Assembly (NCBI RefSeq): GCF_038397725.1
Contig: NZ_CP151634.1
Coordinates: 620,001 to 684,000, forward strand
DNA: 64,000 nucleotides
Reading direction: 5' to 3'
Origin: Microbacterium sp. LWO13-1.2
GTDB lineage: Bacteria; Actinomycetota; Actinomycetes; Actinomycetales; Microbacteriaceae
Part shown: in pieces, positions 1 through 64,000 of the stretch
Layout of the letters: the number at the start of each line of letters is the position of its first letter
Numbering within the stretch: position 1 is the first letter of the stretch
The notes under the pieces: model-generated
Seen by the model: the letters and a program-made list of their open reading frames with translations, nothing else
Told to the model about the DNA's origin: nothing
The model's database searches: none
Position numbers and translations under genes: made by a program

Positions 1-422
1 TCGAACGCGAATCGGCCGGCAAACGCACTCGCCGCACCGGTGAGCAGACCGCCGCCGAGAGCGGAGAGCTCCAGCCCCTGCAGACCGACGCCGAGGATCT
101 CGCCGGCGAGGAGCACCCCCATCGCGGCGACGGCGCCGAACGCGATGGTGAGCGCGATCGCAGAGACGTCGGAGATCACCGCCTGCCAGCGCGGCATCGG
201 CGCGGTCTCACCGCGTCGGTGCAGAACGGTGCTGGCCACGAACGCGGTCGCCGCACAGATCGCGGCGACGCCTGCCGCGGGGAACACGACGGAGCCGTCC
301 CCGGCCAGCGGACGCGGAACCCCCTGAAGCAGCAGCATCCCCGCGCCGGTGCCAACGGCGAAGCACAGCACCATGGCCCAGATCGCCTGGGTCTCCTGCC
401 GAAGCCGCCGCGCCGTGTCCAT
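1..422 (-). CDS. Partial multi-pass membrane protein, unknown function
   Basis: An open frame on the minus strand starts at an ATG at 422 and runs off the left edge, giving about 140 visible residues. The start MDTARRLRQETQAIWAMVL is followed by several hydrophobic segments rich in Ala, Gly, Val and Leu (for example VLCFAVGTGAGMLLLQGV and IALTIAFGAVAAMGVLLAGE), so it is an integral membrane protein with at least four helices. A GGAG sits 4 bases before the ATG. It lies 58 bases downstream of the PucR-type regulator on the same strand and may be co-transcribed. I do not recognise the family, and the C-terminus is outside the window. Confidence 0.6.
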   Translation of the reverse strand, partial: MDTARRLRQETQAIWAMVLCFAVGTGAGMLLLQGVPRPLAGDGSVVFPAAGVAAICAATAFVASTVLHRRGETAPMPRWQAVISDVSAIALTIAFGAVAAMGVLLAGEILGVGLQGLELSALGGGLLTGAASAFAGRFAF

Positions 423-480
423 GACTCCATCGAAGCACGGGTCGCCGACGCGGCGTCCAACCCCGCCGAGATCGCGCCGG

Positions 481-1677
481 TCACCCCCGCAGCCATCGCT
501 GCCGGAGCCATGCTCCGATCACGAATCGCGTGTCGTCGGCATCGATGTCGACACCGATCGATGCAGCGGCGCGACGCAGGCGATAGTGCACGGTCGCCCG
601 ATGCACGCCGAGTCGATCTGCCACCTCGGCGATCCGGCCGCCGTGCGTCACGTACGCCTCGAACAGCTCGATCGTCTCGGCTGGGGCCTCGGCCAGACGA
701 CGAAGCGGCTCCGGGAGCAGGTGCTCCGGCGGCTCGTCCGCCAGGAGGGTCGCAATCGACGCGGCGATCGGGTCGGCGCTCCAGGATGCCGATCGGCTGC
801 CCCGCGACCGCGCGACGCGCACCGCGATCAGCGCCTGCTCGTACGACTCCCACGACGCGACCAGTTCGTCGACCGGCGCCCCGATGCCGAGGACGGCGCC
901 GAGCGGCTCCTGCGCGTCGGAGGCGTCCGTCTCGCGAATGATCGCGGCAACGACACTGCCGATCGCTTCCGGAGTCGGCTCATTCCGGAAACCGATCAGG
1001 ATGAACGTCTCCGGCATGGTCGGCACGAAGCTGTAGGCGTCGATCATCGGGGTGGTGATCGCACGCAGCAGCGCGTGCGAGATCACCTCGCGTGGGGGTG
1101 GCCCTCCCCACGGCGCCCACTCGGCATTCAGCGAGAGGCAGAGCGCCACGAATCGACGCGATCGCGTGAACATGCCGAGCTCGATGAGCTCGTTCGCTGC
1201 ATTTTCTCTGCTCGGTGCATCAGAGGTGAGCAGACCGAGCATCTCGGATTCGACCTCGGCGTTCACCGCTTCGATCGACTGTGAGATGTTCACCAGCACG
1301 GCGCGCAGCGTCTCGACCGTCTCCGTGATGAGGACGACCTCGCCGGGGGTGAGCGGCTCGACGAGAGTGACCCACAGAAACCCGAGCACGCCGTAGCGCG
1401 AGCGCAGCGTGATCGAGAGTCGCGCGTACTCGATCCCGAAAGCGGGATCGGGCTCGATCACACGGGGCGCGCGTTGTGCGTGCAGCCGTCGGTTGCGCAG
1501 CTCGGCGGCGAGGGCATCCGTCGGGCGCCGCTCCGACAACGTCTGCAGCCGCGCCGGGTCGAGATCGCCGTAGTGAGCGCTACTGGCGAGCAGCACGAAC
1601 TCGGCATCTTCGAGCACCACGGACCGGCGCAGCGACATCGCGAGCCGATCGACGGTCTCCTGCACGGTGTCGAACAT
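481..1677 (-). CDS. PucR-type helix-turn-helix transcriptional regulator
   Basis: A 398-residue cytoplasmic regulator. The start MFDTVQETVDRLAMSLRRSV was chosen because the upstream part of the frame is low-complexity Arg/Gly-rich shadow. The N-terminal two thirds looks like a PucR/CdaR sensory region with a GGDEF-like fold remnant. The C-terminus carries the diagnostic PucR HTH: LFEAYVTHGGRIAEVADRLG followed by VHRATVHYRLRRA. Members of this family usually control purine, amino-acid or organic-acid catabolism and often their neighbouring operon. The adjacent amidohydrolase and transporter genes on the same strand start 65 bases or more upstream and are plausible targets. The ligand is unknown. 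Confidence 0.88.
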   Translation of the reverse strand: MFDTVQETVDRLAMSLRRSVVLEDAEFVLLASSAHYGDLDPARLQTLSERRPTDALAAELRNRRLHAQRAPRVIEPDPAFGIEYARLSITLRSRYGVLGFLWVTLVEPLTPGEVVLITETVETLRAVLVNISQSIEAVNAEVESEMLGLLTSDAPSRENAANELIELGMFTRSRRFVALCLSLNAEWAPWGGPPPREVISHALLRAITTPMIDAYSFVPTMPETFILIGFRNEPTPEAIGSVVAAIIRETDASDAQEPLGAVLGIGAPVDELVASWESYEQALIAVRVARSRGSRSASWSADPIAASIATLLADEPPEHLLPEPLRRLAEAPAETIELFEAYVTHGGRIAEVADRLGVHRATVHYRLRRAAASIGVDIDADDTRFVIGAWLRQRWLRG

Positions 1678-1742
1678 CGGGCCTCCGCTACCTGACCGGC
1701 GAGACGCCTCTGATCCTACGCCGCGGACCGCACGAGGACCCG

Positions 1743-2978
1743 TCACACGACGAGCTCTCCACCCTTCACGACTGCCGAAACATCGCAGAAACGCTCGATC
1801 GCCCCAAGGTGCGCTCCACGGACCGCAACGAGGTCGGCGTACCGCCCGGGAGCGATCGCCCCGATGTCGGCCGATCGCCCGAGGCAGTCGGCCGCGACGG
1901 TCGTCGCCGATTGCAGCGCCTGCATGGGAGTCATTCCCCACTCGACGAACTCCGCCAACTGGCCGGCGTTCCTGCCATGGGGGAACACGATCGCGTCGGT
2001 GCCGTACGCGATGCGCACGCCGGCCTCGATGGCGAGCCGCACGGCGGCACGCGCCGAGGCACCCACCGCAGCCGTCTTCGCCCGGACGCCGGCCGGATGA
2101 TTCTCCCGCTCGGCGTGCTCCTCGACCCACTGCAGCAGATAGGTGGTCGGCACGTAATAGGTGCCGTGCTCGATCATCGCCGACATGGCGGCCTCGCCGA
2201 GCAGGGTGCCGTGCTCGATGGTCCGGGCACCGGCGCGGATCGCCCGCAGCGCGCCCTCTTCACCGTGCGCGTGGGCCGCGACGTAGAGACCGTAGAGAGC
2301 CGCCTCTTCGACACAGGCCCGCAGCTCGGCCTCGGTGTATTCGGGCGCACCGGGGTTCGTGCCCGAGGCGTAGACGGCTCCGGTGGTGATGACCTTGATC
2401 ACATCTGCTCCGCGGTGCGCGATCCGACGCACCGCGGAGCGCACCTCGTCGACCGAATCGGCCACGCCGAAGCGGTAGGACTTCGGAAGTTCGATGTCGA
2501 CGGCGAGGTCGGTGATCTCGCCTCCGCCGGACGAGCAGGTGACGTAGGCGCCGGCGCACACCATGCGCGGACCTTCGCAGATGCCGGAGTCGATGGCGTC
2601 ACGCAGGTCGCAGTCGACGAAGGCGCGAAAACTGCCGACGTCACGAACGGTCGTGAATCCCGCGCGCAGCGTGGCACGCGCGTGGCGCACTCCCAGGAGC
2701 GCGTCGCGGGCCGGCGAGCCGGTCAGGAATGGACTGTAGCTGCCTCGTTCGAGCTCGCCGATGAGGTGCGTGTGCAGATCAATCAGCCCTGGGGCGACGA
2801 GGTGCTCGCTCAGGTCGAGTACGTCGTCACCGCCGTGCCGCGAGATGGACCATGGCTCGACGGCGGCGATGCGCTCACCCTCGAGGACGATGGCATGGTC
2901 GGTCAGCACCTCTCCGGTGAGCACATCGGCGATTGCTCCGGCACGGATGGTCCTGACGGTGTTCGTTGCAGTGGTCAT
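1743..2978 (-). CDS. Metal-dependent amidohydrolase (prolidase / imidazolonepropionase-like)
   Basis: 411 residues, full length for the amidohydrolase superfamily. The metal site is intact: the HxH motif in GLIDLHTHLIG (His69, His71), the bridging lysine in DVIKVITTGAV, histidines in AAHAHGEE and TIEHGTLL, and the catalytic Asp in AYGTDAIVF. The N-terminal urease-like beta-sandwich segment is present (IVLEGERIAAVEPW). Proteins of this type hydrolyse Xaa-Pro dipeptides, cyclic amides or lactams. The start codon overlaps the stop of the POT-like transporter by 4 bases (ATGA), so transporter and enzyme are translationally coupled. This suggests that the imported compound is the substrate. No signal peptide, so cytoplasmic. 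Confidence 0.88.
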   Translation of the reverse strand: MTTATNTVRTIRAGAIADVLTGEVLTDHAIVLEGERIAAVEPWSISRHGGDDVLDLSEHLVAPGLIDLHTHLIGELERGSYSPFLTGSPARDALLGVRHARATLRAGFTTVRDVGSFRAFVDCDLRDAIDSGICEGPRMVCAGAYVTCSSGGGEITDLAVDIELPKSYRFGVADSVDEVRSAVRRIAHRGADVIKVITTGAVYASGTNPGAPEYTEAELRACVEEAALYGLYVAAHAHGEEGALRAIRAGARTIEHGTLLGEAAMSAMIEHGTYYVPTTYLLQWVEEHAERENHPAGVRAKTAAVGASARAAVRLAIEAGVRIAYGTDAIVFPHGRNAGQLAEFVEWGMTPMQALQSATTVAADCLGRSADIGAIAPGRYADLVAVRGAHLGAIERFCDVSAVVKGGELVV

Positions 2979-4450
2979 CGAACGACCTCTCTTTCCTCGG
3001 TGGTGACCAGGCGTCTACCGACGACGACCCGCACGATGATCATGGCGACGGCGACGACAGCGCCGACGATGGCGAAGCCGGCGAAGTAACCGGTCTCGTT
3101 CTCTCCCGGGATGAACCCTTCGCCGGCAACGCCGGCCGCGGCGATGCCGATCGCGACGGAGAGGTAGTGCACCGAGAGCATGCGCGTCTCGAATCCCTCG
3201 GGAGCGACGGCTGTGGCAAGGGAAATACCGGATGGCGAGACGACGACGTCGGAGGCGCCGAAGACGAACACGATGAAGACGAGCACGATGATCGGAGTGA
3301 GTCCGCCGACTCCGGAGGCCGCGGCGAGCCACCCCATCCCGAGCGCGCATCCGGCGAACGCGACGGCGAACTTCACAGGCAGCGACGGCTGCCGCTCCCC
3401 CAGCGCTCCCCAGACTGCTGCGAGGATCGGCGCGACGATGATCGTGCACAGCGGCGCGATGCCGAGCACCATCGAAGGAGGGAGTTCGACACCGAAGATG
3501 ACCCGGTCGGTGCTCGCTTCGGAGTGGATCGCCACGGTCGTGTACAGCTGCTGATAGAGCATCGCGAATACACCCGTCGCGCAGAAGAAAGGCAGATAGC
3601 GCAGCACCCGTCGCTTGTGCTCGCGGTCGAGGTCGTGGCGGGTGAGCAGCTTGGCCAGCACCCCGACGGCGACGACGAGCGCTCCGATACCGACGAACGT
3701 CGCCGGGTTCCAGCCGGCTGACACCGTGCCGATGACAACCGCAACAGCCATGACGACGCCGAGGATCGGCCAGGCGAGCGCCCAGCCGTGAACGCCGCGG
3801 CCCACGAGGACGGGGGCTGTGGCCTCGGTCCCGCGGCGGAACGGCAGGTACACGAGCAGACCGACCAGGATCGCGATCGCGGACGTGAGGAACCCGATCC
3901 GGAAGCCGTACTCCGTCTGCAGCACGCCGGTGAGAGTGATGCCGACCATAGCGCCGCCAGCGCTTCCCAGGTAGTAGATGGTGAAGCCCGACTCGCGCTT
4001 GGACTCGTGCGTGTTGAGCGTTCCTCCCAGCAACGTGCCCTCGCTGACCCACATCGACGCGGCCCCGAATGCGATCGCGAGGAGCCCGATCGTCAGACCG
4101 ATATGACCCGGTACGAGCGCGAGCACGAGGTAGCCGATGAACGCGAGCACCGCGCCCCATCGCAACCCACGGCCGGCGCCGAGCACATTGTCGGCCAACC
4201 AGCCGGCGAAGATCGTTGCGAGGAAGGTCGAGGCGCTGTACGTCGACACGATCGCGATCGCCACCGAGGGGGACAATTCGAGTCCACCCTCACTGCTGGC
4301 GAAGTACACGTAGTACACGAGGATCGTCTGCATGCCGTAGTAGGCGAGGGCATCGAATCCCGCAAAGCCGGCCACGGGATACATCGTCCGGGGCAGGCCG
4401 AAGAACGTACGCGCTGTCGGTGGAGCGCTGGTCGAGCTGCTGACGGTCAT
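2975..4450 (-). CDS. POT/PTR2-like major facilitator transporter
   Basis: 491 residues from the ATG at 4450, which has GGAGG 6 bases upstream; an in-frame ATG 57 bases earlier lacks a good ribosome site. About 12-14 hydrophobic helices with overall resemblance to proton-coupled oligopeptide transporters. In the first helix the family signature ExxERFxYYG reads GFAGFDALAYYGMQ (residues 29-41), so the paired glutamates and the arginine are absent while YYG is kept. The C-terminal half has the usual long helices and a VVVSPSGISLATAVAPEG segment resembling the family's second signature. It heads a two-gene operon with the amidohydrolase and is divergent from the M24-fold gene. The substrate is probably a small amide, dipeptide or amino-acid derivative. 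Confidence 0.8.
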   Translation of the reverse strand: MTVSSSTSAPPTARTFFGLPRTMYPVAGFAGFDALAYYGMQTILVYYVYFASSEGGLELSPSVAIAIVSTYSASTFLATIFAGWLADNVLGAGRGLRWGAVLAFIGYLVLALVPGHIGLTIGLLAIAFGAASMWVSEGTLLGGTLNTHESKRESGFTIYYLGSAGGAMVGITLTGVLQTEYGFRIGFLTSAIAILVGLLVYLPFRRGTEATAPVLVGRGVHGWALAWPILGVVMAVAVVIGTVSAGWNPATFVGIGALVVAVGVLAKLLTRHDLDREHKRRVLRYLPFFCATGVFAMLYQQLYTTVAIHSEASTDRVIFGVELPPSMVLGIAPLCTIIVAPILAAVWGALGERQPSLPVKFAVAFAGCALGMGWLAAASGVGGLTPIIVLVFIVFVFGASDVVVSPSGISLATAVAPEGFETRMLSVHYLSVAIGIAAAGVAGEGFIPGENETGYFAGFAIVGAVVAVAMIIVRVVVGRRLVTTEEREVVR

Positions 4451-4611
4451 TGCGCCTCCATTGGTGCACGGGGTGCCGCGATGCGGCTTCGGGTTGTCGA
4501 GAGTCAATCCGATCGCGGACTCCGGCGGTTTCGACAGCGGTGGAAATCTGAGACGAGAAATACGACGAGTGTCGCAGACGCGATCCTCGTCGGAGCGGTG
4601 ACGATGGTCGA

Positions 4612-5802
4612 GTGAGCAACGACGCAGATCTCCCCTTCTCCCGCGACGAGTACGCCGACCGACTTCGACGCATGCGACGAGCGATGGCAGACGCCGACGT
4701 CACGGTCGCCATCCTCACCGCCCCCGACACGATGGCGTGGCTGACCGGCTATCGCGTCCGCTGGTATCGCCAGCACACGTCGACGTCGATGCCGCCGGCG
4801 CAGTGCATCGTCGTGCACGTCGAGGAGGGAAGCCCGTTCATCATCGATGCCGGCTACCACGAGGAGCTCGCTCGCACCGGGACTGTGCTCGACGACGTCC
4901 GCACGCTCCCCACGTCCTCGGAGATGCACGAGGCGTCACTCGCCGACTATGTCGCCTTCCTCGCCGACCAGATACGCCCATGGGCGGGCACGCGGGTGGG
5001 GATGGAACGGTGGAGCTGCATCCCGAGCCCCGCCGTCGCCGACGTCGTCGACGCCACGCTCGAGGGTCTCGGATGCCGCATCGTCGATGTCACGCTGCCG
5101 TTCCGCGGCATCCGGCGCCTGAAGAGCTCCGCCGAGATCGGCAAGATCGAACAGGCGCAGGCGGCGACGGATGCCGGCATCCGCGCGATCCTGGCGGAGG
5201 CCACTCCCCAGACGACCGAGCTCGAGGCGTGGGGCATCTATTCGCTGGGCATGGTGCGCGCGGGCGGGGAGCCGGCGGCGCTGCACGAGACGGTGGCCGC
5301 AGGCGCCACCGTCTCCGCCTTGCACCGACTCAGCGGGCGTACAGCCCTCGGCTCCGGCCCGGTCGTGCATCCTGACATGGCCTCGTCGGTCGACGGATAC
5401 CACGCCAGGGCCACCCGACCGCTGATGTTCCACGAGGTCTCCGATGAGAGCCGGCGTCAGGTCGCCATCGCCGCCGGGGCGTACGACCTGGTCCTGCAGT
5501 ACGGGAAGGTCGGCGCACCGTGGGGACAGTTGATCGGCGCCCTTCGCTCCTACTTCGCGGACAGCGGGGCGCCAGGTGCCGGCTCAGCCGCGTACGAACT
5601 CGGGCTCTCCGTCGCACCCACCGACTTCGTCGGTGAATTCACCTGGGGGATGGACGATGAACGAGACGACGTCATCGAAGCGGGACTCGTGACGAACTTC
5701 GAGTCCTGGACGTCGCTGATCCTCGTCGACACCGTCGTCTTCGAGGAGGCCGGTCCTCGATTCCTCTCTTCACTGCCGCGCGACGTACTGGAATTCGCAT
5801 GA
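4612..5802 (+). CDS. M24 (aminopeptidase P / creatinase)-fold protein, metal ligands apparently lost
   Basis: 396 residues from a GTG; an in-frame stop just upstream limits the start. The N-terminal creatinase-like domain spans roughly residues 10-165 and the pita-bread domain 170-390. The hinge RGIRRLKSSAEIGKIEQA is typical of the family. The five M24 metal ligands are hard to find. The DxG...GYxxDxTRT region reads SVDGYHARATRPLMFHEVSD and the HGxG region reads AYELGLSVAPTDF, while the late glutamate survives in EAGLVTNFESW. Creatinase itself is a metal-free member of this fold, so a creatinase-like C-N hydrolase is a fair guess. The last codons overlap the alpha/beta hydrolase start by 4 bases. 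Confidence 0.78.
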   Translation: MSNDADLPFSRDEYADRLRRMRRAMADADVTVAILTAPDTMAWLTGYRVRWYRQHTSTSMPPAQCIVVHVEEGSPFIIDAGYHEELARTGTVLDDVRTLPTSSEMHEASLADYVAFLADQIRPWAGTRVGMERWSCIPSPAVADVVDATLEGLGCRIVDVTLPFRGIRRLKSSAEIGKIEQAQAATDAGIRAILAEATPQTTELEAWGIYSLGMVRAGGEPAALHETVAAGATVSALHRLSGRTALGSGPVVHPDMASSVDGYHARATRPLMFHEVSDESRRQVAIAAGAYDLVLQYGKVGAPWGQLIGALRSYFADSGAPGAGSAAYELGLSVAPTDFVGEFTWGMDDERDDVIEAGLVTNFESWTSLILVDTVVFEEAGPRFLSSLPRDVLEFA

Positions 5803-6704
5803 CCGCGGCGCCCTGGAATGAGCAGTTCGTGCTGCACACCGCGGCAGGTTCGATCCGCGTGCGCGAGTGGGGTGATCCCGACGGCCCTCTCGTCGTCTTC
5901 CATCACGGCACGCCGAGCAGTTCGATCGCCGTTCCTGGCGGCTGGGGCGGTCCTTCCGCGGCCGGCGTCAGGCTGTGCTCGTACGACAGGCCAGGCTATG
6001 GCGGCTCACCTTCGCTGCCGGGGCGAACGGTCGCCGATGCTGCGGAGTGGAGCGCACGCATCGCAGACGCTTGCGGTGCGGATCTTTTCGCGGTGATGGG
6101 CACATCGGGTGGGGGGCCGCACGCCGTCGCAGCCGCCGCGCTTCTGCCGGAGCGGGTGACTGCGCTCTGCGTCGACGTGGGTCTCGGCCCCGCGCGACTC
6201 GGCTTCGACGCCGCGAGCCGGATGGTGGACGAGACCGTCGCCGAGATCGATGCCGCGCGCCGAGGCGAGAACGCGCTGCGCGAGCATCTGGGATCGCTCG
6301 GCCCCGGCACGGATGCCTTGAACGACTGGATGGCTCGACTGCCCGAGAGCGATCGCGAGGTGCTCGGCCGTGCCGATGTGCAACACGAGGAAGCGGTCGA
6401 GGCGACGGAGTGGGCCGTGCACGGCATCGACGGCTGGGTGGAGGACGACCTCGCATTGTTCAGCAGGGAGTGGGCATTCGACACAGACGACGTGCGGATG
6501 CCGACAAGGCTCATTTACGGCGGTGCCGATGTGCTCGTTCCTGCGTCGCACGGCGAAGCCTGGCTCGAGTTGATCCCGCACGCGGAGATGCACCTCGTGC
6601 CCGGCGGCGGGCACTGGCTGCGCGACCACGAGGTGGAGGCGCTCCGCTGGTGCCGCGGTAAGGCCCGGGCTGCCGCGCGGTCATCCGGTCACGTGCGCCA
6701 CTGA
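5799..6704 (+). CDS. Alpha/beta-fold hydrolase
   Basis: 301 residues with classic alpha/beta hydrolase order: oxyanion segment VVFHHGTPSSS, nucleophile elbow MGTSGGGPHA (Ser near residue 103), acid in the YGGADVLVP strand and the catalytic His in VPGGGHWLRDHE near the C-terminus. It lacks a signal peptide. The start overlaps the M24-fold gene by 4 bases, so the two probably act together on an amide or ester released in the peptide/amide locus. The 3' end overlaps the convergent oxidoreductase gene by 24 bases. Confidence 0.87.
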   Translation: MTAAPWNEQFVLHTAAGSIRVREWGDPDGPLVVFHHGTPSSSIAVPGGWGGPSAAGVRLCSYDRPGYGGSPSLPGRTVADAAEWSARIADACGADLFAVMGTSGGGPHAVAAAALLPERVTALCVDVGLGPARLGFDAASRMVDETVAEIDAARRGENALREHLGSLGPGTDALNDWMARLPESDREVLGRADVQHEEAVEATEWAVHGIDGWVEDDLALFSREWAFDTDDVRMPTRLIYGGADVLVPASHGEAWLELIPHAEMHLVPGGGHWLRDHEVEALRWCRGKARAAARSSGHVRH

Positions 6705-7952
6705 CACGACGGCGTTCGTCCGCCGCGCCTCTTCGGCGAGCCAGACGACCCGATGGGTCGCGAGGCTCTCCTCCGGCCCGGACAGCAGGACCGATCGGTC
6801 CCCGGTGCGCACGGCGTGAAGGAATGCCTGCACGAGAGCATCATCCGCACCGCCATGACCGTCGGCCGCGCTGGCGTTGCCCCGCGATTCGGGAACGACG
6901 TCGTACTTGCGGTCCTCGACGAAGTCATGGACCACCAGCGTGCGCCCATCCCCCTCGATGCTCCCGGCTGTTCCGAACAGACGGGTCTTGCGGAAGTCCA
7001 GCTCCGTGAAGGCCGTGACGGTGAAGGATGCGGTGACGCCGCCCTGGTACTCGATGTTCACGACCTGATGATCGACGACATCGTTCTGTCCGTCGAAGAC
7101 GCAGCGGCCATATGGGCCGTCCCGAAGAGCGCGATCGATGCCGGATGCCGTGACATCGGTGGTGAGCACGGCGAGTGGCCAGCGCTCGAACGTCTCATCG
7201 CCGAGGAAGCCTCGGTAGATCTTCGTCGCGGAGTAGGCGCAGGTGTTCTGCAGCGGACAATCCAGGCAGCGTGCCGTCGCGTTGGCCGGCTTGCTCTCCG
7301 GCCGGAAGTGCAGGAGGCTCCCGAAGGACGACACCCGCTCGACGGGAAGCCCCACGACGTACGACAGCCAGTCGATGTCGTGGCTGCTCTTGGTGAGCAG
7401 CATCGGACCGGAGTCCTCCTCGCGAGCCCAGTTGCCCCGCACGTACGAGTGGGCGAAATGCCACCAGCCGATCGGCTCGAGGTGCTCGACCGAGACCAGA
7501 CGGCCGATCGCCCCCTCATCGAGCAGCTTCTTGAGGGTCTGCGAGTAGCTCGAATACCGCATCACATGGCAGACCGCGAGCATCACTCCGGCCTCCTCAG
7601 CCGCCGCCACGATGCGCGCCGATTCCTCCTCCGTCGGAGCCATCGGCTTCTCCAGCAGCAGGTGGTATCCGGCGTGAGCGAGGCCGATCGCCGGCTCGGC
7701 GTGGAGCCGGTCGGGAGTCGAGATGACGACCGCGTCCGCGATCCTCGCCGGCAGCGCGGCGATCTCCTGCCACGTGTCGTAGACGATCACGGGCTGCGCG
7801 GAGAGCTCCGCGAGGAATGCCCGCAGCCGCGCTTCGTCCGGTTCGACGACGGCGGTGATCAGCGCACCCTCGGCGACCGCGCGTCGCGCATAACCGGTTC
7901 CTCGTGAGCCCGCGCCGATGATGGCGAGACGGGTGGGGACGGCGGCGGTCAT
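6681..7952 (-). CDS. Gfo/Idh/MocA-family oxidoreductase
   Basis: 423 residues from ATG 7952, overlapping the upstream permease stop by 4 bases. The N-terminal Rossmann fold has the dinucleotide motif RLAIIGAGSRGTGYARRA, followed by the family's EKP motif (LLLEKPMAPTEEE). A cysteine group CLDCPLQNTC near residues 230-240 is found in one branch of the family and may bind metal. These enzymes oxidise or epimerise sugars and cyclitols with NAD(P). Being last in a sugar ABC-transporter operon, it probably acts on the imported sugar. The convergent end overlaps the alpha/beta hydrolase gene. Confidence 0.88.
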   Translation of the reverse strand: MTAAVPTRLAIIGAGSRGTGYARRAVAEGALITAVVEPDEARLRAFLAELSAQPVIVYDTWQEIAALPARIADAVVISTPDRLHAEPAIGLAHAGYHLLLEKPMAPTEEESARIVAAAEEAGVMLAVCHVMRYSSYSQTLKKLLDEGAIGRLVSVEHLEPIGWWHFAHSYVRGNWAREEDSGPMLLTKSSHDIDWLSYVVGLPVERVSSFGSLLHFRPESKPANATARCLDCPLQNTCAYSATKIYRGFLGDETFERWPLAVLTTDVTASGIDRALRDGPYGRCVFDGQNDVVDHQVVNIEYQGGVTASFTVTAFTELDFRKTRLFGTAGSIEGDGRTLVVHDFVEDRKYDVVPESRGNASAADGHGGADDALVQAFLHAVRTGDRSVLLSGPEESLATHRVVWLAEEARRTNAVVSVAHVTG

Positions 7953-8767
7953 TTGAGAGCTCCTTGAACGAGCCCAGCGACGAATTTGCGCTGGAAGATG
8001 AAGTAGAGGACGACGATCGGCAGGATGACGATGAGGGTTCCGGCGGCCAGCAGCGGGATGTTCTCGCCGTACTGCTGGACGAAGGTGCCCAGGCCCGACG
8101 GCGCGGTGCGGCGGGCAGGATCGCGGATCAGGATGAGCGCGAGCAGGAACTGGTTCCAGGCCCACATGAACGTCAGCAGGGCGTACGTGATGATGGCCGG
8201 CCGCGCCCCCGGGATGAGGATCTGCACGAGCGTGCGGAAGCGGCCGGCGCCGTCGAGCTGCGCAGCCTCGATGATCTCGGCAGGCACGGACTCGAAGTGC
8301 GTCCGCATCCAGAAGATCCCGAACGGCATGAACGCGCCGACCAGAGGCAGGATGACCGCCCAATAGGTGTCGATGAGTCCGGTCGACCTCATCGCGAAGT
8401 ACAGCGGGATCACGATCGCTTCGTAGGGCAGGGTGAGACCGGCGATGAAGAAGGCGAAGAGCGCCCCCTTCGCGGGCATCCGCATCGTCCCCATCGCGTA
8501 GCCGGCGAGCGTGGAGCAGATCACCGCGATCGGCACGACCACCACGGCGATGATCGCGCTGGATGCGAGGAGGGATCCGAAGCCGGCCATGCTCCACGCC
8601 GTGAGGAAGTTTCCCCACTGCGGGTCGGTGGGCCAGGTCAGCCGCGGGACCAGAGTGTCGGCGGGCTGCAGAGCGGCCGAGACCAGCGCGAGGAAAGGGA
8701 GCACGACGCTGAGTGCCGCGACCAGGAGGAACGCCGCGGAAAGGATGCGGGAGGCGGGGGATCTCAT
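7949..8767 (-). CDS. Carbohydrate ABC transporter permease, MalG-type
   Basis: 272 residues, six predicted membrane helices. The EAA loop that docks on the ATPase is visible as EIIEAAQLDGAGRFRTLVQI. Start ATG 8767 overlaps the stop of the MalF-type permease by 4 bases, and its own stop overlaps the oxidoreductase start. No ATPase is encoded in this operon, so the transporter probably uses a shared MsiK-like ATPase, as is common in actinobacteria. Membrane subunit of a CUT1-type sugar importer. Confidence 0.92.
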   Translation of the reverse strand: MRSPASRILSAAFLLVAALSVVLPFLALVSAALQPADTLVPRLTWPTDPQWGNFLTAWSMAGFGSLLASSAIIAVVVVPIAVICSTLAGYAMGTMRMPAKGALFAFFIAGLTLPYEAIVIPLYFAMRSTGLIDTYWAVILPLVGAFMPFGIFWMRTHFESVPAEIIEAAQLDGAGRFRTLVQILIPGARPAIITYALLTFMWAWNQFLLALILIRDPARRTAPSGLGTFVQQYGENIPLLAAGTLIVILPIVVLYFIFQRKFVAGLVQGALK

Positions 8768-9687
8768 GCGTTGCGCCTTCCGGCTCGGCCGATGAGCGCG
8801 ACGAAGACGAGGATGATCGCGCTGAGGACGGTGGCCAGCGCGCACGCGAGACCGACCTCGTTGGACGTGAAGACGAGCTTGTAGATGAGCACGCCGGGGA
8901 CGATGGTCTGGTATCCGGGACCTCCACCGGTGGTGACGTAGACGATGTCGAAACTCGCGAGCGCAGAGATGAGGGTGACCGTGGCCGCGACGACGATCTC
9001 GGCCCGCACGCCTGGCACGGTCACGTGCCAGAACTGCCGGATCGGTCCGCAGCGATCCAAGCGCGCGGCTTCGTAGAGCGAGGGATCGATCTTCTGGATG
9101 CCGGCGAGCAGAAGCATCATGCAGAGCCCGGTCGTCACCCAGGTGCCGATCACGCCGACGGCGGGATAGGCCCAGGTGAAGTCGCCGAGCCACGCACGCG
9201 CCACGTCGCCGAGGCCGATCGCGGTGAGGCCCTGGTTGATGGGCCCGTCGGCTGCATAGAGATACCGCCAGATGACGCCGACGGCGACGAGCGGAAGGAT
9301 CTGCGGAAGGAAGAGGATGGTCCGCACCAGTCCCGATCCGCGCCGAGGGCGGGCGGCGATCACCGCGGCGATGATCAGGCCCAGGATGACGGGGAACACC
9401 GTGTAGAACACGATGAACCCGAGGCCGTTGCGGAGCGCGGTGAGCAGGCGCTCGTCGGTGACGACCTTGACGTAGTTCTCGACACCGGCCCATGTGGCCG
9501 CGCCGATGCCGTCCCAGTTCCAGAACGAGAGCCAGATGCTCTGCACCCAGGGCGCGACGATGAAAGTTCCGTAGAACACGAACGCCGGAAGGATGTAGAG
9601 GAGTGCGCTCCAGCCGCGGCGGGGGCGGCGAGGGGAGCCGGCGATGTGCGCCGACTCCCCCCGCGTGCGGGACAGCGATGTCGTCAT
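8764..9687 (-). CDS. Carbohydrate ABC transporter permease, MalF-type
   Basis: 307 residues with six membrane helices; the first follows a cytoplasmic Arg-rich start (AGSPRRPRRGWSALLYILPA). The EAA motif reads YEAARLDRCGPIRQFWHVTVP. It pairs with the MalG-type permease immediately downstream (4-base overlap) and with the binding lipoprotein whose stop is 2 bases before this start. Together they form a CUT1 importer for an unidentified sugar or oligosaccharide. Confidence 0.92.
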   Translation of the reverse strand: MTTSLSRTRGESAHIAGSPRRPRRGWSALLYILPAFVFYGTFIVAPWVQSIWLSFWNWDGIGAATWAGVENYVKVVTDERLLTALRNGLGFIVFYTVFPVILGLIIAAVIAARPRRGSGLVRTILFLPQILPLVAVGVIWRYLYAADGPINQGLTAIGLGDVARAWLGDFTWAYPAVGVIGTWVTTGLCMMLLLAGIQKIDPSLYEAARLDRCGPIRQFWHVTVPGVRAEIVVAATVTLISALASFDIVYVTTGGGPGYQTIVPGVLIYKLVFTSNEVGLACALATVLSAIILVFVALIGRAGRRNA

Positions 9688-9689
9688 GG

Positions 9690-11012
9690 TCAGCCCGCGT
9701 GCGCCTTCGCCCAGTCATCCTGGATCGATGCCAGGAAGTCGTCCACCGAGAGCTGCCCGGCGATGAGCTGCTGGGTGCCCGCCTTCAGCGTGTCATTCAT
9801 CGTGGCCGTGGCGTTGTTGTTGAACGCGACCAGTCCGTCTGCCTCGGCGACCTTCGCCCAGGAGGCGACGATGTCGCCCTGGAGGGTCCCCTCCTCGGCG
9901 ACGGCGACGGTCGGGTCGTTCGGCATGAACCCCTGAGCGAACTGCTGCTCGCTCGCCTCTGAGGATCGCAGGAAGTCGAGGAACGCGGCCGCTTCATTCG
10001 GGTGCTCGCTCTGCGCCGAGATGGCGTAGGCGACCGACGTGCCGATTCCGGTGACGTTCGCGCCGGGGAAGGGCAGGAAGCCCGCACTTTCACCCAGCCC
10101 GTCGCCGATCTTGCCCGCATCCCAGATGCCGTCGACGAGGAACAGCCCCTTACCCGCGATGAAGTTGTCCACCGCACCCTGCAGATCCGTGCCGTTGGCT
10201 GTCGTGGCATCGCCGAGGTACCCGGCCTTCTGCCAAGCGGCGAGCGTCTCGGCGGCGGTGCGGTTGGCCGCCGTGTCGAAGGTCTCCCCCTCGTGACCGA
10301 AGGCCCAGGCGTTGGCGTCGTCGGCGCCCGCTTCACCCTGCCCGAGGAGCTGGACGATGAAGGCCGCATGTCCCTCGGCATTGCCGAGCTGGACGGGCAG
10401 CGCACCAGCGCTGCTCGCCTTCTCCAGAGAGGCCTCGAGTTCCGCCAGCGACGTCGGCGCCGTGATGCCGAGCTGTGCGGCGAGAGCCTTGTTGTAGTAG
10501 ACGCCGACGAGCGAGAAGCCCGCCGGCGCTGCGACGAGAGCGCCGCCATCGCCGAGGGTCGATCCGTCCTCGGCCACGCGCCACTGGTTGAGCTGGTTGG
10601 CGGGGAAGAAGTCGTCCCATCCGTAGAGGCCGGCGTAGTCGTCGAGGGGCAGCACGAGTTTGTTCTTGACGGTGTTGGCGACCGCGTTGAGCAGCACGAT
10701 GTCCGGGGACTGATCGCCGGACAGGTTCAGGTTGACGCTCTGGTTGTAGTCGTCGTAGTTCGTCTGCGAGTACTCGATGGCGATGTTCGGGTGTTCGGCT
10801 TCGAAAGCCGCGATCGTCGCCTCGGTGGCTGCGCCGGACTCGGGGGTGGACATCAGGGTGAGGGTGATCTCGTCGGTGGTCAGCTCGGTGCTGGCCTCGA
10901 TGTCGGCTGCGCTGTCGTTGGTCGTCGCGCCGGGAGCGCAGGCAGTGAGAGCGATGCCGAGAAGCGTGCTCGCCGCGAGGGGCGCGAGCACGAGTCGGGT
11001 GCGTCGTTGCAT
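9690..11012 (-). CDS. Sugar ABC transporter substrate-binding lipoprotein
   Basis: 440 residues from ATG 11012 with a GGAAAG ribosome site. The signal MQRRTRLVLAPLAASTLLG leads to a lipobox ending in LTAC (Cys25). The mature part is a type-I extracellular solute-binding protein (DEITLTLMSTPESGAATEAT start, late GFMPNDPTVA hinge segment). It is the first gene of the operon with two permeases and the oxidoreductase, and is divergent from a ROK regulator gene 124 bases away. The ligand is likely a sugar; the nearby GH16 enzyme suggests beta-glucan fragments, but this is inference. Confidence 0.92.
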   Translation of the reverse strand: MQRRTRLVLAPLAASTLLGIALTACAPGATTNDSAADIEASTELTTDEITLTLMSTPESGAATEATIAAFEAEHPNIAIEYSQTNYDDYNQSVNLNLSGDQSPDIVLLNAVANTVKNKLVLPLDDYAGLYGWDDFFPANQLNQWRVAEDGSTLGDGGALVAAPAGFSLVGVYYNKALAAQLGITAPTSLAELEASLEKASSAGALPVQLGNAEGHAAFIVQLLGQGEAGADDANAWAFGHEGETFDTAANRTAAETLAAWQKAGYLGDATTANGTDLQGAVDNFIAGKGLFLVDGIWDAGKIGDGLGESAGFLPFPGANVTGIGTSVAYAISAQSEHPNEAAAFLDFLRSSEASEQQFAQGFMPNDPTVAVAEEGTLQGDIVASWAKVAEADGLVAFNNNATATMNDTLKAGTQQLIAGQLSVDDFLASIQDDWAKAHAG

Positions 11013-11136
11013 GTGATTGTCGCTTTCCAGGTGAGGGGAGTCTTTATTTTGCAACTCTCCGTGGTAATTCCCCAAGATAGGTCACCACCTGCAGGCTGTC
11101 AAGCCGCATGACGCGCGGATGTGATAGTCAGGAGAC

Positions 11137-12237
11137 GTGACATCCCCCGCGCTCGGAACCGACCTCGCAGCAATGCGGCGCCTCAATGACCAGGCCGTGC
11201 TGACCACGCTCTGGGACACGACCGAACCGATGACGGCCACCCACCTGGCCGCATCGACAGGACTCTCCCGCACCACCGTCGAGGCCGTTCTCTCCGGAAT
11301 GCTCGAGAACGAGCTGATCCGCGCCGAGCAGCTGCGACCGACCCGTGCCGGCCGTCCGGCACGCGGATATCGGCTCGCCGCTGATCGCGGCATCGTCATC
11401 GGGATCGACATCGGCCCCCACGGCATCGCCGGCATCGCCGGTGATCTGCGCGGCACGGTCTGCGCTCCCCACCGCCGCATCGAACAGGACCTCTCCGGCG
11501 GCGAAGACGCGGTGACCGCGATCCTCGGCGTCGTGGGCGCATTGCTCGCGGAGGCGGGGAAGTCAGCCGACGATCTCGCCGCGCTCACCGTGGGAATCCC
11601 GGGCATCGTCGACGCCAACGGCCACCCGGTGAAGACGACCGTCGTGCCCGATTGGCTCGCGATCGACATCGACGCGCACCTCCGGCGGGCGTATCCCCAG
11701 ACGACGATCTTCTTCGACAACGACACCAAGCTCGCGGCGCTCGCAGAGATCGAGAACGGCACGATCGGCTCCGACGAGACCGCCGTGGTCCTGCGTATCG
11801 GGAATCGGATCTCGGCCGCGTCCGTCGTGGACGGGCGGGTCGCACGTGGCGCTCACGGCGCAGCCGGCGAGATCGGCGCCCTCGGCCGCGTGGCGTGGCC
11901 GCAGGCTCAGGAACGACTTTCCGCTCGAGCCGCGGGAGGCATCGAGACCCTGTTCACCGGCGGCAACGATGACGCCGTGGCCGAGTTCGCCGCCGGGATC
12001 GCCGACGGCCTCGGCGCGCTCGTGCTCGCGATAGACCCCCATGCGGTCGTGGTCAGCAGCAGCATCCCCGAAGGGTCCGGTCGGATCGCCGACGCCCTGC
12101 GGGTCGAGCTCTCGGAGCGCGCCCTGTTCATCCCCGAGCTCCGCGCGTCGACTCTCGGGGCAGCGGCACCGTGCCTCGGAGCTCTCGCGGTGAGCAGCGC
12201 CTCCGGTCGCGAGCAGCTCTTCGCACACACGTCTTGA
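11137..12237 (+). CDS. ROK-family transcriptional regulator
   Basis: 366 residues from a GTG with GGAG very close by; an internal ATG at 11173 is an alternative start. The N-terminal winged HTH covers about residues 15-75 (AVLTTLWDTTEPMTATHLAA then TGLSRTTVEAVLSGML). The ROK sugar-kinase-like domain follows with the phosphate-loop remnant VIGIDIGPHGIAGIAGDL. The Cys-rich zinc motif typical of ROK proteins is missing (HGAAGEIGALGRVAWPQ instead), which is common in purely regulatory members. It is divergent from the sugar transporter and directly upstream of the GH16 gene, so both are likely targets. A palindrome at its own 3' end fits an operator. Confidence 0.88.
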   Translation: MTSPALGTDLAAMRRLNDQAVLTTLWDTTEPMTATHLAASTGLSRTTVEAVLSGMLENELIRAEQLRPTRAGRPARGYRLAADRGIVIGIDIGPHGIAGIAGDLRGTVCAPHRRIEQDLSGGEDAVTAILGVVGALLAEAGKSADDLAALTVGIPGIVDANGHPVKTTVVPDWLAIDIDAHLRRAYPQTTIFFDNDTKLAALAEIENGTIGSDETAVVLRIGNRISAASVVDGRVARGAHGAAGEIGALGRVAWPQAQERLSARAAGGIETLFTGGNDDAVAEFAAGIADGLGALVLAIDPHAVVVSSSIPEGSGRIADALRVELSERALFIPELRASTLGAAAPCLGALAVSSASGREQLFAHTS

Positions 12238-12266
12238 CAATTACGTAAGAGTCCGGGTTAATTGTC
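12234..12266 (+). promoter_or_regulatory. Sigma-70-type promoter with embedded inverted repeat upstream of the GH16 gene
   Basis: TTGACA (12234-12239) is followed after 17 bases by GTTAAT (12257-12262, 4 of 6 to TATAAT). A perfect 8-base inverted repeat GACAATTA (12236-12243) / TAATTGTC (12259-12266) lies over both promoter elements. A repressor bound here would block RNA polymerase. The adjacent ROK regulator is the obvious candidate. The -35 overlaps the ROK stop codon. Confidence 0.6.
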
Positions 12267-12333
12267 CTCGTCGGACCGGCGCACCCCCGCGACCCTCCGA
12301 TCTATCGATCAAAGTCGATCCTTGAGGAGCAAG

Positions 12334-13620
12334 ATGATCCGCCGAACATTCCCCCGCAGACTCGCGGCGGCTGCGGTCGCCGCGACCGCCCTGAGCGCCC
12401 TCGTGCTCGCCGCCCCGCCGGCATGGGCCGCCGATACGCCCCCGAATCCGGTCGACAAGCCGGGCTACACCCTGGACTTCAGCGAAGAGTTCAGCGGGAC
12501 GACGCTGGACACCGACAAGTGGCTGCCCAATTACCTCCCGCACTGGGTACCGGCCTCCGACATCGCCGACACAGCGGCGCGGTACACGATCTCGAACGGC
12601 ACCATCAAACTCCGCGTCGATCAGGATCAGCCGCCGTGGAACCCCGACCAGGACGGCACCGTCGTGTCTTCGGCGATTCAGACGTACAACCAGAACAACT
12701 GGCATCCGTTCAACGGCAGTGCCGTGAACCGGAACAACCTTCCGACGTTCAACGGCTACTCGACCAAGTACGGGTACTTCGAGGTCAGGGCGAAGAAGTC
12801 GAACGCGGGCGGCGGCGGCCATCAGGCCGTGTGGCTCGTCGGCACCAACACGACGGGCGGCCAGGCCGAGATCGACTTCATCGAGACGTTCTTCAGCACC
12901 CCGACCAATTGGCGCATCGCGGCCTACGGCTGGGGCGACCCGAACTTCCTGAGCTCGTGGCACCTGTCCAACGTCCCGGTCTCCGGCTCACCCACGACCG
13001 AGTTCCACATCTACTCGATGGACTGGACGCCCACCGAGCTGAAGTTCTACTACGACGGCCAGCTGGTGAAGACGATCAACGACGCCCCGAACACGGCCAT
13101 GGGCATCATCATGAACATCTACACCGGCGCCGGCTCCGGCCAGCCGAACGACGTGTGGCCGAAGCAGTGGGAAGTCGACTACCTGCGCGTCTACAAGGAC
13201 AACGCCGGGTACACCGAGGCAGTGTCTCCCACCTGGAAACTCATCAACAACCGGCACAGGGCAGGAGCCGTCAACGTCGAGCCGAACGACGGCCTCGTCC
13301 GGTTCGGTGAAGTGCCCAGCACCTACTGGAGCGCGCAATGGGTTCCGGAGACGACGGCATCAGGTGCGATCAAGTACCGCAACCGATGGACGAACCAGTA
13401 CCTCTACGTGAACGGCACGACCGTGCGTCACGGCACCGCCGCAACGGCGGGAACGGCGGCCGAGTGGTCGGCGCCGTCTGCGGGCAGCGGCTACGTCCGC
13501 ATCCAGAATGCGTCCGGCGCCCTGCACGTCGAGAACGGCAACGGCAAAGTCGAGTTCGGCAGCGTGCCCAGCACGTGGTGGTCCTCCCACTGGCAGCTGA
13601 ACGCCGCACCCGCCAACTGA
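12334..13620 (+). CDS. Secreted GH16 endo-beta-glucanase with C-terminal beta-trefoil-like region
   Basis: 428 residues from ATG 12334 (GAGGAG 6 bases upstream). A twin-basic start MIRRTFPRRLAAAAVAATAL and cleavage near APPAWAAD form a signal peptide. The GH16 jelly-roll covers about residues 40-290 and has the catalytic signature EIDFIE (Glu179 nucleophile, Asp181, Glu184 acid/base). After residue 300 two related segments appear, VRFGEVPSTYWSAQW and VEFGSVPSTWWSSHW, which look like a beta-trefoil carbohydrate-binding module. GH16 enzymes cut beta-1,3/1,4-glucans, carrageenan or agarose; laminarin-type glucan is most likely in this context. A terminator-like hairpin follows the stop. Confidence 0.88.
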   Translation: MIRRTFPRRLAAAAVAATALSALVLAAPPAWAADTPPNPVDKPGYTLDFSEEFSGTTLDTDKWLPNYLPHWVPASDIADTAARYTISNGTIKLRVDQDQPPWNPDQDGTVVSSAIQTYNQNNWHPFNGSAVNRNNLPTFNGYSTKYGYFEVRAKKSNAGGGGHQAVWLVGTNTTGGQAEIDFIETFFSTPTNWRIAAYGWGDPNFLSSWHLSNVPVSGSPTTEFHIYSMDWTPTELKFYYDGQLVKTINDAPNTAMGIIMNIYTGAGSGQPNDVWPKQWEVDYLRVYKDNAGYTEAVSPTWKLINNRHRAGAVNVEPNDGLVRFGEVPSTYWSAQWVPETTASGAIKYRNRWTNQYLYVNGTTVRHGTAATAGTAAEWSAPSAGSGYVRIQNASGALHVENGNGKVEFGSVPSTWWSSHWQLNAAPAN

Positions 13621-13632
13621 CGATCCGCGAAC

Positions 13633-13661
13633 CGGGAGGAGGGCTGACGGCCCTCCTCCCG
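13633..13661 (+). terminator. Hairpin terminator after the GH16 gene
   Basis: A 12-base perfect stem, CGGGAGGAGGGC (13633-13644) with GCCCTCCTCCCG (13650-13661) and a 5-base loop. No T-run follows, as usual in high-GC actinobacteria. It separates the GH16 gene from the lipoprotein gene. Confidence 0.6.
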
Positions 13662-13674
13662 TGAGGAGCACATC

Positions 13675-14313
13675 ATGAAGAGCATCCGTTCGAGCAGACT
13701 CGTCTCGATCGCCATCGCCCTCGCGGTCGCCTCGGTCAGCGCCGCAGGACTGTCGGGGTGCACCGATACGCCGCCGGCGGCATCCCCCCAGGCCGATGCG
13801 AGTCCCACCCCGCGATTCGACCCCGACGCCACGCTGTGGACCATCGCATCGACGGGGGAGCAACTGGACCTCGAGGATGCCGACGTGCAGGCGTTGCAGA
13901 AGGTCGTCGCGCTCCACTCCGGAGCATCCGACAATCGGTCGCCGGGTACCGCCACCGCGTCGGTCGCGGCCGAGACGTCGTACTTCACCCCCGCGTTCGC
14001 CGAGAGGCTCTCCGTACAGGGATACAACGATGCCGTCGTCGCGCTGTACGTCGACAACGATCTGACGATCGAGCAGACAGGGGTCGCGTGGATGCCATCG
14101 AGCATCGATGCCGACCGCGAATACGCGACGGTCGGATTCGAGTCCCTCTTCCAGATCGTCGGCGCATCGGAAGGATATCTTCATGAGCTCGACGTCGCAG
14201 CCGGAACCCAGCTCGCCCAGCCGCGCGAGTACACGCTGACGAAGGTCGACGGGCAATGGCTCATCGACGACATCGCGAAGGGGCCTCTTCGAAAGACGAC
14301 GGGCGCGCCCTAG
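13675..14313 (+). CDS. Putative lipoprotein of unknown function
   Basis: 212 residues with a lipoprotein signal (MKSIRSSRLVSIAIALAVAS) and lipobox LSGC. A Pro/Ala/Ser linker follows. The folded part (about residues 50-210) ends in YTLTKVDGQWLIDDIAKG, a pattern seen in NTF2-like or cystatin-like extracytoplasmic domains. GAGGAG lies 6 bases before the ATG. It stands alone between the GH16 gene terminator and the FUSC gene. I do not recognise a specific family. Confidence 0.8.
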   Translation: MKSIRSSRLVSIAIALAVASVSAAGLSGCTDTPPAASPQADASPTPRFDPDATLWTIASTGEQLDLEDADVQALQKVVALHSGASDNRSPGTATASVAAETSYFTPAFAERLSVQGYNDAVVALYVDNDLTIEQTGVAWMPSSIDADREYATVGFESLFQIVGASEGYLHELDVAAGTQLAQPREYTLTKVDGQWLIDDIAKGPLRKTTGAP

Positions 14314-14354
14314 CGATCCCGGGGGATGCAGCATGCACGGCTAGCGTTATCGGC

Positions 14355-15392
14355 ATGCGCCTCCCTGCCACGATCCGCGCTGCGAAGCGGGCCCCGCTGC
14401 TGCAGGTCGTGAAATCCGCCGCGGCGACGATCGCCGCGTGGTTGCTGGCGGGCTGGGCGTTTCCCGGGCAGCTTCCGGTCTTCGCCGCGATCGCCGCGCT
14501 GCTGGTCGTGCAGCCGAGCGTGAACCAGTCGCTGTCGAAGGCGCTCGAGCGCAGCATCGGTGTCATCGTCGGCGTCGTCATCGCCGTCGCTCTCGGTCTG
14601 CTCCTCGGATCCCCGAGCTGGATCGTGCTCCTGGCGATCGTCGTCGCGATGCTCGTCGCGTGGGTGCTCAGAGCGACTCCTGGAACCGGCAACCAGGTGG
14701 CGATCTCGGCGATGCTCGTCCTCGCCCTGGGGTCATCCAGTCCGGAGTACGCCATCGCGCGCATCGTGGAGACGCTCATCGGCGTCGTCATCGGCATCGT
14801 CGTCAATGCGCTCATCGTCCCGCCCGTACTCATCGCGCCCGCCCGGCGCGACCTGGGGCTCCTCGGCGCCGAGCTCGCCGCAAGCCTCGACCGCCTCGCC
14901 GACGCGCTTCCGAAACCGCAGAAGTCGGCGGCTCTGCAGGAGCTGATGCTGGAGGTGCGCCTGCTGCGGCCGATGAAGGATGCCGCCGAAGCATCCATCG
15001 CCGCCGGCGAGGAGTCCCTGACGCTGAACCCGCGCCGCTCCACGCACCGCGCCGACCTGCAGGAGATGCGCGCTCTTCTGGAGAAGATGTCACCGATCGT
15101 CACCCAGGTGATCGGGATGACGCGCGCCTACTTCGATCACTACGACGATGCGCTCGGCGAGGAGCCGGCCGTCGCGGCGATCGCGGAACAGCTGCGGCGC
15201 GCGGGGCACGATGTGCGCCTCGCCGTGCAGATCGCCGAGGTGTCGCCCGACCCCGAGACTCTGACCTCGTCGATCCCCGCGCTGACCGCGCCGCTCGTCA
15301 TCCGCCCACCATCATCGGCGCACTGGATTCTCGTCGGCTCGCTGATGGAGGATCTCCGGCGCATCCGCGGGCAGCTCGTCGGGGAGGACTGA
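14355..15392 (+). CDS. FUSC-family membrane protein (aromatic acid exporter-like)
   Basis: 345 residues from ATG 14355. Six tightly packed helices occupy residues 15-165 (AAWLLAGWAFPGQLPVFAAI, SIGVIVGVVIAVALGLLLG and so on). The FUSC signature region LLVVQPSVNQSLSKALERSIG matches the conserved loop after helix 2. The cytoplasmic C-terminal half is helical (residues 170-345). FUSC proteins export aromatic acids or related weak acids. It is monocistronic; a short palindrome GAACTCGAGTTC starts in its stop codon and a longer palindromic repeat follows. Confidence 0.86.
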   Translation: MRLPATIRAAKRAPLLQVVKSAAATIAAWLLAGWAFPGQLPVFAAIAALLVVQPSVNQSLSKALERSIGVIVGVVIAVALGLLLGSPSWIVLLAIVVAMLVAWVLRATPGTGNQVAISAMLVLALGSSSPEYAIARIVETLIGVVIGIVVNALIVPPVLIAPARRDLGLLGAELAASLDRLADALPKPQKSAALQELMLEVRLLRPMKDAAEASIAAGEESLTLNPRRSTHRADLQEMRALLEKMSPIVTQVIGMTRAYFDHYDDALGEEPAVAAIAEQLRRAGHDVRLAVQIAEVSPDPETLTSSIPALTAPLVIRPPSSAHWILVGSLMEDLRRIRGQLVGED

Positions 15393-15404
15393 ACTCGAGT
15401 TCAG

Positions 15405-15453
15405 AGAGCGCGAACGGCTGGATCTCAGCCCGAAATGGAGCCGTTTGCGCTCT
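15405..15453. repeat. Palindromic intergenic repeat, family A copy 1
   Basis: 15-base arms (15405-15419 and 15439-15453) with one G/A difference that still allows a G-U pair, and a 19-base loop. It lies between the convergent FUSC and diguanylate cyclase genes. A second copy with the same arm and loop lengths is at 20867-20915. The right arm and the following bases (TTTGCGCTCTGCGAAC) are shared between copies. Confidence 0.75.
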
Positions 15454-15474
15454 GCGAACGCCGGCGACCTGTCG

Positions 15475-16509
15475 TCAGAGGAGCGGATCGGCGTCGTTGC
15501 GCTTGTCGTCGTACATCGCCTGATCGGCGCGGATCAGGGCGGTGTCGACGGTGTCACCGGGGTTCATCTGCGCGACTCCCCACGACCACGGATGCGTCGC
15601 GAACTCGCGGAGCCGATGCATCAGCAACCTGGCCTCTTCGGCGTCCGTCTCCGGCAGCAGCATCGCGAACTCGTCACCGCCGAGTCGGCCCACGATGTCG
15701 GACGAGCGCGAGAGCGACATCCACTGCGCGGAGAGCGATTTGAGCACGAAATCCCCTGCCGCATGCCCGGCCCCGTCGTTGACCGACTTGAACTTGTCGA
15801 GATCGAGGACGGCGATGCTGACCGGGCGATCATGACGGGCGGCACGCCGGAACTCCATCCCGGATTTCGCCACGAAGCCGCGACGATTGAGCGCGCCGGT
15901 GAGCTCGTCGGTGTGCGATTCGAGCCGGATGCGGTGGCGGACGAAAAGCCCCGCTTCCAGGCAGAGCCAGGTGAACAGGGCCGCACCGAAGAGATTCACC
16001 GGCCCCAGCAGGGCATTGGTCCCTTCGACGGCTGTCGTGTACGGCCCGTAGACGATCGCGCCACCGACGAATGCAAGGATCGCGAGTTCGCCGAGCCGCG
16101 CGATACGGGCGCCGTAGAACCACGAGAAGTACATCGCCATGAGCGGAAGCTCCTGCAGCGCGGCGATGGCGTTCTGCCGTTCGTCGGAGAACCCGAGGTA
16201 ATAGGCCGAGACGACCGCGTGCGCGACGACGAGGGCGATTCCGGTCCAACGCGCGAGTTCCACCCCGAAGAAGGCGACCATCACGACGAGAGCAAGACAG
16301 ATGCCGAGAATACCGATCGAGAGCACCTGCTCGAACAGGGTGAGATCTTTCTCGAACAACTCGAAAGCGCCCAGGGCGGCGAACAAGAGGGCGATGGCGG
16401 CTGTCACCACGGAATAGGTCGACGTGCGCTCGCGCACATGCCGCAACCATCCCGTCCGCAGCCAGCGGAGATCCTCCGCGTCAGCAGCGCGGATGTCCTG
16501 GACGACCAT
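15475..16509 (-). CDS. Membrane-bound GGDEF diguanylate cyclase
   Basis: 344 residues from ATG 16509 (GGGGGAG upstream). The N-terminus is a cytoplasmic tail followed by about six membrane helices (residues 30-180), acting as a sensor/anchor. The GGDEF domain has an intact active site, RLGGDEFAMLLPE (GGDEF at 277-281), and an inhibitory I-site RSSD exactly five residues upstream, so it should make cyclic di-GMP with product inhibition. DLDKFKSVND gives the metal/GTP site. It is divergent from an EAL protein 92 bases away. The glycosyltransferase beyond it may be the regulated target. Confidence 0.93.
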   Translation of the reverse strand: MVVQDIRAADAEDLRWLRTGWLRHVRERTSTYSVVTAAIALLFAALGAFELFEKDLTLFEQVLSIGILGICLALVVMVAFFGVELARWTGIALVVAHAVVSAYYLGFSDERQNAIAALQELPLMAMYFSWFYGARIARLGELAILAFVGGAIVYGPYTTAVEGTNALLGPVNLFGAALFTWLCLEAGLFVRHRIRLESHTDELTGALNRRGFVAKSGMEFRRAARHDRPVSIAVLDLDKFKSVNDGAGHAAGDFVLKSLSAQWMSLSRSSDIVGRLGGDEFAMLLPETDAEEARLLMHRLREFATHPWSWGVAQMNPGDTVDTALIRADQAMYDDKRNDADPLL

Positions 16510-16601
16510 GTTCCTACTCCCCCCGGCGCGTTCTGACACCGTCCCGACATCCAGGCTAGACGCTCCTCCGGTGAAGACGCTGTCCGGAGCTACACTGAAC
16601 C

Positions 16602-17342
16602 GTGCCAAACCACGCCAGCCTCGACGCCGAGGGTGCCACGACGCGCATGACGATCGTTTTCCAGCCGATCGTCGACCTCCATCTCTGGCGCGTCGTCGGT
16701 TTCGAAGCACTCGCCCGCTTCGCAGACGGCGCTCCGCCGCCCGCCCACCTCGCCAGGGCAGAGGCCGCCGGTTCCCGGGAGGACCTGGAGCTCGACCTGA
16801 TCCGCAACGCCGTGAGCGCTGCGGTCGCCTTGCCCTCTGACGCGTTCGTCACCCTCAACGCCTCCGGCTCCACCATCCTTCGGCCAGAGATGGCCGAGAT
16901 CCTCGAACCCTGTGCGCGCCCCTGGGGACTCGAGATCTATGAGGGGGCGACCACCGCGAGCCTCACCGCCGTGCGGGAGCGGGTCACCGGTCTCGGCGGA
17001 CAACTCCTCGTCGATGACGCCGGTGCAGCCAGCGCCGACGAGGCGAGGATCACGACGCTGCGCCCCGACGTCGTCAAGATCGATCGCGCCCTGTTCTGGC
17101 AGGTCGCCGACGACGACACAGCGCGGGGCGTGCTCGAAGGCCTGCTCGCCGCGGCGCGCGAAAGCGGCGCGAAGATCCTCGTCGAAGGCGTCTCCGACGA
17201 TGACGAGGTCGAACGGGCGCGCGCTCTCGGCTCGGATCTCGCGCAGGGCTTCCATCTCGGGGTCCCCACCCCGGCCGAAGACGTCGCCGAGATGCTCGCC
17301 GAGCTACACCGGCGCGTCGGGGTGGATGCTCCGGGTCTCTGA
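16602..17342 (+). CDS. EAL-domain protein, probable cyclic di-GMP phosphodiesterase
   Basis: 246 residues, a stand-alone soluble EAL domain; the GTG start at 16602 or the internal ATG at 16647 are both possible. Key positions: FEALARF (EAL at 35-37), VTLNASG (Asn), EIYEG in place of the usual E-T/L-E segment, VDDAGAA in place of DDFGTG, DVVKIDR (Lys, Asp) and ILVEGVSDDDE. The two metal-binding aspartates and EAL glutamate are kept, while loop 6 (DDFGTG) is altered. Activity is likely but could be weak or regulatory. It is divergently paired with the diguanylate cyclase. The 3' end overlaps a small convergent gene by 39 bases. Confidence 0.85.
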   Translation: MPNHASLDAEGATTRMTIVFQPIVDLHLWRVVGFEALARFADGAPPPAHLARAEAAGSREDLELDLIRNAVSAAVALPSDAFVTLNASGSTILRPEMAEILEPCARPWGLEIYEGATTASLTAVRERVTGLGGQLLVDDAGAASADEARITTLRPDVVKIDRALFWQVADDDTARGVLEGLLAAARESGAKILVEGVSDDDEVERARALGSDLAQGFHLGVPTPAEDVAEMLAELHRRVGVDAPGL

Positions 17343-17510
17343 CCGTCGGCTCGCGCCGCGGTGGCGACGCAGCCGCACCTTCGGGAAGATCTTGATGCTG
17401 CCGAGCACCACGTAGATCACCGTGTTGATCGCGACGAACGTCGCCAGTACGCCGAACCAGTCGGAATACAGAACCGACTCCGGCAGCAGGAATCCGGCGG
17501 GTGCGATCAT
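17304..17510 (-). CDS. Small single-helix membrane protein coupled to GT2
   Basis: 68 residues: MIAPAGFLLPESVLYSDWFG, then a hydrophobic helix (VLATFVAINTVIYVVLGSI) and a strongly basic tail (KIFPKVRLRRHRG). Its ATG overlaps the stop of the glycosyltransferase by 4 bases, a strong sign of translational coupling. The stop lies 39 bases inside the convergent EAL gene. Such small proteins often act as accessory subunits of membrane polysaccharide synthases. I do not recognise a named family. Confidence 0.72.
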   Translation of the reverse strand: MIAPAGFLLPESVLYSDWFGVLATFVAINTVIYVVLGSIKIFPKVRLRRHRGASRRSETRSIHPDAPV

Positions 17511-18937
17511 GCGACGACCGCCTTCTCGGCTCCGTGGTCGACGTGCTTCCAGGTGGCGCTTCGCCCGAAGGCGATCTCGAACACGCCCCGGAGGAAGGCG
17601 AGGTTCAGGAAGCAGTCGTACACGAGCTCGGGGAACACGAGCATCGCGATGATCCTCGCCCGCCACCCTCCGCGCCAGACCGTGACGGTGCGCTCGATCG
17701 AGAAGAGCACTCCGATGCCGATCCAGAACGGGAACCACACCCATGTGTCCATCGCGACGATCATCAGGATGATCAGCGCGAAGTACGTGAACAGCGCGAG
17801 CACGCCGTAGCCGATGCCGATCTGCTGCGCCCAGTAGCGGAGGGTCTGCGGTGTCACTCCGTAGGCTCCGAGGTTCTCGAGGGCGCCGCGCTGCCAGCGC
17901 AGACGCTGCGCCCACAGCATCCGCCAACTGGGCATTAGCTCGGTCACCACCGAGCAGGCGGTCGGTGAGATGGTGAGGCCGCCGAGCGACTTGATCGCGA
18001 TCGTGAGCTCGTTGTCCTCGGTGAGGGCGAAGGTGTCGTAGACCTCGCCGTGAGTGCCGGGCAACTCTGTGCCTCGGGCGTCCGCGACGGCGCGCAGCGC
18101 TGCCGAGCGGAACACGGATGCCGTGCCGGTGAGCACGAAGACGCGACCATCCCGGCGGCGGATCTCGCGCTGGTAGCGGGTGTACTCGTTGCGCTGGAAC
18201 TGACCGAGGAGGCCGTGGCCTTCCTCCCCTTCGAAGAGGCCCCCGACAGCCATCAGGGCACGATCGTCGCTGAAGCGGCGCATCGCCTCGGCGAGGAAGT
18301 CATCGCCGATCTGGCTGTCGGCATCCATCACCATCACGGTGTCGTTGTCACCCAGATCCGGCAGCAGATCCTGCAGCGCCTGATTGAGGGCGCCGCCCTT
18401 CTTGTGCGTGTTCCCGACGGTCTCGAAGACCTCGGCACCGTGCTCTCTGGCGACGGCGACGGTGCGATCCGTGCAGTTGTCGGCGACCACGACGACTCGG
18501 GCAGGGGGCGACGTCTGCTGCTGCAGCGACCGGAGCGTGAGCGGCAGCGAGGCCTCTTCGTTGTGCGCGGGGATCAGCACCGTCACCGTCACATCGCCGG
18601 CGAACACCCCGCGGGTGCGTTCCATCACCGCGCGCGGCGCGAGCGGGAGCCCGGTCACCTCGGTGTCGGCACGGCGATAGCGGCCGGCGACCACCCGTTC
18701 GCTGATCACGACGAAGAGCACGAGCAGCAGGGCGATACCGACAGCAGTGGCCAGCACGCCGAGGTGAGGCAGCTCGGTGCTGTAGAGGATCTTCCACGCA
18801 CCGGCGAGGGTCAGCTGCGCCGGCTCCCAGAGGACGGGCGGATCGGTCACCGCGATCCCCCACCACAGCAGCCCGGCGGCGAGCAGCACGATCACGATCA
18901 CCGCCAGACCGACGGTTCGTTGGAAGAACCTGTTCAC
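17507..18937 (-). CDS. Processive family-2 membrane glycosyltransferase
   Basis: 476 residues from GTG 18937, preferred because AGGGG lies 8 bases upstream; a GTG at 18952 is the alternative. Two N-terminal helices precede the GT2 domain. Motifs in order: VLIPAHNEEASLPLTLRSL, VVVADNCTDRT, VMVMDADSQ (DxD), LTEDNELT (catalytic Asp) and WAQRLRWQRGALE (QxxRW, the hallmark of processive synthases). Three or four C-terminal helices follow. This arrangement fits synthases of cellulose, poly-GlcNAc or similar exopolysaccharides. The neighbouring diguanylate cyclase and EAL genes suggest cyclic di-GMP control, but no PilZ domain is visible in the protein. Confidence 0.88.
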   Translation of the reverse strand: MNRFFQRTVGLAVIVIVLLAAGLLWWGIAVTDPPVLWEPAQLTLAGAWKILYSTELPHLGVLATAVGIALLLVLFVVISERVVAGRYRRADTEVTGLPLAPRAVMERTRGVFAGDVTVTVLIPAHNEEASLPLTLRSLQQQTSPPARVVVVADNCTDRTVAVAREHGAEVFETVGNTHKKGGALNQALQDLLPDLGDNDTVMVMDADSQIGDDFLAEAMRRFSDDRALMAVGGLFEGEEGHGLLGQFQRNEYTRYQREIRRRDGRVFVLTGTASVFRSAALRAVADARGTELPGTHGEVYDTFALTEDNELTIAIKSLGGLTISPTACSVVTELMPSWRMLWAQRLRWQRGALENLGAYGVTPQTLRYWAQQIGIGYGVLALFTYFALIILMIVAMDTWVWFPFWIGIGVLFSIERTVTVWRGGWRARIIAMLVFPELVYDCFLNLAFLRGVFEIAFGRSATWKHVDHGAEKAVVA

Positions 18938-18953
18938 GACGTCACCCCTCACT

Positions 18954-18971
18954 GTGAGCGCGAGCGCTCAC
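18954..18971. promoter_or_regulatory. Perfect palindrome, probable operator upstream of the glycosyltransferase gene
   Basis: GTGAGCGC-GA-GCGCTCAC is a perfect 8-base inverted repeat with a 2-base centre, immediately upstream of the glycosyltransferase start and 100 bases before the divergent acyltransferase gene. It has the size and symmetry of a dimeric repressor site. The regulator is unknown. Confidence 0.45.
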
Positions 18972-19082
18972 CCTCCCCCCGCCACGATGTCATGGACGGA
19001 CGCCGCCTGCCAGTCGACGGATGCTGTTACCGCGATCATTCGTCGTTGACTCTCCGGCGCCGCCGCGCACACAATGAGGATC

Positions 19083-20816
19083 ATGACTTCCCCGGCGTCG
19101 ACGACGACCATGACCGACGACCCCAAGCTGCTCGACTACAACGCCTGGCTCTTCCAGTCTCAGGCGACAGACGAGCAGCGCGCCGGCCAGGCAGAGCGCC
19201 AGGCGGCGATCCTGGCCGCGGCCGAGGGCACGATCGCCTCGGAATGTTTCATCTCGGAGCTGGCCATGGTGCAACCCACCCGGTTCCGCCTCGGCGACCG
19301 CAGCTATATCGCAGCCCACGCCTATGTCACCGGCAGCATCGCCATCGGCGCGGACTGCACCGTCAACGCCTTCACCGTGGTGCGCGGAACCGTGACGCTC
19401 GGTGACGGCGTGCGGATCGGCGCCCACACCTCGATCCTGGGCTTCAATCATTCGATGGCCCCTGACCGGCCAGTGCACAAGCAGCCGGGAACCGAGATCG
19501 GCATCACGATCGGAGACGACGTCTGGATCGGCTCCAATGCGGTCATCGTCGACGGTGTGACGATCGGGAGTCACGCCGTGATCGGTGCCGGATCCGTGGT
19601 GACCAAGGACGTCGCGGATTGGGCCGTCGTCGCGGGCAACCCGGCGCGGTTCATCCGGGATCGTCGCCAGACGAAGCCCGCCCGGGGCGCAGCGCGCGCG
19701 GAGACGGCTGCTCTCCTGGCCGAGTTCTCGGCCCGGGCGCGAGATCAGCGCGAGCAGGTGCTCGACCACTATTGGCAACCCGAGGCGCTGGCTCCCGACG
19801 GAACCCCGACCGGTCGCTTCTTCGACCCGCAGACGGGTCAGCCGACTCTTCGGGCGCATGCGGATGCTGTCGAGATCTCCTTCCTGCTGAGCGATGAACC
19901 TCCCGCTCAGCTCAGCGCGCACGACCACGTCGAGCGCCTCCGGCAGAACCAGGATCCGCTGACCGGGCTCATCCCGCTGCTCGCGAGCGACGGTCTGCAT
20001 GGCCCCGCTCCGACCGGATGGGAGCTGGGCGAAACGCACTATCACGTGCTCAGCCAGGGCTACGCGCTCGATCTGCTCGGCGCCCGATTCGAGCATCCGA
20101 TCCGCGCGATCGAGACGATGAGCACGACCGACCTGATCGATTCCTTGAACGCCCTGCCGTGGCGCGATCACGGGTGGAGCGCCGGAGCCACGGTCGATGC
20201 CCTGGGCACCGCGATGCTGCGCAACTTCCTCGCCGAAGGCGAGCGCTCGACCCGGTCCACGGCCCACTTCGATGCGCTGATCGGTTGGCTGGTCACACAC
20301 GCGCACCGCGAAACGGGCATGTGGTCGCGCCCCCGGCAATCCGACGGGATGCTGCAGCCGGTCAATGGTTATTACCGGGCCACCCGGGGCACGTTCGCAC
20401 AGTTCGGCATCCCGGTGCCACATCCCGACCGGGCCATCGATGCGGTCCTCGAGCACGCCGGAGACCGCCGTCACTTCGGTCCCGGCCGGACCACTGCCTG
20501 CAACGTGCTCGACGTGGCGCATCCGCTCTGGCTGACCAGCCGCCAGTCGGGGTATCGCCGCACCGAGATCGAGGCCTGGGCCCTGGGCCAGATCGGCATG
20601 GTCATCGACCAGTGGCGCAACGGGCGGGGATTCTCGTTCGCCCATGCACCGACGAGCGGCCCGACTCGGGCATCGCACCGACCGGGACTACAGGGGACGG
20701 AGATGTGGCTGGCCACGCTCTGGTACCTCGCCGACCTGTGCGATCTGGCGGAATCCCTGGATTATCGCCCCCGCGGCGTGCACCGCCCGGAGCCGGCCAT
20801 CGACCTCTACACCTGA
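19083..20816 (+). CDS. Hexapeptide-repeat acyltransferase fused to an alpha/alpha-toroid-like domain
   Basis: 577 residues from ATG 19083; an in-frame ATG at 19074 is the alternative. A TTGACT...CACAAT promoter 18 bases apart (19046-19075) would place the transcript start near 19083, so the message may be leaderless. The N-terminal half (about residues 75-195) is a left-handed beta-helix acyltransferase: repeated isoleucine-based hexapeptides, GFNHSMAPDRP, IGDDVWIGSNAVIVDGVTIG and VAGNPARFIRDR. Residues 235-575 are helical with Trp/His-rich motifs (GWELGETHYHVLSQGYALD, MLQPVNGYYRATRGTFAQFG) reminiscent of toroidal polysaccharide enzymes. The fusion suggests O-acetylation of a glycan that the second domain binds or processes. 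It is divergent from the glycosyltransferase. Confidence 0.75.
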   Translation: MTSPASTTTMTDDPKLLDYNAWLFQSQATDEQRAGQAERQAAILAAAEGTIASECFISELAMVQPTRFRLGDRSYIAAHAYVTGSIAIGADCTVNAFTVVRGTVTLGDGVRIGAHTSILGFNHSMAPDRPVHKQPGTEIGITIGDDVWIGSNAVIVDGVTIGSHAVIGAGSVVTKDVADWAVVAGNPARFIRDRRQTKPARGAARAETAALLAEFSARARDQREQVLDHYWQPEALAPDGTPTGRFFDPQTGQPTLRAHADAVEISFLLSDEPPAQLSAHDHVERLRQNQDPLTGLIPLLASDGLHGPAPTGWELGETHYHVLSQGYALDLLGARFEHPIRAIETMSTTDLIDSLNALPWRDHGWSAGATVDALGTAMLRNFLAEGERSTRSTAHFDALIGWLVTHAHRETGMWSRPRQSDGMLQPVNGYYRATRGTFAQFGIPVPHPDRAIDAVLEHAGDRRHFGPGRTTACNVLDVAHPLWLTSRQSGYRRTEIEAWALGQIGMVIDQWRNGRGFSFAHAPTSGPTRASHRPGLQGTEMWLATLWYLADLCDLAESLDYRPRGVHRPEPAIDLYT

Positions 20817-20866
20817 GGCGTTCCCGGCCGACCATCACCTTCGGCCCGGCCGACCATCCGCTTCAA

Positions 20867-20915
20867 AGAGCGCAAAGGGCTGCATCTGCGGCCCAGATCG
20901 AGCCCTTTGCGCTCT
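20867..20915. repeat. Palindromic intergenic repeat, family A copy 2
   Basis: Perfect 15-base arms AGAGCGCAAAGGGCT (20867-20881) / AGCCCTTTGCGCTCT (20901-20915) with a 19-base loop that can itself pair ATCTG with CAGAT. Relative to copy 1 the stem has a compensated change (CGG/CCG to GGG/CCC). It ends 23 bases before the AlkD-like start codon. Confidence 0.75.
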
Positions 20916-20938
20916 GCGAACCGGCCTACCCTGGTCCC

Positions 20939-21607
20939 ATGGCCGAAATGACCCTGCCGAAGGCCCTCGCCGAACTCGCCGCCCTCGAAGACCCGAAGAT
21001 GCGCGCCGCGAACGAGAAGCGCGGCGACGATCATGGCATCAACCTCAGCAGGATGCGTGCGCTCGCGAAGCGCGTCAAGATCGATCAGCCGCTTGCCTAC
21101 GAGTTGTGGGCGACCGGTGAGACCCCGGCCCGACTGCTGGCCCTCCTGATCTGCAAGCCCCGCGAATTCACCGCCGACGAACTCGACGCGATGCTCCGCG
21201 AGACGGCGGCCCCGAAGGTGAACGACTGGTTCGTGAACTACGTCGCGAAGAAGACGCCGCTCGCCGAGGAGCTGCGACGGCGCTGGTTCGAGGACGCCGA
21301 CCCGACTGTCGCCGCTGCCGCATGGTCGCTCACCACCGACCGCGTCGTCAAGAAACCCGAAGGGCTCGACCTCGAGCGTCTGCTCGACCTCATCGAACGC
21401 GATCTGAAGGACGCGCCTGCCCGCCTGCAGTGGTCGATGAACGAGTCCCTTGCCCAGATCGGCATCCACCATCCGGAGCACCGCGCCCGGGCGCTCGAGA
21501 TCGGTGAGCGCCTGCAGGTACTGGCCGACTACCCCACTCCGCCCGGATGCACATCTCCGTTCGCCCCGCTCTGGATCAACGAGATGGTGCGCCGCCAGGA
21601 GCGCTGA
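20939..21607 (+). CDS. DNA alkylation repair protein, AlkD-like HEAT-repeat glycosylase
   Basis: 222 residues, all-helical. The sequence features HGINLSRMRALAKRVK, ELWATGETPARLLALLICKP and ADPTVAAAAWSLTTDRVVKK match the DNA_alkylation family, whose members excise 3-methyladenine and 7-methylguanine through a HEAT-like repeat scaffold. The catalytic Asp of AlkD proteins probably lies in the APKVNDWFVNYV or TTDRVVKK segment; I cannot assign it with certainty. It is monocistronic, with the family A palindrome directly upstream in the promoter/5' leader region. The 261 bases between this gene and the GH101 gene hold only the GH101 promoter/operator region. Confidence 0.82.
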   Translation: MAEMTLPKALAELAALEDPKMRAANEKRGDDHGINLSRMRALAKRVKIDQPLAYELWATGETPARLLALLICKPREFTADELDAMLRETAAPKVNDWFVNYVAKKTPLAEELRRRWFEDADPTVAAAAWSLTTDRVVKKPEGLDLERLLDLIERDLKDAPARLQWSMNESLAQIGIHHPEHRARALEIGERLQVLADYPTPPGCTSPFAPLWINEMVRRQER

Positions 21608-21797
21608 GTTCCGGCATCCGCGCGGGTCTTGGCCCGGAGACCCACCGTGCTTCGGCCTTTCACGGCCCCGGTGCGCCGTCCCGCTGCGTCCCGTCGGCGT
21701 TCCACAGAGACCACAGGACGTCTTCGCACCTTCGGCGCCCGCGTGGTTGCGATAACAGTAAGCCACATTCACGATTGATTTCCCGGCTCCGTAGCCT

Positions 21798-21811
21798 TGT
21801 TTTCGCAAACA
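21798..21811. promoter_or_regulatory. LacI-type operator upstream of the GH101 gene
   Basis: TGTTTTCGCAAACA is a near-perfect 14-base palindrome with the central CG typical of LacI-family operators. Its right half (CGCAAACA) is the exact complement of the left half of the site upstream of the GH35 gene (TGTTTGCG at 28169). The LacI regulator at 28245 is the likely ligand-responsive repressor. Confidence 0.55.
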
Positions 21812-21871
21812 TTTCCTGCAACGATCAGTGACGATCCGACTTCCGGATGCTGATTCGAAGGAGAGCCAGTG

Positions 21872-24800
21872 ATGAATCCCCCGAACCGCCCGAGGCGGCG
21901 ACTGACCGGAATCGGAGTGGGCTGCGCGCTCGTCGCCGCCGGCCTCTCGCCGTTCGCCGCGTCCCCGGCCTGGAGCGCGGAGGCCTCGGCCGATCTCGTG
22001 CTCCGCACGGGCACCCTGGAAGTACGTGCGTCCAGCGGCTTCCCCCAGGTGATCACCTACACCGACCGCGACAGCGGAGCCGTGATGAACGGCAACGACA
22101 CCGCGCTCACCTCACTCGAGATCAACGGCACCGCACACGCGGTCGAGGTCACATCGGAGAAGACGAGCAAGAACAGTGCGCGGTACCAGATCACTCCCGG
22201 TGACCTGCCGGGTGTCCGGCTCACCGCCGAACTCAGCGTGAAGAAGAACGTCGTCACGCTCGCGATCACCGAGATCATCGATCCCGACGGCGTGGTCAAG
22301 AGCCTGCGCATCCCGGGGCACAACCTCGTCACCGTCTCGTCCGCCGAGCCGGGAGCCGCCGTCGCCGCGGCCAATCTCTCCGTCGACCGCAACGCCTCCG
22401 GCGACGTCTTCCTGCCGGTCACGGCCGAGACACCGCTCGATGCCGCACCGAAGTCGTCGAACACGATCATCGCGAACACCGGACAGCTGGCCGCCGCCTT
22501 CACCACGAACGCCCTGTACGACACCTCCTCCGGCCCTTCGCAGAAGGACTCGGGGAACTTCTGGCGCCAGGCCACGGCGGCCGACGGCCAGGTCGAGGTC
22601 GGAATCTCCAGCGGACAGTGGCTCTATCGCGCCGCAGAGTCCGAAGCGACGGAGGAGCTTCCCTGGGTCAAGGTCGCCATCACCCCCGACGCCAACTCCG
22701 ACGATGTCGTGGACTGGCAGGACGGCGCCATCGCGCTGCGCGGCATCCGCACAGCTCCGAACAAGGGCGACCAGACGCCGGACAACGTCATCACGCACAT
22801 CCCGTTCAACTTCGCCTCGCAGGCGACCCACCCGTTCCTGCGCACGCTCGACGACGTGAAGCGGATCTCGCTGGCGACCGACGGCCTCGGGCAGGTCGCG
22901 ATGCTGAAGGGCTACACCAGCGAGGGCCACGACTCGGCCAACACCGACTACGGCGACAACTTCAACGAGCGCGCCGGTGGACTGGCCGAGCTCAACGAGG
23001 CCGTCGCGACCGGCAAGAAGTGGAACGCCTCCTTCGGCGTGCACATCAACGCCACCGAGATCTACCCGGAGGCGAACTCGTTCAGCGACGCGCTCGCAGA
23101 CGAGGGCGCGAAGGGCTGGAACTGGCTGGATCAGTCGTACTACATGGACCAGCGTCACGACGTCGTCTCCGGCCAGCTCGATGAGCGCATCGGCGAACTC
23201 GCCGACGCGACCCACGACAACCTCGACTTCGTCTATGTCGACGTGTACTACCAGTTCGGATGGCTCGCACAGACCCTGCAGAACTCGCTCGTCGACCACG
23301 GCTTCCGCGTCGGGTCCGAGTGGGCCGACAAGCTCTCCGAGAACAACACCTGGTCCCACTGGGCCAATGACGAGAAGTACGGCGGATCGAGCAACAAGGG
23401 CGTCAACTCCCAGATCCTCCGATTCGTCAACAACACGCAGTCGGACGTCTGGAACCCGGACGCACGGCTCGGCACGAGCCACATCATCGAGTTCGAGGGC
23501 TGGACGGGCCAGAACGACTACAACGCGTTCACGAAGAACGTGTGGGAGGCGAACCTGCCGACCAAGTACCTCCAGCACCACGAGATCACCCGGTGGACGG
23601 ACGAGGCGATCGAGTTCGAGGACGCCGTGCGCGTCACCGGGACCACCGCCGCCGATCGCTCGATCACCGACGGGGGCGCCGAGGTGCTTCGAGGCGACAC
23701 GTACCTGCTGCCGTGGTCGTCGAAAGACAAGGACACCCGCGACAAGCTCTACCACTACAACCCGAGCGGCGGCAGCACCACCTGGCAGCTGACCTCGGAG
23801 TTCAGCGGCAACAGCTCGCTGCAGCTTTTCGCCCTGGGCGACAACGGCCGCACCAAGGTGGCCGATCTGCCGGTCACCGGCGGCGCTGTCACGATCGACG
23901 CGCAGCCCGGGCAGCCGTACGTGCTCGCGCCCGGAACGAAGACGGATGCCGCGAGCGCGCTTCCGCAGACCGCGAAGTTCGGGCAGCACACGCCGGTGCA
24001 GGACCCCGGCTTCAATGAGACCGACCTCGCCTCGTGGAACCCGCAGGGCGCGGCATCCGTCGAGCTCGATGGCCTCGGCCGACGTTCGGCCCTGCTCGGA
24101 GCCGGTGAGGCCGCGATCAGCCAGAAGCTGCGCGCACTCGATGCCGGTACCTACACCGTGAGCGCGTGGGTCGGCATCGACCCGGGTGCAACGCGCCCCA
24201 CCACGCTCAGCGTGAAGGTGCCTGGGGGTGAGAACGGATCGGTGACCGTCGATGCTTCGACGATCACGAACACGGTGGCCGCCGACGAGTGGCACAGCAC
24301 GAACCTGCAGCGCCTGAAGACCACGGTCACGATCCCGGAGGACGGCACGAAGCCGACGGTCACGATCGCGGCCGGCGCTGGCGACGCTTCGGTGCGCATC
24401 GACAACGTGCGCGTGATCAAGACCACGGGTTCCGAGCTCGGTGACGGTGTGGTCGTCTCCGAGGACTTCGAGAACGTGGATGCCGGTTGGGGTCCGTTCT
24501 TCAAGGGAGATGCCGGCGGTGTCACCGACCCGCGCACGCACATCTCCGAGCGGAACGAGCCGTACACGCAAGCCGGGTGGAACGATCGTCCCATCGACAC
24601 GATCCTGAACGGCGACTGGTCGCTGATGGCGCACGAGGAGAACTCCGGGCTCGTCTACCGGACGTCCGACTACACCGTGCCCTTCGAGCAGGGCCACCGT
24701 TACCGGGTGAGCTTCGACTACCAGTCGACCCTCGCCGACGAATACGCCTGGGTGAACGGCTACGACTCGACGACCGGGCCGGTGGTGACGCAGACGACGC

Positions 24801-26227
24801 CGTTCGACACCGTGCGCGAGACGACTCGCTTCGAGCAGATCATCGACGCGAGCCCCTGTGGCGCGACGTTCGTCGGTCTGCAGCGGACGGGAGGCGGCGT
24901 CGCCGACCTGATCCTCGACGACTTCGTCGTGGAGGACTTGGGCCCGGCCGACTCCGTCCCCGCATGCGCCCAGTTGAGCGGCGACCTCGGACCGGACGTC
25001 GTGCAGCAGGGCGTTCCGCAGGAGTTCGTCACGACGTTCACCTCCGACGAGCCCGCTCCCATCTCGGATGTGGCGGTGACGCTGGAGCTGCCTGAGGGCT
25101 GGACGGCAGAGGCGAGGACCGCCGCTACCGCGGCCGAGCTCGCTCCGACCGAACGACTCGTCACGACCTGGAGCATCACCGCTCCGGCATCCGCTGACGG
25201 GGCGTATCCGGTGATCGCGAACGCGTCGTACCGCACGACGGTCGATCCGATCGGTGAGCGGAGCATCAGCGCGACCACCACCGTGCGCACCCTGCCCAAG
25301 CCGCCGCAGAGCGACGTGTTCGCGAGCGATCACGACTGGGTGCGGGCGACGAACGGGTGGGGTCCGGTCGAACCCGACCTCTCCAACGGAGAGCAGGGCG
25401 CCGGCGACGGCTCGCCGCTCACACTCAACGGGGTCGTCTACGAGAAGGGTCTCGGAGCACATGCGGCGAGCACCGTCCGGTACTACCTCGGCGGCTACTG
25501 CACGGCGTTCACCAGCTCCGTCGGCATCGATGACAAGCAGGCGACGCGCGGATCCGTGACCTTCTCGGTGATCGCCGACGGCCGCACCGTCGTCACCTCC
25601 CCGGTGATGAAGGCGACCAGCACGACCTTCGAGCTCAGCGCCGACATCACGGGCGCGCAGTTCGTCGACCTCGTGCTGGGCGATGCGGGCGATGGCGTCG
25701 GCAACGACCATGGCGACTGGGCCGATGCGAAGTTCCGCTGCTCGGACACCCCCGTCGACGGCGGAGATCCAGTCGCACCGAAGGGCACGGCGTTCGTCAG
25801 CGACCTCCCCTTCCTGAGCGAGACCAACGGGTGGGGGCCGATCGAACGGGACCTGTCGAACGGCGAGAACGCGGCCGGCGACGGCACGGCCCTCACCATC
25901 GGCGGAGTCGCTTTCGCCAAGGGGCTCGGCACGCACGCCGATTCCTCGGTGAAGGTCTACCTCGGCGGGGCATGCACGACCTTCACCGCCGTGCTCGGAC
26001 TCGACGACTCGAAGGACGAGAAGGGAGAGGGCAACGTGATCTACAAGGTCTCGGGCGATGACGCTCTCCTGCATCAGTCGGCGGCCGTGCTGTGGAGCGA
26101 TCCCGGCACGCCGATCGAGATCGACGTCACCGGCGTCGACGTGCTCGAGCTCGCCGTGGACCGCAACGGCGTGGACTTCAGGGACCACGCGAACTGGGCG
26201 GACGCGAAGGTGGTCTGCGCGCCGTAG
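21872..26227 (+). CDS. Secreted GH101 endo-alpha-N-acetylgalactosaminidase with two NPCBM domains
   Basis: 1451 residues from ATG 21872; the GTG just before it is an alternative, and AAGGAG is correctly spaced for either. A signal peptide ends near SPAWSAEA. The GH101 region has DYGDNFNERAGG, NASFGVHINATEIYPE, the probable nucleophile Asp457 in NLDFVYVDVYYQ and a candidate acid/base Glu483 in RVGSEWADKL. The middle contains beta-sandwich modules and a NEW3-like domain (about residues 1050-1145). Two tandem NPCBM domains end the protein (about 1147-1290 and 1306-1451; TNGWGPxExDLSNGE in each). The family releases Gal-beta-1,3-GalNAc from mucin-type O-glycans. The nearby GH35 galactosidase fits the next step. 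No cell-wall anchor is visible, so it is secreted. Confidence 0.88.
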   Translation: MNPPNRPRRRLTGIGVGCALVAAGLSPFAASPAWSAEASADLVLRTGTLEVRASSGFPQVITYTDRDSGAVMNGNDTALTSLEINGTAHAVEVTSEKTSKNSARYQITPGDLPGVRLTAELSVKKNVVTLAITEIIDPDGVVKSLRIPGHNLVTVSSAEPGAAVAAANLSVDRNASGDVFLPVTAETPLDAAPKSSNTIIANTGQLAAAFTTNALYDTSSGPSQKDSGNFWRQATAADGQVEVGISSGQWLYRAAESEATEELPWVKVAITPDANSDDVVDWQDGAIALRGIRTAPNKGDQTPDNVITHIPFNFASQATHPFLRTLDDVKRISLATDGLGQVAMLKGYTSEGHDSANTDYGDNFNERAGGLAELNEAVATGKKWNASFGVHINATEIYPEANSFSDALADEGAKGWNWLDQSYYMDQRHDVVSGQLDERIGELADATHDNLDFVYVDVYYQFGWLAQTLQNSLVDHGFRVGSEWADKLSENNTWSHWANDEKYGGSSNKGVNSQILRFVNNTQSDVWNPDARLGTSHIIEFEGWTGQNDYNAFTKNVWEANLPTKYLQHHEITRWTDEAIEFEDAVRVTGTTAADRSITDGGAEVLRGDTYLLPWSSKDKDTRDKLYHYNPSGGSTTWQLTSEFSGNSSLQLFALGDNGRTKVADLPVTGGAVTIDAQPGQPYVLAPGTKTDAASALPQTAKFGQHTPVQDPGFNETDLASWNPQGAASVELDGLGRRSALLGAGEAAISQKLRALDAGTYTVSAWVGIDPGATRPTTLSVKVPGGENGSVTVDASTITNTVAADEWHSTNLQRLKTTVTIPEDGTKPTVTIAAGAGDASVRIDNVRVIKTTGSELGDGVVVSEDFENVDAGWGPFFKGDAGGVTDPRTHISERNEPYTQAGWNDRPIDTILNGDWSLMAHEENSGLVYRTSDYTVPFEQGHRYRVSFDYQSTLADEYAWVNGYDSTTGPVVTQTTPFDTVRETTRFEQIIDASPCGATFVGLQRTGGGVADLILDDFVVEDLGPADSVPACAQLSGDLGPDVVQQGVPQEFVTTFTSDEPAPISDVAVTLELPEGWTAEARTAATAAELAPTERLVTTWSITAPASADGAYPVIANASYRTTVDPIGERSISATTTVRTLPKPPQSDVFASDHDWVRATNGWGPVEPDLSNGEQGAGDGSPLTLNGVVYEKGLGAHAASTVRYYLGGYCTAFTSSVGIDDKQATRGSVTFSVIADGRTVVTSPVMKATSTTFELSADITGAQFVDLVLGDAGDGVGNDHGDWADAKFRCSDTPVDGGDPVAPKGTAFVSDLPFLSETNGWGPIERDLSNGENAAGDGTALTIGGVAFAKGLGTHADSSVKVYLGGACTTFTAVLGLDDSKDEKGEGNVIYKVSGDDALLHQSAAVLWSDPGTPIEIDVTGVDVLELAVDRNGVDFRDHANWADAKVVCAP
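25311..26224 (+). repeat. Tandem NPCBM-encoding repeat inside the GH101 gene
   Basis: Two consecutive segments (about 25311-25750 and 25788-26224) encode homologous galactose-binding-like NPCBM domains. They share the order TNGWGP, DLSNGE, AGDG, LT, G(L)G(A/T)HA, YLGG, CT(A)FT, LDD/IDD and NWADAK/DWADAK. They probably arose by internal duplication and raise avidity for terminal galactose or GalNAc. Confidence 0.75.
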
Positions 26228-26241
26228 TCGCGGAGCAGACG

Positions 26242-26271
26242 GAAGGGCGGATGCTTCGGCATCCGCCCTTC
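26242..26271 (+). terminator. Terminator after the GH101 gene
   Basis: A perfect 13-base stem (GAAGGGCGGATGC at 26242-26254 with GCATCCGCCCTTC at 26259-26271) and a TTCG tetraloop, starting 15 bases after the stop codon and followed by T-containing sequence. A strong intrinsic terminator. Confidence 0.85.
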
Positions 26272-26326
26272 TTCGTGCCGTGAGCAACCAGCGCTCACGC
26301 GACGCGGGCGACCGTCCCGCATATGA

Positions 26327-26360
26327 GAACCGCCCCGAGGCTTCGACCTCGGGGCGGTTC
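26327..26360 (-). terminator. Terminator after the GH35 gene
   Basis: A perfect 14-base stem (GAACCGCCCCGAGG at 26327-26340 with CCTCGGGGCGGTTC at 26347-26360) and a 6-base loop, 17 bases downstream of the GH35 stop. Together with the 26242 hairpin it isolates the two convergent genes. Confidence 0.8.
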
Positions 26361-26376
26361 GCTGTATCGCCTGCGC

Positions 26377-28152
26377 TCAGGAGCCGATGAACTCCTCGAC
26401 CTCGCCGAAGCCCGGCTGCTCCCGGATCTCGACGACATCGCCGAGGCGATCCGTGTCGAGCACATGAATCTCATTCCGGCCCTCGCGCCACAGGGGCGCC
26501 GGGGCGTACAGCGTCTCCTGCGGGCCGATCTCCCAGTAGCGGCCGAGGAGGAAGCCGTTCAGCCACACCATCCCCTTCGCCCCGCCGGGGAACGCGAGCC
26601 AGGCGTCGGCGGGCTCGGCGATGTCGAACATCGCCGTTGCGACACCGGTGACCGACGCCGCTCCGGACGTCGACGGCGCATCCTGCGGGAGGATGCGGTG
26701 CGTCCAACCGTGCACGAAGCGGCGGCCGATCATCACGCCGTTCATGATGCCCTTGCCCTCGCCAGTGCGGGGTCCGTAGTTGATGCGGCCAAGGCTCTCG
26801 ACGACGATGGTCAGCCGTCCGCTGCCACCCGCGGCCGGGAGGGCGAGCGAGGTCGAGCCATCGCGCTCGAGCACACCGAGTCGCTGCTCGTCGAGGAACA
26901 CGATCGCACGGTCGTGCATCACGGGGACGCTGAGCGTCGCGTCGACGTCGAAGGTGCAGTCGGCCTGATACGCGACGAACCCGTCCTCCGCTCCGATCCG
27001 ATCGAACGTGAGCGGTGCGGGCGCTTCGACGACGACGGATGCCGCGCCGACCGCATCCAGAAGCGAGGCCCGGGCGACCAGAGCGGCACGAGCCGCGGCC
27101 TGCCGACGGGGCGGCTCCGGGATCGCCGGGAGCGGCTCGGTGTGGAACGGCGCGAACGCCGCACGCAGCGCATGGAACTTCGCGTTCAGCGAGCCGTCCT
27201 CGCCGATGGGGGCGTCCGAGTCGTAGCTGGTGACGGTGGGCTGGAGGATGCCGTCGTGGTTCGCGCCGTTCCACAGACCGAAGTTCGTGCCGCCGTGAGC
27301 CATGTAGAGGCTCACGGAACCCCCGGCGTCCAGCAGCTCGTCCACGGTGCCAATCATGCTGTCGGCCGAACGAACGTGGTGACGCTCACCCCAGTGATCG
27401 AACCAGCCGCCCCAGAGTTCGCTGCACATGAGTGCGACATCGTCGGGCTTCAGCTCCTGGGCCTGGGCGACTCCGGTTCCGAACGTGAACGTGGGCATGG
27501 CACCTGCGACGCTGCCGTTGCGGACCATGTCCGCGGTGATCCCGTCTGCCGTGGTCAGCAGCTCGACAATGCCGCGCGCACGCAGTCCATCGCGCAGGTG
27601 CGTCAGGTAGGCGGCATCGCTCCCGAAGGATCCGTACTCGTTCTCGACCTGCACGGCGACGATCGGCCCCCCGTGAGCGGCCTGGAGCGGCACGAGCCGC
27701 GGCAGCAGCTCGTCGTACCAGGCGTCGACGCCGGCGAGGAAGATCGGATCGCTTGTCCGGACGGCCGGCGTCTGACCGCTGAGCCAGAACGGGATGCCGC
27801 CGTTCGACCATTCGGCGCAGATGTAGGGGCTCGGCCGGACGAAGACGTCGAGCCCGACCTCGCCGGCGATGCGGATGAACCGCTCGATATCGCGCCAGCC
27901 ATCGAAGCGGACATCACCCTGGGTGCGCTCGTGGAAGTTCCAGGCGATGTAGGTGTCGACGGTGTTCGCCCCCATCGCGGCAAGCCGGCGCAGCCGGTCC
28001 TCCCACTGGTCGGGGTGCACACGGAAGTAGTGGATCGCTCCGGAGAGGATGCGATGCGGACGTCCGTCACGCAGCATCTCCCCGTCGCGCCACGTCAGCG
28101 TCGACGTGGTGCGGGCGGCCGCGTGTGCGGCCGGCATGAGGGTGTCGGTCAT
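26377..28152 (-). CDS. GH35 beta-galactosidase
   Basis: 591 residues, no signal peptide, so cytoplasmic. ATG 28152 has AGGAG 6 bases upstream. The catalytic TIM barrel (residues 20-330) has the family signatures ILSGAIHYFRVHPDQW, SPYICAEWSNGGIPFWL, the acid/base motif VQVENEYGSFGSD (Glu170/172) and the nucleophile in LMCSELWGGWFDHWG (Glu245). C-terminal beta domains follow, ending around VWLNGFLLGRYWEIGPQ, the conserved sugar-binding jelly roll. Bacterial GH35 enzymes of this size cleave beta-1,3-linked galactose. That would fit galacto-N-biose released by the neighbouring GH101 enzyme. Confidence 0.92.
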   Translation of the reverse strand: MTDTLMPAAHAAARTTSTLTWRDGEMLRDGRPHRILSGAIHYFRVHPDQWEDRLRRLAAMGANTVDTYIAWNFHERTQGDVRFDGWRDIERFIRIAGEVGLDVFVRPSPYICAEWSNGGIPFWLSGQTPAVRTSDPIFLAGVDAWYDELLPRLVPLQAAHGGPIVAVQVENEYGSFGSDAAYLTHLRDGLRARGIVELLTTADGITADMVRNGSVAGAMPTFTFGTGVAQAQELKPDDVALMCSELWGGWFDHWGERHHVRSADSMIGTVDELLDAGGSVSLYMAHGGTNFGLWNGANHDGILQPTVTSYDSDAPIGEDGSLNAKFHALRAAFAPFHTEPLPAIPEPPRRQAAARAALVARASLLDAVGAASVVVEAPAPLTFDRIGAEDGFVAYQADCTFDVDATLSVPVMHDRAIVFLDEQRLGVLERDGSTSLALPAAGGSGRLTIVVESLGRINYGPRTGEGKGIMNGVMIGRRFVHGWTHRILPQDAPSTSGAASVTGVATAMFDIAEPADAWLAFPGGAKGMVWLNGFLLGRYWEIGPQETLYAPAPLWREGRNEIHVLDTDRLGDVVEIREQPGFGEVEEFIGS

Positions 28153-28168
28153 GAAGCTCCTGAGGCAG

Positions 28169-28182
28169 TGTTTGCGTTCACA
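28169..28182. promoter_or_regulatory. LacI-type operator overlapping the GH35 promoter
   Basis: TGTTTGCGTTCACA is a 14-base imperfect palindrome. On the minus strand the -10 element GATAAT lies at 28182-28187, so the site covers the transcription start region of the GH35 gene. The half-site TGTTTGCG is shared with the GH101 upstream site. Confidence 0.6.
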
Positions 28183-28244
28183 TTATCGCACCGCTGTCGC
28201 TCCAGCATCCCGTCTCTGCGCCGAATGATCGCTACCATGGGCCC

Positions 28245-29273
28245 ATGTCTCCGCGCCGCGCCCCTGAGGATCGTGCCCCCAGCCAGGTGGATGTCGCCCG
28301 CCTGGCCGGAGTCTCGGCCCAGACCGTCTCCCGGGTGATGTCGGGACTGGACAACGTCCGTCCTGACACGGCCCGCCGCGTGCATTCCGCTGTCGAGCAG
28401 CTCGGCTACCGCGTGCACGCCGCAGCAGCCTCGCTCGCGTCCGGGCGCACCCGCATCCTCGGTGTGATCGTCGTCTCGACCGATCGGTATTCTTCGGCGG
28501 CCCTCGGCGTCGGCATCGAGCAGGCCGCGGCCGCGAACGGCTATACCGTCACCACAGCGGCCGTCGCCGATCACGCATCCGGCGATGCCTTCCTCGACGC
28601 CTTCGACCGCTTGGAACGCCAGGGCGCCGAAGGCATCGTGCTCGGCGTACCCGTCGAACTCGACAGCCCCTCGATGAGAACGCGAACACAGCGCACCCCG
28701 GCGACCCGCACCGATCGCGTCACCCTGGAGACCGGCGCGCCGCTGGCCGTGGACCAGAACGAGATCGCCCGGCTCGCCGTCGAGCACCTCCTCGATCTCG
28801 GACATCAGACGGTGTGGCACGTCTCCGGCGACGAGTACTGGGCCGAGACCGTACAGCGCCGCCAGGTCTGGGAGCAGGTGCTCACCGAGCGCGGCATCAC
28901 GCCGCCGCCGGTCATCCCCGGCGATTGGACACCGGAATCCGGCTATCGCGCCGGCCGGACGATCGCCGCGATCCCCGGGGCGACCGCCGTGTTCGTCAGC
29001 AGCGACGAGATGGCTTTCGGCGTCATCCGGGCCCTGCACGAGGCCGGCCGGAACGTGCCGGAGGAGGTCTCCGTGGTCAGCGTCGACGACATCGCCCTCG
29101 CCGCCTACGCCTCCCCGGCGCTCACCACGGTGCGTCAGCCCTTCGAGGCGCTCGGCCGGGCCGCCGCGCTGCGTCTGATCGCCGAGATCGAGGGCACGGA
29201 TCCGGTCGGCGACATCCCGCCGATCACCCCCACGCTCGTCGTGCGGTCATCGACGGCGCCGCCGCCCGCCTGA
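28245..29273 (+). CDS. LacI-family transcriptional repressor
   Basis: 342 residues. The HTH and hinge are textbook: SQVDVARLAGVSAQTVSRVM, then SGLDNVRPDTARRVHSAVEQ and the LGYRVHAAAASLASGRT hinge. The periplasmic-binding-protein-like domain binds the inducer; EMAFGVIRALHEAGRNVPEE and DDIALAAYASPALTTVRQPF are the C-terminal landmarks. It is divergent from GH35 with 92 bases between. The 12-base palindrome CATGGGCCCATG (28236-28247) covers its own start codon and may add autoregulation. It likely represses the GH101 and GH35 genes. Confidence 0.92.
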   Translation: MSPRRAPEDRAPSQVDVARLAGVSAQTVSRVMSGLDNVRPDTARRVHSAVEQLGYRVHAAAASLASGRTRILGVIVVSTDRYSSAALGVGIEQAAAANGYTVTTAAVADHASGDAFLDAFDRLERQGAEGIVLGVPVELDSPSMRTRTQRTPATRTDRVTLETGAPLAVDQNEIARLAVEHLLDLGHQTVWHVSGDEYWAETVQRRQVWEQVLTERGITPPPVIPGDWTPESGYRAGRTIAAIPGATAVFVSSDEMAFGVIRALHEAGRNVPEEVSVVSVDDIALAAYASPALTTVRQPFEALGRAAALRLIAEIEGTDPVGDIPPITPTLVVRSSTAPPPA

Positions 29274-29315
29274 GCATCCGCCCGCCCCGCGGAACACGTG
29301 CATGCCCAAAACACA

Positions 29316-29350
29316 GATGCAGGTCGAAACCGTGCTTCTCGACCTGCATC
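29316..29350 (+). terminator. Hairpin downstream of the lacI-type gene
   Basis: A perfect 12-base stem, GATGCAGGTCGA (29316-29327) / TCGACCTGCATC (29339-29350), with an 11-base loop, 42 bases after the LacI stop. Probable terminator between the regulator and deoD. Confidence 0.6.
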
Positions 29351-29465
29351 CGAGATCTGAGCAGACAGGTGTACCGTCGCCGTCCTACGGGGATGTCGCC
29401 GACCGCGTGCGGTCGCGGCAGCGCCATCACGCCGGTGCAGCATCCGCCCTCACTACGCTGATCAC

Positions 29466-30179
29466 ATGAGCACCCACATCGCCGCAGAGCCCGGCCAGAT
29501 CGCTCCCATCGTGCTGTTCCCCGGCGACCCGCTGCGGGCGAAGTGGATCGCGGAGACGTTCCTCGAGGACGCCGAGCTGTACTCGCAGACCCGCGGCATG
29601 CTCGGATTCACCGGAACGTGGGAGGGCCACCGCGTCTCGGTGCAGGGTTCCGGCATGGGGCAGCCGTCGATGGCGATCTACGTGAACGAGCTGTTCGACT
29701 CGTACGACGTGCAGACCGTGGTCCGCGTGGGCTCATGCGGCGCACTCACCGAGCGCCTGGCGGTGCGCGACATCATCATCGCCAACGGCGCCTGCACCGA
29801 CTCCGGGATCAACCGGGTGCGCTTCCACGGATTGGACTACGCGCCGGTTGCCGACTTCGGCCTGCTGCGCGCTGCCGTCGAGGCGAGCGAGCAGATGACC
29901 CTCGACAGCGCGGTGCACGTCGGCCTGCTGCTCTCGAGCGATCAGTTCTACAGCACCCGCCCCGAGCTCAACGATCCGTTCGTGAAGCATGGGGTACTCG
30001 GAGTCGAGATGGAGACGAGTGGGCTGTACACACTGGCCGCGTACTACGGTCGGCGTGCACTCAGCATCTGCACCGTCTCCGATCACATCGTCACCGGCGA
30101 GGAGACGACGGCGCAGGAGCGCGAGCAGACGTTCGGCGACATGATCCGCATCGCGCTGCGTGCGGCGACCTCGGTCTGA
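29466..30179 (+). CDS. deoD: Purine nucleoside phosphorylase, DeoD type
   Basis: 237 residues, full length for the hexameric family. Motifs: phosphate-binding [46 protein letters not shown], the ribose/base site [13 protein letters not shown] and the catalytic Asp in [11 protein letters not shown]. It cleaves purine (deoxy)nucleosides with phosphate to free base and (deoxy)ribose-1-phosphate in salvage. Monocistronic; a long palindrome follows. Confidence 0.95.
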
Positions 30180-30189
30180 GCGTCAGCCC

Positions 30190-30275
30190 GTCCATAACTC
30201 CGGAGAATCTGCCCCGTAAGGCCCCGAAACGGCTGTGTGATCGTCACCACAGGCGATTCTTCCTGAGTTATGGAC
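30190..30275. repeat. 86-bp palindromic intergenic element, family C
   Basis: GTCCATAACTC (30190-30200) is exactly complementary to GAGTTATGGAC (30265-30275). Complementarity continues imperfectly inward (GAATC/GATTC, TGCC/GGC) and the interior has a second small pair (CCGT/ACGG). It occupies most of the gap between deoD and the helicase. Only one copy was seen in this window. Confidence 0.6.
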
Positions 30276-30303
30276 ACCAGCAGTAGGGGATGATCGAAGG
30301 ACC

Positions 30304-32808
30304 ATGACTTCCCCTTCGCGGCTCGATCCCGCCGCCGTTCCCGATGCCGCCGACCCGGATGCCGTCTACCTGGCCTTCGCGGAGTGGGTCGAGTCGACCG
30401 GCATCAGCATGTACCCGGCACAGGACGAGGCGGTCATCGAGATCGTGTCGGGGAACAACCTGATCCTCAGCACACCGACCGGCACCGGCAAGTCGCTCGT
30501 CGCGGTCGGCGCGCACTTCGCGGCCCTCGCGGCCGGACGCCGCAGCTACTACACCGCCCCCATCAAGGCCCTGGTGAGCGAAAAGTTCTTCGCCCTGGTC
30601 GACGTCTTCGGTGCAGAGAACGTCGGCATGGTGACGGGCGACTCGGCCGTCAATGCCGATGCGCCGATCATCTGCTGCACGGCAGAGATCCTCGCGAACC
30701 TCGCTCTGCGTCAGGGGCCGACGGCGAACGTCGGCCAGGTCGTCATGGACGAGTTCCACTTCTACGCCGACCCCGATCGCGGCTGGGCATGGCAGGTGCC
30801 GCTGCTGACGCTTCCGCAGGCGCAGTTCATCCTGATGTCGGCGACGCTCGGCGATGTGACCGTGCTGGCGGAGGATCTGACCCGGCGCACCGGCCGTGAG
30901 ACAGCCACGGTCACCGGCGTGGAGCGTCCGGTGCCGCTGCACTTCTTCTATGAGATGACACCGATCCACGAGACGATCGACGACCTGCTGAACACCGGCC
31001 AGGCGCCGATCTACATCGTGCACTTCTCGCAGGCCGCGGCGATGGAGCGCGCCCAGTCCCTGTCCAGCACAAAGATCGCCACCCGGGAGCAACGCGACGT
31101 GATCGCTGAGTTGATCGGCGGATTCCGGTTCACCACGGCATTCGGCAAAACGCTGTCGCGGTTCCTGCGCGCCGGCATCGGCGTGCACCACGCCGGCATG
31201 CTGCCGAAGTACCGCCGCCTCGTCGAACAGCTCGCCCAGCGCGGCCTGCTGCGCGTGATCTGCGGCACCGACACCCTCGGCGTCGGCATCAACGTGCCGA
31301 TCCGCACCGTGCTGCTCACCGCACTCACGAAGTTCGACGGCACCCGGATGCGCCAGCTCAACGCCCGCGAGTTCCACCAGATCGCCGGCCGCGCCGGACG
31401 CGCCGGGTACGACACCGCCGGCACCGTCGTCGCCGAGGCGCCCGATCATGAGACGGAGAACGCGGCTGCGATCCGCAAGGCGGGCGACGATCCGAAGAAG
31501 AAGCGCAAGCTCATCCGCAAGAAGGCACCGGACGGATTCGTGTCGTGGGGCGAGCCGTCGTTCCGCAAGCTGATCGACGCCACCCCCGAAACGCTCACCT
31601 CGCACATGCAGATCACGAGCAGCATGATGCTGAATGTGATCGGCCGCGGCGGCGACGTGTTCGCCAATATGCGCTCACTGGTATACGACAACCACGAGCC
31701 GCGTTCCCGCCAGCGCGAGCTCGCCATCCGTGCCATCGGCATCTACCGCACGCTCCGCGAATCGGGCATCGTCGAACGCACCGCCGACGGGGAGATCCGT
31801 CTCACCGTCGACCTGCAGCCGAACTTCGCCCTGAACCAGTCACTGTCGCCGTTCGCCCTGGCGGCGTTCGAGCTGCTCGACCCGGAGGCGCCCGGCTTCG
31901 CGCTGGACATGGTCTCGATCGTGGAGTCGACGCTCGATGACCCGCGTGCCGTGCTGAGCCAGCAGGAGTTCCTCGCTCGCGGCGAGGCCGTCGCCACGAT
32001 GAAGCGCGAGGGCATCGAGTACGACGAGCGGATGGAACTGCTCGAGGAGATCAGCTATCCGAAGCCCCTCGACGAACTGCTCACCGCCGCCTTCGAGACG
32101 TTCAGCGCCGCGCAGCCGTGGATCCGCGACTTCGAACTGCATCCGAAGGCCGTGGTCCGCGACATGTACGAACGAGCCATGTCGTTCGGGGAATATGTCG
32201 CCTACTACAAGATTGCCCGCTCCGAGGGTGTGGTGCTGCGCTACCTCTCCGATGCGTACCGTGCGGCATCGCAGACCATCCCGGAGGAACTGAAGACCGA
32301 GGATCTGCGCGATCTCATCGAGTGGCTCGGCGAACTGGTGCGCCAGGTCGACTCCAGCCTGCTCGACGAGTGGGAGGAGCTGATCGCCGGGCACATCCCG
32401 CCGCACGGCTCCGACGAACCGATCGTCCCGCCCGCGCCGAAGCGCCTCACCAGCAACACACGCGCCTTCCGCATCCTGGTGCGCAACGAGCTGTTCCGTC
32501 GCGTGCAGCTGGCCGCACGCGAAGACGTCGATGCGCTGGCCGAGTTGGACTCCGACTTCGGTGCGTCCGGATGGGATACCGCCCTCGACGCCTACTTCGC
32601 CGAGCACGACGAGATCCTCACCGGCGCGGATGCCCGCAGCTCCAAGCTGCTGCTGCTCGACGAGGGCACGACCGTGTGGACCGCGCATCAGATCATCGAC
32701 GACCCGGCCGGCGATCATGACTGGCGCATCACCGCGACCGTCGACCTCGCGGCATCCGATGAGGCCGGCGAAGCCGTCGTCACCGTGACCGCGGTCGATC
32801 GGCTCTAG
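30304..32808 (+). CDS. DEAD/DEAH-box (Ski2-like) RNA helicase with DUF3516 C-terminus
   Basis: 834 residues. Walker A STPTGTGKSLVAVG (about 56-67), the motif II variant MDEFHFYADPDRGWAW (about 149), motif III LMSATLGDVTVL and motif VI HQIAGRAGRAGYDT are intact, so this is an active SF2 ATPase. The long C-terminal part (about 400-834) is helical and corresponds to the DUF3516 extension found in actinobacterial members. The role is probably RNA unwinding or turnover. It is a single gene ending in a strong hairpin. Confidence 0.9.
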   Translation: MTSPSRLDPAAVPDAADPDAVYLAFAEWVESTGISMYPAQDEAVIEIVSGNNLILSTPTGTGKSLVAVGAHFAALAAGRRSYYTAPIKALVSEKFFALVDVFGAENVGMVTGDSAVNADAPIICCTAEILANLALRQGPTANVGQVVMDEFHFYADPDRGWAWQVPLLTLPQAQFILMSATLGDVTVLAEDLTRRTGRETATVTGVERPVPLHFFYEMTPIHETIDDLLNTGQAPIYIVHFSQAAAMERAQSLSSTKIATREQRDVIAELIGGFRFTTAFGKTLSRFLRAGIGVHHAGMLPKYRRLVEQLAQRGLLRVICGTDTLGVGINVPIRTVLLTALTKFDGTRMRQLNAREFHQIAGRAGRAGYDTAGTVVAEAPDHETENAAAIRKAGDDPKKKRKLIRKKAPDGFVSWGEPSFRKLIDATPETLTSHMQITSSMMLNVIGRGGDVFANMRSLVYDNHEPRSRQRELAIRAIGIYRTLRESGIVERTADGEIRLTVDLQPNFALNQSLSPFALAAFELLDPEAPGFALDMVSIVESTLDDPRAVLSQQEFLARGEAVATMKREGIEYDERMELLEEISYPKPLDELLTAAFETFSAAQPWIRDFELHPKAVVRDMYERAMSFGEYVAYYKIARSEGVVLRYLSDAYRAASQTIPEELKTEDLRDLIEWLGELVRQVDSSLLDEWEELIAGHIPPHGSDEPIVPPAPKRLTSNTRAFRILVRNELFRRVQLAAREDVDALAELDSDFGASGWDTALDAYFAEHDEILTGADARSSKLLLLDEGTTVWTAHQIIDDPAGDHDWRITATVDLAASDEAGEAVVTVTAVDRL

Positions 32809-32814
32809 CTCGAC

Positions 32815-32845
32815 GGGCGGGTGCGGCCGTCCGCCGCACCCGCCC
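32815..32845. terminator. Bidirectional terminator between helicase and RiPP-locus importer
   Basis: A perfect 12-base stem GGGCGGGTGCGG (32815-32826) / CCGCACCCGCCC (32834-32845) with a 7-base loop between two convergent genes, 7 bases after the helicase stop and 13 bases after the binding-protein stop. Confidence 0.75.
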
Positions 32846-32857
32846 TCCGGTTCCGAA

Positions 32858-33874
32858 TCACGCGAAAGCGTCGGGGTACAGCGCCTGCGCGATCTGGCGG
32901 ACAACGGAGATGTTCCCGAGCGTGCCGGGGAATGTGTCTGCGGTGGAGATGGCGATCAGGCGACCGTCGCGAACCGCTGGCATGTCGGGGAACGTGGCCG
33001 TGAGGTACGCACGGGTGGCGGCCTCGTGCGCCGGATCCGTCACGGCGAACACGAGAGCGTCAGGCGATTCCGCCGCGAGCGATTCCGGGGTGATCTCTGC
33101 GGCGAAGAAGTCGCCGAACGCGGCATCCTCCGGGCTGAACACGTTGTCGGCGCCGGCCCGTCGAAGAATGTCGTACTCGATTCCCGCGCCGACCGCCGTC
33201 AGCGACGTTCCGTCGACGTAGATCTGCGCCACACGCAGCTTGTCGTCGACCTGCTCCACGGCGGCGTCGACCACGGCGAGGTCGGCCTTCGATTCCTCGA
33301 TGAGAGACTCCGCCTTGTCTTCGACGTCGAAGATCGTCCCGAGGTTCTCGAGGTCGATGAAGAGATCGTCGACCGTTCCTTCCATGCGTCGCTCGAAGCA
33401 TCCACCGGTGGCGACGTACGCGGCGACGCCGGCCTCCTGCAGCTGTTCGATGCTGGCGAAGCCCTGCTCGGCGGTGAACTCGTAGGTCGTCGGCGAGTAG
33501 ACGAAATCGGGTTCGACGGCGAGGAGCGCTTCGCGGTTCGGCGGCGAGTCCGCCCCGAGCACGGGGACATCGGCTGCCAGTGCGGCGACGTCGGCTGGAA
33601 GCGCCTGCGCTGTGGCCTGCGCCTGACCGACGAGCCGGTCGGCGAGCCCCAGGCGCAGCAGCAGCTCGGTCTGCGAGGGGTGCAGGCCGACCACGGCGGT
33701 CGGTGCCTCGGGCACCACGACAGTGCGGCCGCAGTTCTCGATCGTGACCGAGCCCGCCGATGAGGAGGGCGGCTGGGCGGAGGCGACTCCCGCCCCGCAT
33801 CCGGTCAGACCGAGGATGCTCAACCCTCCCAGTGCAGTCATCAGGATGCTGGCGGATCGCGTGCGGGGTTTCAT
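32858..33874 (-). CDS. Metallophore/siderophore ABC transporter substrate-binding lipoprotein
   Basis: 338 residues with a lipoprotein signal and lipobox LTGC near residue 26. The mature protein is a FecB/BtuF-type (class III) binding protein: TVVVPEAPTAVVGLHPSQTE, LLLRLGLADRLVGQA, EALLAVEPDFVYSP and LRRAGADNVFSPEDAAFGD are typical lobes joined by one rigid helix. It is the last gene of a five-gene operon in which every junction overlaps by 4 bases. Because that operon is divergent from the RiPP biosynthesis genes across a Fur/Zur-type box, it probably captures the metal-loaded RiPP product. Ligand unproven. Confidence 0.9.
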   Translation of the reverse strand: MKPRTRSASILMTALGGLSILGLTGCGAGVASAQPPSSSAGSVTIENCGRTVVVPEAPTAVVGLHPSQTELLLRLGLADRLVGQAQATAQALPADVAALAADVPVLGADSPPNREALLAVEPDFVYSPTTYEFTAEQGFASIEQLQEAGVAAYVATGGCFERRMEGTVDDLFIDLENLGTIFDVEDKAESLIEESKADLAVVDAAVEQVDDKLRVAQIYVDGTSLTAVGAGIEYDILRRAGADNVFSPEDAAFGDFFAAEITPESLAAESPDALVFAVTDPAHEAATRAYLTATFPDMPAVRDGRLIAISTADTFPGTLGNISVVRQIAQALYPDAFA

Positions 33875-34683
33875 TCGGTTCTCCTTGGTGATGAGGGCGG
33901 GGGGTTCCCGCCCGAGGGGGTGAGAGGGTGGAAAGTCATCGCCCGGGCGCCCGTGCCCTCTTCCACCGCGACGCGTGCCGTCACGCGGAACACGTCGCTC
34001 ACACGCGCCGGTGTGAGCACCACGTCGGGTCGCCCGAAGGCCACCAGGTTCCCGGCGTCGAGAACGGCGATGTCGTCGCAGAATGACGCCGCGATGTTCA
34101 GGTCGTGGAGAGCGGCGATGACGGTCTTGCCGAGACCGGTGACGACGCGCATCAGGTCGAGTTGATGAGAGATGTCGAGGTGGTTGGTGGGTTCGTCGAG
34201 CACGAGGATCTCGCCGTCCTGCGCGAGAGCTCGGGCCAGCATCACGCGCTGCCGCTGTCCGCCGGAGAGCTGACGCATCAGGCGATCTCCGAGATCGGCG
34301 ACGTCGGCGGCGCGCAGCGACTCGTCGACGATCCGCAGATCCTCCGGAGAGTCTCGCGTGAAGGGCGGCCGGTGCGGCGCGCGGCCGACGAGCACCGTCT
34401 CCCGCACTGTGAGATCGAAATCGGACGGCGCATCCTGTAGCATCACCGACACTGTCCGTGCGAGCACCCGAGGTGCGAGTTCTGCGACGTCATCGCCGTC
34501 GACGCAGACCCGGCCCCGGAGAGGCCGACGGCCGGTGAACAAGGTGCGCAGGAGGGTCGATTTGCCGCTGCCGTTCGGACCGACGAGTCCGACGATCCGG
34601 CCGCGGCCGATCGTCAGATCGATTCCGCGGAGTACGACGCGACCGCCGAGCGCGACGTCGACGCCTTCGAAGGAGATGGTCAT
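33871..34683 (-). CDS. Metallophore ABC transporter ATPase (FecE/BtuD-type)
   Basis: 270 residues. Walker A GLVGPNGSGKSTLLRTLF, Q-loop SVMLQDAPSDFDL, signature RQLSGGQRQRVMLARALAQD, Walker B EILVLDEPTNHLDISHQ and H-loop ALHDLNIAASF are intact. Overlaps the permease stop and the binding-protein start by 4 bases each. Confidence 0.94.
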   Translation of the reverse strand: MTISFEGVDVALGGRVVLRGIDLTIGRGRIVGLVGPNGSGKSTLLRTLFTGRRPLRGRVCVDGDDVAELAPRVLARTVSVMLQDAPSDFDLTVRETVLVGRAPHRPPFTRDSPEDLRIVDESLRAADVADLGDRLMRQLSGGQRQRVMLARALAQDGEILVLDEPTNHLDISHQLDLMRVVTGLGKTVIAALHDLNIAASFCDDIAVLDAGNLVAFGRPDVVLTPARVSDVFRVTARVAVEEGTGARAMTFHPLTPSGGNPPPSSPRRTE

Positions 34684-35780
34684 CTGTCGATTCCCGCTTT
34701 CTCGCCGCCCCGGCGCATCAGCCAGAGGAAGAACGGGGCCCCGACGAAGGCGGTGAGGATGCCGAGGGGGATCTCGGATGGAGCGGCGACCGTGCGCGCG
34801 AGCAGGTCGGCGACCATCAGGAAGAGTGTGCCGGCGAGCACGGTGATGGGGAGCATCCGCCGGTGATCGGAGCCGACGAAGATGCGCGCGACATGGGGGA
34901 TCACGAGCCCGACGAAACCGATGCCTCCGCTGACGGCGACGATCGCCCCGGTGAGGAGCGACGCGATGACGAGGAGCGCCCCGCGCAGTCGCGTCGTACG
35001 CACCCCGACGGCGAGCGCGGATTCATCGCCGGCGAGCAGTGCGTTCATCGGCCTGGCGAGACCGAACACGGCGACGGACGCGATCAGGAGAGCCACCGCC
35101 GGGATGAGAAGCGACGACATCGTCGCCGCTGACACGCTTCCCAGCAGGAAGAACATCACGCTCACGACGTTCTGAGCGTCTGTCGTGATCGTGAGATAGC
35201 TCGTGACCGCACTCAGCAGTGATCCCAGCGCCACACCGGCGAGGATCATCCTGGTCGGCGACAGCTCACCGCGGCGCCGTGCGAGAAGCGCCACCAGGAT
35301 GCAGGCGATCACGGCGCCGGCGAAGGCCGCGCCGCTCATCGTGAGTCCGGCGAACGCCGCCCCACCCGAGACGATCACGAGCACCGCTCCGACGCTCGCT
35401 CCCGAGGAGACGCCGAGGATGTACGGCTCGGCGAGCGGATTGCGAACGACGACCTGCATAATCGCCCCCGCGAGAGCGAGGCCGGCTCCGGAGAGCCCGG
35501 CGAGGAGCGCGCGCGGCAGCCGGAACTGCCACACCGCCTGGTCCTGCAGCGTCGACAGGCTGCCGTCCGACATCCACGGCATGTCGGCCACCAGATGACC
35601 GATCACGATCTTCGCGGCGTCGATCCCACTGACCTCGACCTGCCCCGTTGCTCCGGATACGACGAGCACGGCGAGAATCGACACGATCAGCGCAGAGATC
35701 GGGATCGCCAGGGAGAGCCTGCGCCGGCTTCCTCGTTCTCGGCCTTTCTTGTGGATGGTCGGCTGTGCCGCGCCGATCAT
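34680..35780 (-). CDS. Metallophore ABC transporter permease (FecCD/BtuC-type)
   Basis: 366 residues, about ten helices. Family motifs: RLPRALLAGLSGAGLALAGA, QVVVRNPLAEPYILGVSSGA, LAGVALGSLLSAVTSYL and GGIGFVGLVIPHVARIFVGS. Only one permease gene is present, so the transporter is likely a homodimer as in BtuC. The start overlaps the S9 peptidase stop by 4 bases. It imports an intact metal chelate across the membrane. Confidence 0.94.
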   Translation of the reverse strand: MIGAAQPTIHKKGRERGSRRRLSLAIPISALIVSILAVLVVSGATGQVEVSGIDAAKIVIGHLVADMPWMSDGSLSTLQDQAVWQFRLPRALLAGLSGAGLALAGAIMQVVVRNPLAEPYILGVSSGASVGAVLVIVSGGAAFAGLTMSGAAFAGAVIACILVALLARRRGELSPTRMILAGVALGSLLSAVTSYLTITTDAQNVVSVMFFLLGSVSAATMSSLLIPAVALLIASVAVFGLARPMNALLAGDESALAVGVRTTRLRGALLVIASLLTGAIVAVSGGIGFVGLVIPHVARIFVGSDHRRMLPITVLAGTLFLMVADLLARTVAAPSEIPLGILTAFVGAPFFLWLMRRGGEKAGIDR

Positions 35781-37486
35781 TCGCTGTGCTCCATCGTGAG
35801 GCGGGCGGCGAAGTCCAGCACGGTCAGTCCCAGTTCGTGGAGACTCGTCAGATCATTGGAACCGTGCCCCGCGGCCGGAGCTGTCCACATGCGCGCGGAG
35901 CCCCCCGCCCGCAGCAGCGCCTCCACGGTGCGCACGGTGTCCCGAGCGATGACGCGCGTGTCCTTCTCCAGCACGATTCCGAGAAACTCCGGGGTCGCGG
36001 ACCCACGCGGCAACGCCTCCGCCTGCGCGAGCGGTGAGATCCGTCGCACCCGCTCGCGCCCTTCCGGAGTGCCGTCATCGCCGAACTCCGACTTCCAGAG
36101 CCTTCCCAAAGGGTGTTCACCAAGGCCGAGGAGATCGAGCGGAGCTCCGGTCGTCACCACCCCGGCGCACAGGCCGGGATGCTCGAGCGCGCAGCTCGCG
36201 ACGATGACGCCGCCGAGCGATGCCCCCACCAGGACGAGCAGCTCGGGTCGGGTGATCCCCCGATCGACAAGGGCTCGTGCCACGGCGGCCAGATCTGCGA
36301 TCGTGCGGTGCTTGTTCGACCCGCTCCCGGCATCCCGCCACTGCACGCCGTGCTCGCCACCCCCTCGGAGCTGCGCTGTCGCGTACGCGCCGCCGTGTGC
36401 GAGCCATGCCAGGATCGTCGGCTCGAATGCGGGCAGGTACGCAACACCGAACCCGCCGTAGCAGGTGAGGATGAGGGGCCTCGGGCTGGAGGAATCCGGA
36501 TCGGACGTGACGTGCACCACGAGATCCGCTCCGTCATCGGTGCGGATCTCGTGCCGAACCGTGGTCGCCCCGGAGGGCGCCGGCGCCGGGCGTCGATCCA
36601 GGGTCGCGATCCTGTCGCACTCGACGATCTGCGGCGGAGTCAGTGGTCCTTCCACGGCGACGTGGAGTACTCCGGCGTCCACGCTGATCCCGGTCGCCGA
36701 CACGGCGTCGTGGCCGGCGGTCAGTTCTTGTGTGCACACGATCTGCCCGGCGCGGAGCGTGACGATGACGCTCCGCCCGCCCCGCACCATCAGCACGACG
36801 ACCTGCTCGCCCTGCACAGCGACGTCGATGATCTGCTCGGTGGAGTCCCATCTCCACCGGATGCCGCCGTCGATGTCGACGGCGTCCAGGCCCGCATCGC
36901 GCCAGACGAGGATGCCGTCTGCGAGGGGCATCGCCCGGAACAGCGCGGCGAACGTACCCAGGCAGGTGTCCGACGCGCGGTCGATGAGCACCGTGCCCCC
37001 GTCTGTCGCACGTCGAGCCAGCAGCCCGCCGCGACCGCCGCGGAAGAAACGTACGCGGGTGCCCTGGTCGGTGACGGTCGCCTCCCACTCGCCGCTCTCG
37101 ACGTCGAGGCTGACGATCTGGTCGTCCCTGCTCGCGACGACCTCGAGCCGCCGCGAATCCGCCTTCCAGAGGACCGTGTCGTAACGAAGACGGATGTCCG
37201 GATGCACGCGCATCTCTCCGGTATGCACGTCGATGATGGCGAGTACGGCGTTCTCGTCGGCAGCCGCGGCCCATTCGGCAGCGATCAGTCGACCGTCCGG
37301 CGACGGCGCGATCCGGTGGAGGTGCCCTTCGGGCTCAGTGACGCACCGCCCGTCGCTCCGGTACACACCGCGGCGGATCCGCCCCGCCTTGCGCCCGAGC
37401 GCGAATCCCGCGTTCGGAAGGCCGGGACGCCCGTACTGCTCCCCCTGCGAGAGCGCGGCCGAGAGCGAATCCGTGAGCGCGCTCAT
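35777..37486 (-). CDS. S9-family (prolyl oligopeptidase-like) serine peptidase
   Basis: 569 residues without signal peptide. The N-terminal part (1-300) is a degenerate beta-propeller, the C-terminal part (about 320-569) an alpha/beta hydrolase with ILTCYGGFGVAYLPAFEPTI, AQLRGGGEHGVQWRDAGSGS, the nucleophile elbow LVGASLGGVIVASCA (Ser near 423) and the catalytic His in PAAGHGSNDLTSLHE. Such enzymes cut or ligate short peptides after Pro or related residues. In a RiPP-uptake operon it could remove the leader, cut the imported metal-peptide to release metal, or macrocyclise. The 4-base overlaps with both neighbours argue for a function tied to import. Confidence 0.85.
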   Translation of the reverse strand: MSALTDSLSAALSQGEQYGRPGLPNAGFALGRKAGRIRRGVYRSDGRCVTEPEGHLHRIAPSPDGRLIAAEWAAAADENAVLAIIDVHTGEMRVHPDIRLRYDTVLWKADSRRLEVVASRDDQIVSLDVESGEWEATVTDQGTRVRFFRGGRGGLLARRATDGGTVLIDRASDTCLGTFAALFRAMPLADGILVWRDAGLDAVDIDGGIRWRWDSTEQIIDVAVQGEQVVVLMVRGGRSVIVTLRAGQIVCTQELTAGHDAVSATGISVDAGVLHVAVEGPLTPPQIVECDRIATLDRRPAPAPSGATTVRHEIRTDDGADLVVHVTSDPDSSSPRPLILTCYGGFGVAYLPAFEPTILAWLAHGGAYATAQLRGGGEHGVQWRDAGSGSNKHRTIADLAAVARALVDRGITRPELLVLVGASLGGVIVASCALEHPGLCAGVVTTGAPLDLLGLGEHPLGRLWKSEFGDDGTPEGRERVRRISPLAQAEALPRGSATPEFLGIVLEKDTRVIARDTVRTVEALLRAGGSARMWTAPAAGHGSNDLTSLHELGLTVLDFAARLTMEHSE

Positions 37487-38685
37487 CGGCCGACCAGGTC
37501 GTTCAGCGGTCGGTCGGATGCCGCCCAGAAAAGGTGTCCGCCCTCGTTCAGCGGCGTGGGGAACTCCACGATCTCGGTATCGCCGCCGCGGATGAGGAGG
37601 AGGCGGGAATCGCCACCGCTGGTCACCGCGATCGTGTCACCGGACGGGTCGAGAGCGATCGACCGGCGCTGCGCGGGCATGCCGTCGACGGAATCCCACG
37701 GCAGATGACCGGGACGCGGCGGGTGCGTCATCGCCGGGATCGGGAGGTGCTGCGCCACGCGATCGTCGCCCCTGTCGACGGTGACCACGGCATCGCCGTC
37801 GGGGTGGATGACCGCTACGGCAGCCGTTCCAGCGCCGAGCGCGAAGCGGAAGGCGAGACCCGACGGCAACGGCACCGAACGCGTGGCACCGGTGTCGAGA
37901 TCGATGTCGACGAAGGTGTTGGTCCACTGTGCCCAGGCGCCGGCCGCAGGAGGACCGCCTCGAACGATGCCCGTCGCATGCCCGCTGTCCGGGTCGAGCC
38001 GTAGGTAGTACGGCCTGCCGTCTCCCGGCCAGGGGATCACTCCGAGAGCGCGGGGCTCACCGCGATCGACGACGAATCGTTCGAGTCCGCGACCGGTCGC
38101 CACGGCCATGATCCCCGACTGCGGATGCACGACATCACCGTGACCGTCTGCCGCGAGGTCATCCAGGATCCGTCCCCGAAGCACCGGCACATGCGGGCCG
38201 ACTTCGAGGGCCGACCCCAGCGGCACCGCTTCGATCGCGCCGGGTTCGCGGTGGCGCAGCAGGATCGTCGGCTCCCCCGTGGTCTGATCCGCGGCGACGA
38301 CCACGCCGGGCTCACCGGTTCTCGCCCGGAAGCGCACGGAACTCTCGCGCACCAGGTCGACGACGGTGACGACATCGCTCCACGGAGCCTCATTCATCCC
38401 CATGCCCGAGGTGACGACCACGTGTCGACCGTCGTGGTCGCAGGCGATGTGCTCGGCGGGGATCGCGATCGGGATCCGCCGCACCGAGGAGTCGTCACCG
38501 ACCACGAGCGCGCCGTCGGCGTCATCCGCGAACGCCCAGCGACCGCTCGCGCCCTTCGGCAGCGCGAGGAATCCGGCGTGCTCGGCGAGCGTCGCCTCGA
38601 CGACGACACGCGGGAGCGAACCGTCGACCGCGTAAACGACATCTGCGCGGTAATCGGCGACCAGGAGAGGGTGCGAAGAGGGCAT
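37483..38685 (-). CDS. Beta-propeller-like protein of unknown function
   Basis: 400 residues, no signal peptide, no catalytic motif I can name. Repeated beta-rich blades are evident (LLVADYRADVVYAVDG, GRWAFADDADGALVVGDDSS, DGRHVVVTSGMGMN, VAVIHPDGDAVVTVDRGDD, DTIAVTSGGDSRLLLIRGGD), consistent with a six- or seven-bladed propeller. First gene of the importer operon; its ATG is 21 bases from the Fur/Zur-type palindrome. Possible roles are a partner of the S9 peptidase or a binding platform for the peptide product. Confidence 0.75.
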   Translation of the reverse strand: MPSSHPLLVADYRADVVYAVDGSLPRVVVEATLAEHAGFLALPKGASGRWAFADDADGALVVGDDSSVRRIPIAIPAEHIACDHDGRHVVVTSGMGMNEAPWSDVVTVVDLVRESSVRFRARTGEPGVVVAADQTTGEPTILLRHREPGAIEAVPLGSALEVGPHVPVLRGRILDDLAADGHGDVVHPQSGIMAVATGRGLERFVVDRGEPRALGVIPWPGDGRPYYLRLDPDSGHATGIVRGGPPAAGAWAQWTNTFVDIDLDTGATRSVPLPSGLAFRFALGAGTAAVAVIHPDGDAVVTVDRGDDRVAQHLPIPAMTHPPRPGHLPWDSVDGMPAQRRSIALDPSGDTIAVTSGGDSRLLLIRGGDTEIVEFPTPLNEGGHLFWAASDRPLNDLVGR

Positions 38686-38701
38686 GCCTGAAACATTAGT
38701 G

Positions 38702-38721
38702 GATATTGAGAATCATTATCA
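38702..38721. promoter_or_regulatory. Fur/Zur-type box in the divergent promoter of the RiPP locus
   Basis: TGAGAATCATTATCA (38707-38721) is a 7-1-7 inverted repeat with one mismatch. The overlapping 19-mer starting at 38702 matches the classical Fur consensus (GATAATGATAATCATTATC) at 17 of 19 positions. The minus-strand -10 element GATAAT (38715-38720) lies inside it. In actinobacteria iron control usually goes through DtxR/IdeR, and boxes of this shape are typical of Zur (zinc), so zinc control is the more likely reading. Confidence 0.75.
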
Positions 38722-38736
38722 TTTAGAGTCGAAGCC

Positions 38737-38775
38737 GTTCACCTCGTGAACCCGCTCGGCGAGACCGCCGAGCGG
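38737..38775 (+). other. Two hairpins in the 5' leader of the precursor-peptide mRNA
   Basis: GTTCAC-ctc-GTGAAC (38737-38751) is directly followed by CCGCTCGGC-gagacc-GCCGAGCGG (38752-38775), a perfect 9-base stem. They end 16 bases before the AAGGAG ribosome site of the precursor gene. They may stabilise the mRNA or modulate translation. Confidence 0.6.
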
Positions 38776-38799
38776 AATTCCCCACAGAAGGAGCAACTC

Positions 38800-38898
38800 A
38801 TGGACAAGCAGATCCTCTCCGAGATCGAAGAGACCGAGCAGCTGGCCCACCTCTCGGCGACGCACTCCAACGCGCTGGTCGAGAACCCCTTCGACTGA
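38800..38898 (+). CDS. RiPP precursor peptide (putative YcaO substrate)
   Basis: 32 residues, ATG 38800 with a strong AAGGAG 7 bases upstream. The N-terminal part MDKQILSEIEETEQL is acidic and helix-prone, like a leader read by a peptide-clamp domain. It is followed by AHLSATHSNALVENPFD. There is no Cys. The heterocyclisable residues Ser19, Thr21 and Ser23 alternate with Ala20 and His22, and His17 is nearby. YcaO/SagB action would give alternating oxazole/methyloxazole units beside imidazoles, a plausible metal-binding array. It lies first in the rightward operon, between a Fur/Zur-type box and an attenuator-like hairpin, directly upstream of the modification genes. The leader/core boundary is unknown. 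Confidence 0.8.
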   Translation: MDKQILSEIEETEQLAHLSATHSNALVENPFD

Positions 38899-38934
38899 TC
38901 ACCGTGCTGTCCCACGTCGTCTGACGTGACCACC

Positions 38935-38965
38935 CCCGGCCGGGCGCCACGCGCGTCCGGCCGGG
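38935..38965 (+). terminator. Attenuator-like hairpin between precursor and biosynthetic genes
   Basis: CCCGGCCGG (38935-38943) pairs perfectly with CCGGCCGGG (38957-38965), loop 13 bases, followed by CTATTAAGG. A smaller hairpin CACGTC-gtct-GACGTG precedes it (38913-38928). Partial termination here would give more precursor than enzyme message, as in many RiPP operons. Confidence 0.65.
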
Positions 38966-38983
38966 CTATTAAGGAAGAGTCGA

Positions 38984-39793
38984 ATGAGTCGAGAACGCCG
39001 GGTCATCCCCCTCGCCGGCCACGGGGCGCACCTCATCGCGAGCGATGACGGTCGAAGCGTCGTCCGGATGCGCACCGGTCGTTATGCCGTTCTGAGCGCG
39101 CAGCCCGAAGGCCTTGAGGATGCTCTCACCCGGGCGCCCGAGCGGGCTCGAGAGCTCCAGCGCGCCTACCTCGAACGCCTATCCGCGGAACTCGGTGCAC
39201 GAGACGCCGCCGACGACGCCACGAGGTGGCCCCCGCATCGCCGCTCCGTCTGCCTGCTCGGCGAAGGCCGAGTCCTCGATGATCTGACGATCGCGCTCGA
39301 CGCGTGGGGCATCCGCACGACCCGACTGGGAGCCGACGAAGGTCCACCCCGCGATGCGACTCTCGTGCTCGCCTACGCCGACCACGGTGGCGAACGCTCC
39401 CGCTGGACGCGGTTCGATGCGCTGCCCGGCCGCGGCGTCGCCTGGCTCCGCGTGTACCGCGAGGGAGAGTGCGTGCTCATCGACCCCCTCGCCATGACAG
39501 CAGGCGACGCCACGTCGGAGCAGGTCTCTCGACGGCGGGTCGCCGCGAGCCTCGTTCCGGACGAGGTCGATGCCTGGCAGCGCAACGTCGCCGACGCCGG
39601 CACGCCCATCGACGCCGCAGCCTCAGCTCTCGCCGTCGCCCGGGTCTTGCAGATCCTGCTTGCCTGGGCGCAGGGCAGTGATGCCCTCGAACCGTTCCGC
39701 CGCACCCTGTGGAAGCTCGTCCCGGCGACCGGGACCGTGACCGAGCACACCGTCGTCGCTTACCCCGAAGCACCCCGATCGGTCCTGGCGTGA
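38984..39793 (+). CDS. RiPP leader-binding / ThiF-like cyclodehydratase partner
   Basis: 269 residues. The N-terminal 90 residues have the outline of a peptide-clamp winged helix (RVIPLAGHGAHLIASDDGRS, AVLSAQPEGLEDALTRAPER). A Rossmann-like segment starts at RRSVCLLGEGRVLDDLTIAL, matching the ThiF/E1-like scaffold of TOMM partner proteins, which present the precursor to YcaO. The ATP/zinc sites of true E1 enzymes are not evident, as expected for the scaffold type. GGAAG lies 8 bases before the ATG. The stop overlaps the CocE-like gene's GTG by 4 bases. The assignment rests on context plus weak sequence features. Confidence 0.68.
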   Translation: MSRERRVIPLAGHGAHLIASDDGRSVVRMRTGRYAVLSAQPEGLEDALTRAPERARELQRAYLERLSAELGARDAADDATRWPPHRRSVCLLGEGRVLDDLTIALDAWGIRTTRLGADEGPPRDATLVLAYADHGGERSRWTRFDALPGRGVAWLRVYREGECVLIDPLAMTAGDATSEQVSRRRVAASLVPDEVDAWQRNVADAGTPIDAAASALAVARVLQILLAWAQGSDALEPFRRTLWKLVPATGTVTEHTVVAYPEAPRSVLA

Positions 39794-40767
39794 CGCCGCC
39801 CCGGGGCGCGCACCCCCACCATTGCCTGGCCGAGGACGGCACAACGCTGCGCGGGTGGCGCTGGGATCCGCCCTCGATCCGCGGCGTCGTCCTCATCCGG
39901 ACGCCCTACGGCGCCTGGCGCCATGCCGAGGCGGCGCTCGCCTGGACTCGTCGAGGTTTCCGCTGCATCATCCAGGACGTCCGCGGCCGGCATTCCTCCG
40001 ACGGCTCGTGGAACCCCTACCTCACCGAACGACGCGACGGCTGCGCGACGGCGGATGCTGTCGCCGCCGAGAACCCCGGGCTCCCCCTCGTCTTCTCGGG
40101 CGGATCGTACGCCGCGCACACCGCCCTCGAAGCAGCGCACTCCGGGCACGCCCAGGCCCTCGCGCTCCAGGTCCCGGCGCTCGGCCTCGCCGAGACCGCG
40201 TGGGACGAGCAGGGCGAGCCGCAGCTCTGGCACCGCATCGGCTGGTGGCATCAGCATGCGCGCGGACCGCGCTCCCTGCCCGCACTCTCCGCCGCCGAAC
40301 TCGCCGACCGGGTCGAACGCGCGGCCACGATCGGCGCGCAGAAGGCCGCCGAGGAATGGGGCTGGCCCGACGGCACTCTCGCCGGATGGCGGCGACTCTG
40401 GTCGGCCTCGCGCCTCGATCTGCGCCACGAATACGGCTCTGTCTCTGTTCCTCTGATGCTGGTCCGCGGTGACGACGACTTCTTCTTCTCGGATGCCGGG
40501 CTCCTGGCGAGTGCATGGCAAGGACCGGTGCACGTCGTCGATGGGCCATGGGGGCATCGCCTGAGCGCCGGCATCACCGACGAAACGCTCCGCGCTCGGC
40601 TGAAGGCGGCCGGCGGGCTCGGCGGTGTTCTCGACGCGTGGCTGGCGAAGAACGGACTCGTCGCCGGCGACATCGCGGATGCCGTCATCGATCTCCCCGA
40701 CAGTCGACGATCGCGTTCGGTGTTCGACACCGATCTCGGCGACTGGCGCCACGAAAGGACACCATGA
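39790..40767 (+). CDS. CocE/NonD-family (X-Pro dipeptidyl-peptidase S15-like) hydrolase
   Basis: 325 residues from a GTG overlapping the previous stop. Typical S15/CocE motifs: VVLIRTPYGAWRHAEAALAW, RGFRCIIQDVRGRHSSDGSW, the nucleophile elbow FSGGSYAAHTALEA (Ser near 104), the acid in RGDDDFFFSDAG and the His in DGPWGHRLSAG. No signal peptide. It sits between the leader-binding protein and YcaO with 4-base overlaps on both sides, so it is part of product maturation. Leader removal, trimming before a proline or hydrolysis of a protecting acyl group are possible. Confidence 0.85.
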   Translation: MTPPRGAHPHHCLAEDGTTLRGWRWDPPSIRGVVLIRTPYGAWRHAEAALAWTRRGFRCIIQDVRGRHSSDGSWNPYLTERRDGCATADAVAAENPGLPLVFSGGSYAAHTALEAAHSGHAQALALQVPALGLAETAWDEQGEPQLWHRIGWWHQHARGPRSLPALSAAELADRVERAATIGAQKAAEEWGWPDGTLAGWRRLWSASRLDLRHEYGSVSVPLMLVRGDDDFFFSDAGLLASAWQGPVHVVDGPWGHRLSAGITDETLRARLKAAGGLGGVLDAWLAKNGLVAGDIADAVIDLPDSRRSRSVFDTDLGDWRHERTP

Positions 40768-42164
40768 TGCCGCGCATTGACGCACCACCGCCACCGACAG
40801 CGCTGCTGTCTGCAGAGTCGCTCGTCGACGCCGAATGCGGAATCATCCGTTCGGTGCGCGCCGTGGAGCACCCCGAGGGCGCCCCGCACGCCTATCTCGC
40901 GTTGACCGCGTCGGTGTCGGATGCGCGGCGCCTGGGTGAATGGCCGGCCGACCGGGTCTCGCTCGGCACATCATTCGGCGATGTCGCCCAGGCGCGCATC
41001 GCCGCCATCGGCGAAGGCGTCGAGCGGTACTGCGGAAACTGGCTTCCCGCCGACCTCCCCCCGACGGAGCTGCGCGTGGGCACCTCGGCCGACCTGACCG
41101 CCGACGGTCTGCCCTGCGCGACAGCCGAAGATCTCCCCCGGTTCTCGTCCTGGCAGCTCGCGCGACCGAGGTTTCCTTATGAGCCCCTGCGGGCGGATAC
41201 ACCGACGCTCTGGTCCCGGTGCGTGGATCTCGATGGCGAGCCCCTGTGGCTCCCGGCATCCCTCGTGTACCTGAACTGGCGGCAGTCGAGGTTCCGTTCG
41301 CTCCCGCGCACGCACCATCTCAACTACGCCGGCATCGCCACCGGGGCGGGGGTCGACGATGCACGCGACCGGGGTGTGCTCGAGATCATCGAACGCGACG
41401 CCCTCGAAGTGTGGTGGCACCTGGACGGCCCCACGTTCGGCATCGATCCGGCGACCGTTCCCGGTCTCGTGGACGACCTCCGCGGAAGTGACCTGCAGGT
41501 GTGGCTGGTGGCGATGCCCTCCGAGTTCGCGCCGGCCGTCGCCGCGTTGGTCTACGACGAGAAGAGAGGAATCTACGCTGCGGGGTTCTCGTCGGCTCTC
41601 GATCCCGAGCGGGCGGCCCGCAAGGCCGTGCTGGAAGCGGTGCACACCTGGATCTACACACAGGGATGCACGAGCGCCGACGGCTGGGTCTTCCGCGCGG
41701 TCGCCGAGGGTCTGATGGCGAAGGGACTCACCCTCGACTTCCGACCGGACGCCGACTACGCCGCAGCCGCCGGGCCGCAGTTCGAGAAGGTCATCGATCT
41801 GGGCGCGCACGTGCAGGTCTGGCTCGACCCGGCGACCCATCAGGAGGCGCGCCGATTCCGATCGCCGAGTCTCGGCATCCGTCCACTGACTGCTCTGCGA
41901 CCGGCGACGATGGCCGACGTCTACGAGCGGCTTCGACTTCGTGGCCATCGAGTCCTGACCCGTGACCTCACCACCTCGGATGTGCGTCGGACCGCTCTGC
42001 GCGTCGTGCGCACCTTCATCACCGGGCTCGTCCCCAATGCTCCTGCCGCGTTCTCCTACCTGGGGATGCCGCGGTTCCGCGAGGCCGCGGAAGAGCGCGG
42101 CTGGCGCTCGTCGTGGACCGGAGGGCCCGACGATTTCACGCTCGTTCCCCCTCCCCACATGTGA
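40764..42164 (+). CDS. YcaO cyclodehydratase
   Basis: 466 residues; ATG 40764, or the next codon ATG. The YcaO ATP-binding signatures are present: RIAAIGEGVERYCGNW (about 79-94), RGVLEIIERDALEVWW (about 203-218) and RAARKAVLEAVHTW (about 283-296). THHLNYAGIATGAGVDDARD is the glycine-rich loop. The chain ends in VPPPHM, a proline-rich C-terminus of the kind required by azoline-forming YcaO enzymes. It should convert Ser/Thr of the precursor into (methyl)oxazolines using ATP, with the ThiF-like protein as partner. 4-base overlap with the CocE-like gene. The next gene starts 7 bases after the stop. Confidence 0.93.
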   Translation: MMPRIDAPPPPTALLSAESLVDAECGIIRSVRAVEHPEGAPHAYLALTASVSDARRLGEWPADRVSLGTSFGDVAQARIAAIGEGVERYCGNWLPADLPPTELRVGTSADLTADGLPCATAEDLPRFSSWQLARPRFPYEPLRADTPTLWSRCVDLDGEPLWLPASLVYLNWRQSRFRSLPRTHHLNYAGIATGAGVDDARDRGVLEIIERDALEVWWHLDGPTFGIDPATVPGLVDDLRGSDLQVWLVAMPSEFAPAVAALVYDEKRGIYAAGFSSALDPERAARKAVLEAVHTWIYTQGCTSADGWVFRAVAEGLMAKGLTLDFRPDADYAAAAGPQFEKVIDLGAHVQVWLDPATHQEARRFRSPSLGIRPLTALRPATMADVYERLRLRGHRVLTRDLTTSDVRRTALRVVRTFITGLVPNAPAAFSYLGMPRFREAAEERGWRSSWTGGPDDFTLVPPPHM

Positions 42165-42171
42165 GCGCCCG

Positions 42172-43206
42172 ATGCACATCTCTCCACACGGAACGATGAA
42201 CGGCGATCACCTGCCCCCGCCGCTCGACGCGGCGTTCTCCGGCGCCGTCCCCGGAACGGCGCTGCCTCCTGGCCCGCGCATGAACGCCTGGGCTGCGGCC
42301 GGCGCCGTGCAGGAGCAGGTTCACGGACCACTCGGAGGTTTGCTCCCGGCGCTCTGGCGTGCCGGTGAGCTCCATCGGAACACCGACGGAACACCCACGA
42401 AGATTCGTCGGCGCCCGGTACCGTCGGCCGGCGCCTGCTACGGCGTGCAGACCCACATCGTTTCGGCCGATGGCACGCGGCGCATCTTCGACACGGAGAG
42501 CGTCACGCTGTGGCGACGAGACGCGGCGCGCGATCTCGCGGCCGGGTGGCCGGTCGGCACGGACACGAATGCGAACGATCATCTGGTGTTCACCGTGCTG
42601 CCAGGGCGCACCTTCGGCCGCTACCGTCACCGCGCCTGGCCGCTGTGGATCGCTGATGTCGCCTACGCCGTCGCGGCGGTGAGATTTCTGCGGACCGGTC
42701 GGGCCGGCGCCGAACACTTCGGTCCATCCACGCGCCTGCGCGCCCTTCTCGGTGTGCCTCCTGCCGCCGATACCGAGGCCTGGATGCGCCGCGGGCTCGT
42801 TCCGGAGATTCCGCTCGCGGCCGTGGAGCTCAGTGGTGAGCCCGAGGTGCATCCGGAGCGTGTGCGGGCGCTGCGGGCGCGCCGTTCCCCCTCTCTCATT
42901 GAGTTCCTCGAGCGCGCCGAGCTCGCACCGCCACCCGCTGCTGTCGAGACTGTGGCACGAGCATCCGGCCAGACATGGGTGCGGGGCGCATCTTCGGTGC
43001 GGTCGTGGTCGATCCCGCGCACCGCGTCGACATCAGAGATCGGGACCGCCCTGTGGAGCGCCCACCTCTCCGCCGCCGGCCAGTGCTACACGGCCGCGCT
43101 CTCCGGGACTCTCCGCACCCGTCCTGTCTCAGGATTCACCCCCGTTCGCGATCGCTGGATCCTGCACGCCCTCGCCACCATCCCGACCTCCGGAGGCCAC
43201 CCATGA
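42172..43206 (+). CDS. SagB-type FMN-dependent azoline dehydrogenase
   Basis: 344 residues from ATG 42172. The nitroreductase-fold signature KIRRRPVPSAGACYGVQTHI (about 77-96) matches the RRPSPSAGALYP motif of SagB/McbC proteins. HRAWPLWIADVAYAVAAV corresponds to the helix near the flavin, and a second, degenerate half follows (TWVRGASSVRSWSIPRTAST). These enzymes oxidise azolines to aromatic azoles. The stop overlaps the ABC transporter start. Confidence 0.85.
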   Translation: MHISPHGTMNGDHLPPPLDAAFSGAVPGTALPPGPRMNAWAAAGAVQEQVHGPLGGLLPALWRAGELHRNTDGTPTKIRRRPVPSAGACYGVQTHIVSADGTRRIFDTESVTLWRRDAARDLAAGWPVGTDTNANDHLVFTVLPGRTFGRYRHRAWPLWIADVAYAVAAVRFLRTGRAGAEHFGPSTRLRALLGVPPAADTEAWMRRGLVPEIPLAAVELSGEPEVHPERVRALRARRSPSLIEFLERAELAPPPAAVETVARASGQTWVRGASSVRSWSIPRTASTSEIGTALWSAHLSAAGQCYTAALSGTLRTRPVSGFTPVRDRWILHALATIPTSGGHP

Positions 43207-44867
43207 TGATCGTGCCCGAACTGTGGCGAGAAGCCCGCGCCTTCCCGCGTGAGCTCACGATGAGCGTCGTCCTGCTCCTGCTCGTCTTCGGCACTCACCT
43301 GCTGCAGGCCTGGGCGCTCGCCTGGTCGCTGGCCGCATTCGTCGACGGCGATATGACCGATGCTCTTGTCGGAATCGGTGCGATCCTCGGCATCGGAGTG
43401 TCGCGAATCCTGCTGTCGCTCGCTCAGGCGAGTGCCGCCGCCGCGCTCGGCGGAAGAGTGCGCGAGGGGCTGCGCCGGCGAGCCGTCACCGCCGCGCTCG
43501 ACCCCGCGCGCCTGCACGATGCTTCGCTGCGTGATGGCTCGGTCCAGGCGACGCTCGGGGATGGGATCGACGGCACCGATGCCTACGTCTCGAGGTACAT
43601 CCCCGCCGTCGTGCAACTCGCCGTCGGCAGTCTTGTCGCCGTCGTCCTACTGGGGTCGATATCACCGGTCGCCGCGCTCTGCGTGGGGGTGGGAGTGCTC
43701 CTGGCAATCGTCGGTCCCCTGGCATGGAAGCGGATGCTCGCGCGGCGCGGCTTCGAGCACTGGGACAGTTACGAGGCGCTCGGCGGCGACATGCTGGAAT
43801 CGCTCCGGGGCATGGCGACGCTGCGGGTGCTGGGCGATGTCGCTGGAACCCGGGCGCTGCTGCACTCGAGGTCGGAGGCGCTGCGCCGCGCGACGGAGCG
43901 CGTGATGCGTTCGTCTTTGGCCGAGACCGCCGTGACCGACGTCGCCGTCCAGGCGGGATATGTCTCGGCCGCCTTCGTCGCCGTCATCGATGTCGTGACG
44001 GGCGCGCCGCCCCGCGTCGAGGTGTACGCGATTCTGCTCCTCTCGTCCGAGGTGTTCCGCCCCGTGCGTGAGCTCTCGCGGCACTGGCACGCCGGGTTCC
44101 TCGGTTTGACCGCGGTGCCGGGTCTCGCCGCGCTCGGTGCCTTCCGCATTCCCGAGGCCGGCACCGAGGCGGGCACCGCAGCCGGTACTGAGGCGATCCG
44201 CGACGCCTCGACCCCTTCTGCCGGCGGCGAGGTGTTGCGGGTCTCGGGCCTCACCTATCGATACCCCGGTGCGTCTGAAGACGTCCTCCGTGGTGTCGAT
44301 CTCCGCGCGGAGAAGGGCACCGTGCACGCGATCGTCGGGGCATCCGGATCCGGAAAGTCGACGCTGTTCGACCTCCTCCTCGGGTTCCTCACGCCGACAG
44401 CGGGCACCATCGAGATCGACGGTCGCGCTCTCCGCGCGGCCGACATCGCCGTCGTCTCGCAGCGCCCCGTGCTCTTCGCCGGGACGATCCGCGAGAACGT
44501 CGACCTCTTCGGAGCCGACGACGTCGATGTCGAAGCCGCGTGCGCAGCCGCAGGCATCCTGGATGAGATCCGAGCGATTCCGGGAGGATTCGACGCGGCC
44601 GTGAGCGAAGCCGGAACGAGCTTGTCAGGCGGGCAGCGCCAACGGCTCGCCCTCGCCCGTGCGCTTCTCGCGCGCCGGCCGGTGCTCCTCGTCGATGAAC
44701 CGACGAGCGCGCTCGATGACCGCGGCGCGCTGACCGTCGCCGACACCCTGGAACGGGTCGCCGCGGAGCGCATCGTCATCATGATCAGCCACCGGCCTGA
44801 GGCGCTCGAGCGCGTGACCGACGTGCGGCTTCTCGATCAGGGCGTCCTCGTCAAGGCGGCATCATGA
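43203..44867 (+). CDS. ABC exporter half-transporter, membrane domain plus ATPase (1)
   Basis: 554 residues: six-helix exporter domain (1-320) and ATPase (340-554). Walker A IVGASGSGKSTLFDLLL (about 379), signature TSLSGGQRQRLALARALL, Walker B VLLVDEPTSALDD and H-loop MISHRPEAL are intact. An odd low-complexity linker (EAGTEAGTAAGTEA) joins the domains. Overall layout resembles CydD-like transporters. With the following gene it forms a heterodimeric exporter, probably for the RiPP product. Confidence 0.9.
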   Translation: MMIVPELWREARAFPRELTMSVVLLLLVFGTHLLQAWALAWSLAAFVDGDMTDALVGIGAILGIGVSRILLSLAQASAAAALGGRVREGLRRRAVTAALDPARLHDASLRDGSVQATLGDGIDGTDAYVSRYIPAVVQLAVGSLVAVVLLGSISPVAALCVGVGVLLAIVGPLAWKRMLARRGFEHWDSYEALGGDMLESLRGMATLRVLGDVAGTRALLHSRSEALRRATERVMRSSLAETAVTDVAVQAGYVSAAFVAVIDVVTGAPPRVEVYAILLLSSEVFRPVRELSRHWHAGFLGLTAVPGLAALGAFRIPEAGTEAGTAAGTEAIRDASTPSAGGEVLRVSGLTYRYPGASEDVLRGVDLRAEKGTVHAIVGASGSGKSTLFDLLLGFLTPTAGTIEIDGRALRAADIAVVSQRPVLFAGTIRENVDLFGADDVDVEAACAAAGILDEIRAIPGGFDAAVSEAGTSLSGGQRQRLALARALLARRPVLLVDEPTSALDDRGALTVADTLERVAAERIVIMISHRPEALERVTDVRLLDQGVLVKAAS

Positions 44868-46555
44868 CCGAGGCCACGACCGCGACCGTGTTCGCACGCC
44901 TGCTCCCGCCGCTGAGACCGGAGTGGCGGGGGATCATCTGGAGCTACCTGATCGGAACGGCGAGCACCCTCGCACTGACCGCGATCGCAGTCCTCGCCGC
45001 ACTCGGCGTCGGACGCGCGGTCGTGCACGGCGATTGGCCGCCCGCCGCGTGGTGGGTCAGCCTCTCGGCACTCGTGCTGTTGCGCGCGATCCTCACCTGG
45101 CGGGAGATGGATGTCTCCCACGCGCTCGCCTACCGGGTGCTCGCACGCCTGCGGGTCACCCTCTTCGACGCATACTCGCGCAGTGTTCCCGGTCGCAGGC
45201 GGGAGCACTCCGGCCGTGCGGCCGCCGTGGTGATGACCGATATCGAGAAGCTCGAGTTCTTCTACGCGCACACGCTTGCGCAGATCGGCGCATCCGTCAC
45301 GCTCTTCCTGCTGTCCATGATCGGTGCAGCGGTGATCATGCCGGCGGCCGCCCTGGTCGTGCTCTTCGGTGGCGCCGTCGTCGCCCTCACTGCGCTTCTC
45401 GGGGCTGCGCCCGCGCGACGGATCGGTGCGCAGGAGCAGCGGGAGCGCGAGGACCAGTCGGAGAAGCTCGTCGACGCTCTCGGTGCGATGCGGGAGATCC
45501 TCGCGTACGGACTGCAGGACAGGATCGTACGGGAGGCCGTGGACGGCACCCGACGCGCGGCGCGCACCTCACGACGGCGCGCTCTGATCACCGAAGCCGT
45601 CAACGGCACGCGCGAGCTCATCCTGACCGCGGTCGTGATCAGCATCATCCTGCTCGCACTCGTCACGTCCGGTCCCGGCGGGATCGGAGCGCAGGGAGGC
45701 GGGGTGGCCGCGCTGCTTCCCGCCCTCGTCACGCTGTCCGTCGCCGGGGTGGCCGCGATCGCCGAGGCCAGCCACACCGTCACGGAACTCCATCCCCTCG
45801 CGGCGAGCGCACGGCGCGTCGGCGCGGCGATCTCTCGCCCGGCGGTGGTGGCCGATGTCGCCGATCCGATCGACCTCCCCCAAGGCCCGCTCGGCGTTCG
45901 CTTCGACGACGTCTCGTTCTCGTACGACGATCAGACTCGGGCGCTGCACAGATGGTCGATGGAGATCGCGCCGAGGGAGCACGTCGGCCTCGCCGGAGCA
46001 TCCGGCGCCGGCAAGAGCACGGTCATCGCGTTGGCCGCGCGGCTCTGGGATCCGGAGCACGGCACCATCGCACTGGTGGACGACGCAGGCAGGGTCTACC
46101 CACTCGATGCCATCGCGGAAGAAGACCTCCGCACCGCGGTCGCCGTGGTCGAGCAGGATGCCCGCCTGTTCCATGGCACCGTGCGTGAGAACCTCCTGCG
46201 CGGAGCATCGCCTCGTGACGATGGCGCCCTCCACGCTGTGCTCAAGCGTGTCGGCGCCGACACCTGGATCACGCTCGATGATCAGATCGGCGAACACGGC
46301 GTCCGACTCTCAGGAGGTCAACGGGCCCGGCTGGCGCTGGCCCGCGCCCTCGTGCGGGAGCCGCGGGTGCTCATCGTCGACGAGATCACCGCGAGTCTCG
46401 ACCCGGCGACCGAGCGCCACATCTCCGACGTGCTCGCGGGCTTCGACGGCACGGTGGTCGCCGCCTCGCATCGCCGGGAGACACTCGAACGCCTCGATCG
46501 CGTGATCCGCATCGCGCCCGTCCGAGTACCTGCGACAGTGATCGGCGAACGCTGA
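44864..46555 (+). CDS. ABC exporter half-transporter, membrane domain plus ATPase (2)
   Basis: 563 residues with a six-helix membrane domain (1-330) and ATPase. Walker A LAGASGAGKSTVIALAA (about 378), signature VRLSGGQRARLALARALV and Walker B VLIVDEITASLDP. The Walker B glutamate is followed by I-T rather than P-T, and the H-loop is ASHRRETL, so it should be competent. 4-base overlap with the partner gene; last gene of the RiPP operon. A GGCGAACG/CGTTCGCC stem spans its stop (46544-46575) and may be the terminator. Confidence 0.9.
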   Translation: MTEATTATVFARLLPPLRPEWRGIIWSYLIGTASTLALTAIAVLAALGVGRAVVHGDWPPAAWWVSLSALVLLRAILTWREMDVSHALAYRVLARLRVTLFDAYSRSVPGRRREHSGRAAAVVMTDIEKLEFFYAHTLAQIGASVTLFLLSMIGAAVIMPAAALVVLFGGAVVALTALLGAAPARRIGAQEQREREDQSEKLVDALGAMREILAYGLQDRIVREAVDGTRRAARTSRRRALITEAVNGTRELILTAVVISIILLALVTSGPGGIGAQGGGVAALLPALVTLSVAGVAAIAEASHTVTELHPLAASARRVGAAISRPAVVADVADPIDLPQGPLGVRFDDVSFSYDDQTRALHRWSMEIAPREHVGLAGASGAGKSTVIALAARLWDPEHGTIALVDDAGRVYPLDAIAEEDLRTAVAVVEQDARLFHGTVRENLLRGASPRDDGALHAVLKRVGADTWITLDDQIGEHGVRLSGGQRARLALARALVREPRVLIVDEITASLDPATERHISDVLAGFDGTVVAASHRRETLERLDRVIRIAPVRVPATVIGER

Positions 46556-46595
46556 GCGCCGATCAAACGTTCGCCGCGCACGCGGTCGTCGTCGG

Positions 46596-47198
46596 TCAGG
46601 CCGACCGCATCCGCTCCCACTGCTCGCGGGTCAGGAACGCCAGCTGACCGGTCTTATCGGGAAGCTCGACCTCTGGGCCGAAGGTGAATCCCGATCTCCG
46701 GATCCTGTCGATGGCGCGCTCGTTGCGGATGTCGGGTTCGACCACGATGCGATCGACCTCGGGACGCGCGAACAGGAACTCGGCGATCACGCCCCCGACC
46801 CGCGCGGTGTAACCGGGAACCCGCTCCCCTCGACCACCGAGGAGGAAGTGGATGCCCGCGTCACCGGGTTGCACGTCGTAGACCTCGCCGAGCGGGTCGT
46901 GCTCGGGCTCGTAGGTCTGGAGCAGCACGATCGGCACCCCATCACGCCGCACGAGGAACGCGTGGTGACTGGGCAGCCCGTCGACGAAGAGGTACAGATC
47001 ACGCAGGTCCTCGCGGGACAGCTCGGCCAGACCCCAGAACCGGGAATCGGGGCGAGTCACCCATTCGTGGATCACGTCGAGATCGGCCACCGGGTCGAGC
47101 ACCGTGAAGGTGATGCTCCCCAGCACCGGGGAATCCGTGGTGTAGACGGTGGTGCCGGCCGGGCCGGACGCCAGCCGGGCGCTTCGTGTGGCGGTCAT
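46596..47198 (-). CDS. GNAT acyltransferase of the siderophore (AlcB/IucB-like) type
   Basis: 200 residues from ATG 47198, overlapping the penicillin-acylase-like stop by 4 bases. Family features: SITFTVLDPVADLDVIHEWV, FWGLAELSREDLRDLY, QTYEPEHDPLGEVYDVQPGD, GIHFLLGG and the terminal VVEPDIRNERAIDRIRRSGF. Such enzymes acylate N-hydroxy-diamines in hydroxamate siderophore synthesis. It is the second enzyme of this type in the operon (the other is at 51074-51664). This suggests two different acyl groups or two products. Confidence 0.85.
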   Translation of the reverse strand: MTATRSARLASGPAGTTVYTTDSPVLGSITFTVLDPVADLDVIHEWVTRPDSRFWGLAELSREDLRDLYLFVDGLPSHHAFLVRRDGVPIVLLQTYEPEHDPLGEVYDVQPGDAGIHFLLGGRGERVPGYTARVGGVIAEFLFARPEVDRIVVEPDIRNERAIDRIRRSGFTFGPEVELPDKTGQLAFLTREQWERMRSA

Positions 47199-49291
47199 GC
47201 TGCTCCCGTTGATCGATCGAGTCGGAGGATGCTCCAGTCGGTGACGACCCGCGTCGGGCGGACGCCGACCCAGGGATCGAACTGGTCGCTGAAGTGCGGT
47301 GAGTCGGGGGCTCCGGAGGCACCGAAGGGCACGCTCCAGAGGCTCGCGTCGCGGTCCGCGAGGTCCCACGCCCACCGGGCGACGGATCCGCGCCAGCTGC
47401 GGTCGGTGACGCCCGGTGTCGAGCCGGTGCATCGCACGGCGTCTCCGTCTCCGGAGAGTTCGGCATCGAAGGACGGCCCCGACGAGGTGACACCGGGCAC
47501 GTCCGCAAGGACGTGCAGGGGGAGCATCCGGTGCCTTGCACCCCACGCGGATGCCGATGCTGCTCGGGTCAGTGCGGCCGCGGCGATCTCCCCGGCATCC
47601 GCCTGCAGCAGCGGGTGGCGCAGCAGTCGCGGAAGCGCCGCAGCCACCTGCCCCTCGATGCGCAACCAGGGATCGAAGACCGCCCCGAACCCGTGCGCTG
47701 CGTGCAGCGGGGCGAGAGCCGGATGCGCCGCGACCGCCTGCACCAGCGCGCTGCGCCAGGCGGCGAAGATCCCGGCAGCGAGGGATCCGGCGTCCATGCG
47801 CCCATCCCAGCCGGCGAGCAGATCGCGAGCCGCAGCGACCGGTGCCGCGAACTCTCCCGCAGGCAGGAAGGTACGCAGCGCCGCCCACGAACCGCTCACG
47901 GTGTCCCCCCAGATCTCGGGGAACTCGGTCGCGCGGCGCGGACGCACCGCGTCGAGCAGCAGCGTGATCCGCTCGGCGCGATGCGCAGAGGGATACGCCC
48001 AGCCCAGGTCCATCTGCTCGGCAGACGGACGTTCGTTGGCGTCGACGGCGACATCGGTGACCGCGACGGCAGCGGGCATCGTCCGGTCCGGAGCGGATGC
48101 GGCGACCACCGCATCCAGTGCCAGACGACGCTCATTCCTCCCCCGCTGCGGCACGGTGCCCACGGTCGCCGACAGCACCGTCCCCTCACGGTCGGCGGCG
48201 AGGAGGCGGTTGACGGGATCGACCCACGACGCGAACGCGGCAACCACGTCGCCCGCAGTGCGGGCGCGCAGCAGCGGAAGCAGCGCGTCGACTCCGAGGT
48301 CGGCGTTCGTCCGAGCCGGGTGTCGGATGCTCCATGCCCGCAGTTCGTCACCGTGCGGGCGCAGGTCGGTGACGATGCATCCGTGCGCGGTCTCCAGCGC
48401 CTCGACCTCGACGTCGGCGCCACCGCGCACCCGGACCACGGATCGCTGCACGTCGACCACGTCCCAGCCGTCGGGCCCGAGCGCCTCGTACCCGTCGCCG
48501 CGCACGCGGATCCGCTCCTGGAAGGTGTCGACGCTGTGCGCGATCGCATTCGTGATGCCCCAGGCCGCCGATCCGGTGTGGCCGAAGTGCGGCACACCGG
48601 GAACGCCGGGAAAGGCCAGGCCGATCACGTCGAACTCGTCGCAGGCGAGGCGGACCTGTTGATAGACGCCGGGGAGCTCGAAGATCCGATGCGGGTCGCC
48701 GGCGAGCAGCGGCATCCCACTCTCCGTGCGCGAACCGTGCAGTGCCCACGCGTTGCTCCCCGACGTGGGGGTGGTCTCGTCGGCGGCATCACCGGCGAAG
48801 ACATCGACCCAGTCGTCGCCCAGCGCCGCGGCGACGTGCTCGCGCCACAGCACCGTCGGGAATGTCGAGAACAGCACGTGCGCGACGTGCAGCACCCCGA
48901 GCGGATCGTGGTCGTTCCAAGGCGTCAGCGGGCGAGCGTCGCCGAACGCCTCATCCAGGTCGCAGGACTCGGCAGCATGCTGCCCGACGGCCTCCATGCC
49001 GCGCCGAACCCCCGTCGTGTAGTCGCCGATGAACCGCCGCGTCTCCCCGTCGAGCCGGTCGAAGGCGCGGCGCGCGGTGTCATCCAGCCGAGCCCGGCGC
49101 GCGAAGACGTCCCACGGGACGGCCGCCGCGCCAATGAGCTCGGAGAGCTGCCCCGAAGATCGCAGCCGATCGACCTCGATCTGCCATCCGCGGTCACGAG
49201 CCGTGACCTCCCCCTGCGCGACGGCGAGGTCACGCAGGTCGGTCGCGCGGATGTGCGGGATGCCGAGTTCATCGCGGTAGACCTCTGCCAT
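47195..49291 (-). CDS. Penicillin acylase-family N-terminal-nucleophile amidohydrolase
   Basis: 698 residues. The conserved autocleavage site TSG/SNAW is at residues 177-182, making Ser179 the N-terminal nucleophile. FPGVPGVPHFGHTGSAAWGI and the NRLLAADREGTV segment are further family landmarks. No signal peptide is visible (start MAEVYRDELGIPHIRAT), unlike exported acylases. In pyoverdine synthesis the homologue PvdQ removes a fatty acyl group from a siderophore precursor; a similar deacylation or amide-release step is possible here. It lies between the two acyltransferase genes, 4 bases after the NIS synthetase gene. Confidence 0.85.
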   Translation of the reverse strand: MAEVYRDELGIPHIRATDLRDLAVAQGEVTARDRGWQIEVDRLRSSGQLSELIGAAAVPWDVFARRARLDDTARRAFDRLDGETRRFIGDYTTGVRRGMEAVGQHAAESCDLDEAFGDARPLTPWNDHDPLGVLHVAHVLFSTFPTVLWREHVAAALGDDWVDVFAGDAADETTPTSGSNAWALHGSRTESGMPLLAGDPHRIFELPGVYQQVRLACDEFDVIGLAFPGVPGVPHFGHTGSAAWGITNAIAHSVDTFQERIRVRGDGYEALGPDGWDVVDVQRSVVRVRGGADVEVEALETAHGCIVTDLRPHGDELRAWSIRHPARTNADLGVDALLPLLRARTAGDVVAAFASWVDPVNRLLAADREGTVLSATVGTVPQRGRNERRLALDAVVAASAPDRTMPAAVAVTDVAVDANERPSAEQMDLGWAYPSAHRAERITLLLDAVRPRRATEFPEIWGDTVSGSWAALRTFLPAGEFAAPVAAARDLLAGWDGRMDAGSLAAGIFAAWRSALVQAVAAHPALAPLHAAHGFGAVFDPWLRIEGQVAAALPRLLRHPLLQADAGEIAAAALTRAASASAWGARHRMLPLHVLADVPGVTSSGPSFDAELSGDGDAVRCTGSTPGVTDRSWRGSVARWAWDLADRDASLWSVPFGASGAPDSPHFSDQFDPWVGVRPTRVVTDWSILRLDRSTGAA

Positions 49292-49295
49292 CCCG

Positions 49296-51077
49296 TCAGC
49301 TTCCCACGGGCGCGAGCTGCGGGATCCGTGCCCGCCCGATCGGGTTCGCCAGGGTGCCGGCGTACATCAGCGATGCCGACTGGTCCGCGAGGTCGACCAT
49401 CCGCAGAGTGTTGCGCAGCTGGAGCCGGTTGAGGCATGAGTGCGCGAAGGAATCCGCCCGCAGGTCGACGAGGGAGTCCAGCCCGGGATGCTCAGCAGCG
49501 TGCTCGTCGACGGTCTCGGCCACGATCCGCCAGAACTCCGTCTCGGGCAGCGTCCCGTCGATGTGCAGGATGCCGGCGAGGTGGCGCAGCACGCCGTCGA
49601 AGACGTCGGTGAAGATCGCGAGCGCCTTCTCCTGATCGTCGACCGGCGACACCGTCCGGCGGATGTCCTCCGGAACGTCGCGCTCGGCGAGCAGGGCGAT
49701 CTCCTCGCCGATGTCCTTCATGAAGACGCCGGTCGGCACATGGTTCTCGAGGATGAGGATGAGGTTCTCGCCGTGCGGCATGAATGCGAGGTCGTGCGCG
49801 AGCAGGCAGTGCACGATCGGGCGCAGGTACACCCGCAGGTAGGCACGCACCCACTCGGCGGCAGAGCGACCGGATGCGCGGATGAGAGACGTGGCCATCG
49901 ACGCACCGTCGTGGTCGCGGTGCAGCAGCGACGCCATCGTGGCGAGCTGCTGTGATCCGGTGATCAGTGGCATCGGGCTCTCCCGCCAGAGCGCCGCGAG
50001 CATCTTGCGGTGCGCCGACGGCTCAGGGGTGCGGTGGTACGCGTCGCCCGTGTACCCGATCGATGCGCGTTCCCGCAGCACGCGGAACCCGGCGTCGCGC
50101 AGCGTCGCATCCCCCGCGACGAGGTCGGCGACCCAGTCGTTGATGGCCGGAGTGACGCGCATGTAGGCCGGCGAGAGGCCACGGAGGAACCCCATGTTCT
50201 GCACCGCCAGCGCGGTCTTCACGTAGTGCCGCTGCGGATGCGAGACGTTGAACATCGTCCGCACCGACTGCTGGGCACGGTACTCGTCGTCGCTCTCGCC
50301 GATCAGCACCAGATCACGGCGAGCCAGGTCGGGGGCGAAGGTGATCGCGACCCGGTTCTCCCACTGCCACGGATGCACCGGCAGCAGGTGGAAGTCGGCG
50401 GGTTCCTCGCCGACGTCGGCGAGTCGAGAGGTGAAGCGCTCGCGCTCAGCGGGGTTCAGCTCGCCGGCGAGCAGCGTCTCCTCGTCGAGCCCGGCGCCGA
50501 GCGCCAGATGCGACGCCGATCGGCGAGCGGCCACCCAGACGAGACGGAACGGGCGGCCGGCCTCCGGCGCGAAGGCGGCGTGATCGGAGACGCCGAATCC
50601 GATGCGTCCGTTGTTGGCGACGAACCCGGGGTGCCCCTCGGTCATCGCCGCCTCGATCGTCTGGAAGTCTGCGTCAGCGAGAGCATCCGCCGTCGGCCCG
50701 CCCTGCGCGATCTTGAACATCGCCCCGGCCAGGGTGGAGGCGATCTCTTCGAGGTAGAGCGGCAACAACTCGTCCGACAGGCCGAGAAGCGGCTGCAGTT
50801 CGAGGATGAGCGCCTGCGCATCGAGGGGCGCCGTGCGTCCATCGACGAAGCGATGGATGCTGTCCTCGTCGATGATCCAGTGCTCCAGCGCCGTGCGAAC
50901 GGCGTCGAACCGGTACTCGGCGTCGCCGGCCGGAACCGCGAGGCGCCATCCTCCGTCGGCGAGTGGCTCGGGGGCGATGAGCCGTTCGTGGCTGAACTCC
51001 GCGATGGCCTTGGCGACGAGGTGGCGTTGAGCGCGCTCGAGCGCGACGGGGGTCAGGTGGGTGGCGGGGGCGGTCAT
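49296..51077 (-). CDS. desD: NIS siderophore synthetase (IucA/IucC family), DesD-like
   Basis: 593 residues, full length. Landmarks: ATP-binding AEGHPGFVANNGRIGFGVSD with the preceding EAAMTEGHPG, HPWQWENR, SHPQRHYVKTALAVQNMGFL, LPLITGSQQL-type segment and the catalytic HGENLILILENHVPTGVFMKD. It condenses N-hydroxy-N-succinylcadaverine-type units into (macrocyclic) hydroxamates with ATP. It follows the acyltransferase gene with a 4-base overlap in the order desA-desB-desC-desD. Confidence 0.92.
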   Translation of the reverse strand: MTAPATHLTPVALERAQRHLVAKAIAEFSHERLIAPEPLADGGWRLAVPAGDAEYRFDAVRTALEHWIIDEDSIHRFVDGRTAPLDAQALILELQPLLGLSDELLPLYLEEIASTLAGAMFKIAQGGPTADALADADFQTIEAAMTEGHPGFVANNGRIGFGVSDHAAFAPEAGRPFRLVWVAARRSASHLALGAGLDEETLLAGELNPAERERFTSRLADVGEEPADFHLLPVHPWQWENRVAITFAPDLARRDLVLIGESDDEYRAQQSVRTMFNVSHPQRHYVKTALAVQNMGFLRGLSPAYMRVTPAINDWVADLVAGDATLRDAGFRVLRERASIGYTGDAYHRTPEPSAHRKMLAALWRESPMPLITGSQQLATMASLLHRDHDGASMATSLIRASGRSAAEWVRAYLRVYLRPIVHCLLAHDLAFMPHGENLILILENHVPTGVFMKDIGEEIALLAERDVPEDIRRTVSPVDDQEKALAIFTDVFDGVLRHLAGILHIDGTLPETEFWRIVAETVDEHAAEHPGLDSLVDLRADSFAHSCLNRLQLRNTLRMVDLADQSASLMYAGTLANPIGRARIPQLAPVGS

Positions 51078-51664
51078 GCGCGTCCTCCTCGGACGGGATC
51101 GTGCGTCTCAGCGAGTTCGGATGCCGCGAACGCGGCGCGCGTGCACACCGACAGCATCGCGGTCTTGGTGTGGCCGCCATCGTCGACGGCGACTTCGCGC
51201 AGCTCTGTGAAGCCGGCCCGCACGTTCTTCGTGCGGATGCGGTCGTTGCGCGCATCGGGCTCGACGACGACCCGCTGCGCGCCGAGTCCCTCGAAGCACC
51301 AGGCCATCACGGCCCCGAAGACGGCGTCGGTGAGGCCGTGCCTGGGCTCGCCGATTGGCGGTGAGATCAGCACGTGCATGCCGAGGTCGCCGGGGATCGC
51401 GTCGTGGATGCCGGTCAGCAGCACGCGGGACGGGTCGTAGGTCTCGGCGTAGAAGGTGGGGATGCCGTCGACCAGACCGAGCCAGGCATCCTGTGCCGGA
51501 TGCGCCAGGATGCTGTCGAGATAGGCCACGACGCCGGCCGTGTCCACGTCGCCCATGCCCCAGAACGCCGAGTGCGGATCGGCCAGCCATGCGCGCAGCA
51601 CCGCCGCGTCGCGTTGCGGATCGGCGGCGATGAGCGCGATGGCGAGGTCGGTGGAGACGATCAT
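51074..51664 (-). CDS. desC: Hydroxylamine acyltransferase, DesC-like GNAT
   Basis: 196 residues from ATG 51664. Siderophore-type GNAT: AVLRAWLADPHSAFWGMGDV, DGIPTFYAETYDPSR, HVLISPPIGEPRHGLTDAVF and VVEPDARNDRIRTKNVRAGF. It acylates N-hydroxycadaverine from succinyl- or acetyl-CoA. Overlaps of 4 bases with the monooxygenase and the synthetase genes. Confidence 0.9.
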   Translation of the reverse strand: MIVSTDLAIALIAADPQRDAAVLRAWLADPHSAFWGMGDVDTAGVVAYLDSILAHPAQDAWLGLVDGIPTFYAETYDPSRVLLTGIHDAIPGDLGMHVLISPPIGEPRHGLTDAVFGAVMAWCFEGLGAQRVVVEPDARNDRIRTKNVRAGFTELREVAVDDGGHTKTAMLSVCTRAAFAASELAETHDPVRGGRA

Positions 51665-53004
51665 CGGACTGCCTCCGTCGCCGGCTGCTCCGCACGCGCG
51701 GCGCCCTGTGGCACCCCGAACTCCTGGAACGCGATGCGGCGCTCGATGGGATAGACCTCGCGGCCGAGGATCGACGCGAGGATCGACGAGTTGCGCCAGG
51801 CCCCGAAGCCGAGGTCCGGCGCGGTCAGACCGTGGGTGTGCTCCTCGCCGTTCTGCACGAAGATCCGGCCACGGCCGCCGTCGACGCTGTAATCGCGGGC
51901 GACGTCGAGCCTGCCGAGTGCATCCCAATCGAGTCGGTCAGCGACGCCGGCGAGGAACGGCGGCGTCTCGGCGGCGTATCCGGTGGCGAGGATCAGCGAT
52001 GCGGTCTCGCGCTCGTGGTCCTGGCCGAGTTGACCGTGCCGCAGGCCGAGCCGGTAGGTGCTGCCGTCCCACTCGGCCGCGGTCACCTCGGTGTCGGTCA
52101 GGAGCGTTGTGCGCACCGGACCGTCGGCGCTGAGGCGGTAGAGGGTGTCGTAGATGTCGTCGATGAGGTCGGCGGAGATGCCCTTGTACAGGCTCCGCTG
52201 CTCGCGGCCGAGGTGCTGGCGCTGCCCGATCGGAAGCGCATGGAAGTGGTCGGTGTACTCGGGAGACGTCATCTCGAGAGTGAGCTTGGTGTACTCCATG
52301 GGGAAGAACCGCGGCGATCGCGTGATCCAGTCGAGGCGGTATCCGCCGTCGCGGGCGCCGTCGAGGAGGTCACGATAGATCTCCGCCGCCGACTGCCCGC
52401 TGCCGACGACGGTGATCGAATCCGTCGCGCGCAGCTCGTCGCGGCGCTCCATGTACTCCGAGCTGTGCACGGCCTGGCCGGCGACGTCGCGCAGCTCGCG
52501 GGGCACGGACGGGCGGGTGCCGACGCCGACGACGACATGACGCGCGCGGATCTCGCGCTCCTCGCCGGTGTCGGTGCGCATCGCCCGCACCGTGTACACG
52601 CCTTCGGCTTCGTCGTGCTCGATCGCGACGACTTCGTGATTCCACCGCAGGTTGGGGAGCCGGCTCGCCGCCCAGCGGCAGTAGGCGTCGTATTCGGCAC
52701 GCAGTGCGTAGAAGCTCTCCCGGATGTAGAAGGGGTAGAGCCGGCCGGTGTGCTTCAGCCAGTTGAGGAACGAGAACTCCGAGGTCGGATCGGCCATCGT
52801 CACGAGATCGGCGAGGAACGGCACCTGGATGGTCGCGCCCTCGATCATCATGCCGTGGTGCCAACGGAATCCGTCTTCGCGATCGAGGAACACCGCATCG
52901 AGCCCGGTCGGATGCGCGAGGCACGCGAGCCCCAGATTGAACGGCCCGATTCCGACACCGACCAGGTCGTGGATGTGGCCGCTGTCGTGCACGTGGCCGC
53001 TCAT
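51661..53004 (-). CDS. desB: L-lysine/cadaverine N-hydroxylase, DesB-like flavoprotein
   Basis: 447 residues. FAD-binding motif GVGIGPFNLGLACLA (16-30), substrate/NADPH elements SEFSFLNWLKHTGRLYPFY, VVGSGQSAAEIYRDLLD and the late ATGYAAETPPFL motif are as in IucD/SidA/DesB. A His-rich start (HVHDSGHIHD) is unusual. It N-hydroxylates cadaverine (or lysine) as the first hydroxamate step. Confidence 0.93.
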   Translation of the reverse strand: MSGHVHDSGHIHDLVGVGIGPFNLGLACLAHPTGLDAVFLDREDGFRWHHGMMIEGATIQVPFLADLVTMADPTSEFSFLNWLKHTGRLYPFYIRESFYALRAEYDAYCRWAASRLPNLRWNHEVVAIEHDEAEGVYTVRAMRTDTGEEREIRARHVVVGVGTRPSVPRELRDVAGQAVHSSEYMERRDELRATDSITVVGSGQSAAEIYRDLLDGARDGGYRLDWITRSPRFFPMEYTKLTLEMTSPEYTDHFHALPIGQRQHLGREQRSLYKGISADLIDDIYDTLYRLSADGPVRTTLLTDTEVTAAEWDGSTYRLGLRHGQLGQDHERETASLILATGYAAETPPFLAGVADRLDWDALGRLDVARDYSVDGGRGRIFVQNGEEHTHGLTAPDLGFGAWRNSSILASILGREVYPIERRIAFQEFGVPQGAARAEQPATEAVR

Positions 53005-54461
53005 GCGTCGGCCCCGACCAGTTCGAGTTCGTCATCGATGCTGGCCAGCGTCGCGGCGGCATCCTTCACCATCGCGAGGATCTCGCGCACGTCATCGAGC
53101 GTCGTCTCGGGGTTGAGCAGCGTGAGCTTGAGGCAGGGCCGCCCCGCGATGACCGTCTTCGCGACGAGCGCGCGCCCCGACTCGAAGAGCACGCGACGCA
53201 CCCCGGCGACGAGCGCATCCTGCTCCGCGGGAGAGGCACCGTCCGGACGAACGCGGAACAGCACGGTGCTGAGCTGGGTGCGGCCGACGAGTTCGAGTTC
53301 TGGGTCGTCGTCGACGACGTCGCCGACCTCGACGGCCAGGTCGATCACGGCGTCGAACATCTCACCGATGCGGTCGGCTCCGATCGCCCGCAGCGACACC
53401 CACAGCTTCAGAGCGTCGAAGCGACGAGTCGTCTGCAGCGACTTGTCGACCTGGTTCGGCTCGTCGTTCTCGAGCGGGTTGAGGTAATCGGCGTGCCATG
53501 CGCCCGCGGCGAGGTCACGGCGCTCGCGGACCAGGATCGCGCTGGACGAGACGGGCTGGAAGAAGCTCTTGTGGAAGTCGACCGTCACCGACCGCGCCCG
53601 CTCGATGCCCGTCAGCAGGTGCCGGCGACGGCGCGACACCAGGAGCCCGCACCCGTACGCGGCATCGACGTGCAGCCAGACGCCATGGGCGTCGCACACG
53701 TCGGCGATCCGCATGATCGGGTCGATCACGCCGCGGTCGGTGGTGCCGCCGGTGGCGACGACCGCCATCGGCACGCGCCCTTCTGCGGCGGCCGCGCCGA
53801 GCGCCGCGTCGAGTGCGGACGGCAGCATCCGTCCTTCGCCGTCGTCGGCGACCTCGATGACCGCGTCGTCGGCGAGGCCGAGCAGCAGCGCCGACTTCCC
53901 CACGCTGAAGTGACTCGACGCCGTCGCAAACACGACCATGCGCGAGAGCGCGATCGATCGCGGCTCCTCGATCGTCGACACGGCCGCCTCCCTGGCGAGG
54001 AACAGGGCGTGGAAGTTCGACTGCGTGCCCCCGGAGGTGAAGACACCGTCACCCGAGTCGAATCCGACCCATCCGGTCGCCGTCTCGATGAGTCGGCGCT
54101 CCATCAAGGTGCCCACCGTGGACTGGTCATAGGTGTCGACCGAGGTGTTCACCGCGGCGAGGATGCTCTCTGCGGCGACAGCGGGAATCACGACCGGGCA
54201 GTTGAGATGCGCGGCGTATCCCGGGTGGTGGAACCACACGGCGTTCGCGAGGAAGAGCTCGTCGATCTCGCGGATGGCCACCGACCCGCCGACGCCCGTT
54301 CCGGCGAGATCGACGCCGTCGACGAGCCGCTGCAGCTCGGCGCGCGATGCGCCGGACGAGGGTTGGGTCACTTCGGCGAAACGCGCGGCGACCCGAGCAG
54401 AGCTCTCATCGACCAACGAGCGATATTCATCCGTCGTGGACGCGGTCAGCAGCTCAGACAT
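53001..54461 (-). CDS. desA: PLP-dependent decarboxylase, DesA-like
   Basis: 486 residues, group-II decarboxylase. PLP lysine Lys298 in TVDFHKSFFQPVSS; the Asp/Ala pair in WLHVDAAYGCGLL; SGGTQSNFHALFLARE and the start HHPGYAAHLNCP are family signatures. It should decarboxylate lysine to cadaverine. First gene of a six-gene operon with 4-base overlaps at most junctions, downstream of a DtxR/IdeR-type iron box. Confidence 0.9.
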   Translation of the reverse strand: MSELLTASTTDEYRSLVDESSARVAARFAEVTQPSSGASRAELQRLVDGVDLAGTGVGGSVAIREIDELFLANAVWFHHPGYAAHLNCPVVIPAVAAESILAAVNTSVDTYDQSTVGTLMERRLIETATGWVGFDSGDGVFTSGGTQSNFHALFLAREAAVSTIEEPRSIALSRMVVFATASSHFSVGKSALLLGLADDAVIEVADDGEGRMLPSALDAALGAAAAEGRVPMAVVATGGTTDRGVIDPIMRIADVCDAHGVWLHVDAAYGCGLLVSRRRRHLLTGIERARSVTVDFHKSFFQPVSSSAILVRERRDLAAGAWHADYLNPLENDEPNQVDKSLQTTRRFDALKLWVSLRAIGADRIGEMFDAVIDLAVEVGDVVDDDPELELVGRTQLSTVLFRVRPDGASPAEQDALVAGVRRVLFESGRALVAKTVIAGRPCLKLTLLNPETTLDDVREILAMVKDAAATLASIDDELELVGADA

Positions 54462-54479
54462 TCAACCAGACTCCTCAAG

Positions 54480-54498
54480 TTAGGTATGCCTACCCTAC
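54480..54498 (-). promoter_or_regulatory. DtxR/IdeR-type iron box upstream of desA
   Basis: On the minus strand GTAGGGTAGGCATACCTAA matches the consensus TTAGGTTAGGCTAACCTAA at 15 of 19 positions. It lies 19-37 bases before the desA start codon, where a bound repressor would block transcription in iron-replete cells. Confidence 0.75.
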
Positions 54499-54536
54499 AT
54501 AGTGAGAAGTTCCGGCGCGAAACCGCGCGTCATGTT

Positions 54537-55559
54537 TCAGTGCCCTGGCGCTCCCTCGCTCAACGACCGGGGGAGAGCTCGTTCAACGAACGACGGGGTG
54601 AGTGCCGGCACCACGGCACTGTGCACCAGGCGCGCGACGAGCTCGGGATAGGCGACCCCCGCAGCCTGGAACATCCGCGGGACCTGCGACGCCGCGGTCA
54701 TGCCCGGCATGGTGTTGACCTCGTTCAGCACCGGCCCGTCTTCGGTGAGGAAGAAATCCATCCGGGCGACGCCTGCGCACCCGAGCGCGTCGAACATGGT
54801 CAGCGCAGCCTCCGTCAGCGCGCGCCGATCCACGTCGCTCAGCTCCGCCGGCACCGTGAAACGTGCAGAGCCGTCGTACTTCGCCGCGGTGTCGAACAGG
54901 CCTTCGGCGTGGATCTCCAGCGGCGGCGGCGCCCAGACGGTCCCGTCTGCATCGCGCATCACGGCCACATCGATCTCGCGGCCGCGCATCACCCTCTCGA
55001 CGAGGATGCGGCGGTCGTACTCCGCCGCGGTGCGCAGCGCCGAACGCAGCTGCGCGGCGTCGCGCACCAGTGTCACGCCATAGCTGGATCCGGCCGAGAC
55101 CGGCTTGACCACGACGTCCTCATCGAATTCGAGGTCGTCGATCTCGTCGACCGAGATGGCGATCCCCGGCGCGGTGCGGATGCCGACAGCATCCGCCACG
55201 AGCTTCGTCACCCACTTGTCCATGCCGATCGCCCCCGCGCCCGACCCTGAGCCGACCACCGGCGTATGCGCGAGAGCGCACAGCGCGGCGAGCGCGCCGT
55301 CTTCGCCGAGTGCACCGTGCACCGCCGGGAACACCACGTCGGCCCGCTCGATCAGCGCGACCGCGGCCGCGAGCGATCCCGCCGCACCCGCACCCAGCGC
55401 GACGCCCTCCTGGACCCACGTGCCGTCCCGCGCGATCGTCACGGCGGTGACGGCGAAACCGCCCGATCGCAGCGCGCTTCCGACGGCAGCGGCGGACGCC
55501 AGAGAGACCTCGTGCTCGGCGTTCTGCCCGCCGCCGATGACCAGGACGTTCGTGCTCAT
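54537..55559 (-). CDS. ddl: D-alanine-D-alanine ligase-type ATP-grasp enzyme
   Basis: 340 residues from ATG 55559. ATP-grasp landmarks: LVIGGGQNAEHEVSLASAAA, VFPAVHGALGEDGALAALC, VVKPVSAGSSYGVTLVRDAA and the metal site DGPVLNEVNTMPGMT. In the substrate omega-loop the usual FYDYEAKY segment reads LFDTAAKYDGSAR, so the second substrate may not be plain D-alanine. The start overlaps the racemase stop by 4 bases. Ligase of cell-wall precursor dipeptides; specificity cannot be settled from sequence alone. Confidence 0.88.
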   Translation of the reverse strand: MSTNVLVIGGGQNAEHEVSLASAAAVGSALRSGGFAVTAVTIARDGTWVQEGVALGAGAAGSLAAAVALIERADVVFPAVHGALGEDGALAALCALAHTPVVGSGSGAGAIGMDKWVTKLVADAVGIRTAPGIAISVDEIDDLEFDEDVVVKPVSAGSSYGVTLVRDAAQLRSALRTAAEYDRRILVERVMRGREIDVAVMRDADGTVWAPPPLEIHAEGLFDTAAKYDGSARFTVPAELSDVDRRALTEAALTMFDALGCAGVARMDFFLTEDGPVLNEVNTMPGMTAASQVPRMFQAAGVAYPELVARLVHSAVVPALTPSFVERALPRSLSEGAPGH

Positions 55560-56704
55560 GTGGTGCTCCTCTTCACTCGCGGCCCGATGCCGGCGACGAT
55601 CGTATGCGGGATGGTTGCGGCCCAGTCGGCCCATTCATGGATGCTCGGAACGGCTCCCCCGTCGGGGCCGAACACGGTCGCGACCGTGCCGTGCGGGAAG
55701 GCCTCGGCCCCGGTGTCGATGACGATCTGATCCATCGACACGCGGCCGACGATGCGATGCCGCCGGCCGCCGATCTCGACGGCGGCGTTCGCCGACAGTC
55801 CGCGGGGGATGCCGTCGGCGTAGCCGAGTCCGATGACGCTCAGGTGCGTGTCGCGGTCGGTGACGTGGAACCCTCCGTAGCCGACGGGCGTGCCCCTCGA
55901 CGCTTGGGCGGTGTGCACGATCGGCGCGGTCAGCCGCGAGGCGCCGTTCAGGGCGATGGTGCCGGACGGATCGATGCCGACGAGCCCTGCACCGATCCTG
56001 ACCATGTCGAAGTGCGTCGCGCGATCGGTCAGCGCACCCGACGTCGCGGCGAGATGGACGAGCAGCCGTTCGAGTCCTGAGGCATGTGCCGCGGCGACCG
56101 CTGCTTCCATCCGTAGGACGGCTGCGGCGTTCTGCGCGGGATCGGCGTAGTCGGCCAGTGGCAGATGCCCCATGAGGGCCACGACGTCGATCCTGCCGAG
56201 GCCGTGGCCCGCACGCGCCAGGCGGAAGAGCTCCTCCCAGTGCTCACTCGGGCATCCGCCGCGAGCCATCCCGGTGTCGACGTTCAGGTGCACACGGATC
56301 GCGGGGTCGCCCAGCGGCCCGGCATCCACGATCAACTGCCGCAGCTCGTCGACCGAGGCCACCGCGACGTCGATCCGGTCGGCGGCCGCGCGAGCGGCGT
56401 CGATGCCGGAAGGATGCAGCCAGGCGAGGATCGGCACGGTCAGCCCTGCCGCCCGCAGCGCGGATCCCTCGGCGATATCGGTGACACCGAGCTGCTCGGC
56501 GCCGGCCGCGACCGCCGCCTGGGCCACCGCGATCGCCCCGTGCCCGTAACCGTCGGCCTTCACGACGGCCATGATCCGCGCGTCGGTCCGCGCCTGCACG
56601 CGGCGGACGTTGGCAGCCACTGCTACCGGAAGCACCTGCAGCGTGGGGCCCTGCAGGTGCGGCCCTGCTGAGGTCATCGTGGCGGCAGACCGGAAGAGCG
56701 TCAT
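55556..56704 (-). CDS. alr: Alanine racemase (PLP, fold type III)
   Basis: 382 residues from ATG 56704, overlapping the carboxypeptidase stop by 4 bases. PLP lysine Lys49 in AVVKADGYGHGAIAVAQ; RHRIVGRVSMDQIVIDTG holds the active-site region, and GIGYAD-type sequence appears as IGLGYADGIPRGLS. It supplies D-Ala (or D-Ser) for the downstream ligase. Being co-transcribed with ligase and carboxypeptidase resembles the vanT/vanC layout, though no membrane domain is present. Confidence 0.9.
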   Translation of the reverse strand: MTLFRSAATMTSAGPHLQGPTLQVLPVAVAANVRRVQARTDARIMAVVKADGYGHGAIAVAQAAVAAGAEQLGVTDIAEGSALRAAGLTVPILAWLHPSGIDAARAAADRIDVAVASVDELRQLIVDAGPLGDPAIRVHLNVDTGMARGGCPSEHWEELFRLARAGHGLGRIDVVALMGHLPLADYADPAQNAAAVLRMEAAVAAAHASGLERLLVHLAATSGALTDRATHFDMVRIGAGLVGIDPSGTIALNGASRLTAPIVHTAQASRGTPVGYGGFHVTDRDTHLSVIGLGYADGIPRGLSANAAVEIGGRRHRIVGRVSMDQIVIDTGAEAFPHGTVATVFGPDGGAVPSIHEWADWAATIPHTIVAGIGPRVKRSTT

Positions 56705-57348
56705 CGGGTCATCCGCGGGTCGACGCTGGCATCGCTGTACATCTCCGGACAACCGTCGTCGATCGCCTCCGGACGCAGTTCGTAGTGCCAGGACTCATTG
56801 GCGTAGATCTGGCAGAGGCCGTACTGCGCGCCGTTCTGCATCAGCCAGTCGAGCGCGGTGAGCGGCCCCAGATCGACCGCTTGGCCGCTCACGTGCGCCG
56901 ATGCCGTGGGCGGCGCCACCCAGCGCGACGCCTCTTCGATCGAGCCGTAGTCGGCGACGGCATCCGTCAGCAGTTTCTCCTGCAGCGCCGTCGAGCGCCA
57001 CCCGCCGTTGACCTCGAACTCGACGCCGTCGCCAGCGGCATCCGTCGCCGCACGCCGCAGAGCCTCGAGGAGTGCGGGATCGAGCTTGCTCACCGCGGGA
57101 AGGTGATCGTCGAACACCGAGGGCCGAGCATCGTCGCGGATCACGCCGTCGGCTTCGCTCGGGGCGAGGGTGGTGCCAGCGGGGGCATGACCAGGATCGC
57201 CGGACGTCGCGGTGGAGGTCGGCGTGTTGGCGGATGCCGCCTCCAGCGCCTGCTGGGTGACGATCACTCCAGCGGCGACGAGGCCGATCGCGATGCCGGC
57301 CGCGGCGAGGCGCCGGCCGAGGAAGCGGGGAGCAGAGGTGTCGTTCAT
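56701..57348 (-). CDS. Membrane-anchored D,D-carboxypeptidase/dipeptidase, VanY-like (M15)
   Basis: 215 residues. One N-terminal signal anchor (residues 14-32) and an Ala/Thr/Ser linker precede the M15 domain. The zinc site is complete: SAHVSGQAVD (His152, Asp159) and ESWHYE (Glu185 catalytic base, His188). NGGWRSTALQEKLL is the family's substrate-binding segment. It would trim the terminal D-Ala from peptidoglycan precursors outside the membrane. First gene of the leftward ligase operon, divergent from the two-component system. Confidence 0.9.
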   Translation of the reverse strand: MNDTSAPRFLGRRLAAAGIAIGLVAAGVIVTQQALEAASANTPTSTATSGDPGHAPAGTTLAPSEADGVIRDDARPSVFDDHLPAVSKLDPALLEALRRAATDAAGDGVEFEVNGGWRSTALQEKLLTDAVADYGSIEEASRWVAPPTASAHVSGQAVDLGPLTALDWLMQNGAQYGLCQIYANESWHYELRPEAIDDGCPEMYSDASVDPRMTR

Positions 57349-57384
57349 GTTCCCCAGTCAAGGAGGCCGCGTGTTGCCCTGCCG

Positions 57385-57400
57385 TATGCACATTTGCATA
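57385..57400. promoter_or_regulatory. Inverted repeat in the carboxypeptidase/response-regulator divergent promoter
   Basis: TATGCA-catt-TGCATA is a perfect 6-base inverted repeat in the 88-base gap between the divergent genes, followed by TATGC again. A candidate binding site for the adjacent OmpR-type response regulator. Confidence 0.45.
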
Positions 57401-57436
57401 TGCTCGCGATATGTCGGGGTGCGTAGGATCTGAGCC

Positions 57437-58129
57437 ATGCGTGTGCTGATCGTCGAGGACGAGCTCTATCTCGCCGAGGCCATCCGCGACGGTCTGCGGC
57501 TCGAGGCGATCGCGTCCGATATCGCCGGCGACGGCGACACCGCCCTCGAGCAGCTGAGCATCAACGCGTATGACATCGCCGTGCTCGACCGCGACATCCC
57601 CGGCCCCTCCGGCGATGAGGTGGCGCAGTGGATCGTGGCGTCGGGCAGCGGCATCCCGATCCTGATGCTCACGGCTGCCGACCGTCTCGACGACAAGGCG
57701 ACGGGGTTCGAGCTGGGCGCCGACGACTACCTCACCAAGCCCTTCGAGATGCGCGAGCTCGTGCTGCGGCTGCGTGCTCTCGACCGTCGGCGCGTGCGTA
57801 CGCGGCCACCCGTGCACGAGATCGCGGGGCTCCGCCTGGACCCGTTCCGGCGCGAGGTGTTCCGAGACGGTCGCTATGTCGCGCTGACTCGCAAGCAGTT
57901 CGCCGTGCTCGAGGTGCTCGTCGATGCGGCCGGCGGTGTCGTCAGCGCCGAGGAGCTGCTCGAACGCGCATGGGACGAGAACGCCGACCCGTTCACGAAC
58001 GCCGTGCGGATCACGGTGTCGTCGCTGCGCAAGCGGCTTGGCGAGCCCTGGCTCATCCTCACGGTTCCCGGGGTGGGCTACCGGATCGAGACGGAAGCGG
58101 ATGCCGAAGGGGCGGATGCCGGTGCCTAG
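57437..58129 (+). CDS. OmpR/VanR-type response regulator
   Basis: 230 residues. Receiver domain with acidic pocket VEDE (7-10), phosphoacceptor Asp51 in AVLDRDIPGPSG, Thr in MLTAAD and Lys101 in YLTKPFEM. The C-terminal winged helix (about 130-225) includes LTRKQFAVLEVLVDAAGGVV and TVSSLRKRLGEPWLILTVPG. It probably controls the divergent carboxypeptidase-racemase-ligase operon. The kinase gene overlaps its 3' end by 14 bases. Confidence 0.93.
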   Translation: MRVLIVEDELYLAEAIRDGLRLEAIASDIAGDGDTALEQLSINAYDIAVLDRDIPGPSGDEVAQWIVASGSGIPILMLTAADRLDDKATGFELGADDYLTKPFEMRELVLRLRALDRRRVRTRPPVHEIAGLRLDPFRREVFRDGRYVALTRKQFAVLEVLVDAAGGVVSAEELLERAWDENADPFTNAVRITVSSLRKRLGEPWLILTVPGVGYRIETEADAEGADAGA

Positions 58130-59225
58130 GCGTCGGGGGATGAGCGCCCGCCTCAAACTCACGCTGAGCTACGCTCTCATCGTCGTGCTGGCCGGAGCCG
58201 CGCTCCTCACTGTCGTCGGAGTTTTTCTTCTCCGGTACGTGCCTGATGTGCAGATTCCGCAGATGCTCCCCGGTGAATTCATCCCCAACCGCTCCGATCT
58301 GCTGCGTGCCTTCACGCCTGTCGCGATCCTGGTGATGCTCTTCCTGATCGTGGGCGGGTTCGTGGGCGGATGGGTCCTCGCGGGACGCATGCTCGCCCCT
58401 CTTGGCCGAATCGGCGAGGCGGCAAGGCTGGCCGCGCAGGGTTCGCTGTCGCATCGCGTGGCGCTCGAGGGTCCGAGAGACGAGTTCCGAGATCTGGCCG
58501 ACGTGTTCGACTCGATGCTCGAGCAGCTCGAGGCGCATGTCGCGGAGCAGCAGCGATTCGCCGCGAACGCCTCGCACGAGCTCCGAACCCCGCTCGCGAT
58601 CTCCCAGGCCCTGCTGGAGGTCGCTCGGTCGGATCCGGGTCGCGATGTGGATGCTCTCATCGATCGCCTGCAGGAGGTCAACACCAGGGCGATCGATCTG
58701 ACCGAGGCGTTGCTGCTGCTCAGCCGTGCCGATGGTCGCGCCTTCGTCCGTGAAGTCGTCGATCTCTCGCTCTCCTCCGAAGAAGCGGTCGAGACGCTGG
58801 CCCCGCTCGCCGATCGGCGCCGTGTCTCCCTGGACGTCGGCGGCGATGCCGCCCGCACCCTCGGATCGCCGGCGCTCCTGCAGCAGCTGGTCACGAACCT
58901 CGTGCACAACGCCATCGTGCACAACCTTCCCGAGGGCGGCACCGTGACGGTGCGCACGTATGCGCGCCCCGAGGCGATCGCGCTCGTCGTCGAGAACACC
59001 GGAGCCGTGCTCCCGCCGCACCTCGTCGCGATCCTCGCCGAGCCGTTCCAGCGCGGCGCCGCGCGCACCCGTGGCGACGATCACGCCGGTATCGGGCTGG
59101 GTCTCGCCATCGCGCAACGGATCACCGAGGCCCACGACGGCTCCCTGCACCTCACGCCCCGCGTCGGCGGTGGGTTGAACGTGACGGTGTGGCTGCCGCA
59201 TCCGTATCCCGGGCCCCTGGTCTGA
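58116..59225 (+). CDS. Sensor histidine kinase
   Basis: 369 residues from ATG 58116 (AAGGGG just upstream); an ATG at 58140 is an alternative. Two helices (about 18-40 and 66-90) bracket a very short extracytoplasmic loop of about 25 residues, as in intramembrane or VanS-like sensors. A HAMP segment, the H-box ASHELRTPLAISQA (His154), N-box LVTNLVHNAIVHN and G-box AGIGLGLAIAQRITE are present. It is paired with the preceding response regulator. Confidence 0.92.
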   Translation: MPVPRRRGMSARLKLTLSYALIVVLAGAALLTVVGVFLLRYVPDVQIPQMLPGEFIPNRSDLLRAFTPVAILVMLFLIVGGFVGGWVLAGRMLAPLGRIGEAARLAAQGSLSHRVALEGPRDEFRDLADVFDSMLEQLEAHVAEQQRFAANASHELRTPLAISQALLEVARSDPGRDVDALIDRLQEVNTRAIDLTEALLLLSRADGRAFVREVVDLSLSSEEAVETLAPLADRRRVSLDVGGDAARTLGSPALLQQLVTNLVHNAIVHNLPEGGTVTVRTYARPEAIALVVENTGAVLPPHLVAILAEPFQRGAARTRGDDHAGIGLGLAIAQRITEAHDGSLHLTPRVGGGLNVTVWLPHPYPGPLV

Positions 59226-59269
59226 CCTTCCGGCATCCGCGTTCGGGTCCTTCGCGCGGTCTCGCGTGT

Positions 59270-59350
59270 GCCACCTGTCGGACGAAGTTGCACCTGCAGG
59301 ACGATCCGTCGGGATCGGTCCGACAACTGCAACATGGTCCGACGGATGGC
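59270..59350. repeat. 81-bp palindromic repeat, family B copy 1
   Basis: Arms GCCACCTGTCGGAC (59270-59283) and GTCCGACGGATGGC (59337-59350) pair with two differences; the interior holds a CCTGCAGG palindrome and a second GGTCCGAC unit. It lies between the convergent kinase and WYL-regulator genes. A second copy of identical length (71 of 81 bases the same) is at 61585-61665. Confidence 0.8.
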
Positions 59351-59370
59351 ATCCGATCGGGCCGCGTGAT

Positions 59371-60333
59371 CTACTCGGCCACCCCGGCAGCCCGGGTGAA
59401 CCTCGCCGCCATGTCGACGAGAGCACGGCGGACGTCCTCCCCCTCCAGCAGCTCGAACTCGATCCCGGACATCCCGAGGTACAGGGCGAACTCCTCGGGT
59501 GAACGCGAGCCAGCGGTGAGGATGCTGGTGCCGCCGCCCTCGTCGACGACCTCGGCGACCGTGACATCGAAGTGGCGGGAGACGACAGCAGCCGGTGCCT
59601 GCATCCGCAGCCGGGCGCGGTACGGATAGGGCGCGGTGGTGATGCTCCGCGTCGTGAACTGACGGAGGGCGTCGTCGGGGATGTCACGCTCCGGGAACTC
59701 GTCGCGCAGGATGAGCGGATGCCGCATCCGATCGACGCGCAGGGTGCGCCAGCCTTCGCGCTCCGGATCCCAGGCGACGAGGTACCAGCGCTCCGCCGTG
59801 TGCACGATGCGGTGCGGTTCGACCGCTCGCCGCACCTCGACGCCGTCGTGGCGCGTGTAGTCGATCTGCATCCGCCGTCGCTCGGCGATCGCGGATGCGA
59901 CGGTCGTGACCACGTCGAGGTCGACGTCGTCACGGCGCGACGACAGCGACACCATCGCCCGCTCGACGTCGATGATCTGGCGGCGGGTCGCCGGCGACAG
60001 CGATTGCTCGAGCTTCGCCAGTGCGCGCGCCGAGGCGTCTTCGATGCCGGTGACGACGCTCGTCGCGGCGGCGCGCAGCCCGACGGCGATCGCGACGGAC
60101 TCGTCGGCGGAGAGGGTCAGTGGAGGGACAGCCGCTCCAGCGCCGAGCCGGTAGCCGCCATGGCGACCTCGGGTCGCCTCGATCCCGTAGCCGAGCTCAC
60201 GCAGATCGTCGATGTCGCGCCGGAGGGTGCGCCCGCTCACTTCGAGGCGGTCGCGCAGTTCCGCCCCGCTCCATTCCCGTCGTGCCTGCAGAAGCGAGAG
60301 CAGTTCGAGAGTGCGTCCGGTCGTCCGTGTCAT
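59371..60333 (-). CDS. WYL-domain (YafY-type) transcriptional regulator
   Basis: 320 residues. N-terminal HTH of the HTH_11 type (TLELLSLLQARREWSGAELR, RDIDDLRELGYGIE) and GRHGGYRLG wing, then a WYL domain with AERWYLVAWDPEREGWRTLR and a C-terminal WCX extension. Members sense ligands or nucleic acids and often control a divergent neighbour, here the epoxide hydrolase gene 61 bases away. Confidence 0.9.
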   Translation of the reverse strand: MTRTTGRTLELLSLLQARREWSGAELRDRLEVSGRTLRRDIDDLRELGYGIEATRGRHGGYRLGAGAAVPPLTLSADESVAIAVGLRAAATSVVTGIEDASARALAKLEQSLSPATRRQIIDVERAMVSLSSRRDDVDLDVVTTVASAIAERRRMQIDYTRHDGVEVRRAVEPHRIVHTAERWYLVAWDPEREGWRTLRVDRMRHPLILRDEFPERDIPDDALRQFTTRSITTAPYPYRARLRMQAPAAVVSRHFDVTVAEVVDEGGGTSILTAGSRSPEEFALYLGMSGIEFELLEGEDVRRALVDMAARFTRAAGVAE

Positions 60334-60394
60334 GCTCCGAGTCTCTTTCGCTATCAGGACATATTATGGCCGGTTATGGCGAGATTCTGGAGAC

Positions 60395-61561
60395 ATGAAC
60401 ACGAACCAGACCGACAGCCGCATCCGCCCCTTCCACATCGAGATCCCCGAGACGGGGGTCGACGACCTCCGCTCGCGGCTGCAGAACGCGCGCTTCGCCG
60501 ACCCGCTCCCGGTGGATAACGGGAGCACCGGTATCCCCTCCACCGAACTGCGTGACCTCGTGACTCGATGGGCGCAGCACGACTGGCGCGCGACCGAGGA
60601 GCGGCTGAACGCGCTGCCGCAGATCATCACGAACATCGACGGCCAGAACATCCACGCCGTACACGTGAAATCTCCGCACCCCGATGCGACACCCCTGCTG
60701 CTGATGCACGGCTGGCCGGGATCCTTCCTGGAGTTCGAAGGACTCATCGGCCCGCTCACCGATCCGGTCGCCCATGGCGCAGACGCCTCCGACGCCTTCG
60801 ACGTCGTGATCCCGTCGCATCCGGGGTTCGGGTTCTCGATGCCCCTGGTCGGCACGGACTGGGGGCGCGGCGACATCGCCGTCGTGATGCTCGAGCTGAT
60901 GACCAGACTCGGATACGAGCGCTTCGCGGTGCAGGGCGGCGACGTGGGTGCGGGTGTCGCTCCGGAGATGGCGCGCCTCGCTCCGGAACGGGTGATCGGG
61001 GTGCACGCGAACGGCTCGCTCGGAACGTTCCTGGGCGAACTCGACGAGGAGACCGCCGCATCGCTGAAGCCCGTGGAACACGACCGCCTGCGCCGGGTCT
61101 CCGAGTTCATGCAGAAGGAGTTCGGCTACATCGCGATCCAGTCGACGCGCCCTGGCCTGATCGGCGCGATGCTCGCCGACAGTCCGGTCGCGCAGTTCGC
61201 CTGGATTCTCGACAAGTTCCAGGAGTGGACGCATCCGGCCGAGAAGCCCGCGGCCGAGATCGTCGGCGAGCGCTTCCTGTTCGAGAACGCCTCGCTGTAC
61301 TGGTTCACATCCTCAGGCGGCACGTCCGCCTATGTCGGCTATGCGCAGGATGCCGAGTGGGGCGCGCAGCCCGAGAGCTCGGGTGTCCCCACCGCCGTCA
61401 TCGTCTTCGCGCACGACGTCGGTCTGCGCTTCGCCGAGGAGAAGACGAACAACATCGTCCGCTGGACCGACGTCGAAGGGCGCGGCGGACACTTCGCCGC
61501 TCTCGAGGAGCCCGAGATGCTCGTGTCCGACGTGCGAGCGTTTATTCGCGAACTCCGCTGA
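60395..61561 (+). CDS. Epoxide hydrolase (EHN family)
   Basis: 388 residues from ATG 60395. The N-terminal EHN domain (RPFHIEIPETGVDDLRSRLQ) precedes an alpha/beta hydrolase with oxyanion motif LLMHGWPGSFLEF, the nucleophile Asp near 183 in VQGGDVGAGVAPE and the His in EGRGGHFAALEEPE. The tyrosines that polarise the epoxide probably lie in the lid. It opens epoxides to diols, most likely for detoxification. The gene pair with the WYL regulator is bracketed by two copies of an 81-bp palindrome. Confidence 0.9.
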   Translation: MNTNQTDSRIRPFHIEIPETGVDDLRSRLQNARFADPLPVDNGSTGIPSTELRDLVTRWAQHDWRATEERLNALPQIITNIDGQNIHAVHVKSPHPDATPLLLMHGWPGSFLEFEGLIGPLTDPVAHGADASDAFDVVIPSHPGFGFSMPLVGTDWGRGDIAVVMLELMTRLGYERFAVQGGDVGAGVAPEMARLAPERVIGVHANGSLGTFLGELDEETAASLKPVEHDRLRRVSEFMQKEFGYIAIQSTRPGLIGAMLADSPVAQFAWILDKFQEWTHPAEKPAAEIVGERFLFENASLYWFTSSGGTSAYVGYAQDAEWGAQPESSGVPTAVIVFAHDVGLRFAEEKTNNIVRWTDVEGRGGHFAALEEPEMLVSDVRAFIRELR

Positions 61562-61584
61562 GCCTCGCCGACACAGTGATCTGC

Positions 61585-61665
61585 GCCACTTGTCGGACCA
61601 CGTTGCACCTGCAGGACGATTCGTCGAGATCGGTCCGACAATCGCAACATGGTCCGACAAGTGGC
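61585..61665. repeat. 81-bp palindromic repeat, family B copy 2
   Basis: 22-base arms starting GCCACTTGTCGGACCACG (61585) and ending GTCCGACAAGTGGC (61665), with one mismatch. Same internal CCTGCAGG and CGGTCCGACAA units as copy 1. It lies between the convergent epoxide hydrolase and AraC-type genes. Confidence 0.82.
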
Positions 61666-61674
61666 ACGAGATCA

Positions 61675-62496
61675 TCAGCCGACCAGCGGGAGCAGGATCT
61701 CGGTGACAGCGTCATTCGGCGCGGTGACCGCCGGGTCGGTGAGGTACGCCTCGAACACCGGATGATCGCGAGGCTCTTCGCCCGATGCGGGCAGCCACTG
61801 ACCGTACAGCCAGAGGTAGGCCCGGTGCATCGACGCGTACGGCCCGACATAGCGCATGACCGCGTGGCGCCCGGCCGGGATCGTCCTTCGTTCCAGGGGC
61901 GCCGGAACTGCGGCATCCTCGGTGAGGACGACTCCCGCCGCCGAACGCAGTGCGGAGACGGGAACGGCCTCGGGATCATCCTCGTAGATCGCGATCATCC
62001 GTCGACTGTCACCCATCCGGTCCCGCACGCGCGCGAACGCCTGGCCGATGTCGATGTACGCCCCTCGATGCGGGGAGACGGCGAGAACGAGCTCCTCCGT
62101 CTCGCGGATCTCCAACGGATGCGCATCGAGGCGCTCCGCCTGGGCTGTCCGGAAGACCGCGTGCGCACCGTCTTCGCGAAAGCGACCGGGCGGCATGCCG
62201 TAACCGCGCGACAGCGCACGGGTGAACGTCTCCACCCCCGAGAAGCCGGCCCGACGGGCGATCCGCGGGATCGACAGGTCCGTCTCGACCAGCATTGAGG
62301 CTGCACGTTCGAGCCGAAGCCGCTGCACGGCTTGAGCCGCGGTCTCTCCACGCACCGCACGGTAGACGCGATGCCAGTGATACGGCGAGAACCTCGCCAC
62401 CTCCGCGAGGATCTCGAGGTCCAGATCGTCATCGAGATGCTCGTAGATGTACGCGGTCACCTCATCGAGTTGCTGGTGGTACTGCGTGGCTCTCAC
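61675..62496 (-). CDS. AraC-family regulator with GyrI-like effector domain
   Basis: 273 residues from a GTG. The N-terminal tandem HTH (about 1-110) has LAEVARFSPYHWHRVYRAVR and IARRAGFSGVETFTRALSRG, and the C-terminal GyrI-like (SOUL/BmrR-type) ligand-binding domain ends in EILLPLVG. The start overlaps the stop of a second GyrI-like gene by 4 bases. It is probably a xenobiotic- or antibiotic-responsive activator. Confidence 0.9.
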   Translation of the reverse strand: MRATQYHQQLDEVTAYIYEHLDDDLDLEILAEVARFSPYHWHRVYRAVRGETAAQAVQRLRLERAASMLVETDLSIPRIARRAGFSGVETFTRALSRGYGMPPGRFREDGAHAVFRTAQAERLDAHPLEIRETEELVLAVSPHRGAYIDIGQAFARVRDRMGDSRRMIAIYEDDPEAVPVSALRSAAGVVLTEDAAVPAPLERRTIPAGRHAVMRYVGPYASMHRAYLWLYGQWLPASGEEPRDHPVFEAYLTDPAVTAPNDAVTEILLPLVG

Positions 62497-62936
62497 GATG
62501 CCGAGCGTAGACCCAGCGAGATCTCGATGCCGCCATCAGCCGCGTACCGCTCGTAGTCGGCGAGATAGCTGAGATCCAGGTCTTCTCGTGCCCAGATCCG
62601 TTGCCATGCCTCGCCGACGAGATCGGGGCGGCCTGCTTCCAGCTCGACGACCTCGCGTTCGGATCGCGGCACCACCACGGAGGCCAGCCCCTCCGGAACG
62701 GCGGCCCCATCGGCGACACGGTGGCCGATGATGAGCGTGTAGTCCCCGAGGTTGTCGACACCCGCGTGCTCGTGATCGGCGTACACGGCGTAGACGTCTC
62801 CTCCGGCATCCGTCCTGCCCGCGACATCCGCCTGCACGAATGCCGCCCAGTGCGGCGGGATCGTCGCCGCGGCCTCCCGGTTGTTCGTGCGCAGGGGAAG
62901 GCCGACGACGGTGAACTGCTCCTGTGTGATTGTCAT
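62493..62936 (-). CDS. GyrI-like small-molecule-binding protein
   Basis: 147 residues from ATG 62936. A stand-alone effector-binding domain: EQFTVVGLPLRTNNREAAAT, IPPHWAAFVQADVAG, YTLIIGHRVADGAAVPEGL and the terminal DYERYAADGGIEISLGL (typical of GyrI/Rob C-terminal domains). It is co-transcribed with the AraC/GyrI regulator and may sequester or sense the same ligand. 74 bases separate it from the SDR gene stop. Confidence 0.85.
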   Translation of the reverse strand: MTITQEQFTVVGLPLRTNNREAAATIPPHWAAFVQADVAGRTDAGGDVYAVYADHEHAGVDNLGDYTLIIGHRVADGAAVPEGLASVVVPRSEREVVELEAGRPDLVGEAWQRIWAREDLDLSYLADYERYAADGGIEISLGLRSAS

Positions 62937-63010
62937 GGCTTCAGCCTGCCCGCCTTGGTTTGACGATTCTTGCGGTGTTCGCCGACGAATCGCGCCCGAA
63001 GCAGCGACAC

Positions 63011-64000
63011 TCACCAGGGACTGGGCTCGTAGTCCTTCAGGAACACGCCGTGGATGTCTTCGCCGGCCTCGCCGCGCACGATCGGGTCGTACACCCGAGC
63101 CGCGCCGTCGACGAGGTCGAGCGGGGCGTGGAAACCCTCCTCGGCGAGGCGGACCTTCGTGTAGTGCGGACGCTCGTCGGTGATCCAACCGGTGTCGACG
63201 GCGGTCATCAGGATGCCGTCGGTCTCGAGCATCTCGCCGGCGCTGGTGCGGGTGAGCATGTTCAGCGCGGCCTTCGCCATGTTCGTGTGCGGATGCCCCG
63301 GGCCCTTGTAGCGGCGCGAGAACTGCCCCTCCATCGCCGAGACGTTGACGACGTACTTCCGGTGCGCAGCGGATGCTGCCATCGAGGGCCGCAGTCGGCT
63401 GATCAGCAGGAACGGCGCCGTGGTGTTGCAGAGCTGCACCTCGAGCATCTCGAGCGGATCGACCTGGTCGATCGACTGCACCCAGCTGTTCACGCGGTTC
63501 ACGTCGGGAACGAGTCCGCCCGCGTCGATCGCTGTGCCGTCCGCGTGCTTCGCCAGCGACGACGACCCAGGAGCCATCGCGAGCCGCGCGAGGTCCTCGG
63601 CGGTGAGCGACTGGCCGCCCTGCTCGGCGACGGTGCCGCCGAGGGCGGCGACAGACAGTAGCGGATGCGCATCGACGGACGCCTGCAGCGCCTGAGGATG
63701 CTGATCGTTCGTGTGCCCGAAGGTCTCCATCTCGGGCAGGGGACCGTCGGGAAGCGGCTGCAGCTCGGCATCCGCCAGCAGCGAGTAGGAACCGGGCGAG
63801 CGCCGCACGGTCTGCGCCGCGTTGTTGATGAGGATGTCGAGCGGCCCCTGGGCGGCGACGGAGTCGGCGAGGCCGATCACCTGAGCGGGATCGCGCAGGT
63901 CGATGCCCACGACGCGCAGGCGGTGCAGCCACTCACCCGAATCGGGCAGCGCCGAGAATCGACGGACGGCGTCGCGCGGGAAGCGCGTCGTGATCGTGGT
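63011..64000 (-). CDS. Short-chain dehydrogenase/reductase family protein, partial
   Basis: 330 residues visible; the frame continues off the right edge, so the N-terminal cofactor loop is missing. LDILINNAAQTVRR is the SDR NNAA motif, YVVNVSAMEGQFSRRYKGPG carries the Ser, and TNMAKAALNMLTRTSAGEML the Lys helix. The residue four before the Lys is Thr, not the usual Tyr. There is a long insertion (about 90 residues) after NNAAQ. The C-terminus GVFLKDYEPSPW is intact. Confidence 0.82.
   Translation of the reverse strand, partial: TTITTRFPRDAVRRFSALPDSGEWLHRLRVVGIDLRDPAQVIGLADSVAAQGPLDILINNAAQTVRRSPGSYSLLADAELQPLPDGPLPEMETFGHTNDQHPQALQASVDAHPLLSVAALGGTVAEQGGQSLTAEDLARLAMAPGSSSLAKHADGTAIDAGGLVPDVNRVNSWVQSIDQVDPLEMLEVQLCNTTAPFLLISRLRPSMAASAAHRKYVVNVSAMEGQFSRRYKGPGHPHTNMAKAALNMLTRTSAGEMLETDGILMTAVDTGWITDERPHYTKVRLAEEGFHAPLDLVDGAARVYDPIVRGEAGEDIHGVFLKDYEPSPW

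Follow-up and report, generated by a model that had tools for sequence, protein, structure and literature searches.

A streptamidine-family (ami) cluster in Microbacterium with a Zur-type operator and receiver-only relatives

Organization of the ami locus

Within a 64,000-nt stretch of the Microbacterium sp. LWO13-1.2 genome (hereafter, the window), two compact operons diverge from a single palindrome, as a preliminary description of this DNA had stated, and their genes were found at the following coordinates, with several of the gene starts inferred.

32858..33874, (-), FecB-type substrate-binding lipoprotein of the importer, receiver module (Peripla_BP_2, PF01497, 74 bits; orthologues in receiver-only strains)
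33871..34683, (-), FecE/BtuD-type ABC ATPase of the importer (PF00005, 108 bits)
34680..35780, (-), FecCD/BtuC-type permease (PF01032, 300.7 bits)
35777..37486, (-), S9 prolyl-oligopeptidase-type peptidase (PF00326, 100.5 bits)
37483..38685, (-), conserved 400-aa protein, probably AmiX by position (family alignment made)
38704..38724, (.), Zur-type operator, a 21-bp palindrome with a 15-bp core (38707-38721), common to both divergent operons
38800..38898, (+), amiA, streptamidine-family precursor (NF040714, 66.7 bits)
38984..39793, (+), amiB homologue, conserved beside amiA
39790..40767, (+), amiC, CocE/S15-type hydrolase (PF02129, 53.4 bits; start inferred from the amiB overlap)
40764..42164, (+), amiD, YcaO (PF02624, 139.9 bits; start inferred from the amiC overlap)
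42172..43206, (+), amiE, diverged SagB-type flavin dehydrogenase (start inferred)
43203..44867, (+), amiT1, ABC half-transporter of the exporter type (start inferred; present in receiver-only strains)
44864..46555, (+), amiT2, ABC half-transporter (present in receiver-only strains)

Neighboring genes within each operon overlap by a few bases or almost abut, except for an 85-bp gap 3' of the precursor gene. The importer ATPase is closest to NCBIfam models of F420-0, corrinoid, and siderophore importers, all under their own cut-offs, and the half-transporters T1/T2 are closest to CydD and CydC, also under cut-off. No signal peptide is seen in the S9 peptidase on inspection by eye. Pfam and NCBIfam searches gave no match for the 400-aa protein, termed beta-propeller-like in the preliminary description; in the PDB, its family profile finds only weak profilin matches. 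The AmiB-like protein (38984-39793) has no domain match in Pfam/NCBIfam, ThiF-like included; for its published homologue, AmiB, TruD served as the template of a model with an RRE plus an E1-like domain (PMC8442711). AmiD terminates in PPPHM. For AmiE, there is no Pfam or NCBIfam match (Pfam was run on the part from 42220, NCBIfam also on the whole ORF), and its family profile matches a putative nitroreductase (E 1e-9) and SagB-type/CyaGox chains (E 3e-5) in the PDB. PADLOC returned no match to a defense function among three proteins tried. A NIS siderophore synthetase gene is located ~2.7 kb from the locus.

Precursor and gene content identify this locus as a streptamidine (ami) cluster. AmiA consists of 32 residues with the layout MDKQILSEIEETEQLA-HLSATH-SNALVENPFD and passes the NCBIfam streptamidine model NF040714 (66.7 bits, cut-off 40); its core, HLSATH, is identical to the published streptamidine core, and motif A with the ALV motif is present. 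As in the ami family, amiB, amiC, amiD, amiE, amiT1, and amiT2 all adjoin amiA, and the Fec-type importer (amiF1-F4) is there, though with one permease gene, not two. The gene combination that had gone unrecognized in the preliminary description belongs to this known family (NF040714; PMC8442711), and a new RiPP class is ruled out by the same model match and published work. Nor does the azole peptide proposed there hold, since this core gives a six-membered amidine in the published product, with Ser and Thr both left unmodified (PMC8442711); a core containing one Ser and one Thr also falls short of the Cys/Ser/Thr-rich core of an azole product. The core histidines are almost invariant, with H6 in 50/50 and H1 in 48/50 distinct segments; the search pattern allowed only H or N at position 6.

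The Fec-type importer is already part of the published ami cluster, for which metal import was proposed in 2021 (PMC8442711). The same account reports that purified streptamidine did not bind Fe, Co, Cu, Mg, Mn, Ni, or Zn, that metal starvation revealed no phenotype in a YcaO mutant, and that neither antibacterial nor antifungal activity was detected; its authors suggest signaling (PMC8442711). Deletion of the importer abolished streptamidine production, and the dehydrogenase was essential although the product is unoxidized (PMC8442711).

The locus shares with the ami cluster of Streptomyces albidoflavus J1074 the precursor family, the HLSATH core, amiA-E, amiT1-T2, the Fec-type importer, and probably amiX (PMC8442711). 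It differs in that the importer is divergent and has a single permease rather than two, that an S9 peptidase is added, and that one Zur-type box is shared. We found no mention of Zur in the main text of PMC8442711, and zinc only among the tested ions; its supplementary figures may already show this arrangement; what is new relative to the published ami work is the regulation.

A Zur-type box at the amiA and importer promoters

Zur control of the locus is strongly supported by sequence, and the metal regulation put forward in the preliminary description is borne out as a Zur-type box. The palindrome TGATAATGATTCTCA (38707-38721) is an exact match to TGANAATGATTNTCA, which has a single other match in the window, with 3 mismatches. 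The 4.0-Mb host genome holds one further place within 1 mismatch of the palindrome, and this sole other near-match lies upstream of a ZnuA-family gene.

We examined 101 loci, comprising a set of 20, a set of 80 from named relatives (the best 80 of 207 relatives of AmiD), and the window; some loci of the two sets come from the same genome. Four loci (L051, L062, L094, and L098) had no usable amiA, which left 97 loci with 90 distinct upstream regions among them. An EM search from random 21-mers found a motif in 97/97 amiA upstream regions, 71-107 bp before the start. Because this motif was trained on the amiA regions themselves, the independent tests are the published box, the importer promoters, and the motif-B precursors. 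The ChIP-defined Streptomyces Zur box, tGaNNatSatNNtCa (PMC5472717), is present at ≤1 mismatch in 70/90 distinct amiA regions versus 56/8770 other tiles; 20/90 regions fail at ≤1 mismatch and 4/90 at ≤2, and reversed and permuted boxes gave 0/90. At the importer, 39 of 60 further listed sites, 4-5.5 kb upstream of amiA, correspond to the AmiX/importer promoter of the Streptomyces type. Scored by matrix, a second box occurs at 41/42 Streptomyces-type loci and 5/6 loci with a detached importer, and no box scoring >13 was found at the detached importer of L131. Motif-B precursors have a box within 220 bp in 7/7 cases, six at 37-42 bp, and at the six wider motif-B loci 5/469 other tiles reach an equal score. 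Iron control through IdeR/DmdR was rejected, as an IdeR/DmdR box (≤4 mismatches) is found in 0/90 amiA upstream regions and nowhere in the window.

The host genome encodes two FUR-family proteins, one of them Zur-like, with its gene ~4.8 kb from znuA. This Zur-like protein is under every NCBIfam cut-off; its nearest solved structures are 3mwm (131 bits) and FurB 2o03 (118 bits), and the first match not of the Zur type scores 54. The second protein is nearest to PerR, and its gene sits beside a catalase gene. As in a Zur regulon, an operator is found at the promoter and a Zur protein appears to be encoded in the genome. A related pattern occurs at 12 places in ten genomes, one of which (G421) has none. 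Seven are at ami loci, one precedes a ZnuA-family gene (G229), one is at AztA/AztB (G074), both of which exceed NCBIfam cut-offs, and three lie next to genes with no obvious link to zinc (L136, L141, and L142). The ZnuA-family proteins are under every NCBIfam cut-off, and for that of G229 MntC scores slightly above AztC (208.5 versus 206.6), so its metal is not fixed.

Methanobactin, to which the preliminary description had likened the ami peptide in function, is a ribosomal peptide metallophore for copper made by other enzymes; the likeness is one of analogy. [S,S]-EDDS of Amycolatopsis japonicum, unlike the ami product, is not known to be a RiPP. Its biosynthesis genes were identified through Zur sites (PMC12161575), and coelibactin, a Zur-repressed zincophore of S. 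coelicolor, likewise has a Zur box at a metallophore-type cluster (PMC5472717). Coelibactin is described as a putative non-ribosomal peptide (PMC3430247), in contrast to the ribosomal ami product.

Importer linkage and receiver-only strains

The importer had been tied to the YcaO cluster in the preliminary description, and it is present at 88/90 distinct YcaO loci, that is, not consistently missing elsewhere. Of the two loci counted without it, L049 has FecE and FecB where its contig ends, and L084 is a 7.4-kb contig. A dedicated uptake system, its substrate predicted, is linked to synthesis as for a zincophore, and the proposed logic of making, exporting, and re-importing a peptide is supported. 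There is one permease gene here and two in the Streptomyces arrangement. The S9 peptidase is found in 38/40 divergent, 4/6 detached, and 0/42 Streptomyces-type loci. AmiD distances correlate with T1 at r 0.97 versus r 0.73 with FecB, and in L042 and L050 the profiles found permeases and ATPase without T1/T2; T1/T2 are therefore not tied to the importer alone.

Among 21 Microbacterium genomes with this FecB, 11 have the importer, T1/T2, and the box but no such YcaO, AmiD having been sought in part of 295 Microbacterium genomes. The other ten were counted as full: three are whole (G000, G002, and G007), the stretches of four reach AmiE (G538, G590, G628, and G645), the contig of G591 ends in AmiD, and G440 and G473 were counted by AmiD presence only. 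Together with one Nocardiopsis receiver, the 11 imply at least five switches on a midpoint-rooted FecB tree, which omits the long-branched producers L049, L086, L087, and L096, present in a first tree. Receivers nest inside producer FecB clades, and L195/L196 are sister to the window. Whereas T1/T2 are present in 12/12 receiver loci, the S9 peptidase was not found in 11/12; the twelfth (L051) holds a broken AmiA plus short AmiX and S9 pieces. This pattern sorts S9 and AmiX with synthesis and T1/T2 with the importer, unlike their operon positions. A role for S9 in opening the imported peptide, an idea drawn from its co-transcription with the importer, is weakened, as S9 was not found in 11/12 receivers or in any of the 42 Streptomyces-type loci. 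Seven receivers form a clade with more divergent T1/T2 (409-467 profile bits versus 619-714 in the other five), so those receivers may import another compound. Our search of the literature on cheaters found nothing on the ami family.

A zinc-starvation model and its alternatives

On balance, the locus is probably a metallophore-type system for zinc starvation, repressed by Zur, in which receiver-only strains recur. When zinc is plentiful, Zn-Zur would repress both operons, and zinc starvation would lift repression. AmiB, AmiD, and AmiE, the hydrolase, and probably S9 would convert AmiA into an amidine-containing, two-histidine peptide that exits the cell, and the FecB/FecCD/FecE importer would take back the peptide or its metal complex. 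Because T1/T2 are kept with the importer where synthesis is missing, they would serve secretion plus recycling or uptake, not synthesis alone. The peptide would be a public good, made by a producer module (AmiA-E, S9, and AmiX) and used through a receiver module (importer, T1/T2, and Zur box), and strains with the receiver module would repeatedly have come to be without the producer module, with loss as the simplest route. The likeliest role of the system is zincophore-like acquisition of zinc, and the relatives that carry uptake without production genes suggest that the peptide helps bacteria scavenge zinc. That the ami peptide carries zinc is something we infer in conflict with the published binding tests (PMC8442711). 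Importer deletion abolishing production (PMC8442711) also counts against this model, as a pure uptake role does not predict it. The lack of a YcaO-mutant phenotype under metal starvation counts against it too, but ZnuABC could mask such a phenotype.

The lack of binding to any tested metal, and the suggestion of signaling by the authors of that work (PMC8442711), would fit a re-imported pheromone that reports zinc scarcity to neighbors, on which receiver-only strains, with their importer and box, eavesdrop. We consider such a signal unlikely, given that no sensor gene is found among the eleven tracked components, the importer belongs to the FecB/BtuC type for metal chelates, and the core has two almost invariant histidines. 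A metallophore for Fe, Cu, or Co, with Zur control merely a secondary input, would agree with an importer resembling Fec/Btu systems and with the nearby NIS siderophore synthetase gene. The Zur box is, however, a conserved operator across the loci examined, and the IdeR/DmdR box is absent from the 90 upstream regions and the window, which makes another metal distinctly improbable.

The retention of T1/T2 in every receiver could also point to an antagonistic peptide, with T1/T2 as an immunity exporter and receiver-only strains as immune non-producers, but the importer, also present, would let the toxin in, and neither bacteria nor fungi were seen to be inhibited (PMC8442711); antagonism is very improbable. 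The direction of change bears on a further alternative, in which the producer module is a cassette repeatedly inserted into pre-existing Zur-controlled importer loci. The producer part is indeed the variable portion of an otherwise similar locus, and FecB distances correlate less with AmiD. Such gain has little probability in view of the receivers nested in producer FecB clades, L195/L196 beside the window included (on a midpoint-rooted tree, where direction is not proven), and of L051, with its broken AmiA and short fragments of AmiX and S9.

A bolder form of the zinc-acquisition model, possible but doubtful, is that ami represents a widespread Zur-controlled ribosomal zincophore with recurrent pirates, streptamidine being not the zincophore itself but what remains once a longer or more oxidized zinc-binding peptide has been re-imported and cleaved. 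A remnant would account for the loss of streptamidine upon importer deletion, for an essential dehydrogenase with an unoxidized product, and for streptamidine itself binding no metal. A candidate form longer than HLSATH is the up to 16-residue HLSATHSNALVENPFD.

The conserved Zur box points to zinc starvation as the growth condition for producers and to zinc as the first metal to try, and a natural bioassay is available in the receiver-only strains. A literature search at the level of titles and abstract openings found no ribosomal zincophore described; if zinc carriage is true, the ami peptide would be one. For streptamidine, an already known small peptide, the switch found here resembles the zinc-starvation switch of the cell.

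A streptamidine-type locus in two divergent operons

The host genome is a single contig of 4.0 Mb, and two compact divergent operons around one palindrome span window 32858–46555, as the preliminary description had it. The 114-bp region between them contains a single near-perfect palindrome, TGATAATGATTCTCA. Adjacent genes share a few bases or lie almost end to end; only the precursor gene is followed by a longer gap, of 85 bp. The features are as follows:

Leftward operon, in order: 400-aa protein (37483–38685, probably AmiX by position), S9 peptidase, one FecCD permease, ATPase, FecB-type lipoprotein
Rightward operon: 32-residue precursor; AmiB-, AmiC-, AmiD (YcaO)- and AmiE-like proteins; two ABC half-transporters (T1/T2)
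46596–51077: Acetyltransf_8 gene, penicillin-amidase gene (the listed ORFs overlap), IucA/IucC-type synthetase with FhuF domain
21869–26227: GH101 endo-alpha-N-acetylgalactosaminidase with NPCBM domains, an enzyme type acting on mucin-type O-glycans

The stretch at 46596–51077 directly adjoins the ami cluster and probably belongs to a NIS siderophore cluster beside a zinc-type one. The dehydrogenase (AmiE) has no match in Pfam or NCBIfam; its family profile matches SagB-type nitroreductases in a search of solved structures.

A new RiPP class had been proposed for this locus. With 66.7 bits, the precursor passes the NCBIfam model NF040714 'streptamidine family RiPP' (cut-off 40), and the published ami cluster of S. 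albidoflavus J1074 carries the same genes, a Fec-type importer among them. Its core, HLSATH, is identical to that of the window and yields a six-membered amidine in which both Ser and Thr stay unmodified (PMC8442711). The importer was the reason its authors proposed metal import for the ami system (PMC8442711). The class had therefore been described before, as had the idea of metal import. The window locus differs from the J1074 exemplar, as presented in the main text of PMC8442711, in being divergent, with one permease and an S9 peptidase. That main text does not mention Zur, and zinc appears in it only as a tested ion; no paper linking the family to Zur was found among titles and abstract openings of the open-licence literature.

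A Zur-type box at ami and importer promoters

A scan of genome contigs with an AmiD alignment matched 207 relatives; the best 80 of them, together with 20 further loci and the window, provided 97 usable amiA upstream regions (90 distinct). Among these loci, the importer's FecCD permease was present in 88 of 90 distinct cases; of the two exceptions, L049 still shows FecE and FecB where its contig ends, and L084 is a 7.4-kb contig. Three arrangements were seen among the loci listed: importer divergent from a common promoter (40 loci), upstream and co-oriented (Streptomyces type, 42) and detached downstream (6). The S9 peptidase was found in 38/40 divergent, 4/6 detached and 0/42 Streptomyces-type loci. 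The FecB profile missed the Streptomyces-type FecB, of which the one example tested is Peripla_BP_2. Two divergent loci, L042 and L050, are minimal, lacking FecB, AmiB, AmiE, S9 and T1/T2 by the profiles used. In L071 a second copy of the Fec-type importer, with a Zur-type box to itself, lies ~8.2 kb downstream of amiA.

An EM motif search of the 97 regions was started from 60 random 21-mers drawn from them; its four best runs settled on aAATGAAAATcATTTTCATTt, present in every region 71–107 bp before the start codon. This motif has the same shape as the ChIP-defined S. coelicolor Zur box, tGaNNatSatNNtCa, and the znuA-gene motif from 17 actinobacteria, taaTGaNAANNNTTNtCANta (PMC5472717). Across the distinct amiA regions of the loci listed, the published box occurs exactly in 40/90, with at most one mismatch in 70/90 (versus 56/8770 of the remaining 200-bp tiles from these loci) and with at most two in 86/90, while reversed and permuted control boxes and an IdeR/DmdR box each scored 0/90. 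Further sites cluster elsewhere: 39 of the 60 listed sit 4–5.5 kb upstream of amiA, at the Streptomyces-type AmiX/importer promoter. By matrix, this second box is found in 41/42 Streptomyces-type loci (the single exception, L119, reaches only 2 kb upstream) and a box accompanies the detached importer in 5/6 loci; thus, importer and box move together. Motif-B precursors (NF040715) are more distant, occur in 7 of 394 genomes and lie outside the matrix training set; all 7 have a box, which stands 37–42 bp upstream of the match in six and 194 bp upstream in the seventh; 5/469 other tiles of six wider motif-B loci score equally, and the published pattern fits these sites with 2–3 mismatches or misses them. 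Several Streptomyces-type loci (L034, L035, L102, L103, L108, L111, L124, L133) have a further Zur-type box (18.9 bits) beyond the cluster, ~6.2–6.6 kb upstream of amiA.

The host encodes two FUR-family proteins. The gene of one lies ~4.8 kb from a ZnuA-family gene, itself followed by ABC ATPase and ABC-3 permease genes; this regulator's nearest solved structures are 3mwm (131 bits), which we take to be S. coelicolor Zur, and FurB 2o03 (118 bits), the next being a Fur (54), and every NCBIfam model falls below cut-off. The other is nearest PerR, and its gene adjoins a catalase gene. Within one mismatch, the window palindrome recurs in the host genome only just upstream of the ZnuA-family gene (PF01297, 183 bits). 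A related pattern occurs at 12 places in ten genomes, 7 of them at ami loci, with none in G421. In G229 the pattern stands at a ZnuA-family gene (232 bits in Pfam; the NCBIfam models MntC, at 208.5, and AztC, at 206.6, stay under their cut-offs), and in G074 at AztA/AztB, which score over NCBIfam cut-offs. Boxes at L141 (MFS gene), L142 (ABC ATPase) and L136 (an unassigned region), in G256 and G007, have no evident zinc link and are candidate unrecognised Zur targets. Taken together, Zur control of the ami system is very probable.

Receiver-only strains

FecB was detected (E ≤ 1e-60) in 21 of 295 Microbacterium genomes searched; AmiD is present in G440 and G473 and absent genome-wide in 11 of the 21. 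At these 11 receiver loci, FecCD, FecE, FecB, T1 and T2 are the only tracked genes (two have extra T2-like genes), each locus has a Zur-type box (scores 19–33), and the search for AmiA–E, S9 and the 400-aa protein gave no match. L051 (G414:C1:4431416-4451415; probably Nocardiopsis) retains a broken AmiA with a stop in the remnant and short pieces of the S9 and 400-aa genes; AmiB–E were not found there, the Zur box is kept, and the importer and T1/T2 frames are open.

In a 58-row FecB tree built without four long-branched producers, well-supported branches force no fewer than five switches between producer and receiver to account for the 12 receivers; the tree is midpoint-rooted, and the direction of these switches is inferred. 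The closest relatives of the window FecB are the receivers L195 and L196, whose loci match the window in the same order on either side of a missing stretch, window 35.7–43.2 kb. Also missing are 46.5–54.6 kb (which takes in the NIS-type stretch) and other parts; the T1/T2 side resumes at window 54.6 kb. At L200 the flank lies on the opposite side. The role of T1/T2 is ambiguous: they accompany the importer in 12/12 receivers, but T1 distances, compared across 46 loci, follow those of AmiD (r 0.97) more closely than those of FecB (r 0.75), and in L042 and L050 importer genes occur without T1/T2. Deletion of amiT1-T2 lowered production (PMC8442711).

A zincophore-like reading

The strongest evidence against a zincophore-like reading is the published metal-binding test, in which no binding to seven metal ions was seen; it used mature streptamidine (PMC8442711). 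In that study the YcaO mutant had no phenotype when metal-starved, and the authors left the role open. Production was abolished by deletion of either the importer or the dehydrogenase (PMC8442711), which leaves room for an active form longer or more oxidised than mature streptamidine. A growth phenotype could be hidden by redundancy with ZnuABC.

Siderophores are public goods whose synthesis is repeatedly lacking while uptake and its switch are kept. The ami system presents a similar picture, with synthesis repeatedly lacking and uptake and a probably zinc-responsive switch kept, and regulatory sites have served before to assign metallophore clusters to metals, including EDDS through Zur sites (PMC12161575). 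By this analogy, the ami system may well be zincophore-like, a reading that we favour by a modest degree.
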